Source: Candidatus Nitrosocosmicus agrestis (lineage in GTDB: Archaea > Thermoproteota > Nitrososphaeria > Nitrososphaerales > Nitrososphaeraceae). Taken from it: a stretch of DNA of 64,000 nucleotides. This document shows positions 1-64,000 of this stretch, in pieces. The stretch is from NCBI RefSeq assembly GCF_008389435.1, contig NZ_VUYS01000006.1, positions 1 to 64,000 on the forward strand. Direction: 5' to 3'. Each line of letters opens with the position of its first letter. The stretch's first letter is position 1. The translations under genes and the position numbers were made by a program. Under the pieces are notes generated by a model. The model made no database searches. It had not been told where the DNA came from and saw only the letters and a program-made list of their open reading frames with translations.

Positions 1-229
1 CTATAAGGACTGGAGCTTGTTTATAAAAATCTGGTTTTGTCCCTATGACAATTGCCAAGACCTTATTAAAATTTGAATTTCTTGACAGCAAGGTATCCAC
101 ATTGTTATTATAAACCTCAATAGGAAGAAACTTTGGGTCAATTACAATTTTTTCTACATCTCGAATTGGCGTTTGATGGGGCCCGTGTTGAATTTTCAAG
201 TTTTTTTTATTTCCAATAAAACCATCCAT
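1..229 (-). CDS. UDP-N-acetylglucosamine 2-epimerase-like protein, N-terminal part
   Basis: Partial gene: the reading frame starts at an ATG at 229 and leaves the window at base 1 after 76 codons. After about 55 residues of lead-in it reads VLAIVIGTKPDFYKQAPVLI (57-76), which resembles the first beta strand and following helix of WecB/UDP-GlcNAc 2-epimerases (usual form IGTRPE.IK.APV). These enzymes convert UDP-GlcNAc to UDP-ManNAc for surface polysaccharides. The N-terminal extension before the Rossmann strand is longer than usual. Family assignment rests on this one motif because the rest lies outside the window. Confidence 0.55.
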   Translation of the reverse strand, partial: MDGFIGNKKNLKIQHGPHQTPIRDVEKIVIDPKFLPIEVYNNNVDTLLSRNSNFNKVLAIVIGTKPDFYKQAPVLI

Positions 230-256
230 TTTTGAAAATTTTCTCCTGCATGTATA

Positions 257-694
257 TTACTTGTGAAGGGTATCAACAGAACGAGATGAAACCCTTCTAA
301 AGTTAAGGTATCCGATACCTAAAAGCAAAATACCAAAACCACTAAAAATCCAAGGAGAATTATAAATCCACCAGGGTAGTTCAACCTCATTAATCTTTGG
401 TATCAAATTAGAAATGTAAATCATCCCAAATATTAGAATGATACCTGAAGTCAATACAAAAATTGTGGATAATTTAGATCCTTCAGATAACACTCTTAAA
501 AAGAATGAGAGAGCGACCGCAGGGGCAAGAGATATAAAAATCACCTGTATATAAGCACTGGAGGGTTCAACAGTGGTACTTGGACCCGAACCATTTGGCC
601 CAATCAAAAAATTAAAGAATCCAATTGAGGTAACTACAAATAAAAACACCAAACCAACAATTGCTATTGACAGCCATTCTCCAGACTTTAACAT
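257..694 (-). CDS. Four-helix membrane protein of unknown function
   Basis: A 145-residue protein with hydrophobic stretches near residues 7-29, 48-68, 78-97 and 112-131, so probably four membrane helices. A short Gly/Ser/Thr-rich loop follows helix 1, and a basic tail (RRVSSRSVDTLHK) ends the protein. No catalytic motif is visible and I do not recognise the family. It lies 27 bases downstream of the start of the WecB-like gene, on the same strand and after galT, so it may share a transcript with surface-sugar genes. Confidence 0.6.
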   Translation of the reverse strand: MLKSGEWLSIAIVGLVFLFVVTSIGFFNFLIGPNGSGPSTTVEPSSAYIQVIFISLAPAVALSFFLRVLSEGSKLSTIFVLTSGIILIFGMIYISNLIPKINEVELPWWIYNSPWIFSGFGILLLGIGYLNFRRVSSRSVDTLHK

Positions 695-743
695 ACCCTA
701 TAATTTAAAGATAAAAAATACTGTATTTTAATTTTGTTAAATT

Positions 744-1811
744 TTAAAGAACGCCAATTAACCGTGCTAGTTCCTTTCTAGTTGCATCTCCCAATAGTCG
801 GGCCGAATCTTCGGGAGTCGGCATATTAACAAAAATACCAAACCCTCTTTCTAACCCGGACCAAGAAGTTACTAGAGGATAAATTTCCAAATGCCAATGA
901 AGTTGCCTACTATTCTTCTTCTCTGGAGAGATATGGAATGCAATACTAAAATCTGCCTGTCCTAGGGTCTTATCCATCCCCCTTAATGACGAACAAACAA
1001 CTAAAGCAAGATCTTTAATCTCCTTCTGGGTTACCTTGGAAAAAAATGTCGAATGTTTTCTAGGACATATCCAGAATTCATAATTGTAAGTCGGAGCCCA
1101 AGGTACTAGGGTTATAAATCCACTGGTGGAAAACAACTGTCGCGGTCCATTCGTTTCGTTTTCAATCATATCGCATGCCGGACAGCTTCCACTTTCATTC
1201 ATAGATTGGTGAAAAGTTTTAGCTTCCTTTTCAATTATAGGTGGGATAGCAGAAAAAGTTGTTATATGAAAATGAGGGTGCCTTATTGATGTACCATTAT
1301 CTAAACCCCTGCTTGCATAAATTGCAACATAGGTCACACCTCTTTGGCTATATAGCCATCTTACTCTATCCTGCAAAACTAGTAAAAGATTTGTCCATTC
1401 ATCGACAGACAGTTCTGACAGAGCTACATCATGCTTTGGAGTTGGAACCACAATCAGATCATATCCACATGCAGGTTCTCTATAAAAAGGTCTATCAGAA
1501 TATTTATGACTAGAGGTAGAGGAGACTATTGGATGCTTACATTCAAATACACGTATTGTCCAGTTTTCATTCTCATCTTCCGTAGTATCATATAATCTCT
1601 GCAATATTCCTTCCTTTACTACGAACGAAAGAACCAAGTTATCGCATTCTTTTGAAGAGTGTGGACAGTAGGGACAATTGATCGAGTCTGAGACAATATC
1701 GGATTGTTGTTTTTTGTGAACCATTTCAGGAAATTTATCAAATTGATCAATATTATTTGGTATGAGAACATACTTATCTGGAACATAATAGTCTTTTCGT
1801 AACTCCGACAT
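744..1811 (-). CDS. galT: Galactose-1-phosphate uridylyltransferase (HIT superfamily)
   Basis: A 355-residue member of the GalT branch of the HIT superfamily. It exchanges UMP between UDP-glucose and galactose-1-phosphate (Leloir pathway) or acts on a related sugar phosphate. Visible are a CPYC zinc pair at 46-49, the active-site region RHPHFH at 177-182 and a second histidine block HWHLEIYP near the C-terminus. The canonical active-site triad is HPH followed by Gln; here a His (182) stands in the Gln position, so the substrate or leaving group could differ (ADP-sugar phosphorylase-like forms exist). Length is normal for the family. The first ATG is used, with an A/T-rich promoter-like stretch (TTTAATTAAAAC) about 30 bases upstream. 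Confidence 0.85.
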   Translation of the reverse strand: MSELRKDYYVPDKYVLIPNNIDQFDKFPEMVHKKQQSDIVSDSINCPYCPHSSKECDNLVLSFVVKEGILQRLYDTTEDENENWTIRVFECKHPIVSSTSSHKYSDRPFYREPACGYDLIVVPTPKHDVALSELSVDEWTNLLLVLQDRVRWLYSQRGVTYVAIYASRGLDNGTSIRHPHFHITTFSAIPPIIEKEAKTFHQSMNESGSCPACDMIENETNGPRQLFSTSGFITLVPWAPTYNYEFWICPRKHSTFFSKVTQKEIKDLALVVCSSLRGMDKTLGQADFSIAFHISPEKKNSRQLHWHLEIYPLVTSWSGLERGFGIFVNMPTPEDSARLLGDATRKELARLIGVL

Positions 1812-2032
1812 TTTTTCTATCTAAAAAGTTCTGTATTTTGTTTTAATTAAATATTATGTATCCTTTTTTCCCAAAAGTTCGATTTCTGAGTATAATTAAT
1901 TTATAAAAAGCACTGGTCATTTCTATAAAATCATGCTTTTGTAAATTATATTGAGAGATATTGTTGCTCATTGAATTATTAAACGATAAATGAATGGTCA
2001 AAAATTAAATTATGTAAACCCGAACTTCCATT

Positions 2033-3310
2033 ATGCCTCAAGCTTCCGGAGAAGAAAAATGGGACTCGGTAAAAAAGTATAAACTTACAAAAATGCTTAA
2101 TGATTTATCAAAAATTTCTGGACATGGAACCGAGCTTGTTAGTGTTTACATTCCCCCAAAAAGACCCATTCATGACGTGCTGGGACAGTTAAGAAACGAG
2201 GCAGGTACGGCTACAAATATCAAGTCGGATTTAACTAGGAATCATGTTCAGGACGCACTTAACAAGACGATGGAGCAACTTAAACTTTATAAAGAACCAC
2301 CAGAGAACGGCTTAGTAATTTTTTGTGGGGCAATTCCAACCGGTAAGGGTATAGGCACAGAAAAAATTGAAATTTATACGATTGTGCCACCAAAGCCTGT
2401 TCAAATTAATTTGTATAGATGTGACGATCATTTTTGGATTGATCATATTAAAGAAATGCTAAAAGATGATAGAACAATTGCTATAATTTCAATCGATACA
2501 CAAGAAGCTGGTTTAGGCATTTTAACTGGAGACAGATGGGAGACAGTTGAGACATTGACATCAGGAGTTTCAGGAAAGCATCGTCAAGGAGGACAATCTG
2601 CAAGGAGATTTGAGAGGCTTCGGGACAACGAACTGAATGAATACTATCACCGTGTTGCTGACTACGCTCAAAAAATCTTCATAGATCAGTATACGGTAAA
2701 GGGTCTTATTGTTGGTGGACCCGGGCCCACTAAAGACACTTTTTTACGAGAAGAATATCTCGACTATAGGCTTCAGAATAATGTAATTGCCACGCTGGAT
2801 ACCTCTTATTCTGGTGATGAAGGGGTTAGAGAGATCATAGAAAAGGTTAACGATCAGGGTATAATGACAGAATTTAGGTCGCTTGAAGAAAAGAAAATTG
2901 TAAAAAAATTCATGAGTGAGATTTTTTCGGGGAAGGGACTTGGAGTATATGGCTTAAATGATGTGGTAAATTACCTGAAATCTGGTATTACTGACTCCAT
3001 TATCGTAACAGATAACGTAGATTTAGTCTTTTTAGAAGTTGCTTGCAACAAGTGCAACAATAAATTTGAGAGAATTGTTGAGCGCGATCAACTCGTAGAC
3101 TTGAAACAATCCATTTTATCAACTCCTTGCAAAAATTGTAATGGAATTGATTTTTCTATTAACGAAAAAGATTTTATTGACTTTCTTGAAGAATATGCTT
3201 CATTATCTGGAACTAAGTTAGATATCATTTCTTCAAAGACTGAAGAGGGAGCACAGATTGAGAGTCTTGGAAAGATAGGCGCACTCTTGAGATTTAAACC
3301 CATGTCTTAA
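2033..3310 (+). CDS. prf1: Peptide chain release factor aRF1
   Basis: A 425-residue archaeal class-1 release factor that reads all three stop codons and triggers peptidyl-tRNA hydrolysis. Domain 1 carries the stop-decoding NIKS motif (62-65) and the YRCDDHF segment (128-134). Domain 2 carries the catalytic GGQ (186-188) in the context KHRQGGQSARR. Domain 3 holds a zinc ribbon with C338, C341, C366 and C369. Length fits the family. The gene has its own promoter region and faces the phosphoglycerate mutase gene, the two stops being 12 bases apart. Confidence 0.97.
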   Translation: MPQASGEEKWDSVKKYKLTKMLNDLSKISGHGTELVSVYIPPKRPIHDVLGQLRNEAGTATNIKSDLTRNHVQDALNKTMEQLKLYKEPPENGLVIFCGAIPTGKGIGTEKIEIYTIVPPKPVQINLYRCDDHFWIDHIKEMLKDDRTIAIISIDTQEAGLGILTGDRWETVETLTSGVSGKHRQGGQSARRFERLRDNELNEYYHRVADYAQKIFIDQYTVKGLIVGGPGPTKDTFLREEYLDYRLQNNVIATLDTSYSGDEGVREIIEKVNDQGIMTEFRSLEEKKIVKKFMSEIFSGKGLGVYGLNDVVNYLKSGITDSIIVTDNVDLVFLEVACNKCNNKFERIVERDQLVDLKQSILSTPCKNCNGIDFSINEKDFIDFLEEYASLSGTKLDIISSKTEEGAQIESLGKIGALLRFKPMS

Positions 3311-3322
3311 TAGAATAGTTAC

Positions 3323-4609
3323 CTAATTTTTGTTCAAAATTTCTAGTGCCTTTTCAATAACCTGAAAGCCATAAATTTTGCCTATTGAGCCTTTCGAAGC
3401 ATCCTTTTCTGTGAATCTTGATGTACCATCTTTTTGTGAATCAAGTCCTGAAACGACTAACGGAACAGGATCATCAGTATGAGCCTTTCTTATACAAGGC
3501 GTAGAATGATCTCCAGATATCACAAACCCTACATTATAGCCCACTGATTTTAAGACTAATTCTTCATATAATTTCCTGAAAAAATGATAATCAATTTCTT
3601 CAATATTCTTTTTCTTTCCCTTAGCATCTCCGTCATGCCCAAACTCGTCGGGTCCCTTAATGTGAACATAAACTACATCATGATTTTCAAGAATGTTGAT
3701 TAAATTTCTCGCCTTTAATTCGTAATTGCTTGGGCTGCCAGCCTCATAAGACTTCATACCTACAATCTTTGAAATCCCTATCTCAACGGGCATATCAACT
3801 AAGGAGGCAAAATTCAATCCATATTTCTCATTTATATTATTGACTTTGGGATATCTATTGCCCGAATCCCGCATCAATATGCAATTTATAGGCAAAAGTC
3901 CTTTGTTCTTTCTCTCAATATTAACTTCACAGTTATCCAGAATGCTAATCACTTGATTGGAAAATTCGTTAACAATCATTGAGGATTCTTCAGAGAGATC
4001 GTCTTTATATAGAGAAGGTGCGACAAAAATGTCTTTGTTACTTGTGTCTAATGCTATACCTATACCATTTACCTTGTCATATGCTGGATCAGTATTTGTT
4101 ATATTTTGTCCTAGTTTTGCGCCATTTTTCCTAAACCGGAGAACTACTCTGTGTCCTATTGTAGGTTCAACATCAAATTTGATTCCAGGTAACTTCAAGC
4201 TTTGGCGTATCAGATCGCATACTTTTTTTGATTCTTCCTTGGTAATAACTCGGCCAGCTCTCCTATCGATTATTTTCTTACTTGTAGGATCGATTGTAGC
4301 AAAATTACCCCTCAAGGCTAAATCACCCTCTAAAAAATCAATTCCGCAGCCAATACATTCGACCACACCTCGACCAAAGTATTCGACATCCTGAAAATTG
4401 TAACCTAACATATTAAAAACCGCTATATCAGATTGAGGGGCGATACCATCACCGACGCTTATAACTTGACCTGAGACCCCCTCATTAGAAATTTTGTCTA
4501 TAAAAGGTGTATATGCAGCCTCGAGCGGGGTCAATCCATCTAAATCTGGGTGAGGCAAATCCCCAATCCCGTCTAGTAATATGTACACTATCTTAGGCTT
4601 GTTCAACAT
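3323..4609 (-). CDS. apgM: 2,3-bisphosphoglycerate-independent phosphoglycerate mutase, archaeal type
   Basis: A 428-residue alkaline-phosphatase-fold enzyme interconverting 3- and 2-phosphoglycerate in glycolysis and gluconeogenesis. The N-terminus has the metal-site DGIGD (13-17) and the TPLEAA segment. The likely nucleophile is Ser60 in APQSDIAVF. The C-terminal metal ligands appear in SGDHSTPC. The protein aligns in layout with the short archaeal ApgM family rather than the bacterial iPGM. It is divergent from the nuclease gene at 4699, with 89 bases between the starts. Confidence 0.93.
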   Translation of the reverse strand: MLNKPKIVYILLDGIGDLPHPDLDGLTPLEAAYTPFIDKISNEGVSGQVISVGDGIAPQSDIAVFNMLGYNFQDVEYFGRGVVECIGCGIDFLEGDLALRGNFATIDPTSKKIIDRRAGRVITKEESKKVCDLIRQSLKLPGIKFDVEPTIGHRVVLRFRKNGAKLGQNITNTDPAYDKVNGIGIALDTSNKDIFVAPSLYKDDLSEESSMIVNEFSNQVISILDNCEVNIERKNKGLLPINCILMRDSGNRYPKVNNINEKYGLNFASLVDMPVEIGISKIVGMKSYEAGSPSNYELKARNLINILENHDVVYVHIKGPDEFGHDGDAKGKKKNIEEIDYHFFRKLYEELVLKSVGYNVGFVISGDHSTPCIRKAHTDDPVPLVVSGLDSQKDGTSRFTEKDASKGSIGKIYGFQVIEKALEILNKN

Positions 4610-4698
4610 TATTTTTTTTTATTCATCAAATTTATTCCTAATGTCTATGATAATTCAAATCCCAGGAAATAAATAGTAATTTATCTCAGATTAGGACA

Positions 4699-5751
4699 TT
4701 GCGGTATCAAGTTTCTCTTGACAGTAGGAATCAAATATTCATTAAAGCGAGTCAAATCAAAGTATTATTAGATCCAAAATATTTAGATTCAAAAAGCATA
4801 GCTTTTGTTTCACATGCTCATAGTGATCACTTGATTAGCAAGAGCAGTCTGAAGAAATTGACCATTGAAAATCGGGTAATTTGCTCAGCTGAAACTAATG
4901 AAATAGCTAAAGTACGAGGCCACAATTTGGGAGAAACTATTGCAGGTCATCCTGAACTTCAGTTCATTAATACGGGTCATATTTTGGGGTCACGAGGACT
5001 ACTCATCGAAAATGAAATATTTTATACTGGTGATATTGCGATGCGCGATCGAGGATTCTTAAAAAAAACAAAAATCCCTAAAGTAGATACCTTAATCATA
5101 GAATCCACATTTGGAAAAAGAGAATATATTTTTCCACCATTGCAAAAAGTTGTCCATCAAGTTAATTCTATTTTGTCCGAACTATATGATAGAGGAGTGC
5201 CTGTAATACTTATGGGATATTCCTTGGGAAAAGCACAAACCTTAGTGTCATTGTTTGGATTTTGGAAACCGTTATTTGTCCATGACGAGATATTTAAGTT
5301 TAACAAGATCCACAGGCAATTCGGTATAGACTTAGAGCCAGATATTTCATTATCACATGCATTAGAAAATGGACTTTTAAATAGAAAACCATGGGTTTTG
5401 ATTTATCCACTAACTACCCCTAGAAACTCAGTTCTCCAAACATTGAAGAAAAAGTATGGAGCAGTGACAATAGGATTTAGCGGATGGGGAATAAATAAGG
5501 GCTATAAAACAATGATGAACCTAGATTATGTAATCCCTTTTAGTGATCATTGTGATTATAACGAATTGCTTGAAGTAGTTAGAAAATGCAATCCTAGGAA
5601 AATTTTTACCTTTCATGGATTCGTGGAAGAATTTTCAAAAGAATTAGTACGTTTAGGGTACGATGCGGAACCCATAACAAGGATCCATTCGTCTCAAAAA
5701 AGAAGTATTGCAGTAAATATGAGAAAAAATATGCTAGACAGATATTTCTAA
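4699..5751 (+). CDS. Metallo-beta-lactamase fold exonuclease, mRNA 3'-processing-like
   Basis: A 350-residue metallo-beta-lactamase protein starting at a TTG. The metal-binding signature HAHSDH sits at 39-44, a second ligand region TGDIAMRD in the middle, and a C-terminal FSDHCDYNELL block resembles the beta-CASP-type end of the family. Such archaeal proteins are annotated as exonucleases of the RNA-processing kind, or as ligase-associated DNA exonucleases. No DNA ligase or helicase lies next to it here, so its substrate cannot be read from context. It differs from FttA at 20795 by lacking KH domains. Confidence 0.8.
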   Translation: MRYQVSLDSRNQIFIKASQIKVLLDPKYLDSKSIAFVSHAHSDHLISKSSLKKLTIENRVICSAETNEIAKVRGHNLGETIAGHPELQFINTGHILGSRGLLIENEIFYTGDIAMRDRGFLKKTKIPKVDTLIIESTFGKREYIFPPLQKVVHQVNSILSELYDRGVPVILMGYSLGKAQTLVSLFGFWKPLFVHDEIFKFNKIHRQFGIDLEPDISLSHALENGLLNRKPWVLIYPLTTPRNSVLQTLKKKYGAVTIGFSGWGINKGYKTMMNLDYVIPFSDHCDYNELLEVVRKCNPRKIFTFHGFVEEFSKELVRLGYDAEPITRIHSSQKRSIAVNMRKNMLDRYF

Positions 5752-5764
5752 AAAATATAAAGGA

Positions 5765-6844
5765 TTATTTTTGTAGGCTATTAAAATAAGGAGCAACTTT
5801 GTTTCCAAAAGTTTCAATATTCCTGTACAAACCATCTCCCCAGAACCTAATAATAAAGTGATTTGTTCCTGCCTTGATAAATCGCTCTAGCATTTCAATC
5901 ACGTCATCTGGACTCCCTACTCCTATGGCAGTGCGGGCTACATCGTCTGGTATCTGAGTGGAGGCTTTTTTCATTTGTTCCATTAATTCTGGCTTGTTCA
6001 TAGCATATTCTGTAAAGTACTTTCTAAAGTCAAATTCAGAATCTTGTTGTATATTATGAACTTTAAGTAATTCGGGTTTATATAAGCTAACCTTGACTGC
6101 ATTTTTCATCTTTTCCCATGCCGTCTCACCATCATCGGTAAAATATACATCAACATCGTTGGCAAATTCGAAATTTGATATGTCTCTGCCAAGTCTCTTG
6201 GCATGATCTTTAATAACATTCGCATGGCTTTCAAACAATGCAGGAGTGTAACCAATTGGGATCCATCCATCACCATATGTAGCACATAACTCCAAGGTCT
6301 TTGGGGCTCCGGCAGCAATATAAACAGGGGGACGAGGTTTTCTTATGGGTTTTGCCTGCAAACATGCTTCGATTAATTTATAGTACTTACCATCATAATT
6401 TACACGATTGTCTGGACTTGAATCAAATAACTTTTCAATTACTTCAAGTTGTTCTCTAAATTTGGTAACTGGTTTGCTAAACTCAATTCCAAAATCAACA
6501 ACGTTCTGAGCTTCACCTGCACCAATCCCTAGTATACCTCTTCCATTTGTTATCCTATCTAAAGTCACGGTAGAAAGGGCTACCGTAGATGGATGACGTC
6601 TAATTGCATCTGTGACACAGGTTCCCAATTCTACTTTGTTTGTCACTGCTCCAATAGCTGTCAATATCAACCATGCATCGTTGACCACCGCATTCTTCCA
6701 CTGGGGGACATTGGTGTGATCCATTGCCCAGACAGAGTCAAAATTTGTCCTATCTGCGATTTGTGCTGCGGTAATTACTTGAGTTTCATCTAATCCTAAC
6801 CTTGCTACGTTTAATCCAAAAGTTAGTCCGAATTTAATCTTCAC
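5765..6844 (-). CDS. LLM-class F420/flavin-dependent oxidoreductase
   Basis: A 359-residue TIM-barrel protein of the luciferase-like monooxygenase class, in the branch with methylenetetrahydromethanopterin reductase (Mer). Typical blocks are the N-terminal KFGLTFGLN, the VWAMDHTNVPQW segment, ELGTCVTDAIRRHPSTVAL, and GILGIGAGEAQNV, where the cofactor phosphate is usually bound. Substrate is unknown. Ammonia-oxidising archaea carry many F420-dependent members. The start is a GTG, and the gene is convergent with the nuclease gene, 13 bases apart. A second LLM protein lies at 39434. Confidence 0.85.
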   Translation of the reverse strand: MKIKFGLTFGLNVARLGLDETQVITAAQIADRTNFDSVWAMDHTNVPQWKNAVVNDAWLILTAIGAVTNKVELGTCVTDAIRRHPSTVALSTVTLDRITNGRGILGIGAGEAQNVVDFGIEFSKPVTKFREQLEVIEKLFDSSPDNRVNYDGKYYKLIEACLQAKPIRKPRPPVYIAAGAPKTLELCATYGDGWIPIGYTPALFESHANVIKDHAKRLGRDISNFEFANDVDVYFTDDGETAWEKMKNAVKVSLYKPELLKVHNIQQDSEFDFRKYFTEYAMNKPELMEQMKKASTQIPDDVARTAIGVGSPDDVIEMLERFIKAGTNHFIIRFWGDGLYRNIETFGNKVAPYFNSLQK

Positions 6845-7052
6845 TTGGAGAATTCCTCCAACACTACAAATTCTTTTATTAATCCATAATCGCCCATTTC
6901 TATACTATCTGTGAAATAGTTCTTTATTTTAAAGTTTTATCATTCTGGTAGAAATGTAACTTGTTTTTCTGAAACGATTGACTAAAATCGCAAATATTAT
7001 CTAATCCAATAAACAATTATTAATAGATATTAACGTTCAATCTAATTATAAT

Positions 7053-8828
7053 ATGGTTAATAAGAATAAAACAGTACTTGTTACTGGCAGTGGTACAGGG
7101 ATTGGCCAAGCAGTAGCGAGAAGATTTGCTAAATCAGGATACAATATCATCATCCTAGGTAGAAGAAAGGAACCGTTAATTGAAGCATCAGATATTCTTA
7201 ACCAAATAATATCTCAATCCAAATTTGACACAAGAGTAAAATATTATCCAGGCGTGGATGTGTCAGATTTAAGTGGACTCATTAAAATGTATGACCAAAT
7301 TCAAAAGGAATTTGGAAAAATAGATGTTATAGTCAATAACGCTGGTGTCTCTGGACCAGTAAAAATTTTTACTAATTCAGAATTTAATGATTTTAAGGAT
7401 TGTGTATCTATTCATCTAGGAGGTACATTCTGGACAAGTATGAAAGGCCTCAATGTTTTGGAAGGATCAGGTAAGATCATTACAATTTCCACATTCTTTA
7501 CTGAGGAAAATAAATACGAACAGAGACCATATCGTTTTAGAACTCCGTATACAGCCGCACAAGGAGCTAAAAACAGGCTTGCTGAGTGCCTTGCGTGGGA
7601 ACTAGTAGAAAGAGGCATCCATTCGGTGGCCACAAATCCAGGTCCAGTACATTCGGATAGAATTTACAAAACAGTATATCCGAAGGCTGCAGCCGAATTT
7701 TTAAGAATTGGAGGTTTTCCAGGTCTAACTAATAAGCAAATTGAGGAAATCTCAACAGCATTATTGCCATTTTTAGGGGACGATGAACAAATTATTGAAA
7801 CAGAGACACAAAAGATTGCAGGGAAACTTCTACCAATTGAAGATTCTATGAATTCTTCTCAACTGCGAGATCTTTCTAAAGATCTTTTGAAGAAGATTCA
7901 AGAAATAGCCGAAAAAGTCCAGAACAACACCAAGAAGATGATAGTGGATAATGAATTTTTATCACAAGAGGATGTTGCCGAAATGGTCTTTAATTTGGCC
8001 GACGAAAAAATAGGAAAAATGTTAAATGGCAAGATAATTCCTAATGACAGAGTATTTTATCCAGTAAAACCAATAGTCGAAAGGAAGATTAACTTTGACT
8101 CATCTAGTAACCTTGCAAATAAAGTCATTTTATTGACTTCTACAACTACAGATATGTCAGAACTAGAAATGCTGAAAGAGTTGGCTTCCGAAATTGTCAA
8201 CGAAAAACCAAAGCAGTTGATCATATTAACAAACCAAAATGAAATTACTAAAGAATCAAATAACTTGTTTACTAATTTTCACCATCATTCAATAGATCTT
8301 GGAAGCGAAGATGCGGTTAAAAGAATATTTAACGTTATAGCTTCAAAATACGGCAGAATCGATTCAACAATCCATTTTACTGGAAGTTACGATTATGACC
8401 AGTCATTTTTGAAACTAAATCCAGCTCAATGGGACAAGTTGGTTCAAAATTACATTCTTATCCCACACTTGATCACAAGAGAATCAGTCCTCTCCATGGC
8501 TACAAGGGAGGCAATCGATGATCCTTCTTTATTCAAAGTTGCAACTGGTAACATTTTGATTGTAGGTCCTAATGCTCCTGAAGGCAAAAAAATATCTGGC
8601 CTTGTAAGAGCAAGGTCTGAGGTATTCAGGGGTGCACTTAGACCATATGTGACAACAGCTAATCAAGAATTACACGATGTTTTGAATTCAAAAATAAACT
8701 TGACCTTAATACTTCAAGGAAATACGAGCGGTGACTCACCCCAAAATTCAAAATTGAAGCGAACGTTAATTGAATTGTCATCCCAAAATAAGTCTCTAAA
8801 TAATTTAATTCATTATTTAGATGAATAA
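7053..8828 (+). CDS. Two-domain short-chain dehydrogenase resembling malonyl-CoA reductase N-half
   Basis: A 591-residue protein with two SDR-like domains. Domain 1 has the nucleotide motif TGSGTGIG (11-18), NNAG (95-98) and Ser146, but the catalytic YxxxK reads Y166-T-A-A-Q170, so the lysine is a glutamine. Residues 141-206 (ISTFF then PGPVHSDRI) run in step with the N-terminal half of Chloroflexus malonyl-CoA reductase, which reduces malonate semialdehyde to 3-hydroxypropionate. Domain 2 (from about 355) keeps Rossmann spacing but has lost the glycine motif. A role in the thaumarchaeal 3-hydroxypropionate/4-hydroxybutyrate cycle is conceivable but unproven. The gene has its own ATG and promoter region. 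Confidence 0.8.
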   Translation: MVNKNKTVLVTGSGTGIGQAVARRFAKSGYNIIILGRRKEPLIEASDILNQIISQSKFDTRVKYYPGVDVSDLSGLIKMYDQIQKEFGKIDVIVNNAGVSGPVKIFTNSEFNDFKDCVSIHLGGTFWTSMKGLNVLEGSGKIITISTFFTEENKYEQRPYRFRTPYTAAQGAKNRLAECLAWELVERGIHSVATNPGPVHSDRIYKTVYPKAAAEFLRIGGFPGLTNKQIEEISTALLPFLGDDEQIIETETQKIAGKLLPIEDSMNSSQLRDLSKDLLKKIQEIAEKVQNNTKKMIVDNEFLSQEDVAEMVFNLADEKIGKMLNGKIIPNDRVFYPVKPIVERKINFDSSSNLANKVILLTSTTTDMSELEMLKELASEIVNEKPKQLIILTNQNEITKESNNLFTNFHHHSIDLGSEDAVKRIFNVIASKYGRIDSTIHFTGSYDYDQSFLKLNPAQWDKLVQNYILIPHLITRESVLSMATREAIDDPSLFKVATGNILIVGPNAPEGKKISGLVRARSEVFRGALRPYVTTANQELHDVLNSKINLTLILQGNTSGDSPQNSKLKRTLIELSSQNKSLNNLIHYLDE

Positions 8829-8852
8829 TACTGCTCTATAATTAAATGGAAA

Positions 8853-9062
8853 TTAGTGATGATGTTCGGATTGATGCAAGTTATGTTTCTTTTCGTATGA
8901 CATTGTCCATACTCCAACTCCAATTGTGGCGGCGCCGATGGCCATTATTAGATAATCAACTATGAATATGGTAGCCCATACAGAATTAAACATACCAGCT
9001 ATAAAAAACAAGAGCCCAAGAATGAATACGGACAAACCCGCAATTATTTCCGAATTAATCAT
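8853..9062 (-). CDS. Small two-helix membrane protein with His-rich tail
   Basis: The sensible start is the ATG at 9062, giving 69 residues. The longer open frame to 9221 would run through the start of the divergent dph6 gene. Two hydrophobic helices (about 5-24 and 30-50) are followed by a cytosolic-looking tail MSYEKKHNLHQSEHHH. The histidine cluster could bind a metal ion, but nothing else identifies a function. The start lies 58 bases from the divergent dph6 start. Confidence 0.6.
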   Translation of the reverse strand: MINSEIIAGLSVFILGLLFFIAGMFNSVWATIFIVDYLIMAIGAATIGVGVWTMSYEKKHNLHQSEHHH

Positions 9063-9120
9063 TTTGTTAATTCCAAGGTGTTTTCTACTATAAATACTAT
9101 TAGATTTCCCTATCAGGTTG

Positions 9121-9831
9121 ATGTTTGACTTGAGATTTGCAGGTTTGTTCTCAGGAGGGAAAGATAGTGTAAGTTCGATTTTGAGATCTGTGAGACAGGG
9201 GCACGAATTGAGATGTGTCATAATAATTCATCCCAAAGATGATGAAAGTTTGTTGTATCACTATCCTAACCACCACATTTTAGCAAAAGTTGCAGGAGCT
9301 ATAGGAGTCCCTATTATTGAAATTAAATGTGAAAAAAATGATAAAGAATCAGAAGTTGATAACCTATACAACGGTATAAACCAAGCTATTAACCAGTTCC
9401 AGGTTAAAGGACTATGTCATGGATGTATTCATAGTGAGTTTCAAATGAATATTTTTAGGAAAGTAGTGGAAAAATTCAATTTGAAATTGCTATCACCTCT
9501 CTGGAAAATAGACACAGAAATTTATTATAATACTCTTTTTAAAGATAATTTTGAAATTATTTTAACTCGAGTTGCAGCGAATGGACTTGATAAAACATGG
9601 CTTGGAAAAACTATCACTCCCATTACGTTGAGGGATTTAAGAAATTTAAGTAACAAATTTGGATTTAATTTAGACTTTGAAGGCGGAGAAGCTGAAACTC
9701 TGGTAATGAGTTGTCCTTTATATAAGAAGAGGATAGTTACAAAAGCTTCAAAAAGTCAGTGGGATGGTATTAGGGGAATCTTTGAAATATCAGATGTTGA
9801 ATTAATAGAAATTAAGAGATCAAATGCTTGA
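9121..9831 (+). CDS. dph6: Diphthine--ammonia ligase (Dph6-type ATP pyrophosphatase)
   Basis: A 236-residue adenine-nucleotide alpha-hydrolase of the Dph6/MJ0570 type, catalysing the last amidation step of diphthamide on elongation factor 2. The PP-loop SGGKDS is at 11-16, a CHGC pair at 99-102 and the family-specific block FEGGEAETLV at 187-195. An ATG at 9121 is preferred to the TTG one codon earlier. The gene heads a plus-strand run with srp54, pus10 and a zincin, and its end overlaps the srp54 start by 8 bases, implying one transcript of translation-related genes. Confidence 0.88.
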   Translation: MFDLRFAGLFSGGKDSVSSILRSVRQGHELRCVIIIHPKDDESLLYHYPNHHILAKVAGAIGVPIIEIKCEKNDKESEVDNLYNGINQAINQFQVKGLCHGCIHSEFQMNIFRKVVEKFNLKLLSPLWKIDTEIYYNTLFKDNFEIILTRVAANGLDKTWLGKTITPITLRDLRNLSNKFGFNLDFEGGEAETLVMSCPLYKKRIVTKASKSQWDGIRGIFEISDVELIEIKRSNA

Positions 9832-11188
9832 CAGTTTAAAGGATAATCTTCGTGTAGCCCTAAAAAAAATAGTAGGTGCTTCAGACATCAATGAAGAGTT
9901 AATAAACGAATTATGCAAAGACTTGCAACGCGCTCTATTAGCTGCTGATGTAAATGTGAAGCTTGTTTTAGAAATTACGAATAATTTAAAGCGAAGATCC
10001 ATGTCGGAGTCCCCTCCAAAGGGTTTGTCAAAGAAAGATCATATTATAACTATCCTGTATGGCGAACTCTCCGCTCTTTTAGGTTACAGTGGAGAAGTTA
10101 TCAAAACTATAGACAGAAAGAAATCGGAAGATACCTTGATAAACTTTGATTCTGAAAAAAAGAACACAATACTAATGCTTGGAATACAAGGTAGTGGTAA
10201 AACTACAGTTGTTGCAAAACTTGCAAGATGGTTGTCCAAACGTGGGTATAGAGTAGGAGTAATAGGCGCCGATACTTGGAGGCCTGGAGCATTAACCCAA
10301 TTAAAAATGAATTGCAGTAAAATGAATGTCCAAGTTTATGGCGAAGAGGGGAATAAGAATGCGGTTGACATAGTACAAGATGGGTTAAAATTTTTTGACA
10401 GTCAACCTGTGGATATTATCATTATAGATACAGCAGGGAGACATAAAGCTGAGCAGGACCTGTTAAATGAAATGAAATCGATGTATTCAGTGGTTTCACC
10501 AGATCAAGTTTTTTTAGTAATTGACGGTACCATTGGTCAACAGGCTTATAATCAGGCTAAAATATTTCATGAAAATGCAAGAGTCAGTGGGATAATTATA
10601 ACTAAGTTAGACGGAACTGCGAAAGGCGGAGGTGCTATTGCCGCTTCTGCCGCGACAGGAGCAAAAGTTCTATTTATAGGAACTGGAGAGAGAGTAGACG
10701 ATTTGGAGCAATTTTCACCAACCAGTTTTGTTGGTAGGCTACTAGGGATGGGAGACATAAAAGCTCTCCTAGAAATGGCAAGAAATCTTGAAATACAATC
10801 TGACGAAAATCAGGCTAAACGTTTAATGAGTGGTAAAATGACAATCGAGGATTTTTACTCACAAATGGAAAATATGGGTAAAATGGGTTTCCGAAATGTT
10901 ATCGAAAATTTACCTGGGCTTTCAGGTGTTGTAAAAGACGATCATTTAGATGTGCTTCAGCAAAAGATGGAAAAATGGAGATTTATAATCCAGTCATTTA
11001 GTGTTGAGGAAAAGAAAAATCCAGACATAATTAATGAATCCAGAAGGAAAAGGATTGCAAGAGGTTCCGGAGTTATGGAACATGATGTTAAAGATTTGAT
11101 AAAGCAGTATAATAATTCCAAGACTATGATGAAACAAGCAAAAGGTCGCCAAATGCAAGGTCTTTTGAGAAGATTCGGATTAGGATAA
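9824..11188 (+). CDS. srp54: Signal recognition particle GTPase SRP54
   Basis: A 454-residue SRP54/Ffh protein that binds signal peptides and SRP RNA and delivers ribosomes to FtsY. The N domain covers about 1-90. The G domain has the P-loop GIQGSGKTT (120-128), the DTAGRHK block and the TKLDG motif. The methionine-rich M domain follows from about 310 and carries the RNA-binding SRRKRIARGSG. SRP19 is encoded separately at 23015. Length is normal. Confidence 0.97.
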   Translation: MLDSLKDNLRVALKKIVGASDINEELINELCKDLQRALLAADVNVKLVLEITNNLKRRSMSESPPKGLSKKDHIITILYGELSALLGYSGEVIKTIDRKKSEDTLINFDSEKKNTILMLGIQGSGKTTVVAKLARWLSKRGYRVGVIGADTWRPGALTQLKMNCSKMNVQVYGEEGNKNAVDIVQDGLKFFDSQPVDIIIIDTAGRHKAEQDLLNEMKSMYSVVSPDQVFLVIDGTIGQQAYNQAKIFHENARVSGIIITKLDGTAKGGGAIAASAATGAKVLFIGTGERVDDLEQFSPTSFVGRLLGMGDIKALLEMARNLEIQSDENQAKRLMSGKMTIEDFYSQMENMGKMGFRNVIENLPGLSGVVKDDHLDVLQQKMEKWRFIIQSFSVEEKKNPDIINESRRKRIARGSGVMEHDVKDLIKQYNNSKTMMKQAKGRQMQGLLRRFGLG

Positions 11189-11243
11189 ATAGTGAGACAC
11201 AAGGGAGGAAACGGCTTTAACACAGAGGGAAAATGTTCAAAGT

Positions 11244-12356
11244 ATTAAATTTAATTTATGCACTTCATGTTACCGAAGAAATTTCGATATAACTTGCAAA
11301 GAGCGAATTAAGTTTGGTGCGTCCATTATTGCTGTAAAAAGTAGTGATACCAAATGCTTTGTGTGTATGGATTTTTTTTTAAACACTTTCCCATCAATCA
11401 TATCAAAAGTTGCTAATGAGATCACAAACTTTGGAAATTACATCAAAACTATCGATATAGGTACAAAACTACCATACAAAATTATTGAAAATGAAGATTA
11501 CATTAGATCATTATTCCATATCAAAGGTAAATTGAGTATAAAAGGTCAAATTAATTGTGACATTAGGGATACTATTAGTTCTAACTTTGGAATTGATATA
11601 AACCATTCAGAACCTGACTGCAAATTTGAAATCACAATTGACAAGAATTTTCAATTTTCAATTGCGACTATTTTCAAAGAGCAGTTATTCCTAGGTAGAT
11701 ATAAAAAATTAAAAAGAGGAATATCTCAGAGATCACCCACTAATATTAAATATTCAAAGAATGAACAAACAAATGTTGAATGCAATTCTTGTGAAGATTC
11801 TGTTGAATTATTCATAAGAGAAATATTAGGTTCAGATTATGATGTAGAAAAAACCAAGATAATTTGGACGGGCAGCGAAGACAAAAACAGTCTTGTAATG
11901 GGAAATGGTCGACCATTTTTAATAAAGGTAAAAATGTGTCAGAATGTTGATACCAACAAGATATACCAAAAAAATGGAATGGAAATTTCGTTTGAAGATT
12001 TTCAATCAGACCTTACAAATAAATGGAAAACATATCGTCAAGTAGTCGACCTGCTAGTGCTAATTGAAGGTGTGATAGATGACAATATTGATTTGAACCA
12101 ATTCATAGCGAAATTTGTAGGTGAGGTTCGATTCAAGACGAACAATAGGCCAATAACCAAAAGAATTTACGATTCTAGGCTCATGGGTGTTAAGTCTTGC
12201 AACCAGTTTGAAATTCGTTTAGTTTTAGACAATGGGATACCTATAAAACAGCTAGTTGGAGGACAAACCCCTATTCAACCTAGTCTTACTCATCACCTCA
12301 ATGTCACATGCGAATGTATATATTTTGACATAGTTGATGTACTCCAAAGCAATTAG
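11244..12356 (+). CDS. pus10: tRNA pseudouridine synthase Pus10, start unusual
   Basis: Archaeal Pus10 makes pseudouridine 54/55 in the T-loop of tRNA. The first standard start in frame is GTG 11361, but the frame is open back to 11196 and encodes the family's N-terminal zinc pair, CTSC (bases 11259-11270) followed by CFVC just at the GTG. No ATG, GTG or TTG exists in that upstream part, so translation probably begins at a rare codon such as ATT 11244 (370 residues), or a sequence error hides the start. Downstream come a THUMP-like part, RYKKLKRG and the catalytic segment GSED followed by MGNGRPF; the usual Arg of GRED is Ser, the Asp is kept. The gene follows srp54 closely. Confidence 0.82.
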   Translation: MKFNLCTSCYRRNFDITCKERIKFGASIIAVKSSDTKCFVCMDFFLNTFPSIISKVANEITNFGNYIKTIDIGTKLPYKIIENEDYIRSLFHIKGKLSIKGQINCDIRDTISSNFGIDINHSEPDCKFEITIDKNFQFSIATIFKEQLFLGRYKKLKRGISQRSPTNIKYSKNEQTNVECNSCEDSVELFIREILGSDYDVEKTKIIWTGSEDKNSLVMGNGRPFLIKVKMCQNVDTNKIYQKNGMEISFEDFQSDLTNKWKTYRQVVDLLVLIEGVIDDNIDLNQFIAKFVGEVRFKTNNRPITKRIYDSRLMGVKSCNQFEIRLVLDNGIPIKQLVGGQTPIQPSLTHHLNVTCECIYFDIVDVLQSN

Positions 12357-12367
12357 AATAGATTGGC

Positions 12368-13054
12368 ATGAGAACTATACACCCATTAGCACTAATTTAC
12401 AAGTCATATACAGAAGGAATTTTAGATTCAAAAACCTATAAACAAATCATAAAGAGGGTAGAAATCGTTAATGACGCAGTGAATAGGATTGAATATGTGA
12501 CGACTGTCAAATTTCCTGATTTTATTATAGAGCCAAGCTTAATTATAGGTTCATCCGATGTCGAGTTTGGGCAACATGCGATCCTGTATGCAAGAACAAT
12601 ACCATATCCCACAGAGACAAACAAAATTAAAATAATAATCCAATTGTGTGCACCTTTGATCCTTTATGGACTAAAGGGAACCATTCATGCTGTCATGGCA
12701 CATGAATTTTTGCATTATTTAAATTTGGTAAAAAACATTTTGGAAATGAACATAAATTCAGATACAATTACTGTTACTTCATTTGAAACGTCATTTGTTG
12801 ATGATGAAAAGACATTAAATGCCAAAAGTGTCTATAAAGGCGACAGATCCTTAGTCAGGATGCTTGACTCAAAATTTGCTAATGGACTGAATGACACTAA
12901 ACTAGATACAAAAACTCAAAAGATGTGGATTAGCAAAAATAAATCAATCCAAAGTATTCAACTATCTAAAAACTACACAAAGCTACCCATTGAAGCTTTT
13001 TTTAATACAAAATTTGATGACCACTTAATCGCGATGGTACAAAAATGGAATTAA
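12368..13054 (+). CDS. Putative zinc metallopeptidase-like protein (HExxH)
   Basis: A 228-residue protein with HEFLH at 112-116 inside a predicted helix (IHAVMAHEFLHYLNLV), the signature of zincins. No clear third zinc ligand motif is visible and there is no signal peptide or membrane helix, so it would be cytosolic. It starts 12 bases after pus10 and probably shares its transcript. I do not recognise a named family. The SprT-like or minimal-zincin group is possible. Confidence 0.65.
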   Translation: MRTIHPLALIYKSYTEGILDSKTYKQIIKRVEIVNDAVNRIEYVTTVKFPDFIIEPSLIIGSSDVEFGQHAILYARTIPYPTETNKIKIIIQLCAPLILYGLKGTIHAVMAHEFLHYLNLVKNILEMNINSDTITVTSFETSFVDDEKTLNAKSVYKGDRSLVRMLDSKFANGLNDTKLDTKTQKMWISKNKSIQSIQLSKNYTKLPIEAFFNTKFDDHLIAMVQKWN

Positions 13055-13107
13055 AGACCCTGGTTATTGCAAATTCTATGATATTCACCAATTTATTTGA
13101 TTTACTA

Positions 13108-13305
13108 TCAAGATTTTGATTTTTTAGATTGATCCTTTTGAAATTCGGTATAACTGCATTTTCCGCACGTAAATCGATCTTTATGTTCTGCCATGAATAC
13201 ACCTTTCCCGCATCTGGGACATTCCCTTTTTTTTCTCTCAATTTTATCACCAGTAATATCATAAAATTTCGGAATAGTTAATTTTGATTTTGATTCTTTA
13301 CTCAT
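13108..13305 (-). CDS. rps27ae: Ribosomal protein eS31 (S27ae)
   Basis: A 65-residue small-subunit zinc-ribbon protein. The four cysteines are in [22 protein letters not shown], that is, CxxC, a 14-residue spacer and CxxC, and the ends are basic as in archaeal S27ae. It lies 24 bases after rps24e on the same strand, the normal archaeal pairing. Confidence 0.93.
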
Positions 13306-13329
13306 CTTGAATTAATCGACCTAGCTCTA

Positions 13330-13704
13330 TTATTTCTTTTTAGATTTTGCTTCTGCAGCAGCTGCCTGTTTTGCTTTTAATTTTGCTGCTTTTTCTTCAT
13401 CTATGATTTTTTTTCTATCCTCTTTAGACATTATTCTTAAGAACCTATACCTTGGTAGTTGCTTTTTAGCGTCTTCCAAATCATTATAATAATACATCAA
13501 TGCAAAAACATCTGGATTACCATACTCACTAGTTAAGGAGATAGGTAAAAGATTCTTACTGCTTATACCAAGCTTTGTTGCAAGTAGGTTTGCAGCTTCA
13601 TCTTTCTTAACCGAACCAACTGCATTTTTAATAATGGATTTTATCTCTCTTCGCTTAAGTAAAACATTGTTATTATCTTCCAACAGCACTACTTCTAAAC
13701 TCAA
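13330..13704 (-). CDS. rps24e: Ribosomal protein eS24
   Basis: A 124-residue protein with the eS24 layout: an N-terminal strand, the LLKRREI block (20-26), a central KDEAANLLATKLG helix and a Lys/Ala-rich C-terminal helix. Starts at TTG 13704, directly divergent from the phosphatase gene. It sits immediately upstream of rps27ae and is probably co-transcribed with it. Confidence 0.9.
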   Translation of the reverse strand: MSLEVVLLEDNNNVLLKRREIKSIIKNAVGSVKKDEAANLLATKLGISSKNLLPISLTSEYGNPDVFALMYYYNDLEDAKKQLPRYRFLRIMSKEDRKKIIDEEKAAKLKAKQAAAAEAKSKKK

Positions 13705-13791
13705 TCTATTCTATATCATATCAGAAATTAGTAAATATATTTATTGCGATACCTAGATTTTTATGCTACTTCTGTAATAATTTCAGTTCAT

Positions 13792-14484
13792 TTGAACAAA
13801 ATAAGGTGGCTTGCAATCGATATAGACGGAACTATAACAGTAAATGGCAACGGTATGGTAAACTTGGAGGCACTTTCTAAATTGCGTTTTTTGGTAAAAT
13901 TGGGTTATAAAGTTATCTATGTAACTGGGCGATCGTCCTTAGAAGCATTCTCATTGGCAGTTTTTGGTGGAACGACACAGATAGCTATTGGCGAAAATGG
14001 TGGTGTTATTTCCACCTCACCCATAAAACATGAAATCTTGGCAAGTAGAGAAAAATGTAAGAAAGGTCTACAAATACTTGAAAACCACTTGGAAAATGTA
14101 TCTGAGAAACCCGTGTTTCCCAGAATGAGTGAAATTGTATTAGAAAGGTCATTTGATATCAAAGATGCAAACCAACTATTTAGAGAAAAGGCACCTGAAT
14201 TAACAATTGTAGATAGTCAATATGCTTTTCACATAAATGAATCTAATATTAATAAAGGTACCGGCCTTGAACATCTTATGAAATCATTTAATATTAAATC
14301 TGACGGGATAGTTACAATTGGCGATAGTATAACAGATGTCCCAATGTTTAAAAAAACAGAATACAGCATTACATTTGAAAATTCTGAGTCGGATGTCCAA
14401 AACAACGCAACTTTTGTTGTCAAAGGTTCAAATGGTGAAGGATTGGTTAATGCAATCAATCTAATAGTGTGCAATAAAGTTTAA
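13792..14484 (+). CDS. pgp: Phosphoglycolate phosphatase-type HAD hydrolase
   Basis: A HAD-superfamily phosphatase of the archaeal PGP type with a C2B cap, 230 residues from the TTG at 13792. The nucleophile motif is DIDGT (10-14), and motif IV is GDSITDVPMF in the C-terminal part. An earlier TTG at 13744 is in frame, but a promoter-like AAATATAT at about 13732-13739 lies directly before it, so 13792 is the more credible start. The gene is 12 bases upstream of argS and probably in one unit with it. Confidence 0.82.
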   Translation: MNKIRWLAIDIDGTITVNGNGMVNLEALSKLRFLVKLGYKVIYVTGRSSLEAFSLAVFGGTTQIAIGENGGVISTSPIKHEILASREKCKKGLQILENHLENVSEKPVFPRMSEIVLERSFDIKDANQLFREKAPELTIVDSQYAFHINESNINKGTGLEHLMKSFNIKSDGIVTIGDSITDVPMFKKTEYSITFENSESDVQNNATFVVKGSNGEGLVNAINLIVCNKV

Positions 14485-14496
14485 TGGTAATTTCAG

Positions 14497-16485
14497 TTGA
14501 TTATCGAAAATATTATCCAAGAAATTAATATTATATTAAAAGATGTGCTAAGTTACTACGATCAAGAAGTTATAGCAACACCTTATGACATATCAGAACC
14601 TCCCGTAAGAGAATTCGGTGATTATTCAACCAATATTGCATTCGTGCTTTCAAAATTATTAAAGAAGTCACCTATGCAAATAGCTAATGAAATTACCCAA
14701 GAGATACTCCCCTCGACTCAGAGTTGGGGAACTAAAAAATATTTACAGAGTTCGTCAACTCAGCCACCTGGCTTCATCAACTTCTTTTTGAAAAAAGATA
14801 TCATAATGAAGGAATTTATGAAAAAAGTTAATGCGATCGAAGAAATCATAAAATATGAATCAAATGATGAACCTGATACTATAATAATAGAACATACTAG
14901 TGTAAATCCTAATAAAGCGCTTCATGTAGGACATGTCAGAAACGCCATCATTGGAGATTGTTTGTTCAGAATATTTAAAAAAGTGGGAAAAAATGTTAAA
15001 GTATTAAATTACGTCGATGATTCTGGCCTTCAAGTTGCCGATATCATAGTAGGTTTAAAATATGCAGGCATCCCGATGCCAGACTCGAATCAAAGTGGCT
15101 CATCTGATCTCACAAAATTCGATCAATATTGCGGCAACGAAGTATATGTTAAAATCAATGAAATGTATAGCAGTAAACCTGATCTTCTGGAAAGAAGAAA
15201 AGATATTCTTAAAGATCTTGAAGACCCTGAATCCGAGGTTTCAAAATATACACATGATATTGTTATGAAAGTTTTAGCAGGACAATTACAAACTAGTTGG
15301 AACCTAAAATGTAGATATGACTTGATAAATTTTGAGTCTCAAATAGTACAATCAAATCTTTGGAGATCTACCTTTGAAACACTCAAGGAAAAAGGTATCA
15401 TTTTTTATGAAGAAAGCGGTGCAAACAAAGGTTGTTGGGTCTATAAATCTAGTTCGATTGGAGACAAAGTTTTGGTGAGAAGCGATTCTACAATCACTTA
15501 CTTTGCGAAAGATATTCCATATGCAATATGGAAGCTTGGTTACTTGAACAACCCCTTTGATTTTAGATTTTATTCGTCTCAGTGGGATACCACAAACCTT
15601 TATGCAACCGTCTTGAAAGACAAAAAAACACGTCAAGGTTTTAATATTTCAAACCAATCTGATTCGCAGTTAATCGACTTTAATAGAATTAAGAAAGTGA
15701 TAACAATAATTGATTCACGACAAGAGAGACTTCAAGCGCTCTTAAGTGAAATATTAATGAGAATAGGAATCCCAATTGACAAGTATGAATATCTGGGTTA
15801 TGAACCGGTAATTTTGAGCAAAGGGTCATTAGACATGCTAGGGATCCAACAAGAAAAACCTAATTCTGCTCATATGTCAGGAAGGAAAGGCATTTTCATC
15901 GAAGCCGATCGTGCTTTGTCAATACTTGAGCAAGAATCTCTGGATGAGACCGTGAAAAGAAATCCTGAAATTACACAAGCAGAAGCCAAACACATAGCTT
16001 CCGCAATAGCAGTCTCAGCAATAAGATATTTTTTCATAAAATTTGATTTAGGAAAGATGATAACGTTTGATATCAACGATTCTCTCAGTTTAGATGGAGA
16101 TACGGCACCATATATTCAGTATGCTTACGCACGCGGGAAAAAGGTTGAAGAAAAAGTCAGCAAGTCAAATATTGCAAGTCAAGATATGGAACCAGATATT
16201 GAATACAGGTTTGAATTTACAAGTATTGAAATCGAACTCATTTGGCATATTTGTAAGTACACGATTATTTTAGGTCAAGCTACTGATAAGTCAAACCCCA
16301 AATTAATAGCAAAATATCTATTTCAACTGGCAACGCTTTTTAACAATTTCTACGATAAATCACCTATTCTTAGCGAAAAGAATCAAAATGTCGCAAGGAG
16401 TAGGGTGATCCTTTTGCGAGCTGCCTTGTTAGTAATGAAAGAGTGTATGTATTTGATTGGAATTTCTGCGATACCTAAGATGTAA
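14497..16485 (+). CDS. argS: Arginyl-tRNA synthetase
   Basis: A 662-residue class I synthetase. The N-terminal additional domain is followed by the HIGH-type motif HVGH in ALHVGHVRNAI (about 147-150). The KMSKS-type loop is degenerate (MSGRKG), as is usual for many ArgRS. The C-terminal half is the helical anticodon-binding domain. TTG start. It follows the phosphatase gene by 12 bases. Confidence 0.95.
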   Translation: MIIENIIQEINIILKDVLSYYDQEVIATPYDISEPPVREFGDYSTNIAFVLSKLLKKSPMQIANEITQEILPSTQSWGTKKYLQSSSTQPPGFINFFLKKDIIMKEFMKKVNAIEEIIKYESNDEPDTIIIEHTSVNPNKALHVGHVRNAIIGDCLFRIFKKVGKNVKVLNYVDDSGLQVADIIVGLKYAGIPMPDSNQSGSSDLTKFDQYCGNEVYVKINEMYSSKPDLLERRKDILKDLEDPESEVSKYTHDIVMKVLAGQLQTSWNLKCRYDLINFESQIVQSNLWRSTFETLKEKGIIFYEESGANKGCWVYKSSSIGDKVLVRSDSTITYFAKDIPYAIWKLGYLNNPFDFRFYSSQWDTTNLYATVLKDKKTRQGFNISNQSDSQLIDFNRIKKVITIIDSRQERLQALLSEILMRIGIPIDKYEYLGYEPVILSKGSLDMLGIQQEKPNSAHMSGRKGIFIEADRALSILEQESLDETVKRNPEITQAEAKHIASAIAVSAIRYFFIKFDLGKMITFDINDSLSLDGDTAPYIQYAYARGKKVEEKVSKSNIASQDMEPDIEYRFEFTSIEIELIWHICKYTIILGQATDKSNPKLIAKYLFQLATLFNNFYDKSPILSEKNQNVARSRVILLRAALLVMKECMYLIGISAIPKM

Positions 16486-16532
16486 GGATATCAAAATAAG
16501 TAAAAAGGTTAATAAATCAATAAAATTTATTT

Positions 16533-17168
16533 TTGAATAGTTTGATAGATTTTTTTATTTCGCCTGAAAAAGTCATAATACAGCTTCCAGGATTAGCCCC
16601 TCATTACACTCAACATCCCATTTTTCCAGATATGTTTTCTTCTGCTGTTGTGGCAGCCATTATTGCAATTGGATTAAATCTAGCAATGGCCCTTTTACGT
16701 AGAAAAACTACGAATATAGAAAAAATGAAAACGGTCATGAAAGAGACGGGAGAATGGAGAAAAAAGTACACTGAGGCAATTAAGAAGAAGGACAAACAGT
16801 TGATAGATGAGTTAAAGAAGAAGCAATCTCAAATGCAGAAAATGAGTATGGAAATGCAACAACAACAGATGAGACCCATGATGTTATATATGGTCCCGTC
16901 TTTCATGTTGTGGATTTTTGTTTTTCCAGCAATATTCGGTCAAACTGTAGCGCTATCACCAATTGCGATTCCATATTTGACGTGCTCAGATGATAATGTA
17001 AAAAATGATACTCCAGTTCAAACGACTAATAGTACTAACACCGAAGTTAAACATGGTCCTTGTAAAGTGCCAGGCCAAGTGTTTCTTTGGGGTTGGTTCC
17101 TCTTGGTTAATTTTGCATTTAGCGGGATTGTTGCAAAGGTGACTAAAACCAGTATCCCCACTTTTTGA
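16533..17168 (+). CDS. Archaeal YidC/EMC3-like membrane protein (DUF106)
   Basis: A 211-residue membrane protein of the DUF106/EMC3/TMCO1 group, the archaeal relative of YidC that helps insert membrane proteins. It has a first membrane helix (about 28-50), a long charged coiled-coil with Met- and Gln-rich segments (about 58-112), then helices at about 115-140 and 180-200. The Met-rich cytosolic coil is characteristic. TTG starts at 16533 or 16542 are both possible. Confidence 0.8.
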   Translation: MNSLIDFFISPEKVIIQLPGLAPHYTQHPIFPDMFSSAVVAAIIAIGLNLAMALLRRKTTNIEKMKTVMKETGEWRKKYTEAIKKKDKQLIDELKKKQSQMQKMSMEMQQQQMRPMMLYMVPSFMLWIFVFPAIFGQTVALSPIAIPYLTCSDDNVKNDTPVQTTNSTNTEVKHGPCKVPGQVFLWGWFLLVNFAFSGIVAKVTKTSIPTF

Positions 17169-17227
17169 ATTTTTTTATCACTATCAAAACGTTCGACACT
17201 CTAGTTGGAATCAAGCTAACAAAATAA

Positions 17228-17238
17228 AAATATATTTA
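17228..17238 (+). promoter_or_regulatory. TATA-like promoter of the TPR gene
   Basis: An AAATATATTTA box centred about 30 bases upstream of ATG 17264. With the usual archaeal spacing of about 25 bases from TATA to the transcription start, the mRNA would have a leader of only a few bases. This supports ATG 17264 over the earlier in-frame start at 17246. Confidence 0.45.
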
Positions 17239-17263
17239 TTCGTTTGTGGTAATATTATTTATA

Positions 17264-18370
17264 ATGGAAAAGTTGTTTGGGAGGAAACTGTTATCTGATA
17301 GAAAGGATTCCAATTCTTCCATTTCTTCTGGCGGATACAAAATAACCGAAGACGATATCAAAAAAGTCAATTTATATAATAAAGGGGTGAATAAAATGTC
17401 TGAAGAAAAATTTGAAGATGCTGTCCGATGTTTTGACCTTTCATTGAGAATAGACCCATACTTTGTTGACTCTTTAATAAAAAAAGGGTATGCTCATTTC
17501 CATTTGAACCAATTTAATATCGCGATATCTGTATTCGATCAAGTTTTAGAAATTGACATTAATAATCCAGAGGTTTGGAACCTAAAGGGATTAGTATTTT
17601 ACAAATCAAAAAATTATGAAAAGGCCATTGAATGTTGCGAAAAGGCCATTGATATTAATCCAAATGATTCCATGGGATGGTACAACTATGCATGTTATCT
17701 AACATTGGATGGACGAACTTCTCAAGGAATGGAAGCCCTCAAAAAATCAATCGAATTAGATATATCAAATGCCAAAAAGGCTGTCAAGGACAGGGATTTT
17801 CTTGGTGCACGCATGGAGGAAGATTATAAAAGAATTATTGAAGTTGTAATTTTGGAATCAATAAGGCAAGGAAATGATCATTTAGGAAAGATTTTGTGGG
17901 TGACTGGACTTGATAGAGATGAAATCCAAGACGCTACTTCGAGATTGGCAAATAAGGGGCTTCTTATTAAGAATGTGAAAAAATCTTTTACAGGAAAAGA
18001 CGAGCAATACGAGTTAACACAAGAATTAATATCAAAAATAGGCATGGAAAAAAGGAGTAGTTCAAAACCTTTAGAGAGTAAAAAAGAAGTATTATTCTCT
18101 AGCCAGCAATTAAAAGATATAAGTAATATACTATATGAGTCTTCAGAATCATCAGAAAGAGGCGACTTAAACCTGTTGTTGCAAAATATTGACAAGCTTC
18201 TAAACCCCATACTTCACGGTACATTAATTTTAGACAACTACTTTGAAGAGCATCGTGAGTTGAGACTATTTTATAGCAGGCTAAAAGAAAAAGGTCAAGA
18301 ATATCTGAATTCGAATAAGGATGAGATATCCAGATTCATGTTAGAAATGGAGAAAAAAATAAAGGGATAA
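17264..18370 (+). CDS. Tetratricopeptide-repeat protein
   Basis: A 368-residue protein with at least three consecutive TPR units between about residues 40 and 150 (for example AVRCFDLSLRIDPYF, AISVFDQVLEIDINNPE, AIECCEKAIDINPNDS). The C-terminal part is helical and contains a winged-helix-like stretch near DRDEIQDATSRLANKGLL. TPRs mediate protein contacts; the partner is unknown. No signal peptide. A transcription-linked or adaptor role is only inference. Confidence 0.8.
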   Translation: MEKLFGRKLLSDRKDSNSSISSGGYKITEDDIKKVNLYNKGVNKMSEEKFEDAVRCFDLSLRIDPYFVDSLIKKGYAHFHLNQFNIAISVFDQVLEIDINNPEVWNLKGLVFYKSKNYEKAIECCEKAIDINPNDSMGWYNYACYLTLDGRTSQGMEALKKSIELDISNAKKAVKDRDFLGARMEEDYKRIIEVVILESIRQGNDHLGKILWVTGLDRDEIQDATSRLANKGLLIKNVKKSFTGKDEQYELTQELISKIGMEKRSSSKPLESKKEVLFSSQQLKDISNILYESSESSERGDLNLLLQNIDKLLNPILHGTLILDNYFEEHRELRLFYSRLKEKGQEYLNSNKDEISRFMLEMEKKIKG

Positions 18371-18375
18371 TAATT

Positions 18376-18987
18376 TCAGTTTTCTATAACTTTATTATTC
18401 TTGACTTTTATTCTATTGGATGATATCAATTCTATCGCAGTGACATAAGCCTCATGCTCCAAAACTAGGATCCTATCAGACAAGGTTTGGTCAGTGTCAT
18501 AGGAAAGTACGGGAACACATTTTTGTAATATTATTGGCCCAGTGTCAACACCTGTATCGACAAAATGTACAGTACAGCCGGAAATTTTAACCCCTGCATC
18601 TAAGGCTTGCCTTTGGGCATTTAGGCCCTTAAAGGAAGGAAGCAGCGAAGGATGAATATTAACAATTTTATGTCGAAATTTGTTTATAATAGTAGGGCCG
18701 ATAATACGCATAAAACCAGCTAAGCAAATTAAAGTATCATTTACTCCAAAGTCATATCTATTTAAAACCGATAATAGCTCATTCTCAAAATCTTCTTTGG
18801 CCTTGGTCGTCACGGCAACAGTTTGCACTCCAAATTCATCACGAGCAATTTTTAGACCTGGTGCGTCGGATTTGTTAGAGATAACAATGACTTTTTTTAT
18901 ACCCTTTAATTTGTTTGATCGAATGGCTTCCAGTATTGCTTTCATGTTACTCCCTCTTCCTGAAATAAGTATAGCCAAATTCAGCAA
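18376..18987 (-). CDS. purN: Phosphoribosylglycinamide formyltransferase
   Basis: A 203-residue formyltetrahydrofolate-dependent GAR transformylase, step three of purine synthesis. The N-terminal ISGRGSNM binds the ribonucleotide, and the catalytic Asn and His are in NIHPSLLPSFKG with Asp in TGVDTGP. Length is normal. Other purine genes in this window, purS and purC, are not adjacent. It is convergent with the TPR gene. Confidence 0.94.
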   Translation of the reverse strand: MLNLAILISGRGSNMKAILEAIRSNKLKGIKKVIVISNKSDAPGLKIARDEFGVQTVAVTTKAKEDFENELLSVLNRYDFGVNDTLICLAGFMRIIGPTIINKFRHKIVNIHPSLLPSFKGLNAQRQALDAGVKISGCTVHFVDTGVDTGPIILQKCVPVLSYDTDQTLSDRILVLEHEAYVTAIELISSNRIKVKNNKVIEN

Positions 18988-19113
18988 GTTAATAAGTTAG
19001 CATGAAAGGTAGTATTTATTCGAATATTATACATGGATCAAAAAAACCGCTCGTAATATCAATGCCCAATTTTAAATGCAGTTCGAATTTTGATGTATTT
19101 AATTTTGAATATG

Positions 19114-19899
19114 TTAAGTTCTGAATCCAAAAAATCCGTCATAAAATACCTTTACCGACACTACTAACAAAACCAGGCTAAATAATATAAGAATCTTTGA
19201 CGAATCTACTCTAAGGGCCAAAAGGCTTCCCGCAGTGCCACCTATTAAAGATCCTATCGACAAGACAATGCCCATTTGATAATCAGGCCATCCCTGTAAA
19301 GCAAAAAGTATTACACCCGATAGAGAAGTAAATATTAATACAAACTGAGAGGTAGCCGTTGAAGCTTTCATGCTGAATCGCATTAATATTACCAAGCAAG
19401 GAACATAAATAATTCCGCCTCCAACTCCAAAGCTACTGGATATTATACCAGCAAAAAAAGACAAAATAACAAATATTGTGAATTTAAGTTTATTGTCAAA
19501 AACCCTGGTAATAGATTCATCGCCCTTCCTAGAGTTTATCAAATTTTTTCTCAGAATTAAATAGATGGCCGTAGTTGCCAAGATTATTCCAAAGTAATAT
19601 CTAAACTGCTCAATTGACATAAAATTGGATAATTGTACCCCGATAACGGTGCCAGGAATTGACGAACAGGCTAATGCCAAGCCGGTTTTATAATTAACAA
19701 GTCGTTTTCTAACATACTGTGCTGAAGATGAGACGCTAGTGCTCATTACAGCAAGTAGGCTGGTAGAAGATATCTGAGAAGGGATGTAATCAAGGTAACT
19801 TAAGAATGGCCCGTTTATAATTCCCCCTCCGACTCCCACCATGGAGCCAACTAATCCTGCGAATAATGAAACTATAAAGGCAAGGATAAATTCAATCAA
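19114..19899 (-). CDS. Sulfite exporter TauE/SafE family permease
   Basis: A 261-residue protein with about eight membrane helices and the two family-typical glycine-rich repeats VGVGGGIINGPFLSY (N-half) and FGVGGGIIYVPCLVI (C-half). The family moves sulfite, sulfonates or other small anions, or sulfur intermediates. The substrate cannot be predicted here. Runs in the same direction as the small membrane protein at 19949. Confidence 0.85.
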   Translation of the reverse strand: MIEFILAFIVSLFAGLVGSMVGVGGGIINGPFLSYLDYIPSQISSTSLLAVMSTSVSSSAQYVRKRLVNYKTGLALACSSIPGTVIGVQLSNFMSIEQFRYYFGIILATTAIYLILRKNLINSRKGDESITRVFDNKLKFTIFVILSFFAGIISSSFGVGGGIIYVPCLVILMRFSMKASTATSQFVLIFTSLSGVILFALQGWPDYQMGIVLSIGSLIGGTAGSLLALRVDSSKILILFSLVLLVVSVKVFYDGFFGFRT

Positions 19900-19948
19900 T
19901 AGTTATACTTCATCAACCTTCAACCATCATCGTATAATAATTTAGGGT

Positions 19949-20170
19949 CTAAAATTCTTTTGATGATTTGTTTGCCCAATACAAAACAGCAATAGTACTT
20001 AATCCTGATCCTATAATTCCTGCAAGTAAGGCTTCCAAAAAATACTTGGAAAAAAGGTTAGGAATAATAGTACTAAAAAAATTCGTGATAAATGGAAGTA
20101 TTGAATAGACCAAAATGCCTCCAACAAAACCTAATATCCAAAACATTATGATCAAAACTAGCCTATTCAT
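19949..20170 (-). CDS. Small two-helix membrane protein
   Basis: A 73-residue protein with hydrophobic helices at about 4-28 and 45-65 and a short basic tail. It starts with ATG 20170, lies 49 bases upstream of the TauE-like gene on the same strand, and could be co-transcribed. I do not recognise a family. Confidence 0.5.
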   Translation of the reverse strand: MNRLVLIIMFWILGFVGGILVYSILPFITNFFSTIIPNLFSKYFLEALLAGIIGSGLSTIAVLYWANKSSKEF

Positions 20171-20293
20171 CGATAAATCCCATTGAAAGTTATTATCCGT
20201 ATAATAGGATTTACTATTAAATTTTTCAGGTAGATTGGAAGATTTTATAAATAAAGCTATTAATATGAATAGAGTAAAAATTATAATGTGTGA

Positions 20294-20590
20294 TTGAAAC
20301 TGACAGCGACAAAAAAAGAATTAAAACAAAAAGAGAATTTGGAAAGACTAAATAGTGCAATAACGACACTAGATTCGTTAATTAAGAATGTAAATATTCA
20401 AAGGAACATTAGAAACATGATTCGCGAGGTTTTAGCAATTCTTAAAGATGAAAAAGGAGGTAGCATATCAGTTAGAGCTGCAAATGCCATTAGTATGCTG
20501 GATGGAGTAACCCAGAATCCACAAATGCAATCACATATAAGGACCAGCCTTTGGCAAGTAGTTTCTGCATTAGAGAGTATACGCGAATAG
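20294..20590 (+). CDS. UPF0147 family protein
   Basis: A 98-residue, all-helical protein matching the small archaeal UPF0147 family: LDSLIKNVNIQRNIRNMIREV and then SVRAANAISMLDGVTQNPQMQ. Function unknown. TTG start; the nearest ATG (20286) is out of frame and closes at once. An A/T-rich TTTATAAAT box lies about 45 bases upstream. Confidence 0.8.
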   Translation: MKLTATKKELKQKENLERLNSAITTLDSLIKNVNIQRNIRNMIREVLAILKDEKGGSISVRAANAISMLDGVTQNPQMQSHIRTSLWQVVSALESIRE

Positions 20591-20607
20591 AAACTTTTTT
20601 TTCACTA

Positions 20608-20745
20608 TCAAGTAGCAGGTTTACCGGGCTTAGGAGGCGGAGGTAATTTTTCCAGTTTATGATTGGGATTAGCTAAATAATGGCGTGATGCACCTTCTCC
20701 ACTTAAGACAATATTACAATTTATACATCTGTATCTTATGGCCAA
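20608..20745 (-). CDS. 45-residue zinc-binding-like small protein
   Basis: A short frame read from TTG 20745 (an in-frame TGA lies only two codons upstream). The product has CINC (7-10) and two later histidines (22, 29) within a compact zinc-knuckle-like head, then a proline/lysine tail PPPPKPGKP. It sits between UPF0147 and the FttA gene. The sequence looks protein-like and not like a shadow of any other gene, but its expression is not shown. Confidence 0.5.
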   Translation of the reverse strand: MAIRYRCINCNIVLSGEGASRHYLANPNHKLEKLPPPPKPGKPAT

Positions 20746-20794
20746 CTCTGTTCAACAATTACAACACCATACATATGGAAAAACCTATCGAATC

Positions 20795-22912
20795 CTATTT
20801 TAATTTCAAAATTTCTTTATTGTCAGGTACACTCGATCGGATTCGCATTCTAGAGTAAACCATACTTGCCACATTCTCTGATTTAGACTTCTCACCATGA
20901 TTAACGAGAACTCTTTTGGGTCTAACTTTAGCAATAAAATTCATTATTTGGTTAAAATCACTGTGGCCGCTAAAACCATCAATTTTCTGCTTTTCACACT
21001 TAACGGGAATTACTTTCACTTTTCCGTTCTTGTCAATCATGCTGGCTTCAGAAATTGATCCATCTAATACTCGCCTGCCCAATGTCCCATTAATTTGGTA
21101 GGATACAAAAATGATTTTATTAGCAGGATTCGGAGAAATATGTTTGAAATATTCTACCGATGGACCTCCTTCGAGCATTCCCGAGGTAGCCATAATGATT
21201 GAAGGAGAATCATCCTCAAAAACCTCCTCTCGCTTTCCAATCCCATTTATCATGGTAAAATATGATGAGGTAAAGGGATTAACACCTTCAGAGACGGATT
21301 TTCTTACATCAAATCCAAGGTAATGAGCAAAAGACATGTGGATTGCACTTGCCTCAGAAATCATACCTTCTATAAAGATTGGAGATTCAATTAATCGTCC
21401 TTCCCTCATCTCTCTATCTATAACAAGCATTATTTCCTGAGCCCTACCGACTGCAGGGACAGGAATCAATACCTTTCCGCCCATTTTCAGAGTTCGATTA
21501 ATACTCTCCGTAAATGAACTATAAACTTGAGATTGGTCAGGCATGATATCATTGCTCGCACCATAAGTACTTTCGGTAATGATGGTTTCAACTCGAGGAT
21601 ATGTTGCTAGTGCACCATCCAGCAATTGTGTCCTCGCATATTTGTAATCACCAGTATACAGAATATTATGAGCTCCTGAGATGTTTATATGAACAGTTGC
21701 GCTTCCCATAATATGACCAGCATTATTCAAGGTTATTGTAATGTCTGGAGATATATCAGTTGGCTTTCCATAAGGGATAGGGATACAATGTTTTATGACT
21801 TCATTTACATCTCGTGTTTCATACGGAATATAAGATCCGTTGCTTTGAGCGATTTTAATGGAATCCATTTGCAACAAAGTCATTAACGGTAGAGTTGGCT
21901 CTGTACAATAAATTGGACCTTTATATCCGAATTTGTAGATACTTGGAAGAAAGCCTTGGTGATCAATATGAGCATGGCTAATTACGATTGCATCCAATTC
22001 ATCAAGGCTAAAATCAAACCAATCTAATCGAGGATATGCGTTGAAATTTAAACTTTCACCAGGGTTAATTCCACAATCAAGCATGATCTTACTTTCAGGA
22101 GTAACAACGATAAAGCATGACCGACCTACTTGTTTGACTCCACCCAGACAGTATAGTAGGACTTCTTTGATATTGTTATAAACAAACCTATGATGATCTA
22201 CCTGGTTAGTAGCAGGAACGTTAAATAATTCCCCATTAGACACAGGCAAACTGTTATTACCATTTATGTTGTTTTGTCTTACAAGTGAATTAGACAAAAG
22301 AGGTGGTCGGAAGATTCTACGACCTAGATCTTGATAAAAAATTGTACGTTCCTTAGAAGAACTCTTCAGGACAGAATGGATATTCTTGATACTATTTGAG
22401 GGGATATGCGGAGAGCGTCTAGTGTGAGCAATCCATCCTGTATCAACAGCTATTTTCAAAAAGAGTTCGCTGTTTATTCCTTCAGGATTATTAACTTCTA
22501 ATATAACTTCACCTGTAGCTTCATCGCAGAAAATCACAGATATAGTAATCTCTTTTGGTAGTATCTTACTTATAGCTACCCTCGTAGCATCTTCAGAAAG
22601 TCTTATGGATGGGTCGGTTCTGATTATAAATCTCTTTTTTACGGACTTTGACAAAGCTGACAAATGCAATGTTAATTCTGTTAACGCAAATGCAGGATTT
22701 TTTGTGTATAAGGCAATATTTGCTGATTCAAAGACAACAGTGGTAATTTTGGCTTCTTTGGGAATAGAATCTAAAATCCGACCTTCCAATATTTTCTCGT
22801 TATTTATGCCGTCCTTATCAACAAATTTGTTGGCATCTTCCCTAATCCGAGACTCCCTATCATTTATTTTGGGATTTCTTTCATTTTTTTCTAATTTCTT
22901 TTCGGGTATCAA
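20795..22912 (-). CDS. fttA: FttA/aCPSF1, KH-domain beta-CASP ribonuclease and termination factor
   Basis: A 705-residue archaeal CPSF73 homologue. In archaea it cleaves nascent RNA and ends transcription. The two N-terminal KH-type domains (from about 45 to 180) begin with IPKEAKITTVVFE. The metallo-beta-lactamase core has SHAHIDHQG, and the beta-CASP part ends in GFSGHSDFNQIM and VLVNHGEKSKSE. Typical members are about 640 residues. The excess comes from a charged N-terminal extension of about 45 residues and an Asn-rich insertion before the nuclease core (near 215-245). TTG start. Confidence 0.93.
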   Translation of the reverse strand: MIPEKKLEKNERNPKINDRESRIREDANKFVDKDGINNEKILEGRILDSIPKEAKITTVVFESANIALYTKNPAFALTELTLHLSALSKSVKKRFIIRTDPSIRLSEDATRVAISKILPKEITISVIFCDEATGEVILEVNNPEGINSELFLKIAVDTGWIAHTRRSPHIPSNSIKNIHSVLKSSSKERTIFYQDLGRRIFRPPLLSNSLVRQNNINGNNSLPVSNGELFNVPATNQVDHHRFVYNNIKEVLLYCLGGVKQVGRSCFIVVTPESKIMLDCGINPGESLNFNAYPRLDWFDFSLDELDAIVISHAHIDHQGFLPSIYKFGYKGPIYCTEPTLPLMTLLQMDSIKIAQSNGSYIPYETRDVNEVIKHCIPIPYGKPTDISPDITITLNNAGHIMGSATVHINISGAHNILYTGDYKYARTQLLDGALATYPRVETIITESTYGASNDIMPDQSQVYSSFTESINRTLKMGGKVLIPVPAVGRAQEIMLVIDREMREGRLIESPIFIEGMISEASAIHMSFAHYLGFDVRKSVSEGVNPFTSSYFTMINGIGKREEVFEDDSPSIIMATSGMLEGGPSVEYFKHISPNPANKIIFVSYQINGTLGRRVLDGSISEASMIDKNGKVKVIPVKCEKQKIDGFSGHSDFNQIMNFIAKVRPKRVLVNHGEKSKSENVASMVYSRMRIRSSVPDNKEILKLK

Positions 22913-23014
22913 TTTGCATTAAATTCCCTGTTTCTAAATTGCATCAAAAAGTCGAACAGACTTAACTGGTCGTTCTCATTATTTATGTTTTTAAACAGGA
23001 TTCTCGTGAGGATG

Positions 23015-23323
23015 TTATTTTCTGGATTTGGACCTATTTGTCGAAATTTTTTCAGCGATTATTTTCAAAAATTGATTCTTATTTGTCTCTGACTTTTCAA
23101 TCATTACATATCCAGACTTTATATGAGCGCGTTTAGGGAAACGGGCGCCGTCATTTATATTCCCTTCTTCAACTTTTATTCCCAAATCTTTAACTGCACT
23201 TACCAATTCAGAAACAAGGGGATCATAAGATGCAATAGATTTGGAAACTTTTCTTCCTCGAGTCCTAGACAAATTCTTGTTAAAATAATCAGCCCAAATT
23301 ATAATATTATCATAATCTTTCAT
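23015..23323 (-). CDS. srp19: Signal recognition particle protein SRP19
   Basis: A 102-residue SRP19, which binds SRP RNA helices 6 and 8 and prepares the site for SRP54. Recognisable are IIIWADYFNKNLSRTRGRKVS at the N-terminus (RNA-binding loop) and the KRAHIKSGYVMI strand near the C-terminus. Same strand as fttA and about 100 bases upstream of it. Confidence 0.92.
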   Translation of the reverse strand: MKDYDNIIIWADYFNKNLSRTRGRKVSKSIASYDPLVSELVSAVKDLGIKVEEGNINDGARFPKRAHIKSGYVMIEKSETNKNQFLKIIAEKISTNRSKSRK

Positions 23324-23400
23324 TTTCTATGAACAGCATCTATATATCTACCAAAGGCATCATTAAATTTTTCTTTTATTTATTATAATTTAAGGATCAT

Positions 23401-23673
23401 TCATTCATTTTTAACAGATATGATGCATTGACTAACAATAGGATTATAGATCCTCAAATCATTACACATATTTCTTACTTTTTCAACAGCATTAGATTCA
23501 TTCTCAGCCATTACCTGTATCGTAAACGACTTAGCCGATCTGACCGACACAAAATCAGTATAGTTTTCTTTAAGGATCAGATCGTTTAACACGGTCTCAC
23601 CTTCTGGGTCCTTTAGAAAATCTTTGTTACTAACTGTAACGTAAACTGTAAAAATTTTTTTCTTTTCGCTCAT
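23401..23673 (-). CDS. purS: Phosphoribosylformylglycinamidine synthase, PurS subunit
   Basis: A 90-residue PurS, the small bridging subunit of the three-part FGAM synthase (PurL/PurQ/PurS). The pattern VYVTVSNKDFLKDPEGETV followed by VRSAKSFTIQV is typical. ATG 23673 is preferred over an alternative start three codons upstream. PurL and PurQ are not in this window. Confidence 0.9.
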   Translation of the reverse strand: MSEKKKIFTVYVTVSNKDFLKDPEGETVLNDLILKENYTDFVSVRSAKSFTIQVMAENESNAVEKVRNMCNDLRIYNPIVSQCIISVKNE

Positions 23674-23715
23674 TACACACAATCAGACTACAATTTACCT
23701 AATATATATACAAAA

Positions 23716-23725
23716 GCTTTTAAGG
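23716..23725 (+). promoter_or_regulatory. Promoter element of tRNA-Thr
   Basis: GCTTTTAAGG, an archaeal-type BRE/TATA-like box 26 to 35 bases upstream of the first base of the tRNA. No other gene start lies near it on this strand. Confidence 0.45.
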
Positions 23726-23750
23726 CTGACTAAGTTTGATATTAAAAAAT

Positions 23751-23824
23751 GGTCATGTAGCTCAGCCTGGCAGAGCGAAGGTTTTGTAAACCTTAGGTCG
23801 CGGGTTCAAATCCCGTCATGACCT
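23751..23824 (+). tRNA. tRNA-Thr (anticodon UGU)
   Basis: The cloverleaf folds by eye: acceptor GGTCATG with CATGACC, D arm GCTC with GAGC, anticodon stem AAGGT with ACCTT around loop TTTGTAA (anticodon TGT), and T arm CGGGT/TTCAAAT/CCCG. No intron; CCA not encoded. A TTTTTG run directly after it is a probable terminator. Confidence 0.95.
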
Positions 23825-23921
23825 TTTTGTACAAATTAATGCAAATAAATTTAATTCATCCATTTGATAGCTTTATTTGACAGAATAGTATGTAAGTAAT
23901 AAAGATAATTTGTTTTTGACT

Positions 23922-24212
23922 ATGGAACTACTGGGAGAAATACTTCATTTTTCAAAAAGTGGACGTATAATCATAAAAATTGACAAAAATAATATTAATC
24001 ACAAACCCGGCTCACAGGTCTACAATGAAGGTGAAAAGAAAATTGGCAAAATTGCAGAACTTATAGGACCCGTAAATTCCCCTTATGCATCAATACTCCC
24101 CTTTATTCAGTCGAAAAATAAAATGGCCGGATCAAAGGTATATACCGCAGCATATTTGAAGAATTCTAAAACATCAAGGTCAAAGAGATCAATAAGAAGA
24201 AACAAAAAATAG
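23922..24212 (+). CDS. gar1: H/ACA ribonucleoprotein subunit Gar1
   Basis: A 96-residue Gar1, part of the H/ACA guide-RNA pseudouridylation complex with Cbf5, Nop10 and L7Ae. The beta-barrel core runs from LGEILHFSKSGRIIIKI to GKIAELIGPVNSPYASI, followed by a basic RSKRSIRRNKK tail. ATG 23922 is used rather than the TTG four codons earlier. Linkage of gar1 to tfb is a common archaeal arrangement and is seen here. Confidence 0.88.
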   Translation: MELLGEILHFSKSGRIIIKIDKNNINHKPGSQVYNEGEKKIGKIAELIGPVNSPYASILPFIQSKNKMAGSKVYTAAYLKNSKTSRSKRSIRRNKK

Positions 24213-24250
24213 GTGAATTAGAAATTTCCAATAATTTAGAGATATCAAAT

Positions 24251-25276
24251 GTGTGTCCGGAGTGTGATTCCCAGTTAATTCAGGATATATTAAAAGGAGA
24301 GTCCATTTGCGGAACATGTGGTTATGTGGTTGAAGAGAATGCAGAATACCTGGGACAAGAAATATTTACGAACGAGTTAAACTCTAAGAATAAAACTCTT
24401 CGGGCCAGTGGAATAAATAGCATATCTTATCATGATTTTGGACTTCATACTGAGATAGATAACCAATCTAAGGATTACACCGGGAAACATTTTAACGAAA
24501 ATACTAGAAAATACATGATTAACCTCAGAAAATGGAACAGCATTATAAGAATTTCGAGTACTAAGGAAAGAAGATTATCAAATGTATTGTCAAAAATTAA
24601 CGAAGTTAGCTCTGCTATGTCTTTTCCGAAAGTTGTTTGCGAGACTGCCGCCATGATTTATAGATATTATGAAAGCAAATGCGATACAAAAGGCAAATCG
24701 GCTTTTTGTATGGCAATTGCCTCGGTATACTATGCTTGCAAGGTTTGCAAGGTCCTAAGATCCCTGAATGAAATAGTAAATTACAATAACACAGTTGAAC
24801 AAACTAATGAGAATATAAAATTATCGTCAAAGTATTATAGATCAATGGTCTTAGTTTGTGGTAATAACGAGAACTTAGGAAATGAAAAACAGAACAAAAT
24901 TACTAACTTTATGTGTAGTGAAAATACTCATAACACAACAAAGTCAAATTATTCATTTTCAAGTCTACAATCTATTAGCATAAACCAATATATTTCCAAA
25001 ATAGCTAATACTGCGAAATTTGATGTAAAAATTGAAAGGCTTGCACTGGAAATAGCCAAAAAAACTGAAAATCACTTATTATCAGATGGAAAGTCCCCTA
25101 ATGGGATTGCAGCTGCATATATTTATCTAGCGTCGGTCCTACTAGGCATAAATCTACTCCAAATGGACATTTCAAAATTAGCAGGTGTTACTGAAGTAAC
25201 TATTAGAAACCGCTGCAAGGATATTTTGACATGTTTTAGAGTTACGTTAAGGATTAAACCATCCTTAAAGATATAA
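24251..25276 (+). CDS. tfb: Transcription initiation factor TFB
   Basis: A 341-residue TFIIB homologue that bridges TBP-bound DNA and RNA polymerase. The zinc ribbon is C2, C5, C20 and C23. The B-finger region follows, then two cyclin-like repeats (about 110-190 and 240-340). The linker between them is long and Asn-rich, and the first repeat seems to have diverged. GTG start puts the first zinc cysteine at position 2. The frame is also open upstream into gar1, so an upstream non-standard start cannot be excluded. It may be one of several TFBs, as is usual in this phylum. Confidence 0.87.
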   Translation: MCPECDSQLIQDILKGESICGTCGYVVEENAEYLGQEIFTNELNSKNKTLRASGINSISYHDFGLHTEIDNQSKDYTGKHFNENTRKYMINLRKWNSIIRISSTKERRLSNVLSKINEVSSAMSFPKVVCETAAMIYRYYESKCDTKGKSAFCMAIASVYYACKVCKVLRSLNEIVNYNNTVEQTNENIKLSSKYYRSMVLVCGNNENLGNEKQNKITNFMCSENTHNTTKSNYSFSSLQSISINQYISKIANTAKFDVKIERLALEIAKKTENHLLSDGKSPNGIAAAYIYLASVLLGINLLQMDISKLAGVTEVTIRNRCKDILTCFRVTLRIKPSLKI

Positions 25277-25308
25277 ATTATCTACAATCCAAATTATGAT
25301 GAAGATTA

Positions 25309-25620
25309 ATGGGCGGTAACAAGAAGAAGCCAACTCAGTCAGGAGCATCTAAATCACAAGATGCTAAAGGCAATAAGAAAGATGAAGTTAAAAAGGCCCC
25401 TAAAGTTCAACAAAAACAAAAATTATCAGTAATAATAGAAGACTCGCAAGGCATGAAGGCTTTAAATTCAATGAAAGCAATCACGGTGCATTCTTTGGCT
25501 CGCAATTTAGGAGTAAAGATTTCTGTGGCAAATAACTATCTAAAGAATTTGGAAAACAAAAATATTATTAAAAACGTTGGAGGGTATAGCGGGCACAAGA
25601 TTTATGAAAAAATTAAGTAA
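25309..25620 (+). CDS. rps25e: Ribosomal protein eS25
   Basis: A 103-residue protein with a lysine-rich N-terminal tail and a winged-helix core (ITVHSLARNLGVKISVANNYLKNLE and IIKNVGGYSGHKIYE), typical of archaeal S25e. It follows tfb by 32 bases on the same strand. Confidence 0.92.
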   Translation: MGGNKKKPTQSGASKSQDAKGNKKDEVKKAPKVQQKQKLSVIIEDSQGMKALNSMKAITVHSLARNLGVKISVANNYLKNLENKNIIKNVGGYSGHKIYEKIK

Positions 25621-25624
25621 ACTA

Positions 25625-26029
25625 TCAAAATATTTCCGACTTTCTTAGAGTCATTTGATCCCCCATCTTTATTGAAGATAAGATATCCAGATTACTTGAA
25701 ATCATATGTCCAACTAAATTAAACTTTTGTGCGGTAATAGAATCTCTTAAGAAGATGCAAAAAATACTACTTTGTGGAGAGAATGCAATATCACCCTTTT
25801 TAAATTGACCAATCGATTTTTCTGAACCCATTTTGATATCAGTCTGAAAATAAATAAATGAATCACCAAACTTGTGCAAGATGCCTGAAATAGGCATAGA
25901 ATTAATTATTTTACGTATGGTCAATGGTGATAAATGTCTTACTAGTTGTGCTGGAAGAATGTCAACTCCATTTATAACCAACTCGATTGAAATTCTCGAT
26001 ACACTTGAATTTGAACCAGACAACAACAT
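25625..26029 (-). CDS. Cyclophilin-like fold protein (TM1367-type)
   Basis: A 134-residue protein with the small cyclophilin-like barrel pattern, ending in KGDIAFSPQSSIFCIFL and GHMISSNLDILSSIKMGD, as in the TM1367-type family common in archaea. Whether it has prolyl isomerase activity is not known. ATG 26029. Convergent with rps25e, 4 bases between stops. Confidence 0.68.
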   Translation of the reverse strand: MLLSGSNSSVSRISIELVINGVDILPAQLVRHLSPLTIRKIINSMPISGILHKFGDSFIYFQTDIKMGSEKSIGQFKKGDIAFSPQSSIFCIFLRDSITAQKFNLVGHMISSNLDILSSIKMGDQMTLRKSEIF

Positions 26030-26098
26030 TAATTAAAAGTTTATAAATATGAACTTTCAGTAACATTTAATTATATTAGTTATTCCTTTTGGATATTA

Positions 26099-26542
26099 GT
26101 GGCTATTAAGAGAACAAAAAAGTCTACTTCCAAAAAAAGCGATCGGTTGGATGAAGGAGAAAATGATGAAAATGGAATCAATAGCCTGGAAGAAAATTCT
26201 ACAGAAGTACTGTCGACCAAAAAGAAAGAGGTCACAATAACTAGAGAATACAAAACTTATGAAGCTGACATAGATTTTAAGTTAAAAGAAATACCATCGA
26301 AAGAGGGCGAAATCCTTATTGGACCTACTCGTTTGACCAGATTTGAAAAAGCTAGAATTACTGGTGCCAGGTCTTTGCAGCTTTCCTTGGGAGCACCAAT
26401 CCTTACAAAAATCCCTTCTGAATTGACTGATACAATTATGATAGCTAAATATGAACTGGAAAAAAAGACACTACCTATTTCGATTCGAAGGATATTACCA
26501 AACGGACTATACGAAGATATTCCTATTGAATGGACAATATAA
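26099..26542 (+). CDS. rpoK: RNA polymerase subunit Rpo6 (RpoK)
   Basis: A 147-residue subunit equivalent to eukaryotic RPB6 and bacterial omega. The conserved C-terminal domain starts at GPTRLTRFEKARITGARSLQLS (about 80-101) and continues to the strand RRILPNGLYEDIPI. The N-terminal half is an acidic and lysine-rich tail longer than in most archaea. GTG start at 26099. Confidence 0.92.
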   Translation: MAIKRTKKSTSKKSDRLDEGENDENGINSLEENSTEVLSTKKKEVTITREYKTYEADIDFKLKEIPSKEGEILIGPTRLTRFEKARITGARSLQLSLGAPILTKIPSELTDTIMIAKYELEKKTLPISIRRILPNGLYEDIPIEWTI

Positions 26543-26584
26543 AAAAAATGATCCTGACTAATTTCACTTTTTTACTAACATGTG

Positions 26585-27982
26585 CTAGCTCAATTTTACA
26601 ATTAAATAAATGTCATTAAAGTTTGAACCTGTATAGCCGGTATGTATAATTGAATTCAAATTTTTGAGCAAGACATTGGAATTATTTGCAGTCAAAAAAG
26701 AATGAATGTCAAGTGATTTTTTATTAACATAGGAGATGGAGTTTGGTGATATTATTCCACCTGCAGAATCTGAATTTCCATCTATTCCATCGGTACCGAT
26801 GCATATTATTGCATAATCGTCTGATTTGAAATCACCCATTGATTGCAAAATTCTACATATTGCTTCTTGGTTTCTTCCTCCTTTACCCATGTTTGATTTA
26901 TCAATGAAATTAGTAACTTCTCCACCCATTACTATAGCAGTTTTGTTAGGAAGTGAATAAAACAATTTTCGAAAATAAATAGAAAAATCTTCTACACTTC
27001 CTTCACAACCTGATCCTTTATAAACTACATTGTATCCTCTTGACGTAAGATGCTCGGCTATAAACTCACAAAATTTTGCATTATTTCCAATTACACAATT
27101 AGTTACATCAAAGGTTTCAAATTCAGATTGTTTTACCGTTTCTAATAACTTGTTATTAATAGCCTGATTAAGATAACGCAATACTTTTTGAACGTTAGAA
27201 TTTTCTAATTTGTCTAAGCCATACTTTTTCATTACACTAAGAGCATCGTTGAAGGTTGACTTGTCGTAGAAGGTCATTCCTGAACCAATTGTATCCAAAT
27301 AATCGCCCACAACATCAGAAAGTATCAAGGTCAAAACCCTCTTTTTTGGTTTTAAGAATCGGAGGATATTTCCTCCTTTTATTTGGGATAAGTGTTTTCG
27401 CACAACATTAATTTCTCTAATATCAGCGCCAGAGGAAACAAGTAATTTATTGATTTCCTTCTTATCAGAAAGGGTTAATCCCGGAACTGGTGAAACAATA
27501 AGAGAAGAGGTACCTCCAGAAATCAAAAAAATTACTAAATCATACCTTTCCAAGTCCCTCAAAAATCTAATTGCCAATTTCGATGCCTCTTCGCTATTTT
27601 GATTAGGAATTGGATGGGAGGATTGGATAATCGTAGTATTGTATTGTTTTGTTGCACCAATGGGCAATGAATAACCTTCTGGAAAAATTAACAAAGACCT
27701 CTCTATTTGGCTACCCAATTTCTGATATAATCCATGCAACATCCTTTCACTAGCTTTTCCAACGCTTATAACCAAAACAGAATTTTGTTTTAACGTGGGA
27801 AATGTGGTAACATTTCCGTCGATATCAAGTATACTTAGTTCAGTATTCATGGAAATTGAACTCATGACCAAATTGTTGGGACTACAGCTCCTGAATGCGA
27901 ATTCCAAGGCATCCAAAGAATCAGAGACACTTTGAAAGTTGTGATATTCTAGTATATTTTTACGATTCTTTATATAATTCAT
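26585..27982 (-). CDS. Glycerate 2-kinase (MOFRL family)
   Basis: A 465-residue GckA/MOFRL-type kinase that phosphorylates glycerate to 2-phosphoglycerate. Signature parts are SVGKASERM in the N-terminal DUF4147 domain, FLISGGTSSLI, and GTDGIDGNSDSAGGII in the MOFRL domain. Its product feeds the same pool as the phosphoglycerate mutase at 3323. ATG start. Confidence 0.88.
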   Translation of the reverse strand: MNYIKNRKNILEYHNFQSVSDSLDALEFAFRSCSPNNLVMSSISMNTELSILDIDGNVTTFPTLKQNSVLVISVGKASERMLHGLYQKLGSQIERSLLIFPEGYSLPIGATKQYNTTIIQSSHPIPNQNSEEASKLAIRFLRDLERYDLVIFLISGGTSSLIVSPVPGLTLSDKKEINKLLVSSGADIREINVVRKHLSQIKGGNILRFLKPKKRVLTLILSDVVGDYLDTIGSGMTFYDKSTFNDALSVMKKYGLDKLENSNVQKVLRYLNQAINNKLLETVKQSEFETFDVTNCVIGNNAKFCEFIAEHLTSRGYNVVYKGSGCEGSVEDFSIYFRKLFYSLPNKTAIVMGGEVTNFIDKSNMGKGGRNQEAICRILQSMGDFKSDDYAIICIGTDGIDGNSDSAGGIISPNSISYVNKKSLDIHSFLTANNSNVLLKNLNSIIHTGYTGSNFNDIYLIVKLS

Positions 27983-28034
27983 TTTAGCTTATCTCATCTA
28001 CATGTATTAAGGATTTCCAGTCAGAATCATATAA

Positions 28035-28047
28035 AAATAAATATTTA
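28035..28047 (+). promoter_or_regulatory. TATA-like promoter of DUF2203-trpE
   Basis: AAATAAATATTTA is centred about 24 bases upstream of ATG 28065, so a leaderless transcript is likely. It is the only obvious promoter before both DUF2203 and trpE. Confidence 0.45.
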
Positions 28048-28064
28048 TTTCGCTCAGCTATCAT

Positions 28065-28487
28065 ATGTTTAATTTGTTTACCCCCTTTGGTGCTAACAAG
28101 GTTCTGCCCGAGATTAGAACTAAATTTTCCAATATTTTGAACCAACGTATTGAAATTATGGAACTTGAAACAGAATTGAATTATTTAACCGGTAATAACA
28201 ATAAGCACGAGACGTTTTTCAAACTGAAAAAACAAATCAATAGATCAATTACATCTCTTTATAAACAAATCGAAGAACTGGAGGAATTAGGCGTCATGAT
28301 AAAAAGTTTTGATGAAGGACTAATTGACTTCCCTGCAGTTAGATATGATGAAGAGGTATGGTTATGTTGGAAACTAGGTGAAGATGAGGTTCGATTTTGG
28401 CATCGTAAAGATGAAGGATTTACATGTCGAAAGCCGTTATCTATAAAAGGGACATTTGAAGTAGATAATCTAGAAGATTTGCGCTAG
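28065..28487 (+). CDS. DUF2203 family protein
   Basis: A 140-residue protein of the DUF2203 family: an N-terminal helical part (PEIRTKFSNI) and the conserved C-terminal block LIDFPAVRYDEEVWLCWKLGEDEVRFWHRKDEGF. Function unknown. It is separated from trpE by one base and probably co-transcribed with it. Confidence 0.85.
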   Translation: MFNLFTPFGANKVLPEIRTKFSNILNQRIEIMELETELNYLTGNNNKHETFFKLKKQINRSITSLYKQIEELEELGVMIKSFDEGLIDFPAVRYDEEVWLCWKLGEDEVRFWHRKDEGFTCRKPLSIKGTFEVDNLEDLR

Positions 28488-28488
28488 A

Positions 28489-29970
28489 ATGAGATCAAAT
28501 TTGACTAATGAATTATCAGAATTATTCAAGCTTGAAGAAGATCCAAAATTTGAGGTTCTGGATAACGTTTCAACCCCATTTGATATTTTTAGAAAATTGG
28601 AACAAAGATTTGCAAGTCTATTTATTTTTGAATCATTAGATGGACCACGGGAATTTGTTGAATCTTCAATAATAGGATTTGATCCAAAATATACTATTAA
28701 ATGCACAACTAATGCTTTGATTGTTTATCAAAATAAGAGGGAAATCCTCAGGATTAAGTCCGAAGATCCTTTTTCAACTATAAAAAGTTTTTTTCCAAGG
28801 ATTACTAACAAGAATAGTAATAGTAATAATAATAATAGGTATATTGGTGGTCTAGTTGGATACTTTTGTTATGAAGCGATAAAATTTTGGGAAAAGATTC
28901 CTATGAAAACTAGCCGAACTTTCCCTCTAATTGAGGTTGGGTGGTACGAAGATGGGATAGTATATGATCACAAAAATAAAAAACTAGAATATTTTTTTTA
29001 TAATGATTCGAGGTTAGATGTTCTAAGGCAAATATGTAAAAACAATGTCCCGAAATTACATAGTGTTGCAAAAACCAATTTTAGAACAAGAAGGAGCATG
29101 ACCAAAGCTACGTATGAATCCAAAGTAGATTCAATTAAAAGAAATTTAAGAAATGGGGACATTTTTCAAGCTGTTCTCTCAAAGAAGATCAAATTTACTT
29201 TTGATGAAAATCCGTTCCTCATATATGAAGCATTGAGACGTATAAATCCCTCTCCATACATGTTCTTCTTTAGGAATGAATGTCGGGCTATTTTAGGAGC
29301 TAGCCCAGAAATGTTATTAAGAATCACCAACAATATTGTTGAAACCTATCCTATTGCAGGGTCAAGACCAGTGTCGAATAACTATGAAACTACTGAAAAG
29401 GCTAGGCAAGAGTTAATTACAGACCCTAAGGAAATAGCTGAACACACTATGCTTGTAGATTTGGCTAGGAATGACTTGGGTAAGGTTTGCAAGTTCGGAA
29501 GTGTTACAACTACTGAATTAATGACTGTTAAAAAATTTAGTCACATTCAACACATGGTTTCCCATGTGATTGGAAAACTCGATATCAACTTTGACATGTT
29601 TGATGCATTTAAAGCAGTTTTTCCTGCAGGTACGATTTCTGGGGCTCCAAAGATCCGGGCTATGGAGATAATCAGCCACCAGGAACAAGCTAGCAGAGGC
29701 CCCTATGCAGGAGCGATAGGGTATTTTTCATTTAATGGTGGTTGCGATTTTGCCATAACCATAAGGTCAATTTTTTTTAACAAAAACAAGTGTTATACCC
29801 AATCCGGAGCTGGTATAGTAATTGATTCTATCCCTAGTAAAGAGTATAAGGAAACCGAGGCTAAATCTATGGCTATATTGACTTCTCTAAATTTGATAAT
29901 AGAGAATATTAAAAAAAGTCAGAAGTTAAGTCCAGAATTCAATAATTTTATAAATCTCGAGGGGGTTTAG
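28489..29970 (+). CDS. trpE: Anthranilate synthase component I
   Basis: A 493-residue chorismate-utilising enzyme producing anthranilate for tryptophan. The catalytic C-terminal domain is clear: QAVLSKKIKFTFDENPF, NPSPYMFFF, GASPEMLL, AGSRPVS, and the C-terminal GTISGAPKIRAMEII and GIVIDSIPSKEY. No trpG or other trp gene is adjacent; the amidotransferase partner must be elsewhere. Stand-alone aminodeoxychorismate synthase is a less likely alternative. Confidence 0.87.
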   Translation: MRSNLTNELSELFKLEEDPKFEVLDNVSTPFDIFRKLEQRFASLFIFESLDGPREFVESSIIGFDPKYTIKCTTNALIVYQNKREILRIKSEDPFSTIKSFFPRITNKNSNSNNNNRYIGGLVGYFCYEAIKFWEKIPMKTSRTFPLIEVGWYEDGIVYDHKNKKLEYFFYNDSRLDVLRQICKNNVPKLHSVAKTNFRTRRSMTKATYESKVDSIKRNLRNGDIFQAVLSKKIKFTFDENPFLIYEALRRINPSPYMFFFRNECRAILGASPEMLLRITNNIVETYPIAGSRPVSNNYETTEKARQELITDPKEIAEHTMLVDLARNDLGKVCKFGSVTTTELMTVKKFSHIQHMVSHVIGKLDINFDMFDAFKAVFPAGTISGAPKIRAMEIISHQEQASRGPYAGAIGYFSFNGGCDFAITIRSIFFNKNKCYTQSGAGIVIDSIPSKEYKETEAKSMAILTSLNLIIENIKKSQKLSPEFNNFINLEGV

Positions 29971-31288
29971 CGAACATGTTTGATTTTTCTAAATGATACT
30001 TTATTGCTATCGATGGATCTTTTTGACGACCTGTCAACACCCCAACCACAATATGGTCTTTTTTAATTACCTCTTCTTTGCGTAATTTTAGTATCCCAGC
30101 CGGAACTGAACCAGATGCCATTTCACAATCGAATCCGTTTAATCCTACAACAGACATTCCGTCCATCATGTCCTTATCTTCAACAGCTTCAACCAATCCA
30201 TTTGTAAAATCAATAGTCCTTAATGCCTTAACTATGTTGGCTGGTTTACCAATCTGAATTGCAGTAGCCAAAGTCTTTGGAGAATAATTATTAGAATCTT
30301 GATGGTCATAAAATCGTTTAATCAAATCAAGATCTACTTTACCATCATTCCATCTAAGTTTAATATTATCAAAGTGACCGTTATAGAGTCTATAAAATGT
30401 ATCCGCACCTACTGCATTAACCACTACTACTCTAGGTACTTTTTTTATCCAACCCCATTTATATAGTTCAATAAGGGCTTTGCCGCAGCTTGACACATTA
30501 CCAAGTGCACCTCCAGGATATACAATCCAATCAGGAGGATTCCAATTTAATTGCTCCATTATCCTAAATACAATAGTTTTTTGGCCTTCAATTCTAAAGG
30601 GATTTAATGAGTTTACAGTATATCCACCTTCCCTCGATGAATTTTCTAGTGACAATGCTAAAGCGTCATCAAAATTTCCATCTACTTCAATGACCTGTGC
30701 TCCAAATTGAAAGGCTTGTCCAAGCTTACCGGGAGCAATTTCTCCTCTAGGAATGTAAACATCACAGTCTAAACCCTCATTAGAAGCGTACATTGCTGCC
30801 GATGCGGAAGTGTTTCCTGTAGATGCGCACACAATCTTTTTTACAGATAACAACTTTGCGTGTGTAACAGCAGCAGACATGCCATTGTCCTTAAAAGAAC
30901 CACTAGGATTATACCCCTCAGGCTGAAGAAGCATATTTTCAGATGGCATGTCTACATAATTTGCTACTTTGCTCATTTGATATGGTCTTGAGGATCGTCC
31001 TTCAGATCCATCTAGGGAAACTAAATATTTTGAGCATTCATTAATATCCTCAGTGTCAATTCCAACAAAATTAAGTAACTCTCTATACCTCCACACTCCA
31101 CTTTCATTAAATATATTGCCAGCATAGTTCCGCCTCTGATAGAATACATCAATCAAATTCTTATCAGGAATATCCGGATAAATTACATCAAGTAGAAAAC
31201 TACATTTACAACGGTATATATCGTTGTCTATTGAATATTCCATTCCACACGAGGGATTTATACATCGCTTTACAGTATTTAACTTCAT
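29948..31288 (-). CDS. thrC: Threonine synthase
   Basis: A 446-residue PLP enzyme making threonine from O-phosphohomoserine. An N-terminal zinc-ribbon-like part has CINPSCGMEY and CKC. The PLP lysine is in NPSGSFKDNGMSAAV, and the glycine-rich phosphate loop in CASTGNTSASAAMYA. It overlaps the end of trpE by 23 bases on the other strand and is divergent from the asparagine-synthetase-like gene. Confidence 0.93.
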   Translation of the reverse strand: MKLNTVKRCINPSCGMEYSIDNDIYRCKCSFLLDVIYPDIPDKNLIDVFYQRRNYAGNIFNESGVWRYRELLNFVGIDTEDINECSKYLVSLDGSEGRSSRPYQMSKVANYVDMPSENMLLQPEGYNPSGSFKDNGMSAAVTHAKLLSVKKIVCASTGNTSASAAMYASNEGLDCDVYIPRGEIAPGKLGQAFQFGAQVIEVDGNFDDALALSLENSSREGGYTVNSLNPFRIEGQKTIVFRIMEQLNWNPPDWIVYPGGALGNVSSCGKALIELYKWGWIKKVPRVVVVNAVGADTFYRLYNGHFDNIKLRWNDGKVDLDLIKRFYDHQDSNNYSPKTLATAIQIGKPANIVKALRTIDFTNGLVEAVEDKDMMDGMSVVGLNGFDCEMASGSVPAGILKLRKEEVIKKDHIVVGVLTGRQKDPSIAIKYHLEKSNMFAKPPRDL

Positions 31289-31341
31289 CCCAATTTAGAT
31301 CACCAATTTAGATTTATAAACGTAAAAATGTTAATAACCAA

Positions 31342-32301
31342 GTGTTTAGTGACGGATCAGACATCGTTAACTTGCTGAAAGGCATTTGTAACTCAATCCC
31401 ACACGAAGCTATTTTACTCTCTGGAGGACTAGATAGCAGTATATTATTACATTTGACTCAACCAAAGAATGCAATTACTATTACTTTAAATTATTATTCA
31501 AATGACCTAAAATTTTCCTCTTTGGCCATCAAGGGTGCAAAATCATTTCATCACATCATTAATCCGGACCTTAACGAGATAATTAATAGTATTCGAGAAT
31601 TGGTCTCTATATCAAAGACCTTTGATCCTATTTATATCAGGAATAACGTTGTGCAACTAATTGGATGTAAACACGCCATTAATTTAGGATGTAAAACTAT
31701 AATAATAGGCGATGGTGCTGACGAATTATTCGCAGGTTATAATTACCTACACAAATATGTAAACGAACCGCAAATCCTTTGTAGAAAAATAAAAGATTTA
31801 TTCGATAATATGGATTTTTTTTCAAACAGAATATCCAAATTTTATAAACTTAAAGTATATCTACCTTTTCTTGAACAACAAATAATAGAATTCTCCAAGA
31901 CTTTGACAATAAATGATAAAATATCTAGGTACGAAGGATGTTTGTATGGTAAATTCTTATTGAGGCAACATTTTCTTCCGATATTAGGAGAGGAAATTGT
32001 GTGGCGCAAAAAAGAAGCACTAGAAATAGGCTCTGGTATGAATATGTATGTTTCAAAAATCGAAGAGCTAGTTGAAAATGAACAGTACGTTTACGGGGTA
32101 CAGAAAGCCGCTAAAGAGGGGGTTAAGATCAGAAATAAAGAACATCTTTTTTATTACAATTTCTATAGACAATTTTTTGCTCCTCCCGGTAATGTTCAAA
32201 AAAAACAGACATCTACAAAAAAATGTACTTTCTGTAACACAGCATGGGAATGGAGAGGCAACTATTGCAAAGTCTGCGGGGCATACCCAGTTAAAAATTA
32301 A
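31342..32301 (+). CDS. Asparagine-synthetase-like ATP pyrophosphatase without glutaminase domain
   Basis: A 319-residue protein containing only the synthetase half of AsnB. The PP-loop SGGLDSS is at 27-33 and the aspartyl-AMP region is GDGADELFAGY. The N-terminal Ntn glutaminase domain is absent. The C-terminus instead has a zinc ribbon CTFCNTAWEWRGNYCKVCG (about 295-313). Ammonia, free or from a partner, would be needed. Substrate unknown: asparagine, or a modification of another carboxylate. GTG start, divergent from thrC. Confidence 0.82.
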   Translation: MFSDGSDIVNLLKGICNSIPHEAILLSGGLDSSILLHLTQPKNAITITLNYYSNDLKFSSLAIKGAKSFHHIINPDLNEIINSIRELVSISKTFDPIYIRNNVVQLIGCKHAINLGCKTIIIGDGADELFAGYNYLHKYVNEPQILCRKIKDLFDNMDFFSNRISKFYKLKVYLPFLEQQIIEFSKTLTINDKISRYEGCLYGKFLLRQHFLPILGEEIVWRKKEALEIGSGMNMYVSKIEELVENEQYVYGVQKAAKEGVKIRNKEHLFYYNFYRQFFAPPGNVQKKQTSTKKCTFCNTAWEWRGNYCKVCGAYPVKN

Positions 32302-32405
32302 CACTGAATTTGTCACTCTTACAATTAGTATCCATAGTTACATATTGTGAAAGAAATACAACCTTAAATACAAACTTCGATATTGGGTTAAGGGTATAAA
32401 AGTCA

Positions 32406-33068
32406 ATGTCATTCAGCAATAAATGGATCAAACCACAAAATGAAATTAGTAACGTAGGGATGAAGCTTCTAGAAAATATAAAACCACCTTCGCCGCTTAA
32501 ACCACGTATAGAGGAAGCACAAAAGCGCCTCCACTCACAGATCTCAAAATTAGAAACTATGTCAGCAAAAATGGATGAAAAAGATCAGATTATATTTAAA
32601 CGCATAATTAGTGCTATGCAGAATCATGATAGCCAATACGCCAAAATTCTTTCAAATGAACTTTCTCAAATACGTAAGATGAACAAAATGATAACTTCCG
32701 CTAAATTGGCATTGGAACAAATTCAACTCAGATTAAATACTATCACTGAATTAGGAGATGTAGTAGTAACGTTGAGTCCTGCGATGTCTGTTATAAAGAA
32801 TATTCAGGGCGGCCTAAATTCAATGATACCTGAAGCAGGGCAATCTTTTGGAAAGATAACAGATATTCTAAATGGCATCATGAACGATTCTGGACAAATT
32901 CCCACTGCTTCTGAAATTAATGGTAATACAGGCAGTGTAAGTGAAGATGCATTGAAAATAATCGAGGAAGCAAGTGCTATAGTGGAACAAAATATGAAAG
33001 ATAAATTTCCAGACTTGCCTAATTCTAGTTTAGACAACAAGTTGTCCGAAAGCAGTTCTCTCTATTAA
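32406..33068 (+). CDS. cdvB: ESCRT-III homologue CdvB (Snf7 family)
   Basis: A 220-residue, mainly helical Snf7-domain protein. Thaumarchaea divide with the Cdv (ESCRT) machinery, in which CdvB-type proteins form membrane-constricting filaments. The core helices run from PRIEEAQKRLHSQISKLETM to about 150, followed by a linker and a C-terminal acidic helix (SVSEDALKIIEEASAIVEQNM) resembling an autoinhibitory or MIM helix. It is separate from any cdvA or cdvC in this window and may be one of several paralogues. Confidence 0.88.
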   Translation: MSFSNKWIKPQNEISNVGMKLLENIKPPSPLKPRIEEAQKRLHSQISKLETMSAKMDEKDQIIFKRIISAMQNHDSQYAKILSNELSQIRKMNKMITSAKLALEQIQLRLNTITELGDVVVTLSPAMSVIKNIQGGLNSMIPEAGQSFGKITDILNGIMNDSGQIPTASEINGNTGSVSEDALKIIEEASAIVEQNMKDKFPDLPNSSLDNKLSESSSLY

Positions 33069-33076
33069 TTTATTTT

Positions 33077-33406
33077 TTATTTGGGTCCTGTCATTGATAT
33101 TTTTTTTAGTTCAACTTTTATTCGATAAATGGTTGGGTAACTATATCCTTTTTCCCTAAATTTCTTAACCATTACCTTCCAACTTTTAAGTCGCATAATC
33201 GCTTGCTTCTTAGTCAAAAATGAAGTCTCAGATTTTACTAGGCTTTTTCTTCCCGAATTAAGGTAACCCCCTACATCGGCAACATATCTATTATAGGAAA
33301 ATCTTAAACCAGAAATAACAAATTCTACCGGCAATGTATCTACGTATTTCTTAATTTCAAGATACTGGGGCTTTGATGCATTTATTTCAATACTGTATTT
33401 TCTCAT
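33077..33406 (-). CDS. Hypothetical basic protein
   Basis: 109 residues from ATG 33406 (a TTG at 33421 is also in frame but lies inside the palindrome). Basic, rich in Lys, Tyr and Ser, with a pattern of short strands and the helix KKQAIMRLKSWKVMVKKFREKG. It could bind nucleic acid. I do not recognise the family. The region upstream of it holds the left 28-bp palindrome and a TATATT-like box. Confidence 0.5.
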   Translation of the reverse strand: MRKYSIEINASKPQYLEIKKYVDTLPVEFVISGLRFSYNRYVADVGGYLNSGRKSLVKSETSFLTKKQAIMRLKSWKVMVKKFREKGYSYPTIYRIKVELKKISMTGPK

Positions 33407-33420
33407 ACCATAGTCCCTCA

Positions 33421-33448
33421 ATATTTCAAAACTCGAGTTTTGAAATAT
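33421..33448. repeat. Left 28-bp perfect palindrome flanking the biotin region
   Basis: Arms ATATTTCAAAACTC and GAGTTTTGAAATAT are exact reverse complements (14 + 14, no spacer). The outer 8 bases and the centre match the right copy at 38437; two positions per arm differ, with the complementary change in the other arm. It lies 14 bases past the stop of the minus-strand gene at 33463. Confidence 0.9.
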
Positions 33449-33462
33449 AATAGTTTTTCATT

Positions 33463-34026
33463 CTAAAAAACCTTAAAATGAAAGCCATTTAACTTATCAA
33501 CAAATGCTGCCGCATCATGCATTATTCTTGAAAATTGTAATTCATCATTTCTCTCAAATTTAGTTGATTTTGAAATGCAATAGTTTTTTATTTGTCCAGA
33601 AACATTTACAGGCAAATAAGATATTACCCAAATATTATGATGTATTGGTTGTAGTGCTTTCAAAGAACTGACTATACTTTGTACATCAGAAGATTCAGAG
33701 TCAATAAATTGGATTAATAGGACTTGTTCAGAATTCCTTTTAATGTTCCTGAAATTAGGAATTATTACACTTATTTCGATTTCGCCAATTTTGATCTTTC
33801 GCTGAGATGGTAACATCATTGTAGTAAGCAAATAATGCGTCAAGGATTCAGCTAGTGCAAGTTGATCAGTAGTGCTGATTAGCCCGCTCTCATTAATTAT
33901 AGTGCATTTATCCATCAATTCATCTATCAAGGCAATAGAGTTTTCACGAGACTCGCTTAATTTTTTATGAATTCGACTAATCCCCATTTGATTTATCTCA
34001 GCATAGAGCAATTCCTTAACATCCAT
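33463..34026 (-). CDS. Hypothetical protein beside bioA
   Basis: A 187-residue soluble alpha/beta protein: an N-terminal helical part (MDVKELLYAEINQMG to about 85), then strands such as IKIGEIEISVIIP and VLLIQFIDSES. No known motif is recognised. It is divergent from bioA with 92 bases between the starts, and its 3' end faces the left palindrome. Confidence 0.55.
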   Translation of the reverse strand: MDVKELLYAEINQMGISRIHKKLSESRENSIALIDELMDKCTIINESGLISTTDQLALAESLTHYLLTTMMLPSQRKIKIGEIEISVIIPNFRNIKRNSEQVLLIQFIDSESSDVQSIVSSLKALQPIHHNIWVISYLPVNVSGQIKNYCISKSTKFERNDELQFSRIMHDAAAFVDKLNGFHFKVF

Positions 34027-34118
34027 ATACTAATTAGATACTTCTGATTATATTATTTTTATTCACATACCTATCAGTAAGAGATTTATTGACATAATAT
34101 TTCTTATTCAATGAATCT

Positions 34119-35444
34119 TTGTCAAAAGACGATAAAACTTGGTATCCTTATTCTCAGATGAGTGAGACATTTAAGCATTATAAGATAAAAACTATTTCCT
34201 CAGGTAGTGATTTTTATTTTGTTGACAGAAAAGGTCATCGATATTTAGATGGAGTTTCTAATATGTGGTGCAATGTATGGGGATTTAGTGAAAATAGAAT
34301 AATTAATGCTATGAGAGATCAGGTTTTGAAGATACCTCATTCAAATATTTTTGGTATTGCTAATGACAAATCACAATCACTTTCGTCTAAATTTTTGCAG
34401 TTAACTGAGGGCATGGATAAATTATTCTACACTGATAATGGCTCATCAGCAATAGAAGTAGCAATGAAGATAGCTACTCAGTATTGGTACAACAAAGATG
34501 TAAAAAATAAATCAATATTCTTGTCACTTAAAGATGGCTACCATGGCGACACTATAGGTGCAATGTCAGTAGGATATGTGGAAAATTACTTTAATAGGTA
34601 CAAGCAACTTCTAATACCAACTCGTAGAATTCCCAAGCCAAAAAGCACTCTAATCGAAAGGGATAATCAATCCGATCTAAAACTAACCATTGAAAAATCC
34701 AAAAACATCATTGAAAAGAATGCTGACAAAGCTATAGCACTCATAATGGAAAGTGGGGCTCAAATTGCAGGCGGTGTCACAATCTTTCCTGACGGCTATC
34801 AAAAGCAGATTAAAGATATTTGTAGGAAAAATAATGTTCTTTTGATATTGGATGAGATTGCAACAGGGTTTGGAAGATTAGGGAACATGGTAGAGTATTT
34901 GGCCCAAGAATCAACCCCTGATATTGCATGTTTTGGAAAATCCATAACGGGAGGCTATTTTCCATTGGCATTGACAGCCGCATCAAAGAACATTTATCAA
35001 GAATTTGAAGGCAAATGGGATGAGGGCAGGCAATTATATCACGGTCATACTTATTCGGGACATCCAGTTGGGTGCGCAGCAGTACTTGAAAATATAAAAA
35101 TGTATAAGGAAAAAAAATTAATAGAACGAATTAGAACAAATGCCAGTAAAATAAATAAAAGGATCAGAGAGTTCGATAAGTTTCCCATTGTTGAAAACAT
35201 ACGCTCCAAAGGAATGCTATCAGCTTTTGATTTAATCCATAAGAAGAAGATGATTAAAAATGTCAACGGAGTTCCAATAACGATATTTATCATCAGGGAA
35301 GCCTTAAAACGCGGCGTATTTCTTCGTCCTCTGGGATCTACCATGCTAATAATCCCCCCCTTAGCTATTGACTTTAATTCAATTGAGAAAATTATTGATG
35401 TTCAAACCGATATAATAAATGATATTCAAAAGAGCTTAAATTGA
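34119..35444 (+). CDS. bioA: Adenosylmethionine-8-amino-7-oxononanoate aminotransferase
   Basis: A 441-residue class III PLP aminotransferase producing 7,8-diaminopelargonate with SAM as amino donor. Characteristic are the N-terminal WYPYSQM and DGVSNMWCNVWG, DGYHGDTIGAMSVG, LDEIATGFGRLG, and the PLP lysine in FGKSITGGYFPLAL. TTG start. Its stop codon abuts the stop of the convergent recombinase gene with no base between. Probably expressed from its own promoter, apart from bioB-bioF. Confidence 0.92.
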   Translation: MSKDDKTWYPYSQMSETFKHYKIKTISSGSDFYFVDRKGHRYLDGVSNMWCNVWGFSENRIINAMRDQVLKIPHSNIFGIANDKSQSLSSKFLQLTEGMDKLFYTDNGSSAIEVAMKIATQYWYNKDVKNKSIFLSLKDGYHGDTIGAMSVGYVENYFNRYKQLLIPTRRIPKPKSTLIERDNQSDLKLTIEKSKNIIEKNADKAIALIMESGAQIAGGVTIFPDGYQKQIKDICRKNNVLLILDEIATGFGRLGNMVEYLAQESTPDIACFGKSITGGYFPLALTAASKNIYQEFEGKWDEGRQLYHGHTYSGHPVGCAAVLENIKMYKEKKLIERIRTNASKINKRIREFDKFPIVENIRSKGMLSAFDLIHKKKMIKNVNGVPITIFIIREALKRGVFLRPLGSTMLIIPPLAIDFNSIEKIIDVQTDIINDIQKSLN

Positions 35445-36047
35445 TTATCCAGACGTCGCAATATTTCTTAAATTCTTGTAGAGGGTTGCCTTGGACATCC
35501 CCATATCTTTAGCAATTTTTGTTTTAGATTTATTTTGGGAAAGGAGAGAAATTAAGTGTACGCTATCTACAATCTTCCTAGGTCTTCCCACATGCTTACC
35601 TATAGATTTAGCACGTATTATCCCATCCTTTGTCCTTTGTATTAATAACTCTCTCTCACGTTCTGCCACCCAAGTCAATATACCTAGCATAAGCTTGCGA
35701 ATGCTAGGATCGGTAGTCTGAAGAAATGTTTCCCTAGGGGAGCAAGAGATAAGTGGAGCATATTGTTCTACTGCTTTTATAGCTTCGAGGGTATCCCAAA
35801 AAGTACGTCCTATCCTGGACAATTCATAAACTAAAATGGCATCAATTTTTTCATTCGCAATCAGATTCAAGAGATCTTTAAACCCCTTTCTAGAATTAGC
35901 GGCAATTTTACCGCTAATGGAGGCATCTTCAAAGTATTCAATTATCTGAAAATCATGATTCGTGGCCCACCTTTGAATCGAAATTTTTTGATTCATGACA
36001 GTTTGGTCTTCTGTACTTACCCTAAGATAGGCGAATGCATATTTCAT
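35445..36047 (-). CDS. Serine recombinase (resolvase/invertase family)
   Basis: A 200-residue small serine recombinase from ATG 36047. The catalytic serine is Ser11 in YLRVSTEDQ. The active-site arginines lie near YELSRIGRTFWDTLEAI and WVAERERELLIQRTKDG. After a GRPRK linker comes a C-terminal DNA-binding HTH, KTKIAKDMGMSKATLYKNL, as in Hin, Gin and TnpR. All catalytic parts look intact. It sits in antisense between bioA and bioB. No transposase or TnpB-like gene accompanies it. The frame is open 21 codons further upstream, but that part does not resemble the family. Confidence 0.93.
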   Translation of the reverse strand: MKYAFAYLRVSTEDQTVMNQKISIQRWATNHDFQIIEYFEDASISGKIAANSRKGFKDLLNLIANEKIDAILVYELSRIGRTFWDTLEAIKAVEQYAPLISCSPRETFLQTTDPSIRKLMLGILTWVAERERELLIQRTKDGIIRAKSIGKHVGRPRKIVDSVHLISLLSQNKSKTKIAKDMGMSKATLYKNLRNIATSG

Positions 36048-36292
36048 AAAACGAGATTTGACAACAATCGTATAAAAAAGGTTGTTAAATAATATCCCAT
36101 TTATTGTCAAATTATCTATATTATTTTTCCAAATTAATAGTCAAAAAAAGGTAGTAATTATTGGTCTGTCTAAATAACGGTCGTTTTTTAAACGGTATGG
36201 TTTTTTTGAGTGGTTAACGATTTTCGTCTACTAACTTTCGCTTATAAAAGACTAATATAACAGAGCAATAATTAATAGAAAAGTAAGATTAA
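36048..36292 (+). promoter_or_regulatory. Control region between recombinase and bioB
   Basis: A 245-base non-coding region serving both the recombinase (minus) and bioB (plus). TTATAAAAG at 36242-36250 is the best bioB TATA box. Upstream, AACGGT occurs at 36176 and again at 36191, with a related TAACGA at 36215, and AACG-GT-CGTT forms a small dyad at 36176-36185. These could be operator sites; nothing identifies the regulator. Confidence 0.45.
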
Positions 36293-37273
36293 TTGCGCAA
36301 TTTGAAAAGTGATTTTATTTATAGGTTGAAGGATAAAGTAATAGAAGGAAATAAAATTACATCCGAAGAAGCACTCAAGTTAATATCCACAAAAGATATA
36401 AACGTATTAGCAGAATGCGCGAATAAAATAACGACAACATTTTCAGGAGATAGCGTTGACGTTGAAACTTTAATTAATGCAAAATCAGGGCGATGTCCGG
36501 AAGATTGTTCGTTTTGTGCTCAATCTTCATTCAATTCTACCCCTATTGACAAATATCCACTGTTATCGCATGATAAAATTTTTGAACAAGCCGAAAGAGC
36601 CTTACAAAGCGGTGCAAACAGTTTTTGCATTGTATGTGCTTACAAGGCACCACCGGAAGATGATTTTGAACATATATGCGAATCAATTAAAATTATCCGT
36701 AGCAAGCTCAAAATTGATGTAAATGTTTCATTGGGATTTATGACACTAGAAAGAGCAAAGCGATTAAAGAGTTTGGGAGTAAAAAGGTATAACCATAATC
36801 TTGAAACTTCAAAAAGCTTTTTTAATAAAATTTGCACTACTCACTCTTACGAGGATAGAATCAATACTGCAAAAATAGTAAAGGAAGCAGGTTTGGAACT
36901 TTGCAGTGGTGGCATAATAGGAATGGGCGAAACCAAGGAACAGCGAGTTGAACTAGGTGTTGCCTTATCAGAATTACAACCTGACGAGGTCCCTGTTAAT
37001 ATGTTACTAGGTAGAGAAGGGACCCCTCATTATAACAATAATTTCATATCGGAAAAGGAAATTATTCAGACAATAGGTACATTTAGGTTCTTAATGCCAA
37101 AGACCATACTCAAGATTGCTGGTGGAAGAGAAGTGCATCTTAAGGGCGACGATAAGAAAGTACTTAGAGCTGGTGCAAACGGAATAATTACAGGAGGTTA
37201 CTTAACAACTGAAGGAAATAAACCTAGTGATGATTTCAAAATGCTAAAAGAGATTGGTATTAAGCAAAGATAA
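36293..37273 (+). CDS. bioB: Biotin synthase
   Basis: A 326-residue radical SAM enzyme inserting sulfur into dethiobiotin. The cluster motif CPEDCSFC gives C68, C72 and C75. The block YNHNLETSKSFF and the C-terminal AGGREVHLKGDDKK are typical. TTG start. Its end overlaps the bioF start by 20 bases, so translation of the two is probably coupled. Confidence 0.95.
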   Translation: MRNLKSDFIYRLKDKVIEGNKITSEEALKLISTKDINVLAECANKITTTFSGDSVDVETLINAKSGRCPEDCSFCAQSSFNSTPIDKYPLLSHDKIFEQAERALQSGANSFCIVCAYKAPPEDDFEHICESIKIIRSKLKIDVNVSLGFMTLERAKRLKSLGVKRYNHNLETSKSFFNKICTTHSYEDRINTAKIVKEAGLELCSGGIIGMGETKEQRVELGVALSELQPDEVPVNMLLGREGTPHYNNNFISEKEIIQTIGTFRFLMPKTILKIAGGREVHLKGDDKKVLRAGANGIITGGYLTTEGNKPSDDFKMLKEIGIKQR

Positions 37274-38435
37274 CTTAAATTTTTTCGAGTCAAATCTTAA
37301 AGATCTGAAACGTCTTAATTTATATCGGTACCTTAGAATTCAAAACGAATTTAGAGACACTAATTCGAGCGAAGATAACCTTCCATTTATTAATTTTTCC
37401 ACAAATGATTATTTGGGTCTGTCCAAGCATGAAAATCTCTTGAATCTGTTTAGTTCGTCACATTTTTCAAGTGTTTCTCAATGTAGTTCACGCCTTATCA
37501 GTGGAAACACTCCTCTTTTTGAAAAATTAGAAGAAATTCTTTCCCATCATAGACATACTGAGTCGGCTTTAATCTATCCCACCGGATATATGGCAAATAT
37601 CGGGACAATAAGTTGTATTGCAAATAATCAAACCACAATCTTTAGTGACGAGTTTAACCACGCGAGCATAATAGATGCTTGCCGTTTGTCCAGAGCTAAA
37701 ATCGAAGTGTTTTTACATAACGACATGTTTGATTTGGAAAATAAAATCAAAAAAAATGATGCAAAGCGTAAGGTAATTGTTACTGAAGGTATTTTTAGCA
37801 TGAATGGAGATATGGCAAGACTGGATGTTATGTCTGAATTGTCATCTAAGTATGGGTGTATTCTTGTAGTTGACGATGCCCACGGTGATTTTGTGATAGG
37901 AGATAAATCACAAACAGATTATGGAGGAACTGCAAGTTATTTCAAAGTTGAAAATGAAGTGGACGTTCATATTAGTAGTTTGAGTAAAGGTCTAGGTTGT
38001 TTTGGCGGCTATGTAGCTTGTTCAGATCTTTTACGAAATTATCTGATAAATAAATCCAGGGCATTTATTTTTACCTCGGCACTCCCCGACATTTTTTGTG
38101 AATTGGCTTACAAAGCTGTATTGTTGGCCAATATGGGCGATAGGCAGAAAAAGCTACATAAAAATTTAAAATATTTTGAAGAACAATCAAAAAATTACAC
38201 TTTGCCAGGCTTGAGATTTACTGAGGACAGTCCAATTATTCCCCTCGTTTTGGGGTCAGAAGAGAAATCCTTATCGATTTCAGATTCATTGTTAAAAAAA
38301 GGATATTTTGTACAACCCATTAGATATCCCACAGTGAAACGAAATGAAGCCCAATTAAGGATATCCATTTCTGCAATACATACATCTAAGCAAATATCAG
38401 GATTATTATCAACCTTAGATTCTCTGTTGAAATAA
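37254..38435 (+). CDS. bioF: 8-amino-7-oxononanoate synthase
   Basis: A 393-residue PLP enzyme joining pimeloyl thioester and alanine. Markers are NFSTNDYLGLSKH, DEFNHASIIDACRLSRAK, VDDAHGDFVIG, and the PLP lysine in SSLSKGLGCFGGYVAC. TTG start within the end of bioB. One base after its stop begins the right palindrome. No bioD or pimelate-forming gene is visible nearby. Confidence 0.92.
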   Translation: MVLSKDNLNFFESNLKDLKRLNLYRYLRIQNEFRDTNSSEDNLPFINFSTNDYLGLSKHENLLNLFSSSHFSSVSQCSSRLISGNTPLFEKLEEILSHHRHTESALIYPTGYMANIGTISCIANNQTTIFSDEFNHASIIDACRLSRAKIEVFLHNDMFDLENKIKKNDAKRKVIVTEGIFSMNGDMARLDVMSELSSKYGCILVVDDAHGDFVIGDKSQTDYGGTASYFKVENEVDVHISSLSKGLGCFGGYVACSDLLRNYLINKSRAFIFTSALPDIFCELAYKAVLLANMGDRQKKLHKNLKYFEEQSKNYTLPGLRFTEDSPIIPLVLGSEEKSLSISDSLLKKGYFVQPIRYPTVKRNEAQLRISISAIHTSKQISGLLSTLDSLLK

Positions 38436-38436
38436 A

Positions 38437-38464
38437 ATATTTCAGAATTCGAATTCTGAAATAT
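38437..38464. repeat. Right 28-bp perfect palindrome after bioF
   Basis: Arms ATATTTCAGAATTC and GAATTCTGAAATAT are exact reverse complements. It is the same length as the copy at 33421 and differs from it only by two base-pair-preserving changes per arm. It begins one base after the bioF stop. It may act as a recombination site, operator or 3' RNA hairpin. Confidence 0.9.
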
Positions 38465-38741
38465 CTTTTATCCTTAAATATTTCATATTTATTTCCCAAT
38501 ATAACTATTATTGTAGTAATATAACTATTATTGTAGTAATATAACTATTATTGTAGTAATATAACTATTATTGTAGTAATATAACTATTATTGTAGTAAT
38601 ATAACTATTATTGTAGTAATATAACTATTATTGTAGTATAAAAAAAATAAGACATTTATTAATTAAGTTCTGTGCTTAGGTAACTATTTCGTATAAAATC
38701 TGAGTAAAAAATATATCCTTAGATGGCTTAGATCAAATGTT
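38465..38741. other. Intergenic region between bioF and the nucleotidyltransferase operon
   Basis: Apart from the tandem array, this stretch is extremely A/T-rich and holds no coding frame. After the array, AAAAAATAAG and ATATATCCTTAG (about 38709-38720) could be promoter elements of the operon starting at TTG 38742. Confidence 0.5.
38501..38640. repeat. Seven tandem copies of a 20-bp repeat
   Basis: ATAACTATTATTGTAGTAAT is repeated seven times head to tail with no spacer; only the last two bases of the last copy differ (TA for AT). Each unit contains a small dyad ACTA-N6-TAGT. The period is close to two helical turns, so bound proteins would sit on one face of the DNA. No spacers, so not a CRISPR. 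Confidence 0.95.
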
Positions 38742-39431
38742 TTGAAAGGAGTAATTCTAGCAGGAGGCTTTGGAAAACGACTAAAGCCAATAACAGATAA
38801 CAGACCTAAACCAATGATAGAGATATTAGGGAAACCAATCATTGAATGGCAGATCAAGTTACTTGCAAAAAACAATATAACAGAGATTATTATATGCGTC
38901 GGATACCTAAAAGAACAAATAATCAATCACATAGCAAGCGGCAATAAATTCAAGGTAAAAGTAGCTTATGTGGTTGAGGAGGAGCCGTTAGGAACAGGAG
39001 GAGCTTTAAAGAACACTCAAGCTCTGTTAAAGGACGAAAAAAACGGATTTTTCATGCTAAACGGAGATATTTTAACCAATATTGAATTTAATGAATTATC
39101 AGGTAAGAATGAGTACAATTCTATTGCAGTAGTACCACTGAAAAGTCCATTTGGAATAGTAGATTTCAATGATCAACACTTTGTGACTGGTTTTAAGGAA
39201 AAACCCAACATAACAGATAAGTGGATAAATGCGGGTATTTATTACTTTAATCAAGAAATATTTGAATTTCTTCCTGACAAAGGAAATATTGAAACTACAG
39301 CCCTCCCTGCGATGGCAAATGAGAAAAAATTAAAAGCTAAAAAATTTGAAAAATCTTTCTGGAAATCAATTGATTCCCATAAGGATATCGAGGAATCCTC
39401 AAAAGAACTATCAAAACTTTATTCAAAATAA
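38742..39431 (+). CDS. NDP-sugar nucleotidyltransferase
   Basis: A 229-residue sugar-phosphate nucleotidyltransferase of the mannose/glucose-1-phosphate type. The N-terminal signature is LAGGFGKRLKPIT with RPKPM (6-25), followed by GKPIIEWQ, FMLNGDIL and the EEPLGTGGAL loop. It lacks a C-terminal left-handed helix domain, so it would be a short single-domain form. TTG start. First gene of a four- or five-gene unit with 2-base to minus 4-base junctions. Confidence 0.88.
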   Translation: MKGVILAGGFGKRLKPITDNRPKPMIEILGKPIIEWQIKLLAKNNITEIIICVGYLKEQIINHIASGNKFKVKVAYVVEEEPLGTGGALKNTQALLKDEKNGFFMLNGDILTNIEFNELSGKNEYNSIAVVPLKSPFGIVDFNDQHFVTGFKEKPNITDKWINAGIYYFNQEIFEFLPDKGNIETTALPAMANEKKLKAKKFEKSFWKSIDSHKDIEESSKELSKLYSK

Positions 39432-39433
39432 AT

Positions 39434-40411
39434 ATGAAAGAAAAGTATGCATATAGCATTGGGACCCTTTTAAATGTAAAGCAAGTCATTGAATTCTCCA
39501 AATCAGTAGATAGAAATGATAGAGTCCATTCAATATGGACCCCTGAATCATGGGGTAAAGAATCATTCTCCATATTAGGTGCAATTTCCCAAGTAACTAA
39601 TAGAGTCAAATTAGGCACTTCCATTATTAACATTTATTCCAGGTCTCCAGCTACAATTGCAATGGGATCTGTTACACTTGATAACTTATCTGAGAAAAGA
39701 TTTATTCTCGGACTTGGTGTAAGTACACCTTCCCTAGTCGAAGGACTCCATGGGATGAAGTATGAATATCCATTGACTCGAATTAAAGAATATGTAGACA
39801 TTATTAGACTACTGTTCAAAAGAGGAAAAATTGAACTTATAGGGAAAACAGTCAGAGTAAATGGTTTTGAATTATTAGAACACTCAAGAGAAAATATACC
39901 CATCTATTTGGCGGCAGTCAATAGCAAGATGATTAGCCTCAGTGTTGACTCTGGTGATGGTTTTATACTATATCTTAAACCATTAAGCGAAATAGAAAAA
40001 ATAATGTCAAGAATCAGAACAGTCACTTCTAGCAAGTCATTTACCAAAGCAGTAGCGTTTATAACTTCAGTATCAAATAAGAATCCAGAACAAGCTAACA
40101 AAAGAGCATCCAAAACATTAGCCTTTTACATTTCAGTTGGAAAAATTTACTATAAATATTTACTTGGAACAATATATAGTGATTCAGTTAAAAAGATCTA
40201 TTCTGACTATCACAAACTGGGTATTAATGAGGCCATAAAAAATATTAAACCAGATATGCTAAATGATTTTGTAGTTTCAGGTACGGTCAATGAATGTGAA
40301 TACAAAATTAAACAAATTATCAAAAAAGGTGTAGACCTTCCCATTTTACAAATTAATCCAATTAAGGATGTAAATGGAGATTTAGAATACAAGGATTTCA
40401 AGGATTTATGA
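39434..40411 (+). CDS. LLM-class F420/flavin-dependent oxidoreductase
   Basis: A 325-residue LLM protein. Family blocks are VHSIWTPESWGKES, VKLGTSIINIYSRSPATIAM, and FILGLGVSTPSLVEGLHG. The C-terminal half diverges more from the 5765 paralogue. It begins 2 bases after the nucleotidyltransferase and overlaps the thiolase by 4 bases (ATGA), so it is translationally coupled to both. It probably reduces or oxidises an intermediate handled by the thiolase, which is inference. Confidence 0.85.
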   Translation: MKEKYAYSIGTLLNVKQVIEFSKSVDRNDRVHSIWTPESWGKESFSILGAISQVTNRVKLGTSIINIYSRSPATIAMGSVTLDNLSEKRFILGLGVSTPSLVEGLHGMKYEYPLTRIKEYVDIIRLLFKRGKIELIGKTVRVNGFELLEHSRENIPIYLAAVNSKMISLSVDSGDGFILYLKPLSEIEKIMSRIRTVTSSKSFTKAVAFITSVSNKNPEQANKRASKTLAFYISVGKIYYKYLLGTIYSDSVKKIYSDYHKLGINEAIKNIKPDMLNDFVVSGTVNECEYKIKQIIKKGVDLPILQINPIKDVNGDLEYKDFKDL

Positions 40412-41505
40412 AAGTTGCTATAGTCTCATCAAATAATTTAAAGAATACTAAACTCGGTCCTAGTACAGCTGGTGATTTAGCCACCAAATCGATATTAGAA
40501 TTACTAAGTCATACGACTATAGACAAATCTAGTATTGATGGTCTAATTGTAACAAGTAACTCTCAGGAGATTTACCTAAGCAACATAGTATCTGAGATGT
40601 GTGGTCTCAAGCCAAAATTCTCTACCAGGGTTGAAAATTTGTGTAATTCTGGGACTAGTGGAATTCTGATGGCATTTTCTTTAATTCAAGCACGTATTTG
40701 TAAAGCAGTAATAGTAGTAGGTACAGAAAAACAAAACAGTATTGGAAATAAACTGAATTGGGATATATCCAGGGGTATTTTTGATATGCCAATACACTGG
40801 GCAGCAATGTATGCAAGTAACCACTTTCAAAAGTTCGGTACAAAACCGGAAGACCTTGCATTAATATCATACAAGAATCATTTATATGCAAATAAGAATC
40901 CAAATGCGATTTTTTATAACAAGAGATTTTCATTTTCTCAAATTCTAGATTCAGATATGGTGGCTGAACCACTAAGGAAGCTGGATTGCTGTTATCCCTG
41001 TGATGGTGCATCATCCCTATTACTTGTTTCTGAGGATTTAGCATACAAATTTGAATCACCCATCTGGATTCGAAGTATATCTCAAAATAGCCAAGGTGCG
41101 AGTTTTGCATCAATTTCTCATAGCTTAGATTACATTGCCTCTACCAAGATTGCAGCCAAGGAAGCATTTGAAATGGCTTCAATGAGTCCTAAGGACATAG
41201 ACATAGCTGAAGTTCATGATGCTTTTACCATATTAGAGTTATTAGCATATGAGGACATTGGATTTGTTAAGAAGGGCTGTGGAAGAAATTTTATCTTAGA
41301 TGAGATAATAAACATCAATACGAGGGGCGGATTGCTTGGATGTGGACATCCAATTGGAGCAACAGGCATAAGTCAAACAAATGAAATAGTTTTACAACTC
41401 CAAGGTTTAGCCAAAGGAAGGCAAATAAGTAATTTGAAAAGTGGCCTGGTTCACAATATGGCCGCTGCAGGAACTTCAACTACTATAATTTTATTGCAGA
41501 ATTAA
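40408..41505 (+). CDS. Thiolase family protein (SCP2/acetyl-CoA acetyltransferase-like)
   Basis: A 365-residue thiolase-fold protein. The nucleophile is Cys79 in VENLCNSGTSG. Catalytic histidine blocks are EVHDAFTILELL and GCGHPIGATG, and the C-terminus has HNMAAAGTST in place of the usual Gly-rich HNIGG. Archaeal thiolases of this type work with a DUF35 partner, encoded next. The acyl substrate is unknown. This is not clearly the mevalonate-pathway enzyme, because no HMG-CoA synthase adjoins. Confidence 0.86.
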   Translation: MKVAIVSSNNLKNTKLGPSTAGDLATKSILELLSHTTIDKSSIDGLIVTSNSQEIYLSNIVSEMCGLKPKFSTRVENLCNSGTSGILMAFSLIQARICKAVIVVGTEKQNSIGNKLNWDISRGIFDMPIHWAAMYASNHFQKFGTKPEDLALISYKNHLYANKNPNAIFYNKRFSFSQILDSDMVAEPLRKLDCCYPCDGASSLLLVSEDLAYKFESPIWIRSISQNSQGASFASISHSLDYIASTKIAAKEAFEMASMSPKDIDIAEVHDAFTILELLAYEDIGFVKKGCGRNFILDEIININTRGGLLGCGHPIGATGISQTNEIVLQLQGLAKGRQISNLKSGLVHNMAAAGTSTTIILLQN

Positions 41506-41506
41506 C

Positions 41507-41845
41507 ATGGATTTTTTTGAAGAAATACTTAATAGTGCTAGAAAAGGAAAATTCGTTACTAGTTATTGTCAACAATGCAATAAGTATATTTGGCCTCCGA
41601 AGGATTCTTGCAATCTTTGTTATTCAACAGCAGTTATAAAAGACGTCCCTTCTAACGGTGTCCTTCTTTCTAAATCTATTTCTTATATAAGTGGCAAGGA
41701 AGGGTACTTTGGCCTTGGCGAATTCACTGGAATTCGAATTATTGGAACAATAGAACGGTCTATGAAGATAGGTGACAGAATTGTTATTTGCAGAATTCGT
41801 GAAAAAAACAGAAAAATTGATCTAAAATTTTGTGTTGATATGTAA
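41507..41845 (+). CDS. DUF35 zinc-ribbon/OB-fold acyl-CoA-binding partner
   Basis: A 112-residue DUF35 protein. The zinc ribbon has C21, C24, C35 and C38 (CQQCNKYIWPPKDSCNLC), followed by an OB-fold half with GEFTGIRIIGTIE. In archaea, DUF35 proteins scaffold thiolase and hold the acyl-CoA. It starts one base after the thiolase stop. Confidence 0.88.
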   Translation: MDFFEEILNSARKGKFVTSYCQQCNKYIWPPKDSCNLCYSTAVIKDVPSNGVLLSKSISYISGKEGYFGLGEFTGIRIIGTIERSMKIGDRIVICRIREKNRKIDLKFCVDM

Positions 41846-41877
41846 GATTATTAGGAAGTTAAACGTGTCTTTCTGAT

Positions 41878-42234
41878 ATGGGTTACGAAAGTTATCTGAG
41901 TGACAGGATGCTTATGAGCAGAGATGCATTAAATAAAAAACAAATAAAAATTAAAATAATTGAAGAGGACGAAAGAAGTAGAGATTTTTCAAAGAATGGA
42001 GATAGGGTTTTAATAAAAAAGATTCTACTTATAGTACAAAATTTAGAGACAGAAGAAATAGAAGAAAAAGAGTTGGATATCGAAGAGTTGGAAAATCGTA
42101 TGAAAAAAGAAAGACTATTTACTTCGTCAAATAGGTGGGTACCTCGAGTGGATATCAGGAATAATTTTGTCTCTGGTAATAGACACACATATTTGCTTTC
42201 TGATGCGATTGCACTTGACATAGTTTCTTTCTAA
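41878..42234 (+). CDS. Hypothetical charged protein
   Basis: 118 residues, rich in Lys, Glu, Ile and Arg, with helices KKQIKIKIIEEDERSRD and VQNLETEEIEEKELDIEELENRMKK and no membrane segment or metal motif. ATG 41878, 32 bases after DUF35, so possibly the last gene of that operon. It is convergent with tRNA-Asn. Function unknown. Confidence 0.5.
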   Translation: MGYESYLSDRMLMSRDALNKKQIKIKIIEEDERSRDFSKNGDRVLIKKILLIVQNLETEEIEEKELDIEELENRMKKERLFTSSNRWVPRVDIRNNFVSGNRHTYLLSDAIALDIVSF

Positions 42235-42242
42235 ACAAAAAG

Positions 42243-42343
42243 CGCCGCTGATCAGACTCGGACTGATGACCTACTGGTTAACAGCCAGTTAAGCTTCATA
42301 ACAAAAATTATGAATTTGCTCTACCAAGCTGAGCTACAGCGGC
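42243..42343 (-). tRNA. tRNA-Asn (anticodon GUU) with intron
   Basis: On the minus strand: acceptor GCCGCTG with CAGCGGC, D arm GCTC/GAGC, anticodon stem ACTGG/CCAGT around CTGTTAA (anticodon GTT at 42282-42280), and T arm ATCAG/CTGAT with loop TCCGAGT. A normal 74-nt tRNA results once 27 nt between the D arm and the anticodon stem are removed. T-rich sequence (GCTTTTTGTTT) follows the 3' end as a probable terminator. CCA not encoded. Confidence 0.92.
42290..42316 (-). other. tRNA intron at non-canonical position
   Basis: 27 nt inserted after the base joining the D arm to the anticodon stem (about tRNA position 26/27), not at the usual 37/38. It contains a perfect 7-bp hairpin, TTCATAA and TTATGAA around a TTTTTG loop. 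The exact borders are uncertain by a few bases because flanking A/T residues repeat. Confidence 0.8.
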
Positions 42344-42471
42344 ACTATCTAATATCAGATTGGGAAGAATAATTAAATGTTATGATTTTAGGATATTAAG
42401 ACTAAATTGACTACTTTAACTTAAAAAAATAAATATTAAAAAGAGGTATAAGCAAAACTACTAAGGGAAAA

Positions 42472-43014
42472 TCAAGATCTAGAATATATATATACCCCAT
42501 CAAGGAATACTCGAGAATCCTTGTTCTTTATTTTAGTGGATGATTCAATATTGGCAGCAGTTTGGGAAACACTTTCAATATTGGGACCAGTTACCAAAAT
42601 ATCTTCACCTTGGACAACCACTTTTGTATCGCGTCCGATTATTCTAGAAACACGTGAAGAACGTTCTCCAAAAAAGTTTTCAATATGAATCTCTTGACCC
42701 TTTATCTTGACAGAAATCGGAAAGTGAGCGAAAACAATTTTAAGTTTATATGTAAATCCAGTGGTAGATCCGAGAATCATATTATTGATTACACTTCTCA
42801 AGGTATTGGCTAAAGCATAGTCTCTTTTGCGATTACCATATGATCTTATAGTAATTTTTTGATCTGCTACTTCGATCGTAGCAGGCATTTTGGTGAAATC
42901 TTTTTGCACAGAACCATTTTTTCCTTTGGCTGTAATAGTATTATGGTTCTTAGTAACAGTTACGCCATCGGGTATACTAATCTCATTAATGTAGAAGTCA
43001 GGTTTAGTAGACAT
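42472..43014 (-). CDS. rpl6: Ribosomal protein uL6
   Basis: A 180-residue large-subunit protein; last gene of the ribosomal operon in this window. Typical are IPDGVTVTKNHNTITAKGKNG at the N-terminus and the second-domain FFGERSSRVSRI. It overlaps rps8 by 11 bases. No uL18, uS5, uL30 or uL15 follows; the next gene is tRNA-Asn. Confidence 0.95.
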   Translation of the reverse strand: MSTKPDFYINEISIPDGVTVTKNHNTITAKGKNGSVQKDFTKMPATIEVADQKITIRSYGNRKRDYALANTLRSVINNMILGSTTGFTYKLKIVFAHFPISVKIKGQEIHIENFFGERSSRVSRIIGRDTKVVVQGEDILVTGPNIESVSQTAANIESSTKIKNKDSRVFLDGVYIYSRS

Positions 43015-43396
43015 ATCCGATTAAAGAACCTCCTAATCCCTTCTCTTGTGCTTCATGATGTGTCATTATACCGTTACTTGTAGAAACAATTAGTATTCCC
43101 ATATTGTATGAAGGCAAGAACTGTCTTTCCCAATTTAGGTATTGATCCTTTTTAACGCTAAAGCGTGGGGTAATTATACCACACTTGTTAATCTTAGCCA
43201 ATAGCTGGATCCTAAATTTACCCAGTCTTCCGTCATCTACTTGCTCAAATTCTCCGATGTATCTATGCTTTTGCATTACTCTAAGTACTTCGCTAGAAAA
43301 TTTTGAAGAAGGTAAGACAATGCATTCTCTTTTTCTCCTCATCTCATTATTGTATAGCGTAGTAAATAAATTTGACAAAATGTTTAATGCGGGCAT
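43004..43396 (-). CDS. rps8: Ribosomal protein uS8
   Basis: A 130-residue small-subunit protein with LNILSNLFTTLYNNEMRRKREC at the N-terminus and ILIVSTSNGIMTHHEAQEKGLGGSLIGYVY at the end. ATG 43396 is preferred because GGTGAT lies just before it as a ribosome binding site; the alternative GTG is inside that site. Confidence 0.95.
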   Translation of the reverse strand: MPALNILSNLFTTLYNNEMRRKRECIVLPSSKFSSEVLRVMQKHRYIGEFEQVDDGRLGKFRIQLLAKINKCGIITPRFSVKKDQYLNWERQFLPSYNMGILIVSTSNGIMTHHEAQEKGLGGSLIGYVY

Positions 43397-43405
43397 CCAA
43401 ATCAC

Positions 43406-43588
43406 CTATTCATATTTCCTAAAACCTAATGTGAATGCAACTTCCCTAAAACATCTTCTACACAGCATCAAATCATATGAACAAATCATACCACTAAATG
43501 AACCACACCTTTTGCACCATCTTGTCCCTTTACCATGAGCCAGTTTTTTCCTACCCGTCAATGCATAATCGCGAATCTTGACCTTCAA
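43406..43588 (-). CDS. rps14: Ribosomal protein uS14
   Basis: A 60-residue zinc-type S14 with WCKRCGSFSGMICSYDLMLCRRCFRE; the four cysteines of the zinc site are CxxC and CxxC. TTG start that overlaps the rpl5 stop (TTGA). Confidence 0.95.
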   Translation of the reverse strand: MKVKIRDYALTGRKKLAHGKGTRWCKRCGSFSGMICSYDLMLCRRCFREVAFTLGFRKYE

Positions 43589-44103
43589 ACTATTTCGACT
43601 CCAAATTGTGATCTAAAAAACTCTATTGATTCATTCTTGGTGATCTTGTGGTCTTTTCCGATTTTGCTTGGATTCCTCTTATGAGAGATGCGGTATCCAG
43701 GTCTAGTCAATGCAGCACAAACATCCATACCAAAAATCCCTATATCTGGATTATATTTTGTACCGGGAATATCAATGTGCTCACGAATTCCAAATGAAAT
43801 ATTTCCATTAGTATCAAAAGATGAACTTTTAATCACATTCTTTTTTGATTCCAATATTCGCCTTAAAAAGTTTACTGCATCGGTTCTTCGTAGCGTTACC
43901 ATGGCACCGATTGGTTCTCCCTTATGAATGCCGAAATCCCTTACACTTTTCTTAGCACCTCTCACACTTGGCTTTTTCCCTGTTAATTCTGATAGGGCAT
44001 TCTTTGCTTTTTCTACTGGGTCTCCAGATTTTCCAACTCCAATGTTAATAACCACTTTGTCGACTTTAATTTGCTTCATAGAGTTTGACGGGCTTTCACT
44101 CAT
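43585..44103 (-). CDS. rpl5: Ribosomal protein uL5
   Basis: A 172-residue 5S-rRNA-binding protein; VVINIGVGKSGDPVEKA and GAMVTLRRTDAVNFLRRIL are typical. Its ATG lies 8 bases inside the end of rps4e. Confidence 0.95.
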   Translation of the reverse strand: MSESPSNSMKQIKVDKVVINIGVGKSGDPVEKAKNALSELTGKKPSVRGAKKSVRDFGIHKGEPIGAMVTLRRTDAVNFLRRILESKKNVIKSSSFDTNGNISFGIREHIDIPGTKYNPDIGIFGMDVCAALTRPGYRISHKRNPSKIGKDHKITKNESIEFFRSQFGVEIV

Positions 44104-44818
44104 TTACTAACACCTCTAAAACAGGTTTGTCTAATCCAACCGGCATAATTAATTCTACTGGAAGTTCTACAGTTTTTTCTTCAAAGGTTAGAATTACTCG
44201 TTTAGGTAACGCAAATAATCCTTCCTTTATTTCTTCTACTCTCCCAATTTTTCCCGCATTTTCTCCTTGAACCACAAGAACATTACAACCATTCTCGAAT
44301 TTGATATGGCTTTCAATTTGCATTTCAGGAACACTTACCAAGCAAACATCTCCAACTTTCATTTCCTTACTATCTTGTAACAAAGATTTGCCATCATGGA
44401 ATCCATATTGAATTTTCCCTCCTTTTGTACTGGTTTTACTAGTAATCTTTAGGAGTTTCTTTTTATTTTCTCTTGTCTTTACAGGGACCAAAAGTTTTGA
44501 TCCCTTTGGAATCATTCGATATGCTTCATTATTGGGTGTTATTTCAATTAAATCCATTATACCCACACCAAAACGAGGGTCACGTCGAATTATACCATCA
44601 ATTTTTATTAACCCAGAATTCAAAATTTTTTTACTTTCATTAGAATTGGAACTTAGATGCAAAACATCTCTCAAAATAACTCCAAGTGGATAACATTTGG
44701 ATTTTGAATACGGACCAGGTCGGGGTCCAAGTATAAACTGAGAATCTTTTCTTCTAACATCCCAAAATCTAGGGGCCTTTTGTCTCTTTAGCTTTGTACT
44801 TCCACTCTTTCTTACCAA
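44096..44818 (-). CDS. rps4e: Ribosomal protein eS4
   Basis: A 240-residue archaeal/eukaryotic S4e. The N-terminus KLKRQKAPRFWDVRRK, the S4 RNA-binding segment and the C-terminal KOW-like VVQGENAGKIGRVEEIKEG are seen. TTG start; 20 bases after rpl24. Confidence 0.94.
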   Translation of the reverse strand: MVRKSGSTKLKRQKAPRFWDVRRKDSQFILGPRPGPYSKSKCYPLGVILRDVLHLSSNSNESKKILNSGLIKIDGIIRRDPRFGVGIMDLIEITPNNEAYRMIPKGSKLLVPVKTRENKKKLLKITSKTSTKGGKIQYGFHDGKSLLQDSKEMKVGDVCLVSVPEMQIESHIKFENGCNVLVVQGENAGKIGRVEEIKEGLFALPKRVILTFEEKTVELPVELIMPVGLDKPVLEVLVNE

Positions 44819-44838
44819 GTTATAATCACTCTCTCAAT

Positions 44839-45204
44839 TTACTCCTTCTTTTCAGTCCTATCAATCTGTTTTTTCGAGGATTTATTAATTTGTTCCTTTT
44901 TACTCTTGCCTTCCAATTTACTCTTCCTCATTTTATCATCCAAGTTAAGAGAAGTAATTTGAACGTTTGAAGCATGAATTTGAACTTTAACATTTCCACC
45001 CTTTATTTTTTCTCTTTGTACACCCTCGATGCTTAAGCGACCCCTATTAGTGTCAAGCTTCTCGATCTTACCTTCAACTCCTTTATACTCACCTCTCATA
45101 ATTTTCACGGTATCACCTTTAACTATCGATACGCTTTTTTTACCAAAGTCTTTCTTCAAATTATCTGAGAGGTTTGATGAAATATTATTAATTCTTCTTT
45201 TCAT
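44839..45204 (-). CDS. rpl24: Ribosomal protein uL24
   Basis: A 121-residue protein with the KOW motif VKIMRGEYKGVEGKIEKLDTNRG and a long Lys-rich C-terminal tail. 12 bases after rpl14. Confidence 0.93.
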   Translation of the reverse strand: MKRRINNISSNLSDNLKKDFGKKSVSIVKGDTVKIMRGEYKGVEGKIEKLDTNRGRLSIEGVQREKIKGGNVKVQIHASNVQITSLNLDDKMRKSKLEGKSKKEQINKSSKKQIDRTEKKE

Positions 45205-45216
45205 AATTTTTGCAAC

Positions 45217-45651
45217 TCAAACTATCATTGATGCCAGATTGGCAATCCTTGGCCATTTTTCAGCTGCCTCAGCTGCAACTGGACCTTTTAGATCAGTCCC
45301 TTTAATTTCACCTTCTTGAGTAACAAGTACTGCAGCATTATCTTCGAATGAAACTCTAACTCCATTTAGTCTTCGAATTGGGTATTTTTGTCTGATAATG
45401 ACTGCACCAAATATCTGTTTTCTTAATTCTGCTGGTCCTTTTTTAACAGTTACGGTCACAAAATCACCTACTGCTGCTGCGGGTAACCTTGAATGTCTAC
45501 CTTTGTATCGGGTCACCTGAGCAATTTGTAAAATCTTAGCTCCGGTGTTATCTGCACAGACCAAATTAGCATATAACGGTAAGGAACGTGTCACATATGG
45601 TCTGAATTCCTCAACTCCTCTAGATGAAACAGCTCTTGATTTTGAAGACAT
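45217..45651 (-). CDS. rpl14: Ribosomal protein uL14
   Basis: A 144-residue uL14; ADNTGAKILQIAQVTRYKGR and AVIIRQKYPIRRLNGVRVSFEDNAAVLV are diagnostic. Two bases after rps17. Confidence 0.96.
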   Translation of the reverse strand: MSSKSRAVSSRGVEEFRPYVTRSLPLYANLVCADNTGAKILQIAQVTRYKGRHSRLPAAAVGDFVTVTVKKGPAELRKQIFGAVIIRQKYPIRRLNGVRVSFEDNAAVLVTQEGEIKGTDLKGPVAAEAAEKWPRIANLASMIV

Positions 45652-45653
45652 AG

Positions 45654-45977
45654 TTATTCACTAACCTCCACTACGGCAAAAGAAACAGTCTTTGACAAAG
45701 GTCTGCATTCTGCAATCTTTACTTTGTTTCCATCTTCGACATCCTGACAATCAGAAATAAAAGCATGAATCTTTGATTTGCTTCTTTCATATCGCTTGTA
45801 TTTGTCTACGAATCTAGAAAATTCTCTCTCAACGACGACCATATTTTTCCCTTTGTGACTTACAACGACGCCAGTCATTAATTTGCCTCTAAGTGAAAGA
45901 GAGCCACAGAACGGACAATATTTATTAGTACATGTCCTTTTTGGAGTTTTTACTTGTATTCCTATATTTTTAGCCAT
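45654..45977 (-). CDS. rps17: Ribosomal protein uS17
   Basis: A 107-residue archaeal S17 with CPFCGSLSLRGKLMTGVVVSHKGKN and AECRPLSKTVSFAVVEV. ATG 45977 is chosen because GGTGAA stands just upstream as a ribosome binding site. The N-terminal Cys pair (CTNKYCPFC) is typical of archaeal S17. Confidence 0.94.
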   Translation of the reverse strand: MAKNIGIQVKTPKRTCTNKYCPFCGSLSLRGKLMTGVVVSHKGKNMVVVEREFSRFVDKYKRYERSKSKIHAFISDCQDVEDGNKVKIAECRPLSKTVSFAVVEVSE

Positions 45978-45991
45978 TAATTTCACCTTTT

Positions 45992-46267
45992 TTATACAAC
46001 TACTTCCTCAGGCCTTCCTAATAATCGCTTGCCAGGAATAATCTGATTACGATATTGATTGTTAACTTTAAAAAATGATATTTCTTTTTTTGCGATCTTT
46101 ATGATTTTTTTAGATTCTGTTTCTTTAAGAAATATCATATTTCTTGAAATGTTCACAATTTTCCCTCTTTTCTTGTCATTAAATGGATTAGATGACTTTA
46201 AAACACCAATCTCAGTATCGAATGCAATGAGTCTATTTGTTTCTGTCAAATGAGATTTGATGGTCAC
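45992..46267 (-). CDS. rnp1: RNase P protein component 1 (Rpp29/Pop4)
   Basis: A 91-residue archaeal homologue of Rpp29 that binds RNase P RNA, within the ribosomal operon as in most archaea. Typical are the Sm-like barrel with GKIVNISRNMIFLKE and the C-terminal IIPGKRLLGRPEE. Its ATG overlaps the rpl29 stop by 4 bases. Confidence 0.9.
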   Translation of the reverse strand: MTIKSHLTETNRLIAFDTEIGVLKSSNPFNDKKRGKIVNISRNMIFLKETESKKIIKIAKKEISFFKVNNQYRNQIIPGKRLLGRPEEVVV

Positions 46268-46479
46268 TTTTTGTCTTTACCCCCAGACCTTTCATTCATT
46301 ATAGTCAATATTCTGGCTATATCTCGCCTTTTCCATCTTATTACACCAGCTTCCTTTTTCAGAGTCCCTTTTATCGATTCAGATTTCAGTTTAGCCAAGT
46401 CTACTTTCAAATCTGTCAGTTTATCTTTTAAATCATCATCATTAAATTGTCGTAAGGTCTTGGTCTTGTTTCGTGACAA
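46264..46479 (-). CDS. rpl29: Ribosomal protein uL29
   Basis: A 71-residue two-helix protein (KTLRQFNDDDLKDKLTDLKVDLAKLKSE, then RRDIARILTIMNER). TTG start right after the rps3 stop. Confidence 0.93.
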   Translation of the reverse strand: MSRNKTKTLRQFNDDDLKDKLTDLKVDLAKLKSESIKGTLKKEAGVIRWKRRDIARILTIMNERSGGKDKK

Positions 46480-47208
46480 TTAACTTGTAACCTCCGTAGG
46501 ATTATCGGTTGATTTTGCCTCTACGGCATTTTTATTTTTCTCTGTGCTTGGCTCTTCTGTCGATTGTGAAGCACCCTCATTGTTTTGATAATAACTCGGG
46601 CTGTTAGGTTCTCTATGATTTACGACTAATTCAAACTCCGGAGGAGTTGCATTCTTAATAGCAATCTTTAACCTAATCCCCATAATGCCCATTTTTGTTA
46701 ACACATGGGTAAGACCTTCCTTAACAACTTTGTCAGCCATGTTACCACTTTTAGGTACAATACCCGAAGAATGCTTTTCAAAGTGTGCTCTTTCGCTTCT
46801 CAATTTACCTGAAATAGTTACCTCGACACCAAGAGCTCCTGCATTTCTTATGGTATTTAACGTCCATAGTGCAGCTCTCCTAAAGGCTGTACCTCTTTCT
46901 ATCAACTGAGCAAGCCTATTGCACATTATCTTAGGATTAAGCTCGGGAACTTCAACTTCAACTACAGATATCTGGGGATTTGTCAACCCAAACCTAACTT
47001 CGAGTTTCGAAGTGAGATCCCTAATCCCACTACCTTTCCTACCTATTACCAAACCAGGTCTTGTAACATATAGGGTTAACCTAGTCCCTAAAGGAGATTT
47101 TTGAATATCAGCTCCGCCAAACCCAGCATCCTTAAGCTCGTCCCTCAAAAATTCATCTAATTCACTATTTCTATAATTATTCTTTAACACATTTTTAATT
47201 GCATTCAT
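46480..47208 (-). CDS. rps3: Ribosomal protein uS3
   Basis: A 242-residue uS3. The KH domain has LVIGRKGSGIRDLTSKLE, and the C-terminal domain GVEVTISGKLRSERA. The acidic/Ser-rich tail (about 205-242) is longer than in many archaea. ATG directly after the rpl22 stop. Confidence 0.96.
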   Translation of the reverse strand: MNAIKNVLKNNYRNSELDEFLRDELKDAGFGGADIQKSPLGTRLTLYVTRPGLVIGRKGSGIRDLTSKLEVRFGLTNPQISVVEVEVPELNPKIMCNRLAQLIERGTAFRRAALWTLNTIRNAGALGVEVTISGKLRSERAHFEKHSSGIVPKSGNMADKVVKEGLTHVLTKMGIMGIRLKIAIKNATPPEFELVVNHREPNSPSYYQNNEGASQSTEEPSTEKNKNAVEAKSTDNPTEVTS

Positions 47209-47682
47209 TTAGCCAGACCTCCCTTCAATTGCGACCATCTCCACATGTACGAGTGTATCATATTTTGGGCTTGCTCTACCCATAGCTCTTGGAGTAAATC
47301 GCTTTAGCTTTGTACCTTTATGTACTACCACCGAAATAATTTTTAACCTATCCAGGTCCATTCCCTTATATTCAGCATTTGATTCCAAATTATCTAAAAG
47401 TTTTAAAAATTCAGATGTAGCTTTGTGTGGATATCTGCCAGAACAGAATCCATCTCTAATATTTGATCTGTGAGCTACTTCATTATGATACCTACGATAA
47501 GGTACAGCAATCTTCTTTGACAACACATCCTCTAAAAATTCTCTGGCCTTCTCAATAGATTTATTATTTACGGCTAGCGCCAACTCTCGTGAATGTTTGT
47601 GCGAGATGGATTTATCCCTGATCGCAGCTCTAACATGCCTCGATTTCTCGTATTTCTGAAATGAATAAGAATATTGCGGCAT
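47209..47682 (-). CDS. rpl22: Ribosomal protein uL22
   Basis: A 157-residue uL22 with the exit-tunnel loop region VVHKGTKLKRFTPRAMGRA. ATG 47682 is preferred; the GTG three codons earlier is part of a GTGATC ribosome-binding site and of the rps19 end. Confidence 0.94.
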   Translation of the reverse strand: MPQYSYSFQKYEKSRHVRAAIRDKSISHKHSRELALAVNNKSIEKAREFLEDVLSKKIAVPYRRYHNEVAHRSNIRDGFCSGRYPHKATSEFLKLLDNLESNAEYKGMDLDRLKIISVVVHKGTKLKRFTPRAMGRASPKYDTLVHVEMVAIEGRSG

Positions 47683-47687
47683 ATTGA

Positions 47688-48095
47688 TCACTTCAATGGA
47701 ACGTAGAGACTTGACCTTGAGGAACCAACTCCAGGTGCTCCGTGTTGAACTCTCTTGTTGGTAATAGCATACTCTCCTAAGTAATGACCAACCATTTCAG
47801 CCCTAATTGTGAAAGAAACAAATTCCTTTCCATTGTGAACTAATACTGTTAACCCAATCATATCCGGAAGTATAATCATATCCCTAAGATGAGTCTTCAA
47901 TTGACCATTCAGTTTTCCCTCTCTCGCTAATTTTAAATCTTCTCTAAATTTTCTTTTCTCGTCGTTCATATATGTTGATAAGCGTTTATCTAATGATCTT
48001 CTTTGTCTTGAATTCAACAAAGGCATCAAAGTTTCGATAGATAATTTCTGTACCTGTTCCCCAGAATATCCTTTAAATTTAAACTCTCTCGCCAA
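47688..48095 (-). CDS. rps19: Ribosomal protein uS19
   Basis: A 135-residue uS19; the C-terminal block VGHYLGEYAITNKRVQHGAPG is diagnostic. TTG start. It is separated from the upstream rpl23 by 57 bases, where most archaea carry rpl2. Confidence 0.95.
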   Translation of the reverse strand: MAREFKFKGYSGEQVQKLSIETLMPLLNSRQRRSLDKRLSTYMNDEKRKFREDLKLAREGKLNGQLKTHLRDMIILPDMIGLTVLVHNGKEFVSFTIRAEMVGHYLGEYAITNKRVQHGAPGVGSSRSSLYVPLK

Positions 48096-48152
48096 TTTCT
48101 AAATCCACCTAACTGGAAAAATCTTTATAACCACATAATTTTGATTCATACA

Positions 48153-48452
48153 CTATACCAATCCCAGGTTCGTAGCAAGCTGTCTTGCCCCATCCACATT
48201 TTTGAATTTCATAATAGCCTTCTTTCCACGTATGGTATTAAAAGTATTTACCTCACTAATTTCTGCCTCGTAAATTATTTTCATTGCTTTTACTATTTGA
48301 TTTTTAGTTGCTTTATTATGAACTATAAAACTTAGCTTATTTTCTCTCTCTATAATGTTAAAAGTTTTTTCGGTTACATATGGCTCAAGAATAATTTTAC
48401 TTGCCAGCTCTGAATCAATTTCAACATTTTTGTTTCCAATTCCTTGACTCAT
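48153..48452 (-). CDS. rpl23: Ribosomal protein uL23
   Basis: A 99-residue protein: ILEPYVTEKTFNIIERENKLSFIVHNKATKNQIVKAM and the C-terminal loop with RGKKAIMKF. ATG overlaps the rpl4 stop by 4 bases. Confidence 0.94.
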   Translation of the reverse strand: MSQGIGNKNVEIDSELASKIILEPYVTEKTFNIIERENKLSFIVHNKATKNQIVKAMKIIYEAEISEVNTFNTIRGKKAIMKFKNVDGARQLATNLGLV

Positions 48453-49261
48453 TTTGACTCCTCCATTGCTATCATTGAAGGTATTTTTAATTCATTTAAC
48501 TTTTCAAGAGAACTTTTAGAATACATTGTGAGACGTATTGGCTTGGCCCCGGGTGCTAAATCAAGTACGCTTAAATCCTTAACACTCTTAACAGTAATAC
48601 CCGGAATAGAACCATCTAATTTCAATAAACTACAATCATCATCCCCTACAACAATGAGAGCACTTTTGCCAATTCGATTTGGACGGCCCCGTTGCTTAGC
48701 CTTTCCAGAACGTCTTTTTATAGATCTCTCAACTCTTACAATGTCATCTCCAATCCCCAAATCTTTTAGAACAGACATCAAATCCTTTGTCTTTTTTATG
48801 GATTCCAAATCGTCCGTAACTATCATCGGAAAAGAATTAAGTTCTGTTACAATATGCCCTCTTTTCTCCACAAGTTCTTTGATACTCGTGCAAGATATCG
48901 CCGAACATAATCCGACAGTTTTTTCTTTCTTATTTAGTTTCTTGTAAATAACTTTCCAAGATTCTGGAGGATGATTGAGTCGACCCTTTCTGACTCCGCC
49001 CACACCGGCTGCTTGTCCTGCCCGAGAAAATCCTTCTCCTTTTGCCCTAGCCAATCTTGCTATGCCTAATCCAGTATTTCTTGACTCAGCACTCACCATT
49101 TCACCGGCGGCAGGATAACGACCTTGCTTTTGATAGTGATGGGTATCTAAATTAACGTAGGCTTTTTTTATGACCTCTGGACGATATGGATAACTGAAAA
49201 CTTGAGGAAGATCGACGGTTTCAATCTCCTTTCCCTTTAAGTCAAGAATTTTTGCACTCAT
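48449..49261 (-). CDS. rpl4: Ribosomal protein uL4
   Basis: A 270-residue uL4 with the archaeal/eukaryotic layout: PQVFSYPYRPEVIKKAYV, the exit-tunnel loop with SRNTGLGIARLARAKG and GVGGVRKGRLNHPP, and a C-terminal domain. Adjoins the stop of rpl3. Confidence 0.96.
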   Translation of the reverse strand: MSAKILDLKGKEIETVDLPQVFSYPYRPEVIKKAYVNLDTHHYQKQGRYPAAGEMVSAESRNTGLGIARLARAKGEGFSRAGQAAGVGGVRKGRLNHPPESWKVIYKKLNKKEKTVGLCSAISCTSIKELVEKRGHIVTELNSFPMIVTDDLESIKKTKDLMSVLKDLGIGDDIVRVERSIKRRSGKAKQRGRPNRIGKSALIVVGDDDCSLLKLDGSIPGITVKSVKDLSVLDLAPGAKPIRLTMYSKSSLEKLNELKIPSMIAMEESK

Positions 49262-50260
49262 TTAAACAACTACCTCCAATACTTTAGGCTCATTGATTTT
49301 TGTTTGTTTACTCCTTATGGGATGTCGTAATTTAACTAGCCTTTTGGGTACACCTGGAATTGTTCCCCTTACGATCATATAATCCCCATTAACCATTCCG
49401 AAATGCTTGAAACCACCTTTAGGATTAATATCGACTAAATCTTTATTTTCTGAATTAGCCATTACAAGGATACGTTTATTGTATTCAGTACGTTGGTGAA
49501 AGCCTCTCTGACCTTGTCTAGCAACAGTATACATTACAACAGCAGGTGAGATTGGTCCAAGAGTACCAACCGCCCTTACACTCTTCCTTGATTTATGTTG
49601 TTTACGTTTAACACCAAATCTGGTAATAGGACCTTCAACACCCTTTCCACGGGTAATTCCGTGAACATCAACATGTTGACCAGTTTTAAAAACATCAGAT
49701 ACTCGGACTTCTTGTCCCAATTTTGATTTCAGAAAATCGAATTTTGACTGATTATCTTTTCCATTTACTGGAATTTCATAAATGAACGGTACTTTTTGTG
49801 ACAACCCAATCATATTTGGATATATAGCTACAATTGCAACAACTTGTTTTGCCGCTGCTAATTTTTCTTCCGCCTTTTTCATACTATCTTCGGAATATTT
49901 TGTCTTATATTTGGCAGAAAGATCTTTGAGACTATCCTTTGCAAAAACATCGAAAATTGCATGTTTGCCATATTGATCCTCGGCATACCCGCGTATTCCA
50001 ACTATTTTTAACGGTGGTAATGAAATAACTGTGGAGTGATTCATCAAAGGCTTTCCAAAATTTGGGGTTTTTTCCTTGTCGTCAACTGTCATTACTTGAA
50101 TCTGCCCTACCTTAAAACCGGCAAATCCTACTAATCCTACACTTTCTCGATTTACATTTTCGGGCCATGTTCTGATCTTAGCTTCTAAGCTCTTAGCTCT
50201 GGCCCGTGGACGAAAAGCAATACTACCTCTCCTAGGTGTGCTATACTTACGGTGACCCAT
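49262..50260 (-). CDS. rpl3: Ribosomal protein uL3
   Basis: A 332-residue archaeal uL3, first ribosomal gene of the operon. Recognisable are the N-terminal GHRKYSTPRRGSIAFRPR and the central TRGKGVEGPITRFGVKRKQHK. ATG 50260; the A/T-rich 54 bases before it separate it from the SPOUT gene. Confidence 0.97.
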   Translation of the reverse strand: MGHRKYSTPRRGSIAFRPRARAKSLEAKIRTWPENVNRESVGLVGFAGFKVGQIQVMTVDDKEKTPNFGKPLMNHSTVISLPPLKIVGIRGYAEDQYGKHAIFDVFAKDSLKDLSAKYKTKYSEDSMKKAEEKLAAAKQVVAIVAIYPNMIGLSQKVPFIYEIPVNGKDNQSKFDFLKSKLGQEVRVSDVFKTGQHVDVHGITRGKGVEGPITRFGVKRKQHKSRKSVRAVGTLGPISPAVVMYTVARQGQRGFHQRTEYNKRILVMANSENKDLVDINPKGGFKHFGMVNGDYMIVRGTIPGVPKRLVKLRHPIRSKQTKINEPKVLEVVV

Positions 50261-50314
50261 AGATACAAAATTTTTTCGGATCCCATTAATAAGTCTATTA
50301 TTTGTAACTTGTTA

Positions 50315-51181
50315 CTAATATGATTGAGTATAAAAGTTCAAAATGGATAAGACTCCGAAAATTGCTTCCTCCATTCGTATAGTTTGGGTACCTTGAGAAG
50401 GAAAGAAGTTGTACGATTTGTATTCACTCATATCAATTTTAGCTGCTTCAAAAATAGATTTTAATCCATATTTGGGAGATCCAAATACTACTAGGAGAGT
50501 AGTATTAACGAGTTCATCATTAATCAGGCTTTTAACAAAGCCGAATCCATCAAATTGTTTTGCATACCTTGAAGTCAGTATGACTTTGGATTTCTCAAAT
50601 TTATAAATAAAATCCCTAAATTCTTTTGTATAATGAACGCTGTACCCCCAATAAAAGAGGTTTTTAAGATCATCAATACTTGGGTCAGTTGCAAGAAGAT
50701 GTTTCTTTTGTTTTATTAATTTAACATTCAGTTTTTTTCCGAATTGTGTTTGATTTCCTACGTATTTTAAAGAATAATCTAATCCAACGTCAACTAAAAA
50801 TTCCCGACCCTTCTTTTCCAATAGACCAACGCGAACCTCACCACTCTTGAGGTGTCTTATACTATCTTTATCTTTATGATGAGGGGACCTCAAAGGGTGA
50901 AGTCTTCCTACAGTTTTTAGAATGTCCAATTTAGGATAGATCTTTCGTCGAAGATATTGCGGAGTGTCAAGATATTCTAAGATAGTGATAAGGAATTCCC
51001 TTTCTTTATAAGTAGGATTAAGGAGGCTATCGTGATAGATAGTTAATTTTTCAACTCGGAATATGGATAAAGATCGTGATAATTGAAAGATTTTTGCAGT
51101 TCTATCTATGTCTGATTTTACGTCATAAAGATATGAATCAGGTATCGCGAGTTCGAATTTTATTTTATTCTTTGAATTCAA
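50315..51181 (-). CDS. SPOUT-type RNA methyltransferase (DUF171)
   Basis: A 288-residue protein of the archaeal family annotated as putative RNA methyltransferase, often placed directly before rpl3, as here. N-terminal PDSYLYDVKSDIDRTAKIFQLSRSL and the C-terminal knotted-fold part with VVFGSPKYGLKSIFE and FFPSQGTQTIRMEEAIFGVLSIL (cofactor loop) fit. A role in rRNA methylation near the peptidyl-transferase region is family knowledge, not shown here. TTG start abuts the redoxin stop. Confidence 0.85.
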   Translation of the reverse strand: MNSKNKIKFELAIPDSYLYDVKSDIDRTAKIFQLSRSLSIFRVEKLTIYHDSLLNPTYKEREFLITILEYLDTPQYLRRKIYPKLDILKTVGRLHPLRSPHHKDKDSIRHLKSGEVRVGLLEKKGREFLVDVGLDYSLKYVGNQTQFGKKLNVKLIKQKKHLLATDPSIDDLKNLFYWGYSVHYTKEFRDFIYKFEKSKVILTSRYAKQFDGFGFVKSLINDELVNTTLLVVFGSPKYGLKSIFEAAKIDMSEYKSYNFFPSQGTQTIRMEEAIFGVLSILNFYTQSY

Positions 51182-51847
51182 CTAGCCATTCCTTAAAAGT
51201 TCACTCACAGCTCCCTCTAAATATCCTTCAGAACCAAAGAAAGAATAGCGTAACAACCCTTGCTTATCAATAACGATAGAGGATGGAGTGCCCCGTAGCC
51301 TATATAATTCAAAGGTCCGAGCAGAATAATCTTTATTCTGCAAATATTGCTGAACTCTATTATGCAAATCTTCTTTTTCCTTATCCGTTAAGGACAAGTA
51401 ATCAGGAAAATAAATTTTAATGAATTCCTTAATCATTTGCTCAGTTATAGAAACAGGCATTTTTATGATTTCATCCTGTGCGATTGGAAATGGGATATTA
51501 TAGTATAATTTATCTCCCTGGACCAGTTTTCCATATTGCTTTAATGCTTTTAAAGTTTCTCCAATAACCTTTCCTTCTGCTACCAAGAGTTTAAGATTTT
51601 CTAAGGTGTTCTTGTCATAATCCTCAAAAGCAGTAGCTACTCCAATAACCTTAACATTTTTGTCCTTAAACTTTTCGTACAAACTGACTGCTTGTGGAAG
51701 TCCATAAAGAAAGCATCCTGGACAGTTAACTTGAAATACCTCGATTACAATCACGTTTCCCTTCAACTGGTCAATATTTGTAGGTGTTCCTTGAACCCAG
51801 TTTGACAATATTAAGTTTGGTGCTATCGATCCAATTTCTATTGACAT
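51182..51847 (-). CDS. Redoxin/thioredoxin-fold protein with CPGC
   Basis: A 221-residue thioredoxin-fold protein of the TlpA/AhpC-like group. The redox pair is C42-PG-C45 in FQVNCPGCFLYGLP. An insertion follows, and the C-terminal cis-Pro region is GTPSSIVIDKQGLLRYSFFG. There is no signal peptide, so it is cytosolic. Its substrate could be disulfides or peroxides. Directly upstream of the SPOUT gene. Confidence 0.82.
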   Translation of the reverse strand: MSIEIGSIAPNLILSNWVQGTPTNIDQLKGNVIVIEVFQVNCPGCFLYGLPQAVSLYEKFKDKNVKVIGVATAFEDYDKNTLENLKLLVAEGKVIGETLKALKQYGKLVQGDKLYYNIPFPIAQDEIIKMPVSITEQMIKEFIKIYFPDYLSLTDKEKEDLHNRVQQYLQNKDYSARTFELYRLRGTPSSIVIDKQGLLRYSFFGSEGYLEGAVSELLRNG

Positions 51848-51925
51848 ATAAATATGAATCCTTTTTAAAATAGAATTATTTAAACGGTCGTAAATTAAAA
51901 AAAATAGATTAATAATTTTTTGAAA

Positions 51926-52657
51926 TTAAGATTGTGTGTCCTTACTTTGGACCTGCTGTGAATAAGACTCGATTTCCTCTGCAGTCATCATTCGGAGTGT
52001 TTTAGTTTTAGAATCAATCAAAGCTAATCTAATATGTTTAGTGCCGGTTTTTTCTTCACTAACCATGAAAATTGATTCAATTGCAAGCACACAGGCTTTG
52101 TTGAGATCTATATCACTTTTATAATTTTTCTCTAAATGCTCAGTTACCTGTTCGCTACCTGCTCCGATAGCAACTGCATCATATCCAATGTAAGTGCCAC
52201 TAGGGTCAGTAAGGTACAAACCTGTACCATTCTTATCAACACCAGCAATAATTAATGCAACTCCAAAAGGTCTAGCCCCAGCGTATTGAGTATACTGCTG
52301 AGCCATATCCGCTAAATTCTTAGCAACGCCTTCAACATCAACAATCTCATCATAAATTAATCGATTACTCTGAGCGAAGAATCGAGCATGGTCAACTTGT
52401 GTCCTCGCGTCTGGTATATAACCTGCTGCTGCTAGGCCAATATGATCATCAATTTGAAATATTTTTTGTGTAACATTTGATATTTGTAATTTTCTTGTTT
52501 TTTCTTCAACGGCTAAGATAACTCCGTCTGTACTCTTTATACCCAAAGCTAGCGTTCCTCTTCTAACTGTTTCGATGGCATATTCTACCTGATATAACCT
52601 TCCATCAGGAGAGAAGACGGTAATTCCCCTATCATAACCTGCTGCTGCTGGTAACAA
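51926..52657 (-). CDS. psmA: Proteasome subunit alpha
   Basis: A 243-residue alpha-ring subunit. The N-terminal gate segment AAAGYDRGITVFSPDGRLYQVEYAIETVRRG is diagnostic, followed by GLAAAGYIPDARTQVDHAR. TTG start. It lies 78 bases upstream of the redoxin on the same strand and is divergent from DUF371. Confidence 0.95.
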   Translation of the reverse strand: MLPAAAGYDRGITVFSPDGRLYQVEYAIETVRRGTLALGIKSTDGVILAVEEKTRKLQISNVTQKIFQIDDHIGLAAAGYIPDARTQVDHARFFAQSNRLIYDEIVDVEGVAKNLADMAQQYTQYAGARPFGVALIIAGVDKNGTGLYLTDPSGTYIGYDAVAIGAGSEQVTEHLEKNYKSDIDLNKACVLAIESIFMVSEEKTGTKHIRLALIDSKTKTLRMMTAEEIESYSQQVQSKDTQS

Positions 52658-52748
52658 ATCAAATATTTTACTTCTAAATCTTTATTTATAGTTACCTTAA
52701 TTAAAAAAATAAAAGAATATTTACAATAGAGAATCTGATATCAAATAT

Positions 52749-53168
52749 TTGTTAGAAGAAGAGATAAAATTTTTTGGACATAAAAACATCAAATCCCTGC
52801 ACTCCAGGACGATCGAAATAACTAAAGATAAATTTCTTACGCCAAATGGTGACTGCATTATTGGAGTAAATGCCAGTAAGGCATGTAATGACTTTTCTGC
52901 AAGGTTAAAAGACAAGATCGCCACGGAGGATTCAAATATCCATATACAAATCATCGTTGAACCTTTTACATTTGAGATTAGAGCAAAAGGAAGTTCTGAC
53001 CTAAAGTTACAACACAGTCATGACATTGTTATCAGAAAGAGCAAATTTGTCTGCCAGAGAACTGCAGGCTTGTGTTGCAACTTTGCTGCTTCGGACATTC
53101 CAAGAAGCATGATTAATTTGTTGAAAGATCCGTTAAAAAGCGGGATTATGCGAATATCAGTCGAATAA
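52749..53168 (+). CDS. DUF371 family protein
   Basis: A 139-residue archaeal DUF371 protein: FFGHKNIKSLHSRTIEITKD, CIIGVNASKACNDF and the C-terminal SHDIVIRKSKFVCQRTAGLCCNFAASDIPR. Function unknown. TTG start. Convergent with purC, 20 bases between stops. Confidence 0.82.
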   Translation: MLEEEIKFFGHKNIKSLHSRTIEITKDKFLTPNGDCIIGVNASKACNDFSARLKDKIATEDSNIHIQIIVEPFTFEIRAKGSSDLKLQHSHDIVIRKSKFVCQRTAGLCCNFAASDIPRSMINLLKDPLKSGIMRISVE

Positions 53169-53188
53169 AAAGTTAGATGTATTCTGTC

Positions 53189-54052
53189 TCAAATTTTATC
53201 TTTAAACTCTAGTCCAGTTATCCGTTCATAAGCACTGATATATCCCTCAGAGAGCTGTGAAATTAAATTCTGTGGCAATTCTGGGATTTTTATTTCAGTA
53301 TGCTTCGCACGGCTTTCTTCAACAGCTGCCTTGAATCCTGTTTCATTCAACCAATCTCTTAGTATTTGTTTATCATAGCTTTTTTGTACCTTGCCTTCTT
53401 CATAGTCATTCTTATCCCAGACTCGAAATTCATCAGGACCTATGGAATCTGCAAGATATATTACATTGTTTTTTGGATCTCGTCCAAATTCGAATTTTAT
53501 ATCAGCTAAAAGAAAACCAGCTTTTGAGACGATTGAGTTTACTTGATTAAATACCTTCATTGAAGAATCGATTAAGAAAGAGAGGTCCGGTTCGGATAGT
53601 ATATTTTCCTTTAAAATTTCTTGTTCAGTAATTGGCACATCATGTAGACTAGATTTTGTAGTAGGATCAAAAATCGGTTGCGGTAAACGTGCAGCCATCT
53701 TTAGATCTCTATTCATAAAATACTTATCAAAATTGCTTATATGAATTTGCTTATCGATATATCTTTGATACAAGCTTCCGTAAAGAAATTGTCTAATTAT
53801 GATTTCAAGGGGTATCATGTTCAATTTTTTTACTTCTATCATGTTAGTATTAACACGTTTAATGAAGTGGTTCTGGACTTTCAATTTTTCAAACCAATAC
53901 ACTGCAAAATCACACAATATTTTGCCTTTGAATGGTATAGGATCTTTCAAAACAACATCAAATGCTGAAACCCTATCTGAAAAAGCAAAAATCAATGTAT
54001 CTCTATCAGTTTCGTAAACATCCTTTACTTTTCCTTTATTTATTAATTTCAC
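53189..54052 (-). CDS. purC: SAICAR synthetase
   Basis: A 287-residue phosphoribosylaminoimidazole-succinocarboxamide synthase. N-terminal GKVKDVYETDRDTLIFAFSDRVSAFDVVL, then PLEIIIRQFLYGSLYQRY, and the C-terminal IKFEFGRDPKNNVIYLADSIGPDEFRVWD are typical. ATG 54052. The C-terminal tail is somewhat longer than minimal forms. Confidence 0.95.
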   Translation of the reverse strand: MKLINKGKVKDVYETDRDTLIFAFSDRVSAFDVVLKDPIPFKGKILCDFAVYWFEKLKVQNHFIKRVNTNMIEVKKLNMIPLEIIIRQFLYGSLYQRYIDKQIHISNFDKYFMNRDLKMAARLPQPIFDPTTKSSLHDVPITEQEILKENILSEPDLSFLIDSSMKVFNQVNSIVSKAGFLLADIKFEFGRDPKNNVIYLADSIGPDEFRVWDKNDYEEGKVQKSYDKQILRDWLNETGFKAAVEESRAKHTEIKIPELPQNLISQLSEGYISAYERITGLEFKDKI

Positions 54053-54466
54053 AGTCCTTTACCCATATTATGGAAGTGATTTTTGCACTTAAAATCTTTA
54101 ATGTAATAAGATGAGTAAATCATATCTATCAAGAATTTCTACCTCGCTAGATCAAATACAAGAGTTAAGATATTGTCGTATCAATCGTCGAGGCAGTCAT
54201 GCTCATAGATCAAACTTTACATTAGAAGTTTACCTTTTATGAAAAGTGTAATTGAATATAAACTACAATAAATTATTCCCTACTGATGATCTTGTATTTA
54301 TCTTTTCCAAAGATCTTTCAATCTTGTCTCTAGAATTGATAACTCTATGGTGTTTCTATCGAAAATGGTGTTTCTATCGAAAATGGTGTTTCTATCGAAA
54401 ATGGTGTTTCTATCGAAAACATAGTCTGAAAGTTACAAGAAGCTCAAAGTCATATTAAATTCTTTA
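54053..54466. other. Intergenic region with a short repeat array
   Basis: 414 bases upstream of purC without a supported gene. A 43-codon ATG frame at 54111-54242 (plus strand) with a TTAAAA box about 20 bases before it could be a leaderless small gene, but it has no recognised homologue. An 18-bp array lies at 54348-54419. Otherwise only A/T-rich sequence. Confidence 0.4.
54348..54419. repeat. Four tandem copies of an 18-bp repeat
   Basis: TGGTGTTTCTATCGAAAA occurs four times without spacers. An open frame through it would read WCFYRK four times, but that frame lacks a credible start and any protein-like ends, so I treat this as non-coding repeat DNA. Confidence 0.93.
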
Positions 54467-54694
54467 TTAAGTTTCTTCAAAACTGTTCCATTTGAAGTAA
54501 ACAGTGCCCCCTTTACAAGTAGCATTCAAAGGTTTTCTTAAATAGGTAAATTCGACTTCGATTTCGGAAAGCATTTTTTCTATTAATATTTCATCAGCCT
54601 GAGATGTGGAAAATCGATTAATTATCTCTTCCTTTGAGAATTCTTTATTGTAGTGTTTTTGTAAGAATTCAAATAGATCCTGTTTGGTTAACAT
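54467..54694 (-). CDS. Small winged-helix-like protein
   Basis: 75 residues. Helices LTKQDLFEFLQKHYNKEFSKEEIINRFS and QADEILIEKMLSEIE are followed by a strand pair ending in GGTVYFKWNSF, a pattern that would suit a small winged helix. ATG 54694, divergent from the exported protein. Not recognised as a named family. Confidence 0.55.
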   Translation of the reverse strand: MLTKQDLFEFLQKHYNKEFSKEEIINRFSTSQADEILIEKMLSEIEVEFTYLRKPLNATCKGGTVYFKWNSFEET

Positions 54695-54730
54695 ATCGAG
54701 CAGATAACTTTATTTTGAATTTTGTTTTAG

Positions 54731-54738
54731 TTATAAAC
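54731..54738 (+). promoter_or_regulatory. TATA-like box of the exported-protein gene
   Basis: TTATAAAC lies about 23-26 bases upstream of TTG 54757, the distance expected for leaderless transcription. It supports that start over frames that open at 54634. Confidence 0.45.
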
Positions 54739-54756
54739 TTATACGAGGAAAGTAAC

Positions 54757-55659
54757 TTGAGTATATCAATCCTTTTGAAAAAACCGGTTACTGATAGAAG
54801 TATATTATCAATAGTTTTGTATGCGATTTCCATACTATCAATATTTGTTATATTTTTCGATGCTTTTGGACAGGATAATGGTATAAATAGCTCAACCACT
54901 AATATCGAAAGATTTAGTCATTTAGGCATAAATGATTCATTTTCTTTGTCAGGGTCTATCATTTCAACGATAAAAGCTACTACGACCAACGTCGAAAATA
55001 CAAGTACAAATTCATTCGATAACTCGAGTGAAATACAGGATTCCAGTTTAGAATCATTTGAAAAATCTGATCAATTCAATTATCCCGGAGTTTCAAACCA
55101 AGCGGCTCAACTTGATGCTGAGAATTTATCCGACTTAGAATCACCAATATCTAATTTCAGACCTTCAGAAAGAATCAACCAGACTGATTCATTCTCAAAC
55201 AACCTAGTATCAATGCTTTCAGGAATAATAATACAGTCAATAGAGAAAGGAAACCCAACTATAACTGACACCTCCTTAAATAATAATTCCCTACAGATGA
55301 ATAACCCTTTGATGGTTGTATCTGGTAATTGGAGAATAAATGTTGATCACTCAAACGTTACAAATTTTGATGCAAGATTGATAATGATTACAGCAAGTGG
55401 CAGCGGATTTCATTGGCACATTTTAAATAATTTTCATGATTCTAGCAAATCCTATTTTGGCAACGATGGAAATATTTTTCTTAACGGATCTATAGATTTT
55501 TACACAGACAATAATGAAATTGCAAAGAAAATAAACATCAATGTGTTCATAAATAATTTGGAGGTCATCCAAATTATCTTAGATGACAAAAATGTTTCAA
55601 ATCACTTTTATGGTTATCCGATTTATGGGACAATTGATAAAGTGGAAATACCCAACTAG
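54757..55659 (+). CDS. Exported or membrane-anchored protein of unknown function
   Basis: 300 residues from TTG 54757. One hydrophobic helix (about 15-36, [20 protein letters not shown]) serves as signal or anchor, followed by a long Ser/Thr/Asn-rich stretch with many N-x-S/T sites (to about 190), as expected for a glycosylated surface spacer. The C-terminal domain (about 195-300) begins [15 protein letters not shown] and is beta-rich ([23 protein letters not shown]). I do not recognise the domain; similar exported proteins seem common in Nitrososphaerales. Confidence 0.62.
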
Positions 55660-57383
55660 CTCAAAGTCTTTTTCATATATTTGCGTATAGGTGTAGTAAT
55701 TGCGCCATCCGATGCTGATTGCACCAATGTGGCATACTTTGCCAAAGCTCCAGTATGGTATTTAATTTTAATTCCCTTAAGCTTTTCTAGTCGCTTTTTC
55801 AGCTCACGTTTGGTAATCTTAAGATCAACGGTTTCATTTATTAAGTTAATTTCTATTTCATCACCATTTTTTACGATGCTAATGGGCCCCCCAACCATGG
55901 CTTCAGGTGTCACATGACCTATCATAAAGCCCCTTGTAGCTCCTGAAAACCTACCATCTGTTATCATTGCGACCTTTTGTCCCAAACCCTGTCCCACTAT
56001 TGCTGCGGTAACCGCTAACATTTCTCTCATACCGGGCCCTCCTTTAGGGCCCTCGTATCGTATTACCACTACATCTCCTGCTTCGATTTCATTTTTAGAT
56101 ACAGCTTCAAACGCTGCATCTTCAGAATTATAGACCTTTGCTTTTCCTCTAAAACTAGTTTGCTCTAGTCCTGCTATCTTTATTACAGCGCCTTCGGGGG
56201 CAAGATTTCCAAACAAAATTTTTAATGTTCCTTCCCTATGAATAGGACTATCAATAGTTTTTAGTATATTTCTAAATTCGGTTTTGTGATTTTTTAAATA
56301 TTCCTTTGATTTTTGGAAGTTAAATTTATTTAAATTTTCCTTTATGGTTTTGCCTGTAACTGTGAGAACATCTCCATTCAGTATATTCTTTTCAAGTAAA
56401 GATTTCATTATGATAGGAATGCCCCCAATGTTGTCGAGATTTAGCATTACATAATTTCCGCCGGGCCTCATATTTGCAATGTGAGGGGTCTTCCTGCGGA
56501 TATATTCAAAATCCTTAATGTCCAAATCTATACCAATCTCGCGTGAAAGTGCAAGTAAATGCAATATCGCATTGGTGGATCCACCGATAGCATTTGCCAT
56601 CATTATTGCATTTTCAAAGGATTCATACACTAAGATGTCTTTTGGACGGATATCATTTTCAATTAAGAGTCCAATAGCCTTACCCGTTTCATATGTTATC
56701 TTCTGCCTCTCACTGCTTTCTGCTGACGGAGTAGCACTTCCTGGCAAAGACATTCCTAAAGCTTCACTAATTGAAGCCATCGTATTTGCTGTATACATTC
56801 CAGCACAAGAGCCAGCTGAGGGACATGCTACATTCTCCAAACTTATCAAATCTTCTAGCGACATTTTGCCAGCATCATAAGTACCGACAGCCTCATATAC
56901 GTCTTGGATAGTCACGGGCTGACCATTCCAATTTCCAGGTAAAATAGTCCCCCCATATACGAAGATTGAAGGAACATTCAATCGAGCCATGGCCATTAGG
57001 GTCCCAGGTAGGCTTTTGTCACATCCAGAGATTCCAACTATTGCATCATATTGATGCGCCCTCACCATAACTTCAATAGAATCAGCAATAATTTCGCGAC
57101 TTATTAAAGAAGACTTCATCCCCTCATGCCCCATTGCTATACCATCGGATACGGCAATAGTTGTAAATTCCCTTGGAGTGTTACCAGAACTTTTTACCCC
57201 TTCCTTTGCCTTAGATGCTAACATTCCTAAATGAATATTACATGGTGTAGCTTCATTGCATGTGCTGCATACTGCTACCAAAGGTTTCGAAAGATCTGAA
57301 TCAGTTAGTCCCATTGATTTGTACATCGCACGCTGCGGAGCGCGGGATGGACCTTCCAGTGTTTTTCTGCTATCTATGACCAT
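55656..57383 (-). CDS. ilvD: Dihydroxy-acid dehydratase
   Basis: A 575-residue Fe-S dehydratase of branched-chain amino-acid synthesis. Cysteine blocks are [10 protein letters not shown] (39-48), [11 protein letters not shown] (C121) and [14 protein letters not shown] (C185, C191). The C-terminal half has [17 protein letters not shown] and [21 protein letters not shown]. Length is normal. Its end overlaps the end of the exported-protein gene by 4 bases. Confidence 0.96.
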
Positions 57384-57440
57384 TGCTATGACCTAAATCA
57401 AGGCTATTGAACCGAAGTTATCTATAATCCTTCTGTCTGT

Positions 57441-57626
57441 TTATTCAATAGTAGCTGTTATCTTGATAGAGTCTAACCCTTCAAATTTGAAGATAGTTTC
57501 GCACATACCACATTCTATGCTATTATTATGTAACTCACTGGATGAAATTTCATTCAAATATTCACATTTCGGACATGGAAAAGAAAAGTTCACCGTGAAA
57601 TTATCCAACTCAATTGATTCGCTCAT
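57441..57626 (-). CDS. Small zinc-ribbon protein
   Basis: 61 residues with CPKC (18-21) and CGMC (39-42), a complete four-cysteine zinc ribbon, flanked by short strands. No other domain. ATG 57626; it lies 57 bases upstream of ilvD on the same strand and could share its transcript. Confidence 0.65.
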   Translation of the reverse strand: MSESIELDNFTVNFSFPCPKCEYLNEISSSELHNNSIECGMCETIFKFEGLDSIKITATIE

Positions 57627-57741
57627 ATGTTCTAAAAAATTTTCGAGCTATTTAAAATGAACTAAAGTAAAATAATACATTTTCTATGGGTAGAATATTG
57701 ACAATTTAATGGATTAAATATTTCATATAATAAGTTAAAGA

Positions 57742-58182
57742 ATGGATGCGATAGCCAATAGATGCATTTTTTGCAAGATAGTTCAAAAGATTATCCCGAA
57801 TGCTATTGTATATGAAAATAACAAGTTTTTGGTATTCATGGACAAATATCCTATAAATTATGGCCATTCTTTATTGGTTCCAAAGCAACACTACAATACA
57901 ATTCTGGATATGCCGACGGAACTCGTGGGGGAAATGTATGCTCTAGTACCAAAATTGGCAAAGGCCATTATTACGGTTATCGATAGTGATGGTTTTAACA
58001 TAAACCAAAACAATGGCAAATCAGCAAATCAAATTGTACCTCATGTACATGTTCACATCGTACCCAGATATTCTAAAGAAAAAATTAAAGGACAGTGGCC
58101 TTCTCGACAAATTGCAAAAATTGAAGAACTGCGACAGCTCGCAAGCAAAATATCAGAGAACTTAATTTCCGAAAATGTATGA
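57742..58182 (+). CDS. HIT family nucleotide hydrolase
   Basis: A 146-residue HIT-domain protein. CIFCKI (8-13) at the N-terminus and the triad H101-x-H103-x-H105 (HVHVHIVPRY) are clear. Such enzymes hydrolyse AMP-NH2, adenylylated proteins or dinucleotides. Its end overlaps the start of the glycosyltransferase by 8 bases. Confidence 0.93.
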   Translation: MDAIANRCIFCKIVQKIIPNAIVYENNKFLVFMDKYPINYGHSLLVPKQHYNTILDMPTELVGEMYALVPKLAKAIITVIDSDGFNINQNNGKSANQIVPHVHVHIVPRYSKEKIKGQWPSRQIAKIEELRQLASKISENLISENV

Positions 58183-59056
58183 AACCACTATCACTGTTGG
58201 AATTCCCACATTTAACGAAGAGAGCAATATAACCGCTTTTTTCCAACAATTAGTAGGTCAAATTGGTCAAATGGCTTATGAATTTGAAATTATTTTGATA
58301 GACGACTCCGAAGACAATACCCCTTTTATATTGAATGAAATTCGACAAACTTATTCAGATCTATCCATTCAAGTGATCCATAACAACAAGAGGATGGGCG
58401 CTGCTCATGCATGGAATACAATTTTACAAATGGCCAAGGGCAAGATTATTGTTTTGCTAGATGCAGATATAGAATTTGGAAAGGATTGTATTAAGAATTT
58501 GATCACCAGTATAACTGGAGAAGTTGGGCTCTGCGCCTCCAATACACTCCCGAGGGCAAAAAACAAGACTCGGTATTCCAGTGCATCTAGTTTTATTGCT
58601 TATTGGTTAAGGTCTGTACGCTTGCACGGTCTATCACAATATACAACAATGGGAAGAGCACTTTCTTTAACGGGAGAAGTTGGGAAGAAAATAAGAATTC
58701 CAAATGATATAATTGCTATTGATTTATACCTTCAGTGTTTGGTTATACAGGCAGGAAAATTAGTATCCTACAACGACGAGGCGACTATTTATTTTACACC
58801 GCCGTCCACACGACATGATTTTTATGGCCAAATTGTAAGGGCTATTAGAGGACATGCTCAAATTAACAAGTTTGTACGCAAATTCAAATTTAATGCTTCT
58901 CCAGTAACACTTATTTTCGAATTTCTAAGGACAGGATCAGAATATCCAAGAGGTGTGTTTGACCTTATCTCGTGTTATATCTTACTACCTATTTATTATT
59001 GCAAAAATAGGAATAACATTTCGCATCTATGGGATATAGCAAGCAGTACCAAATGA
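58175..59056 (+). CDS. Family 2 glycosyltransferase
   Basis: A 293-residue GT-A fold transferase: VGIPTFNEESNI (8-19), IILIDDSEDNT, and the metal-site ILLDADIEFG-like IIVLLDADIEF. A C-terminal hydrophobic segment (FDLISCYILLPIYYC) could contact the membrane. Probably adds sugar to a lipid carrier or surface glycan; donor unknown. Translationally coupled to the HIT gene. Confidence 0.87.
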   Translation: MYETTITVGIPTFNEESNITAFFQQLVGQIGQMAYEFEIILIDDSEDNTPFILNEIRQTYSDLSIQVIHNNKRMGAAHAWNTILQMAKGKIIVLLDADIEFGKDCIKNLITSITGEVGLCASNTLPRAKNKTRYSSASSFIAYWLRSVRLHGLSQYTTMGRALSLTGEVGKKIRIPNDIIAIDLYLQCLVIQAGKLVSYNDEATIYFTPPSTRHDFYGQIVRAIRGHAQINKFVRKFKFNASPVTLIFEFLRTGSEYPRGVFDLISCYILLPIYYCKNRNNISHLWDIASSTK

Positions 59057-59199
59057 CTTTTTTACGTATGTTTATTTATTACAAGACCCTCTTTCCAAGG
59101 GTATAGGTGCAAAATCAAATAAGTGAACCTACAATTTTTCAGGTGTTATGAACTTTAAACATTTGAGAATCCCATGCTAGTATACTTTGAAATTATAAA

Positions 59200-59637
59200 T
59201 CAACTTGAAAGCACTATAATAACCAGCGCTAATGTCGCAAGACATGCAAAAAGTGCTAATGTTGTTTTCCACATTCCCAGATTTTCTTTTTCTCCAATAT
59301 CCCAAATTCCTCCAGATTCCACTTTTCCGATTATGGTCCAATTCTTTATGGTATCATAACTGTAATACTTTGATAAATCAGCTGGTGGCACCCAAGTCTC
59401 TGAATTATTGGGAGTGTAAGAGTTATTGATTTGTAGCGTTAAATCATACTTTTTTCTAGAATTGAGATCTGATAATACTTCATATGCTTCCACTATCTTC
59501 ATAAATATTTGATGAGATTCAGAACTCTTGTTTTTGTCTGGATGATGCTTTAGGGCCAGCTTCCTAAACGATTTTTTAATCTCATTTTGAGAAGCATTTT
59601 TATCCAGTTGTAGAATGTCATAATAAGTTATAGGCAC
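59200..59637 (-). CDS. J-domain protein with C-terminal membrane anchor
   Basis: 145 residues: an N-terminal J domain (YYDILQLDKNASQNEIKKSFRKLALKHHPDKN, HPD at 32-34) and a single hydrophobic helix near the C-terminus (about 121-143). It lacks the Gly/Phe and zinc parts of DnaJ, so it would recruit Hsp70 to the membrane. GTG start. Confidence 0.9.
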   Translation of the reverse strand: MPITYYDILQLDKNASQNEIKKSFRKLALKHHPDKNKSSESHQIFMKIVEAYEVLSDLNSRKKYDLTLQINNSYTPNNSETWVPPADLSKYYSYDTIKNWTIIGKVESGGIWDIGEKENLGMWKTTLALFACLATLALVIIVLSS

Positions 59638-59899
59638 TTGATATGGTTAAGAAATCCGAAAAGATAAATTTTTTTATTTTATTATTTATAAAATTATCGC
59701 CTATATCGCTTAAATGAACAAGAAATCAAGTTATTGTTTGAATCTTTTGTCTGAAATCTTGAATTAAGATATCAAACATTCTTTTTCCAAATCCTAATGC
59801 TAATTTTAAACGGAATTTCAATATTCTCTGACTCATTTATTTCGATTTAACGAGGAGAATTGTATGGTGATATTGCATAACTATAAGCATTCGATTCAG
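59638..59899. other. Intergenic region upstream of the J-protein gene
   Basis: 262 bases, A/T-rich. Contains TTTATTATTTATAAAATTAT near 59680, a probable promoter region. A 21-codon plus-strand frame after GAGGAG (59852) is too short to support. I see nothing else. Confidence 0.4.
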
Positions 59900-60061
59900 T
59901 TATCGCCACAGCATCGAGACTATGCCTAAACCTGTTATACAAAGTCCAGCATATGCAACCTGAGGTACGCTGATACTTGCTGCTCCGATCGCCATTGCAA
60001 TACCTGACAAAGCCATTATAATTTCACCTTTTCTCCTACTGGTTAAGTGCAAATTAATCAT
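59900..60061 (-). CDS. 53-residue membrane protein
   Basis: Read from ATG 60061. After a basic start (MINLHLTSRRKGE) the rest is hydrophobic with small residues (MALSGIAMAIGAASISVPQVAYAGLCITGLGIVSMLWR), so one long or two short membrane helices. TTTATAAAAT at 60079-60088 is at leaderless-promoter distance. A second possible start is Met16, preceded by AGGAG and GGTGA. No family recognised. Confidence 0.5.
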   Translation of the reverse strand: MINLHLTSRRKGEIIMALSGIAMAIGAASISVPQVAYAGLCITGLGIVSMLWR

Positions 60062-60140
60062 ATTTACTTAATATGAGGTTTATAAAATATTTTCTATGAC
60101 TTTTTTAGGGCTCGGATCAAATAATCTTTAAAAAAGGATT

Positions 60141-60161
60141 GATATTGGAGGAACCAATATC
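60141..60161 (-). terminator. Hairpin terminator after the ferritin-like gene
   Basis: GATATTGG and CCAATATC form an 8-bp stem with a 5-base loop. On the minus strand it stands 20 bases after the ferritin-like stop and is followed by TCCTTTTTT, the appearance of an intrinsic terminator. Confidence 0.55.
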
Positions 60162-60180
60162 GAGTTAAACCACAAAAAAA

Positions 60181-60774
60181 TTAGAGATGGCTAAGGTTAC
60201 CAGCGCCAGCACTGTATGGTGATTGCCCTGGAAAGTTTCTTCTAAAGTGTCCAGAAGGTCGCTTTGACAACAATTCTATGAACCAGGCCTCATGTTCAAT
60301 TTCTTCTTGCATAATTCTTTGAGCGATGTCATATGTTCTCGGATCTTTTCCTGCAGTCATATCGCAAACCTCACCCCACGACCTTATTGCACACTGCTCA
60401 GCTTCTAATAACACCTTGATAATAGAGCTCAGGTCTTTCCAATTTTCGGGCAAATATGCATCTGGACATCCGGCTTGAGTTGCGAAGTCACGGATATCTC
60501 GAGGTAGGCTTCCGCCTAATTCATACAATCTGGGCACCATTGCTTCGAAATGGTTACGATCTTCAATACGAGCATCTTCTACAATTTCTTTTATACCTTC
60601 TCCATCTAACCCAGTACAATGCATTCTCAAGATAGTGTAGTAATAATAAGTAGTAAATTCGGCACCAACTCCCTTCGTAATCAATTCTTTGAGCCTTTCG
60701 ATGTTTACGCCATTTTTCTCTAAAACTTCTAATGCCACAACATTTGGAACATAATCGTTATTTTCAGTCATCAT
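60181..60774 (-). CDS. Ferritin-like DpsL/Dps-family protein
   Basis: A 197-residue four-helix-bundle protein. Ligand-bearing helices show [51 protein letters not shown] and [14 protein letters not shown], with the E..H pattern of ferritin-like di-iron sites. Thaumarchaeal relatives protect against peroxide and iron. Two cysteines (52 and 112, in RMHCTG and AGCPDAY) may form the DpsL-type pair. ATG 60774 or the next ATG. Confidence 0.86.
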
Positions 60775-61294
60775 GAACCCTTATATAATTAAATATAAAA
60801 ATTTTATTGTGAACAATTTCTTATATTTTTTATCAAGAATTAATTGTTAAAATTAAAACAATTTGCCTAATTATCAGGTGAACAGAAAAATTTAGGTTAA
60901 AATAATGTTAATAGAATAGAAAGATAGGAAGAGCGAAGCGATTTTTCTACCAAATGTAAAATATGCCGCGAATATGACTGATAACGAAAAATTTATTCAC
61001 GAGTGCAATATTTTTTTGTCCTGAAAATACTTGTCTTAGAATTGCATTATATGAGAGAATTACTACTAAATAGAAACCAATTTGTTGGCTTCAGTATGAT
61101 AACAAATTAAAACAGATGTTTTCATTGGCATATTCTTTGATAGATCCCCATAGAGTATTTGCACATGTTAGTAATTTATTAGCATCAACAATTAACGTAT
61201 TTGAATCTACAATTGTTATCATCCGAAAAAATTCTATTTTAAATTTTATATAAATCTACTAAATTTATTGCGGATTTTCTATCTATTTCAGAAC
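60775..61294. other. Non-coding stretch between ferritin-like and HTH genes
   Basis: 520 bases, strongly A/T-rich; the promoter of the ferritin-like gene must lie near its left end (TATATAATTAAATATAAA at about 60781-60798). A GGAAGAGCGAAGCG stretch near 60928 is locally richer in GC. No frame of more than about 20 codons with a credible start was found. A small RNA is possible but I cannot support one. Confidence 0.4.
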
Positions 61295-61987
61295 TTAAAG
61301 CCACCTTTCACCATGATAATTTTGAGAACTATAGAATTTATATTGCTCTTCCATTTTTTGAATATCTGCCTCTAGTTTGACCTTAAACTCCATTCCCTTT
61401 TGATTTTCCAAATCTAAATGACGAATACGAGATTCTTGTTTAGATATGATATAATCATTATCGATTATGGATATTACTTTATTTCCTTCTTTTCTATTAT
61501 TTTTATTTATTATTTTATAGTATTCAATAAACTGTGGAAAATGCATTTTTATCTCATGATAATGTTGTGGAATAAGATGTTGATACCTTAGTCTGACAAA
61601 ATCATCATGCATTTTTTCAACTTCTGGCGCTGGTAGATCTAGATGAATTGCAACCTCAACGAGAGACTTATTTCGCAGAAAAAGTTGATAGGCCTTACTT
61701 GTATTCGATTTTTCTTTTCGTGGTTCCAATATATCTTCGCCCCCATATTCCTTTATAACTTTAGAAATATGTCCAAAGTTTAAATGAACGATTTTCGCGA
61801 TGTCTCTGCGGTTGTATCCCTCAAGGTATAGTTTAATAACTAGTTCCTTTTTTTCTTTATATGATAGCTGATTTCCATTAATAGGCGCTTTATCTGCAAT
61901 ATCATTAAATTTCTTTTTAGTATTAGTCACAGGTAATAATTTATAAAATTTTTTATATATAAGACTGTCTTGTTTCTCTTGATACAC
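61295..61987 (-). CDS. Helix-turn-helix protein, thaumarchaeal type
   Basis: 230 residues. The HTH YNRRDIAKIVHLNFGHISKVIKEY (about 54-77) is followed by a second HTH-like element (KSLVEVAIHLDLPAPEVEKM) and a C-terminal coiled coil (KQESRIRHLDLENQKGMEFKVKLEADIQKMEEQY). Proteins of this build occur in many copies in Nitrososphaerales. DNA target and partner are unknown. GTG start; isolated between two long non-coding stretches, suggesting independent control. Confidence 0.75.
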   Translation of the reverse strand: MYQEKQDSLIYKKFYKLLPVTNTKKKFNDIADKAPINGNQLSYKEKKELVIKLYLEGYNRRDIAKIVHLNFGHISKVIKEYGGEDILEPRKEKSNTSKAYQLFLRNKSLVEVAIHLDLPAPEVEKMHDDFVRLRYQHLIPQHYHEIKMHFPQFIEYYKIINKNNRKEGNKVISIIDNDYIISKQESRIRHLDLENQKGMEFKVKLEADIQKMEEQYKFYSSQNYHGERWL

Positions 61988-62585
61988 TTGATTCTTGATT
62001 AGGTTTACCTAGCAACATGTACTTTGAATATAGATACAGGTTTACAGAAAGAATATTTTAGACAATACGTGAATTTATTAATATAAAAATTAATTTCCAG
62101 AAATAATTCAGCAATTAAAGTTTATGATACCTTACTTTGTTTTAAGACATTAATAACAGGCAAGGTCTCTGAACGCTCTGATCCTTCCATTATATGCAGT
62201 TCCATCGTGCATAACACAGTTTCACAAAAAAAACTGAATTATAAAGTGCTAATATATTAAAGATCAGTTTAAAAAACTTAGTTTCATCAAATATATAATT
62301 AAAAATAATATTAATAAAAATCAAGTAAAAATTACGAACAACCAAATTGATTTTCTATTGGTTGCCCGAGGCTACCAATTTCTACTTTTGATCTGTAAAC
62401 AAGATATCGTGTAGTTTAGAGAATTGCAACTGATAAATGATTCCCAAAAAAAGCATTATGCTAAATAATCAAAATAAAATATCAAGATTTCGTTAAGCAT
62501 CCATGTCATAATTTAACTCATTGGAAACATAAAAAAAATCGAAATCAATAACTTCACGATCAATTACTGTTTTCAAATTTTACAT
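61988..62585. other. Non-coding stretch upstream of the HTH gene
   Basis: 598 bases, very A/T-rich, between the start of the HTH gene and the end of the UbiD gene, both on the minus strand. Two tiny minus-strand frames overlap at about 62122-62216 (27 and 20 codons) and cannot be supported. CAAATTGATTTTCTATTGG and CCCGAGGCTACCAATT near 62344-62380 are the only GC-richer parts. No tRNA or repeat is seen. Confidence 0.4.
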
Positions 62586-64000
62586 TCATAAATTATTGTT
62601 TAAATTACTTAAATTTTCCAGGTTTAAACCATACAATTTCCATTTATTGTCAACCAATTGTTTGGTAGATTCATCTACCTTTACTAACTCTTGTATATCT
62701 CTTTGGTAACCTTCTTCTTTCCATTTAGTTGTAGCATCAATACCTAATTTCGATCCTAAATTCACAAGTGGAGATGAGGGATCTAGAGTATCAGTGGGCA
62801 TATAATCTATGATCATAGTATCTCTCTTAGGATCCGCTCTAGTAGTAACTGCCCAAATTACTTCATCCATACTGTGAACATCAACATCATTATCAACTAC
62901 TATAAACATCTTAGTTAGAGCCAGTTGACCTAATCCCCATAGCCCCATCATTACTTTCTTTGCTTGTCCGGGGTATCGTTTTTTGATGGAAATGATACCA
63001 AGTCCTTGAAACCAACCCGCCGCCGGCATGGAAAAATCCATTACTTCTGGTTGAAACATTTGAATCAATGGCAAAAAGGATCTTTCAATTACTTTACCAA
63101 AGTACGCATCTTCGAGTATGGGTTTACCGACGACAGTAGTTAGATATATTGGATTTTTCCTACGCATTATTCCTGTAAGAGTAAAAAGGGGAAAATAGTC
63201 TGGAGGAGTATAATAACCAGTATGATCACCGAATGGACCTTCGAGCACTAGCTTGTTAGGGTCGACTATGCCTTCGAAGACGATTTCAGCATTCGAAGGT
63301 ACTTCGATATCAACTGTCCTGCATTTGACTAACTTTATTCCTTTCTTCCTAGATATTCCTGAGAAAAGGAATTTGTCCATGCCTTCGGGTACAGGAGCAA
63401 TGCTGCTGAAAATAGTAGAAGGGTCTGACCCAATAACTATAGCGACTTCAGTCGGCTTGTCAGTATCCTTTGATATTTGGAAATGCTGAGCCCCTCTTTT
63501 ATGAATTTGCCAATGCATAATAGCCTGCTTATCATTAAGAATCTGGATTCTGTAGACTCCAATATTCCTAATACCGGTTTCAGGATGTTTGGTAATAGTC
63601 ATTCCAAAAGTGATAAATCTTCCAGCATCTTTTTCAAAAGATTTCAGAATTGGAAAATCACTTAATGAAGGATTATTAGTGTCTTGTACTTCAGTTACAG
63701 GACCACTATCTACAATTTTTGGCCCAAAATCCCCGATTTCCGAAAGTTTTGGAAGCATTTTCAACCTGTTGAGCATCCCTGATGGAATTTTCATCCTTGT
63801 AAGATCAACAATCCTGTTACCAATTTCAGAAAAATCATCCATTTCTAATCCAATTTGTAGCCGCTTCATAGATCCGAAAGCATTACCTAAAACAGGAATA
63901 GAATATCCTTTTACATTTTCAAAAAGTATAGCAGGACTATTGCGTGAATACATCATACGTCTCATAATTTCTGCAATTTCCAATTCGGCAGAGACTTCTA
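62586..64000 (-). CDS. UbiD-family decarboxylase, N-terminus outside window
   Basis: At least 470 residues of a UbiD-type prenyl-FMN decarboxylase. The frame is open through base 64000 and the part before the TTG at 63983 reads EVSAELEIAEIMRRM, the conserved family start region, so the true start lies beyond the window. Core blocks are FITFGMTITKHPETGIRNIGVYRIQ, EGPFGDHTGYYTPPDYFP (the E, D and H of the active-site area) and KRDTMIIDYMPTDTLDPSSPL. Such enzymes act in quinone synthesis or aromatic acid decarboxylation; in thaumarchaea a menaquinone/ubiquinone-like route is plausible. Confidence 0.9.
   Translation of the reverse strand, partial: EVSAELEIAEIMRRMMYSRNSPAILFENVKGYSIPVLGNAFGSMKRLQIGLEMDDFSEIGNRIVDLTRMKIPSGMLNRLKMLPKLSEIGDFGPKIVDSGPVTEVQDTNNPSLSDFPILKSFEKDAGRFITFGMTITKHPETGIRNIGVYRIQILNDKQAIMHWQIHKRGAQHFQISKDTDKPTEVAIVIGSDPSTIFSSIAPVPEGMDKFLFSGISRKKGIKLVKCRTVDIEVPSNAEIVFEGIVDPNKLVLEGPFGDHTGYYTPPDYFPLFTLTGIMRRKNPIYLTTVVGKPILEDAYFGKVIERSFLPLIQMFQPEVMDFSMPAAGWFQGLGIISIKKRYPGQAKKVMMGLWGLGQLALTKMFIVVDNDVDVHSMDEVIWAVTTRADPKRDTMIIDYMPTDTLDPSSPLVNLGSKLGIDATTKWKEEGYQRDIQELVKVDESTKQLVDNKWKLYGLNLENLSNLNNNL

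Follow-up and report, generated by a model that had tools for sequence, protein, structure and literature searches.

The dif site of the Xer/XerA system, known from bacteria, Thermococcales and Sulfolobales, is a 28-bp element of the replication-terminus region in which two inverted 11-bp arms enclose a 6-bp centre, and it is present in one copy (two are known in S. solfataricus). In E. coli, the palindromic matS sites of the terminus region are bound by dimeric MatP and linked to cell division; they are spread over hundreds of kb. Dif-like sites also bound the cargo of the dif modules of Acinetobacter plasmids (pdif), in which order and orientation vary. Short palindromes in a few clustered copies are found in the SegB sites of Sulfolobus, which adjoin segAB, and in bacterial parS, which lies near the origin.

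Thaumarchaea have been reported to lack xerA, an absence noted since 2010, which bears on how they resolve chromosome dimers and organize their termini (PMC2958812). The group concerned comprises major organisms of the nitrogen cycle that divide with ESCRT-III proteins. Here we describe a 28-bp symmetric site that is conserved across all families of ammonia-oxidising archaea (AOA) sampled and lies opposite their orc1/cdc6 gene. We consider it, with a probability of roughly 0.6, to be a cis-acting duplex-DNA site of the terminus region that serves terminus maintenance, that is, segregation or chromosome-dimer resolution.

Two perfect palindromes bound a biotin segment

The window, by which we mean the whole stretch of 64,000 nucleotides that was analysed, holds two matching 28-bp palindromes about 5 kb apart that flank a biotin segment, an arrangement shared by its genus. 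Both are present exactly as the earlier note had described them, and both are perfect. The features of the locus are as follows.

32406-33068, + strand: CdvB1/B2-type ESCRT-III cell-division protein, a cdvB paralogue (PDB 9s97, E 1.9e-35; NF041005, E 4.7e-50, under the curated cut-off)
33080-33406, - strand: 109-aa basic orphan protein (hyp114), all-helical in its model
33421-33448, no strand: site 1, perfect 28-bp palindrome ATATTTCAAAACTCGAGTTTTGAAATAT
33463-34026, - strand: uncharacterised protein of 187 aa, inside the site-bounded segment
34119-35444, + strand: bioA-like class-III aminotransferase, cargo between the sites
35445-36110, - strand: lone small serine recombinase, Mpi-invertase-like, between bioA and bioB
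36039-36066, no strand: possible decayed site with one good half, ATATTTCAT, 3 core mismatches and 6 of 14 positions symmetric
36293-37273, + strand: bioB, cargo between the sites
37254-38435, + strand: bioF-like class I/II aminotransferase, cargo between the sites
38437-38464, no strand: site 2, perfect 28-bp palindrome ATATTTCAGAATTCGAATTCTGAAATAT
42472-44103, - strand: ribosomal genes L6-S8-L5, forming the right-hand flank of the terminus locus and reading toward the sites (names given from the sequence by eye)

Site 1 is upstream of the orphan gene, whose start (33406) is 14 bp away; on the other side of the site, the stop codon of the minus-strand ORF at 33463-34026 ends at a distance of 14 bases. 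Site 2 starts one base past the bioF stop codon (38435). The closeness of both copies to a stop codon had been read correctly. So had the position of site 1 next to the gene at 33406, and a site stands just upstream of this gene in many Nitrososphaeraceae, but the sites as a class are not bound to one gene. The two copies differ at only two positions of each arm, position 9 (A/G) and position 12 (C/T), and at both of these the opposite arm carries the complementary change. At the composition of the window, about 9e-4 perfect 28-bp palindromes are expected per 64 kb by chance, and none arose in 60 simulated windows. A pattern search of the whole 3.2-Mb genome for the outer arms separated by 12 arbitrary bases returned exactly two matches, both in the window, and the reversed pattern returned zero.

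The stretch at 36039-36066 occupies the same place upstream of bioB at which genera g5 and g6 carry a site, and may be a decayed copy, although chance is also compatible with what is seen there. Adjoining site 2 is a perfect 20-bp tandem array of 7.1 copies of AATATAACTATTATTGTAGT (38498-38638); a 20-bp array of another sequence, with 5.4 copies, is found next to the equivalent site of genome G011 (L007 1370-1477).

The site is widespread in AOA and conserved in its half-sites

Allowing up to three mismatches, the consensus ATATTTCAAAATTCGAATTTTGAAATAT was found in 43 of the 70 genomes of the window's own family, and the control gave 0. Among 400 genomes sampled from the class, 245 carry the core pattern TTKCNNAAYTCGARTTNNGMAA; its matches are confined to the AOA families f1, f2, f3 and f5, with none in the class's other sampled families, and the reversed pattern matched 2 genomes. 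Exact matches number one to four per genome, usually two to four, and all fall at one locus. Every complete genome checked that carries the site has two to five copies at one spot. The sites of a genome are clustered within a few kb up to about 20 kb. The exact core TTTCTAAATTCGAATTTAGAAA is present in at least 120 stretches of GTDB r220; among the 80 listed, all but one are from AOA, and the genera represented there include Nitrosopumilus, Nitrosarchaeum, Nitrosotalea, Nitrosotenuis and Nitrososphaera. The exception, a 3-kb contig with two sites in a Phycisphaerae MAG (VGXN01000120.1; L377 838-865 and 1256-1283), is probably mis-binned. The stretches examined from GC-rich members (L276, L277, L279, L281 and L284-L286; GC 0.53-0.70 in these stretches) yielded neither the consensus site nor a different palindrome that recurs, and the same members carry the orphan protein according to a profile search; this weighs against the role in terminus maintenance considered below. 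The site is lineage-specific, highly conserved and undescribed in the literature searched, which covered few subscription journals; a search there for the site sequence itself gave no match.

A set of 449 distinct sites defines the half-site ATRTTTCWAAAYTC, with the consensus A T A/G T T T C T/A A A A T/C T C, in which T2, T4-C7, A10-A11 and T13-C14 are near invariant. What is conserved is therefore the sequence of two half-sites and not their pairing alone. Perfect palindromes make up 95 of the 449. When half-sites were shuffled within each locus, arm symmetry exceeded chance only at position 12 (z 4.1) and, to a slight degree, at position 6 (z 2.9), and was at chance level at positions 8 and 9; the compensated pair of the window is thus true but unrepresentative. 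The earlier note had argued from this pair to selection for two-fold symmetry. The conclusion draws strong support from the conservation of the site in all AOA families sampled and from its sharp half-site consensus, whereas the argument from compensated change is weak, holding for the window pair and not in general. Random asymmetric variation in relatives, named in that note as the observation that would speak against such selection, comes close to what is found, as the arms vary largely independently across the 449 sites.

Close pairs of sites show preferred spacings of about 60, 66-72 and 80-82 bp, which are lineage-specific and hence include few independent cases. A 10.5-bp helical phasing of these pairs (60, 70, 81) was considered and set aside, because there are only about four independent spacings and neighbouring periods are supported similarly.

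The sites lie opposite the orc1/cdc6 gene

The main feature of the locus, its position opposite the replication origin, was beyond the view of a reading of the window's letters. In 19 of 19 complete genomes, representing nine genera, the distance from the site to the best-scoring orc1/cdc6 gene is 0.397-0.486 of the circle. With one genome per genus and uniform positions assumed, such antipodal placement has a P of about 7e-7, although the constant position could in part be inherited gene order, for which the synteny control comprises 11 gene pairs only. Of the genes sampled, a modest majority (301 of 538, p 0.007) point the way a fork would travel from cdc6 to the sites. The position of cdc6 thus argues well, if not directly, that the locus is the replication terminus.

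The flanks of the locus are constant. Its landmarks in f1, f3 and part of f2 are, on one side, the gene of a CdvB-type ESCRT-III protein with the 109-aa orphan gene and, on the other, the ribosomal L6-S8-L5 genes; in Nitrososphaeraceae the CdvB1/B2-type gene forms the left flank. The remaining f2 genomes have the ribosomal cluster the other way round, with the sites still at its L6 end; in either orientation the operon is transcribed toward the sites. The genes between these landmarks vary, and in f2 and f3 the sites occupy the same chromosomal place among non-biotin genes, many of these sites in convergent gaps. At locus L064 (genome G025), an extended block of genes (~5156-16001) that have no homologues in the loci compared stands beside a site upstream of bioB and looks like DNA inserted at the terminus; a further site of this locus (12530) lies within a called gene.

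A proposed role in terminus maintenance and its alternatives

In the mechanism that we propose for terminus maintenance, a dimeric protein would bind each site with one subunit per 14-bp half, and the bound sites would act together. The resulting complex would serve the last steps of the chromosome cycle, either by holding sister termini together, in segregation, or in the resolution of dimers by recombination, and may work next to Cdv-based cell division. We give roughly equal weight to binding alone and to recombination at the sites; multiple copies within a few kb are unusual for a dimer-resolution site. A more specific form of the proposal, and a speculative one, is that this multicopy, fully symmetric terminus site is recombined or bridged by a non-Xer protein system that is coupled to ESCRT-III (Cdv) division, replaces Xer/dif and shuffles the cargo of the terminus. 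A defined 28-bp site at the inferred terminus offers both a bait for its protein and a handle on segregation.

It is possible, if doubtful, that the palindromes are active crossover sites at which a site-specific recombinase, as an unrecognised substitute for Xer, resolves dimers and, since the sites are symmetric, also inverts segments in the manner of the Acinetobacter plasmid dif modules. This reading overlaps with our preferred one, of which it is the recombination branch. The 11-6-11 layout and the terminus location both match dif, and dif-bounded modules are known elsewhere. The bioB-bioF segment has opposite orientations in genera g5/g6 and in g12, and in either state sites stand at its two ends, so recombination is possible. 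Gaps that hold sites have also been rearranged more often than other gaps (53% vs 33% in f1, 30% vs 12% in f2), but these counts are not phylogenetically independent, and terminus regions are often rearranged anyway, so that breakpoints prove no mechanism. The search for an enzyme also tells against crossover: tyrosine recombinases of PF00589 are present, but none is orthologous across ten genomes, although a very divergent enzyme could escape such a comparison, and the serine recombinase of the window is absent outside its own family. A XerA-like partner was rejected after a tree of 24 AOA tyrosine recombinases yielded no clade with one member per genome.

An operator for a local transcription regulator, acting on the biotin genes or in autoregulation of the orphan protein, is an unlikely role for the site. 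Dimeric regulators typically bind two-fold symmetric sites whose half-sites are sharp. In Nitrososphaeraceae the orphan gene is often directly preceded by a site, and in some genera bioB or bioA has one upstream. A biotin operator, whether of the BirA type or another, was suspected since both window copies flank bio genes, and would be expected at the promoters of such genes; it was abandoned because the f2 and f3 sites stand among other genes. In those families, sites at the corresponding position of the chromosome have no biotin genes nearby and are at least 10 kb from the orphan gene. The gaps themselves also disfavour promoters: 117 of the 121 sites with annotated surroundings fall between genes, 30 of these 117 (26%) in convergent gaps, and divergent gaps are not preferred (in f1 they hold 19% of the sites but 39% of the intergenic bases). 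Nor does an operator give any reason for placement opposite the origin.

Improbable, too, is a link of the locus to the origin, as a parS-like element or origin recognition box, with the orc1/cdc6 gene at the terminus instead. A distance of half a chromosome is compatible with either end, and the fork-oriented GC skew, examined in two genomes, has in G091 the sign opposite to that expected for a terminus at the sites, though it is not significant there. In G002, however, GC skew agrees with a terminus, as do the pooled gene orientation and the direction of the ribosomal operon. A single origin has been mapped in N. maritimus (PMC4010727). That the archaeal origins characterised to date depend on an adjacent initiator gene (PMC4010727) also speaks against this exchange of ends.

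We regard it as very improbable that the palindromes, as ends of an invertible or mobile biotin segment, are acted on by the lone serine recombinase from the bioA-bioB interval. Its gene does lie between the two window sites, its product resembles the Mpi DNA invertase, and the crossover site of resolvases is 28 bp in size too; yet with the same query that retrieved the enzyme in 60 of 70 genomes of its own family, it was found in none of 31 genomes outside the family, many of which have sites, and it was therefore discarded as a general partner of the site. The protein keeps catalytic-looking residues (by eye).

An RNA hairpin at 3' ends, as a terminator or stability element, which the earlier note had taken for the main competing reading, can hardly be the function of the site: both window copies fold as 12-bp hairpins (z -3.9 to -5.3) after stop codons, as any perfect palindrome is expected to fold, but asymmetric arms are common, the arms lack general covariation and are independent at positions 8 and 9, sequence is conserved beyond pairing, and the sites use all gap types, standing upstream of genes as well as between tandem and convergent ones. 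The largely independent arms and the quarter of sites between convergent genes disfavour the hairpin and the promoter operator alike.

The orphan protein is a candidate for the site's binder

Terminus maintenance as proposed above calls for a dimeric binding protein, and guilt by association weakly supports the product of the orphan gene as a candidate. The protein is basic, helical (model pLDDT 91.5) and encoded in a single copy. It is present in 250 of the 400 genomes, in the same four families as the site; shared ancestry confounds this co-occurrence, as does linkage in genomes that are incomplete. In f1 and f3 most loci have its gene next to a site, and in several f2 genomes the two are about 11 kb apart. 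In one good genome (G062) sites are present and the protein was not found; the GC-rich genomes show the converse, the protein with no consensus site in the stretches examined. By E-value, the protein has no convincing relative in Pfam, NCBIfam, PHROG or PDB sequences, and none in phages. Foldseek returned no match with an E below 4.7, and the fold may still be a known one. The idea that it is a stand-alone core-binding domain of a tyrosine recombinase was dropped, as it rested on a weak structural match to the Tn1549 integrase (6emy, Z 2.9), with none from Foldseek or profile comparison.

Relation to known systems

Like SegB sites and parS, the AOA sites are short palindromes in a few clustered copies; the former adjoin segAB or lie near the origin, whereas the AOA sites, assuming that the origin adjoins orc1/cdc6, are opposite it. 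They share with the pdif modules a variable cargo bounded by sites, but are chromosomal, symmetric and at one fixed locus, with no Xer proteins known and no mobility between replicons seen. The matS sites are shorter than the 28 bp of the AOA site and dispersed where the AOA sites are clustered, and no MatP-like protein was identified.

Closest in form is dif. The AOA site can be read in the same 11-6-11 division, as ATATTTCTAAA TTCGAA TTTAGAAATAT, although its symmetry runs through the spacer, so that this division is a reading unmarked by the sequence. It differs from dif in that spacer and arms are both symmetric and several copies lie within a few kb; no xerA is reported in Thaumarchaea, and no shared tyrosine recombinase was found in ten genomes. 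Because it is multicopy and without an identified recombinase, we do not class it as dif. The two sites are nonetheless alike in their length of 28 bp and in their location in the replication-terminus region, where both keep their place while gene order changes.
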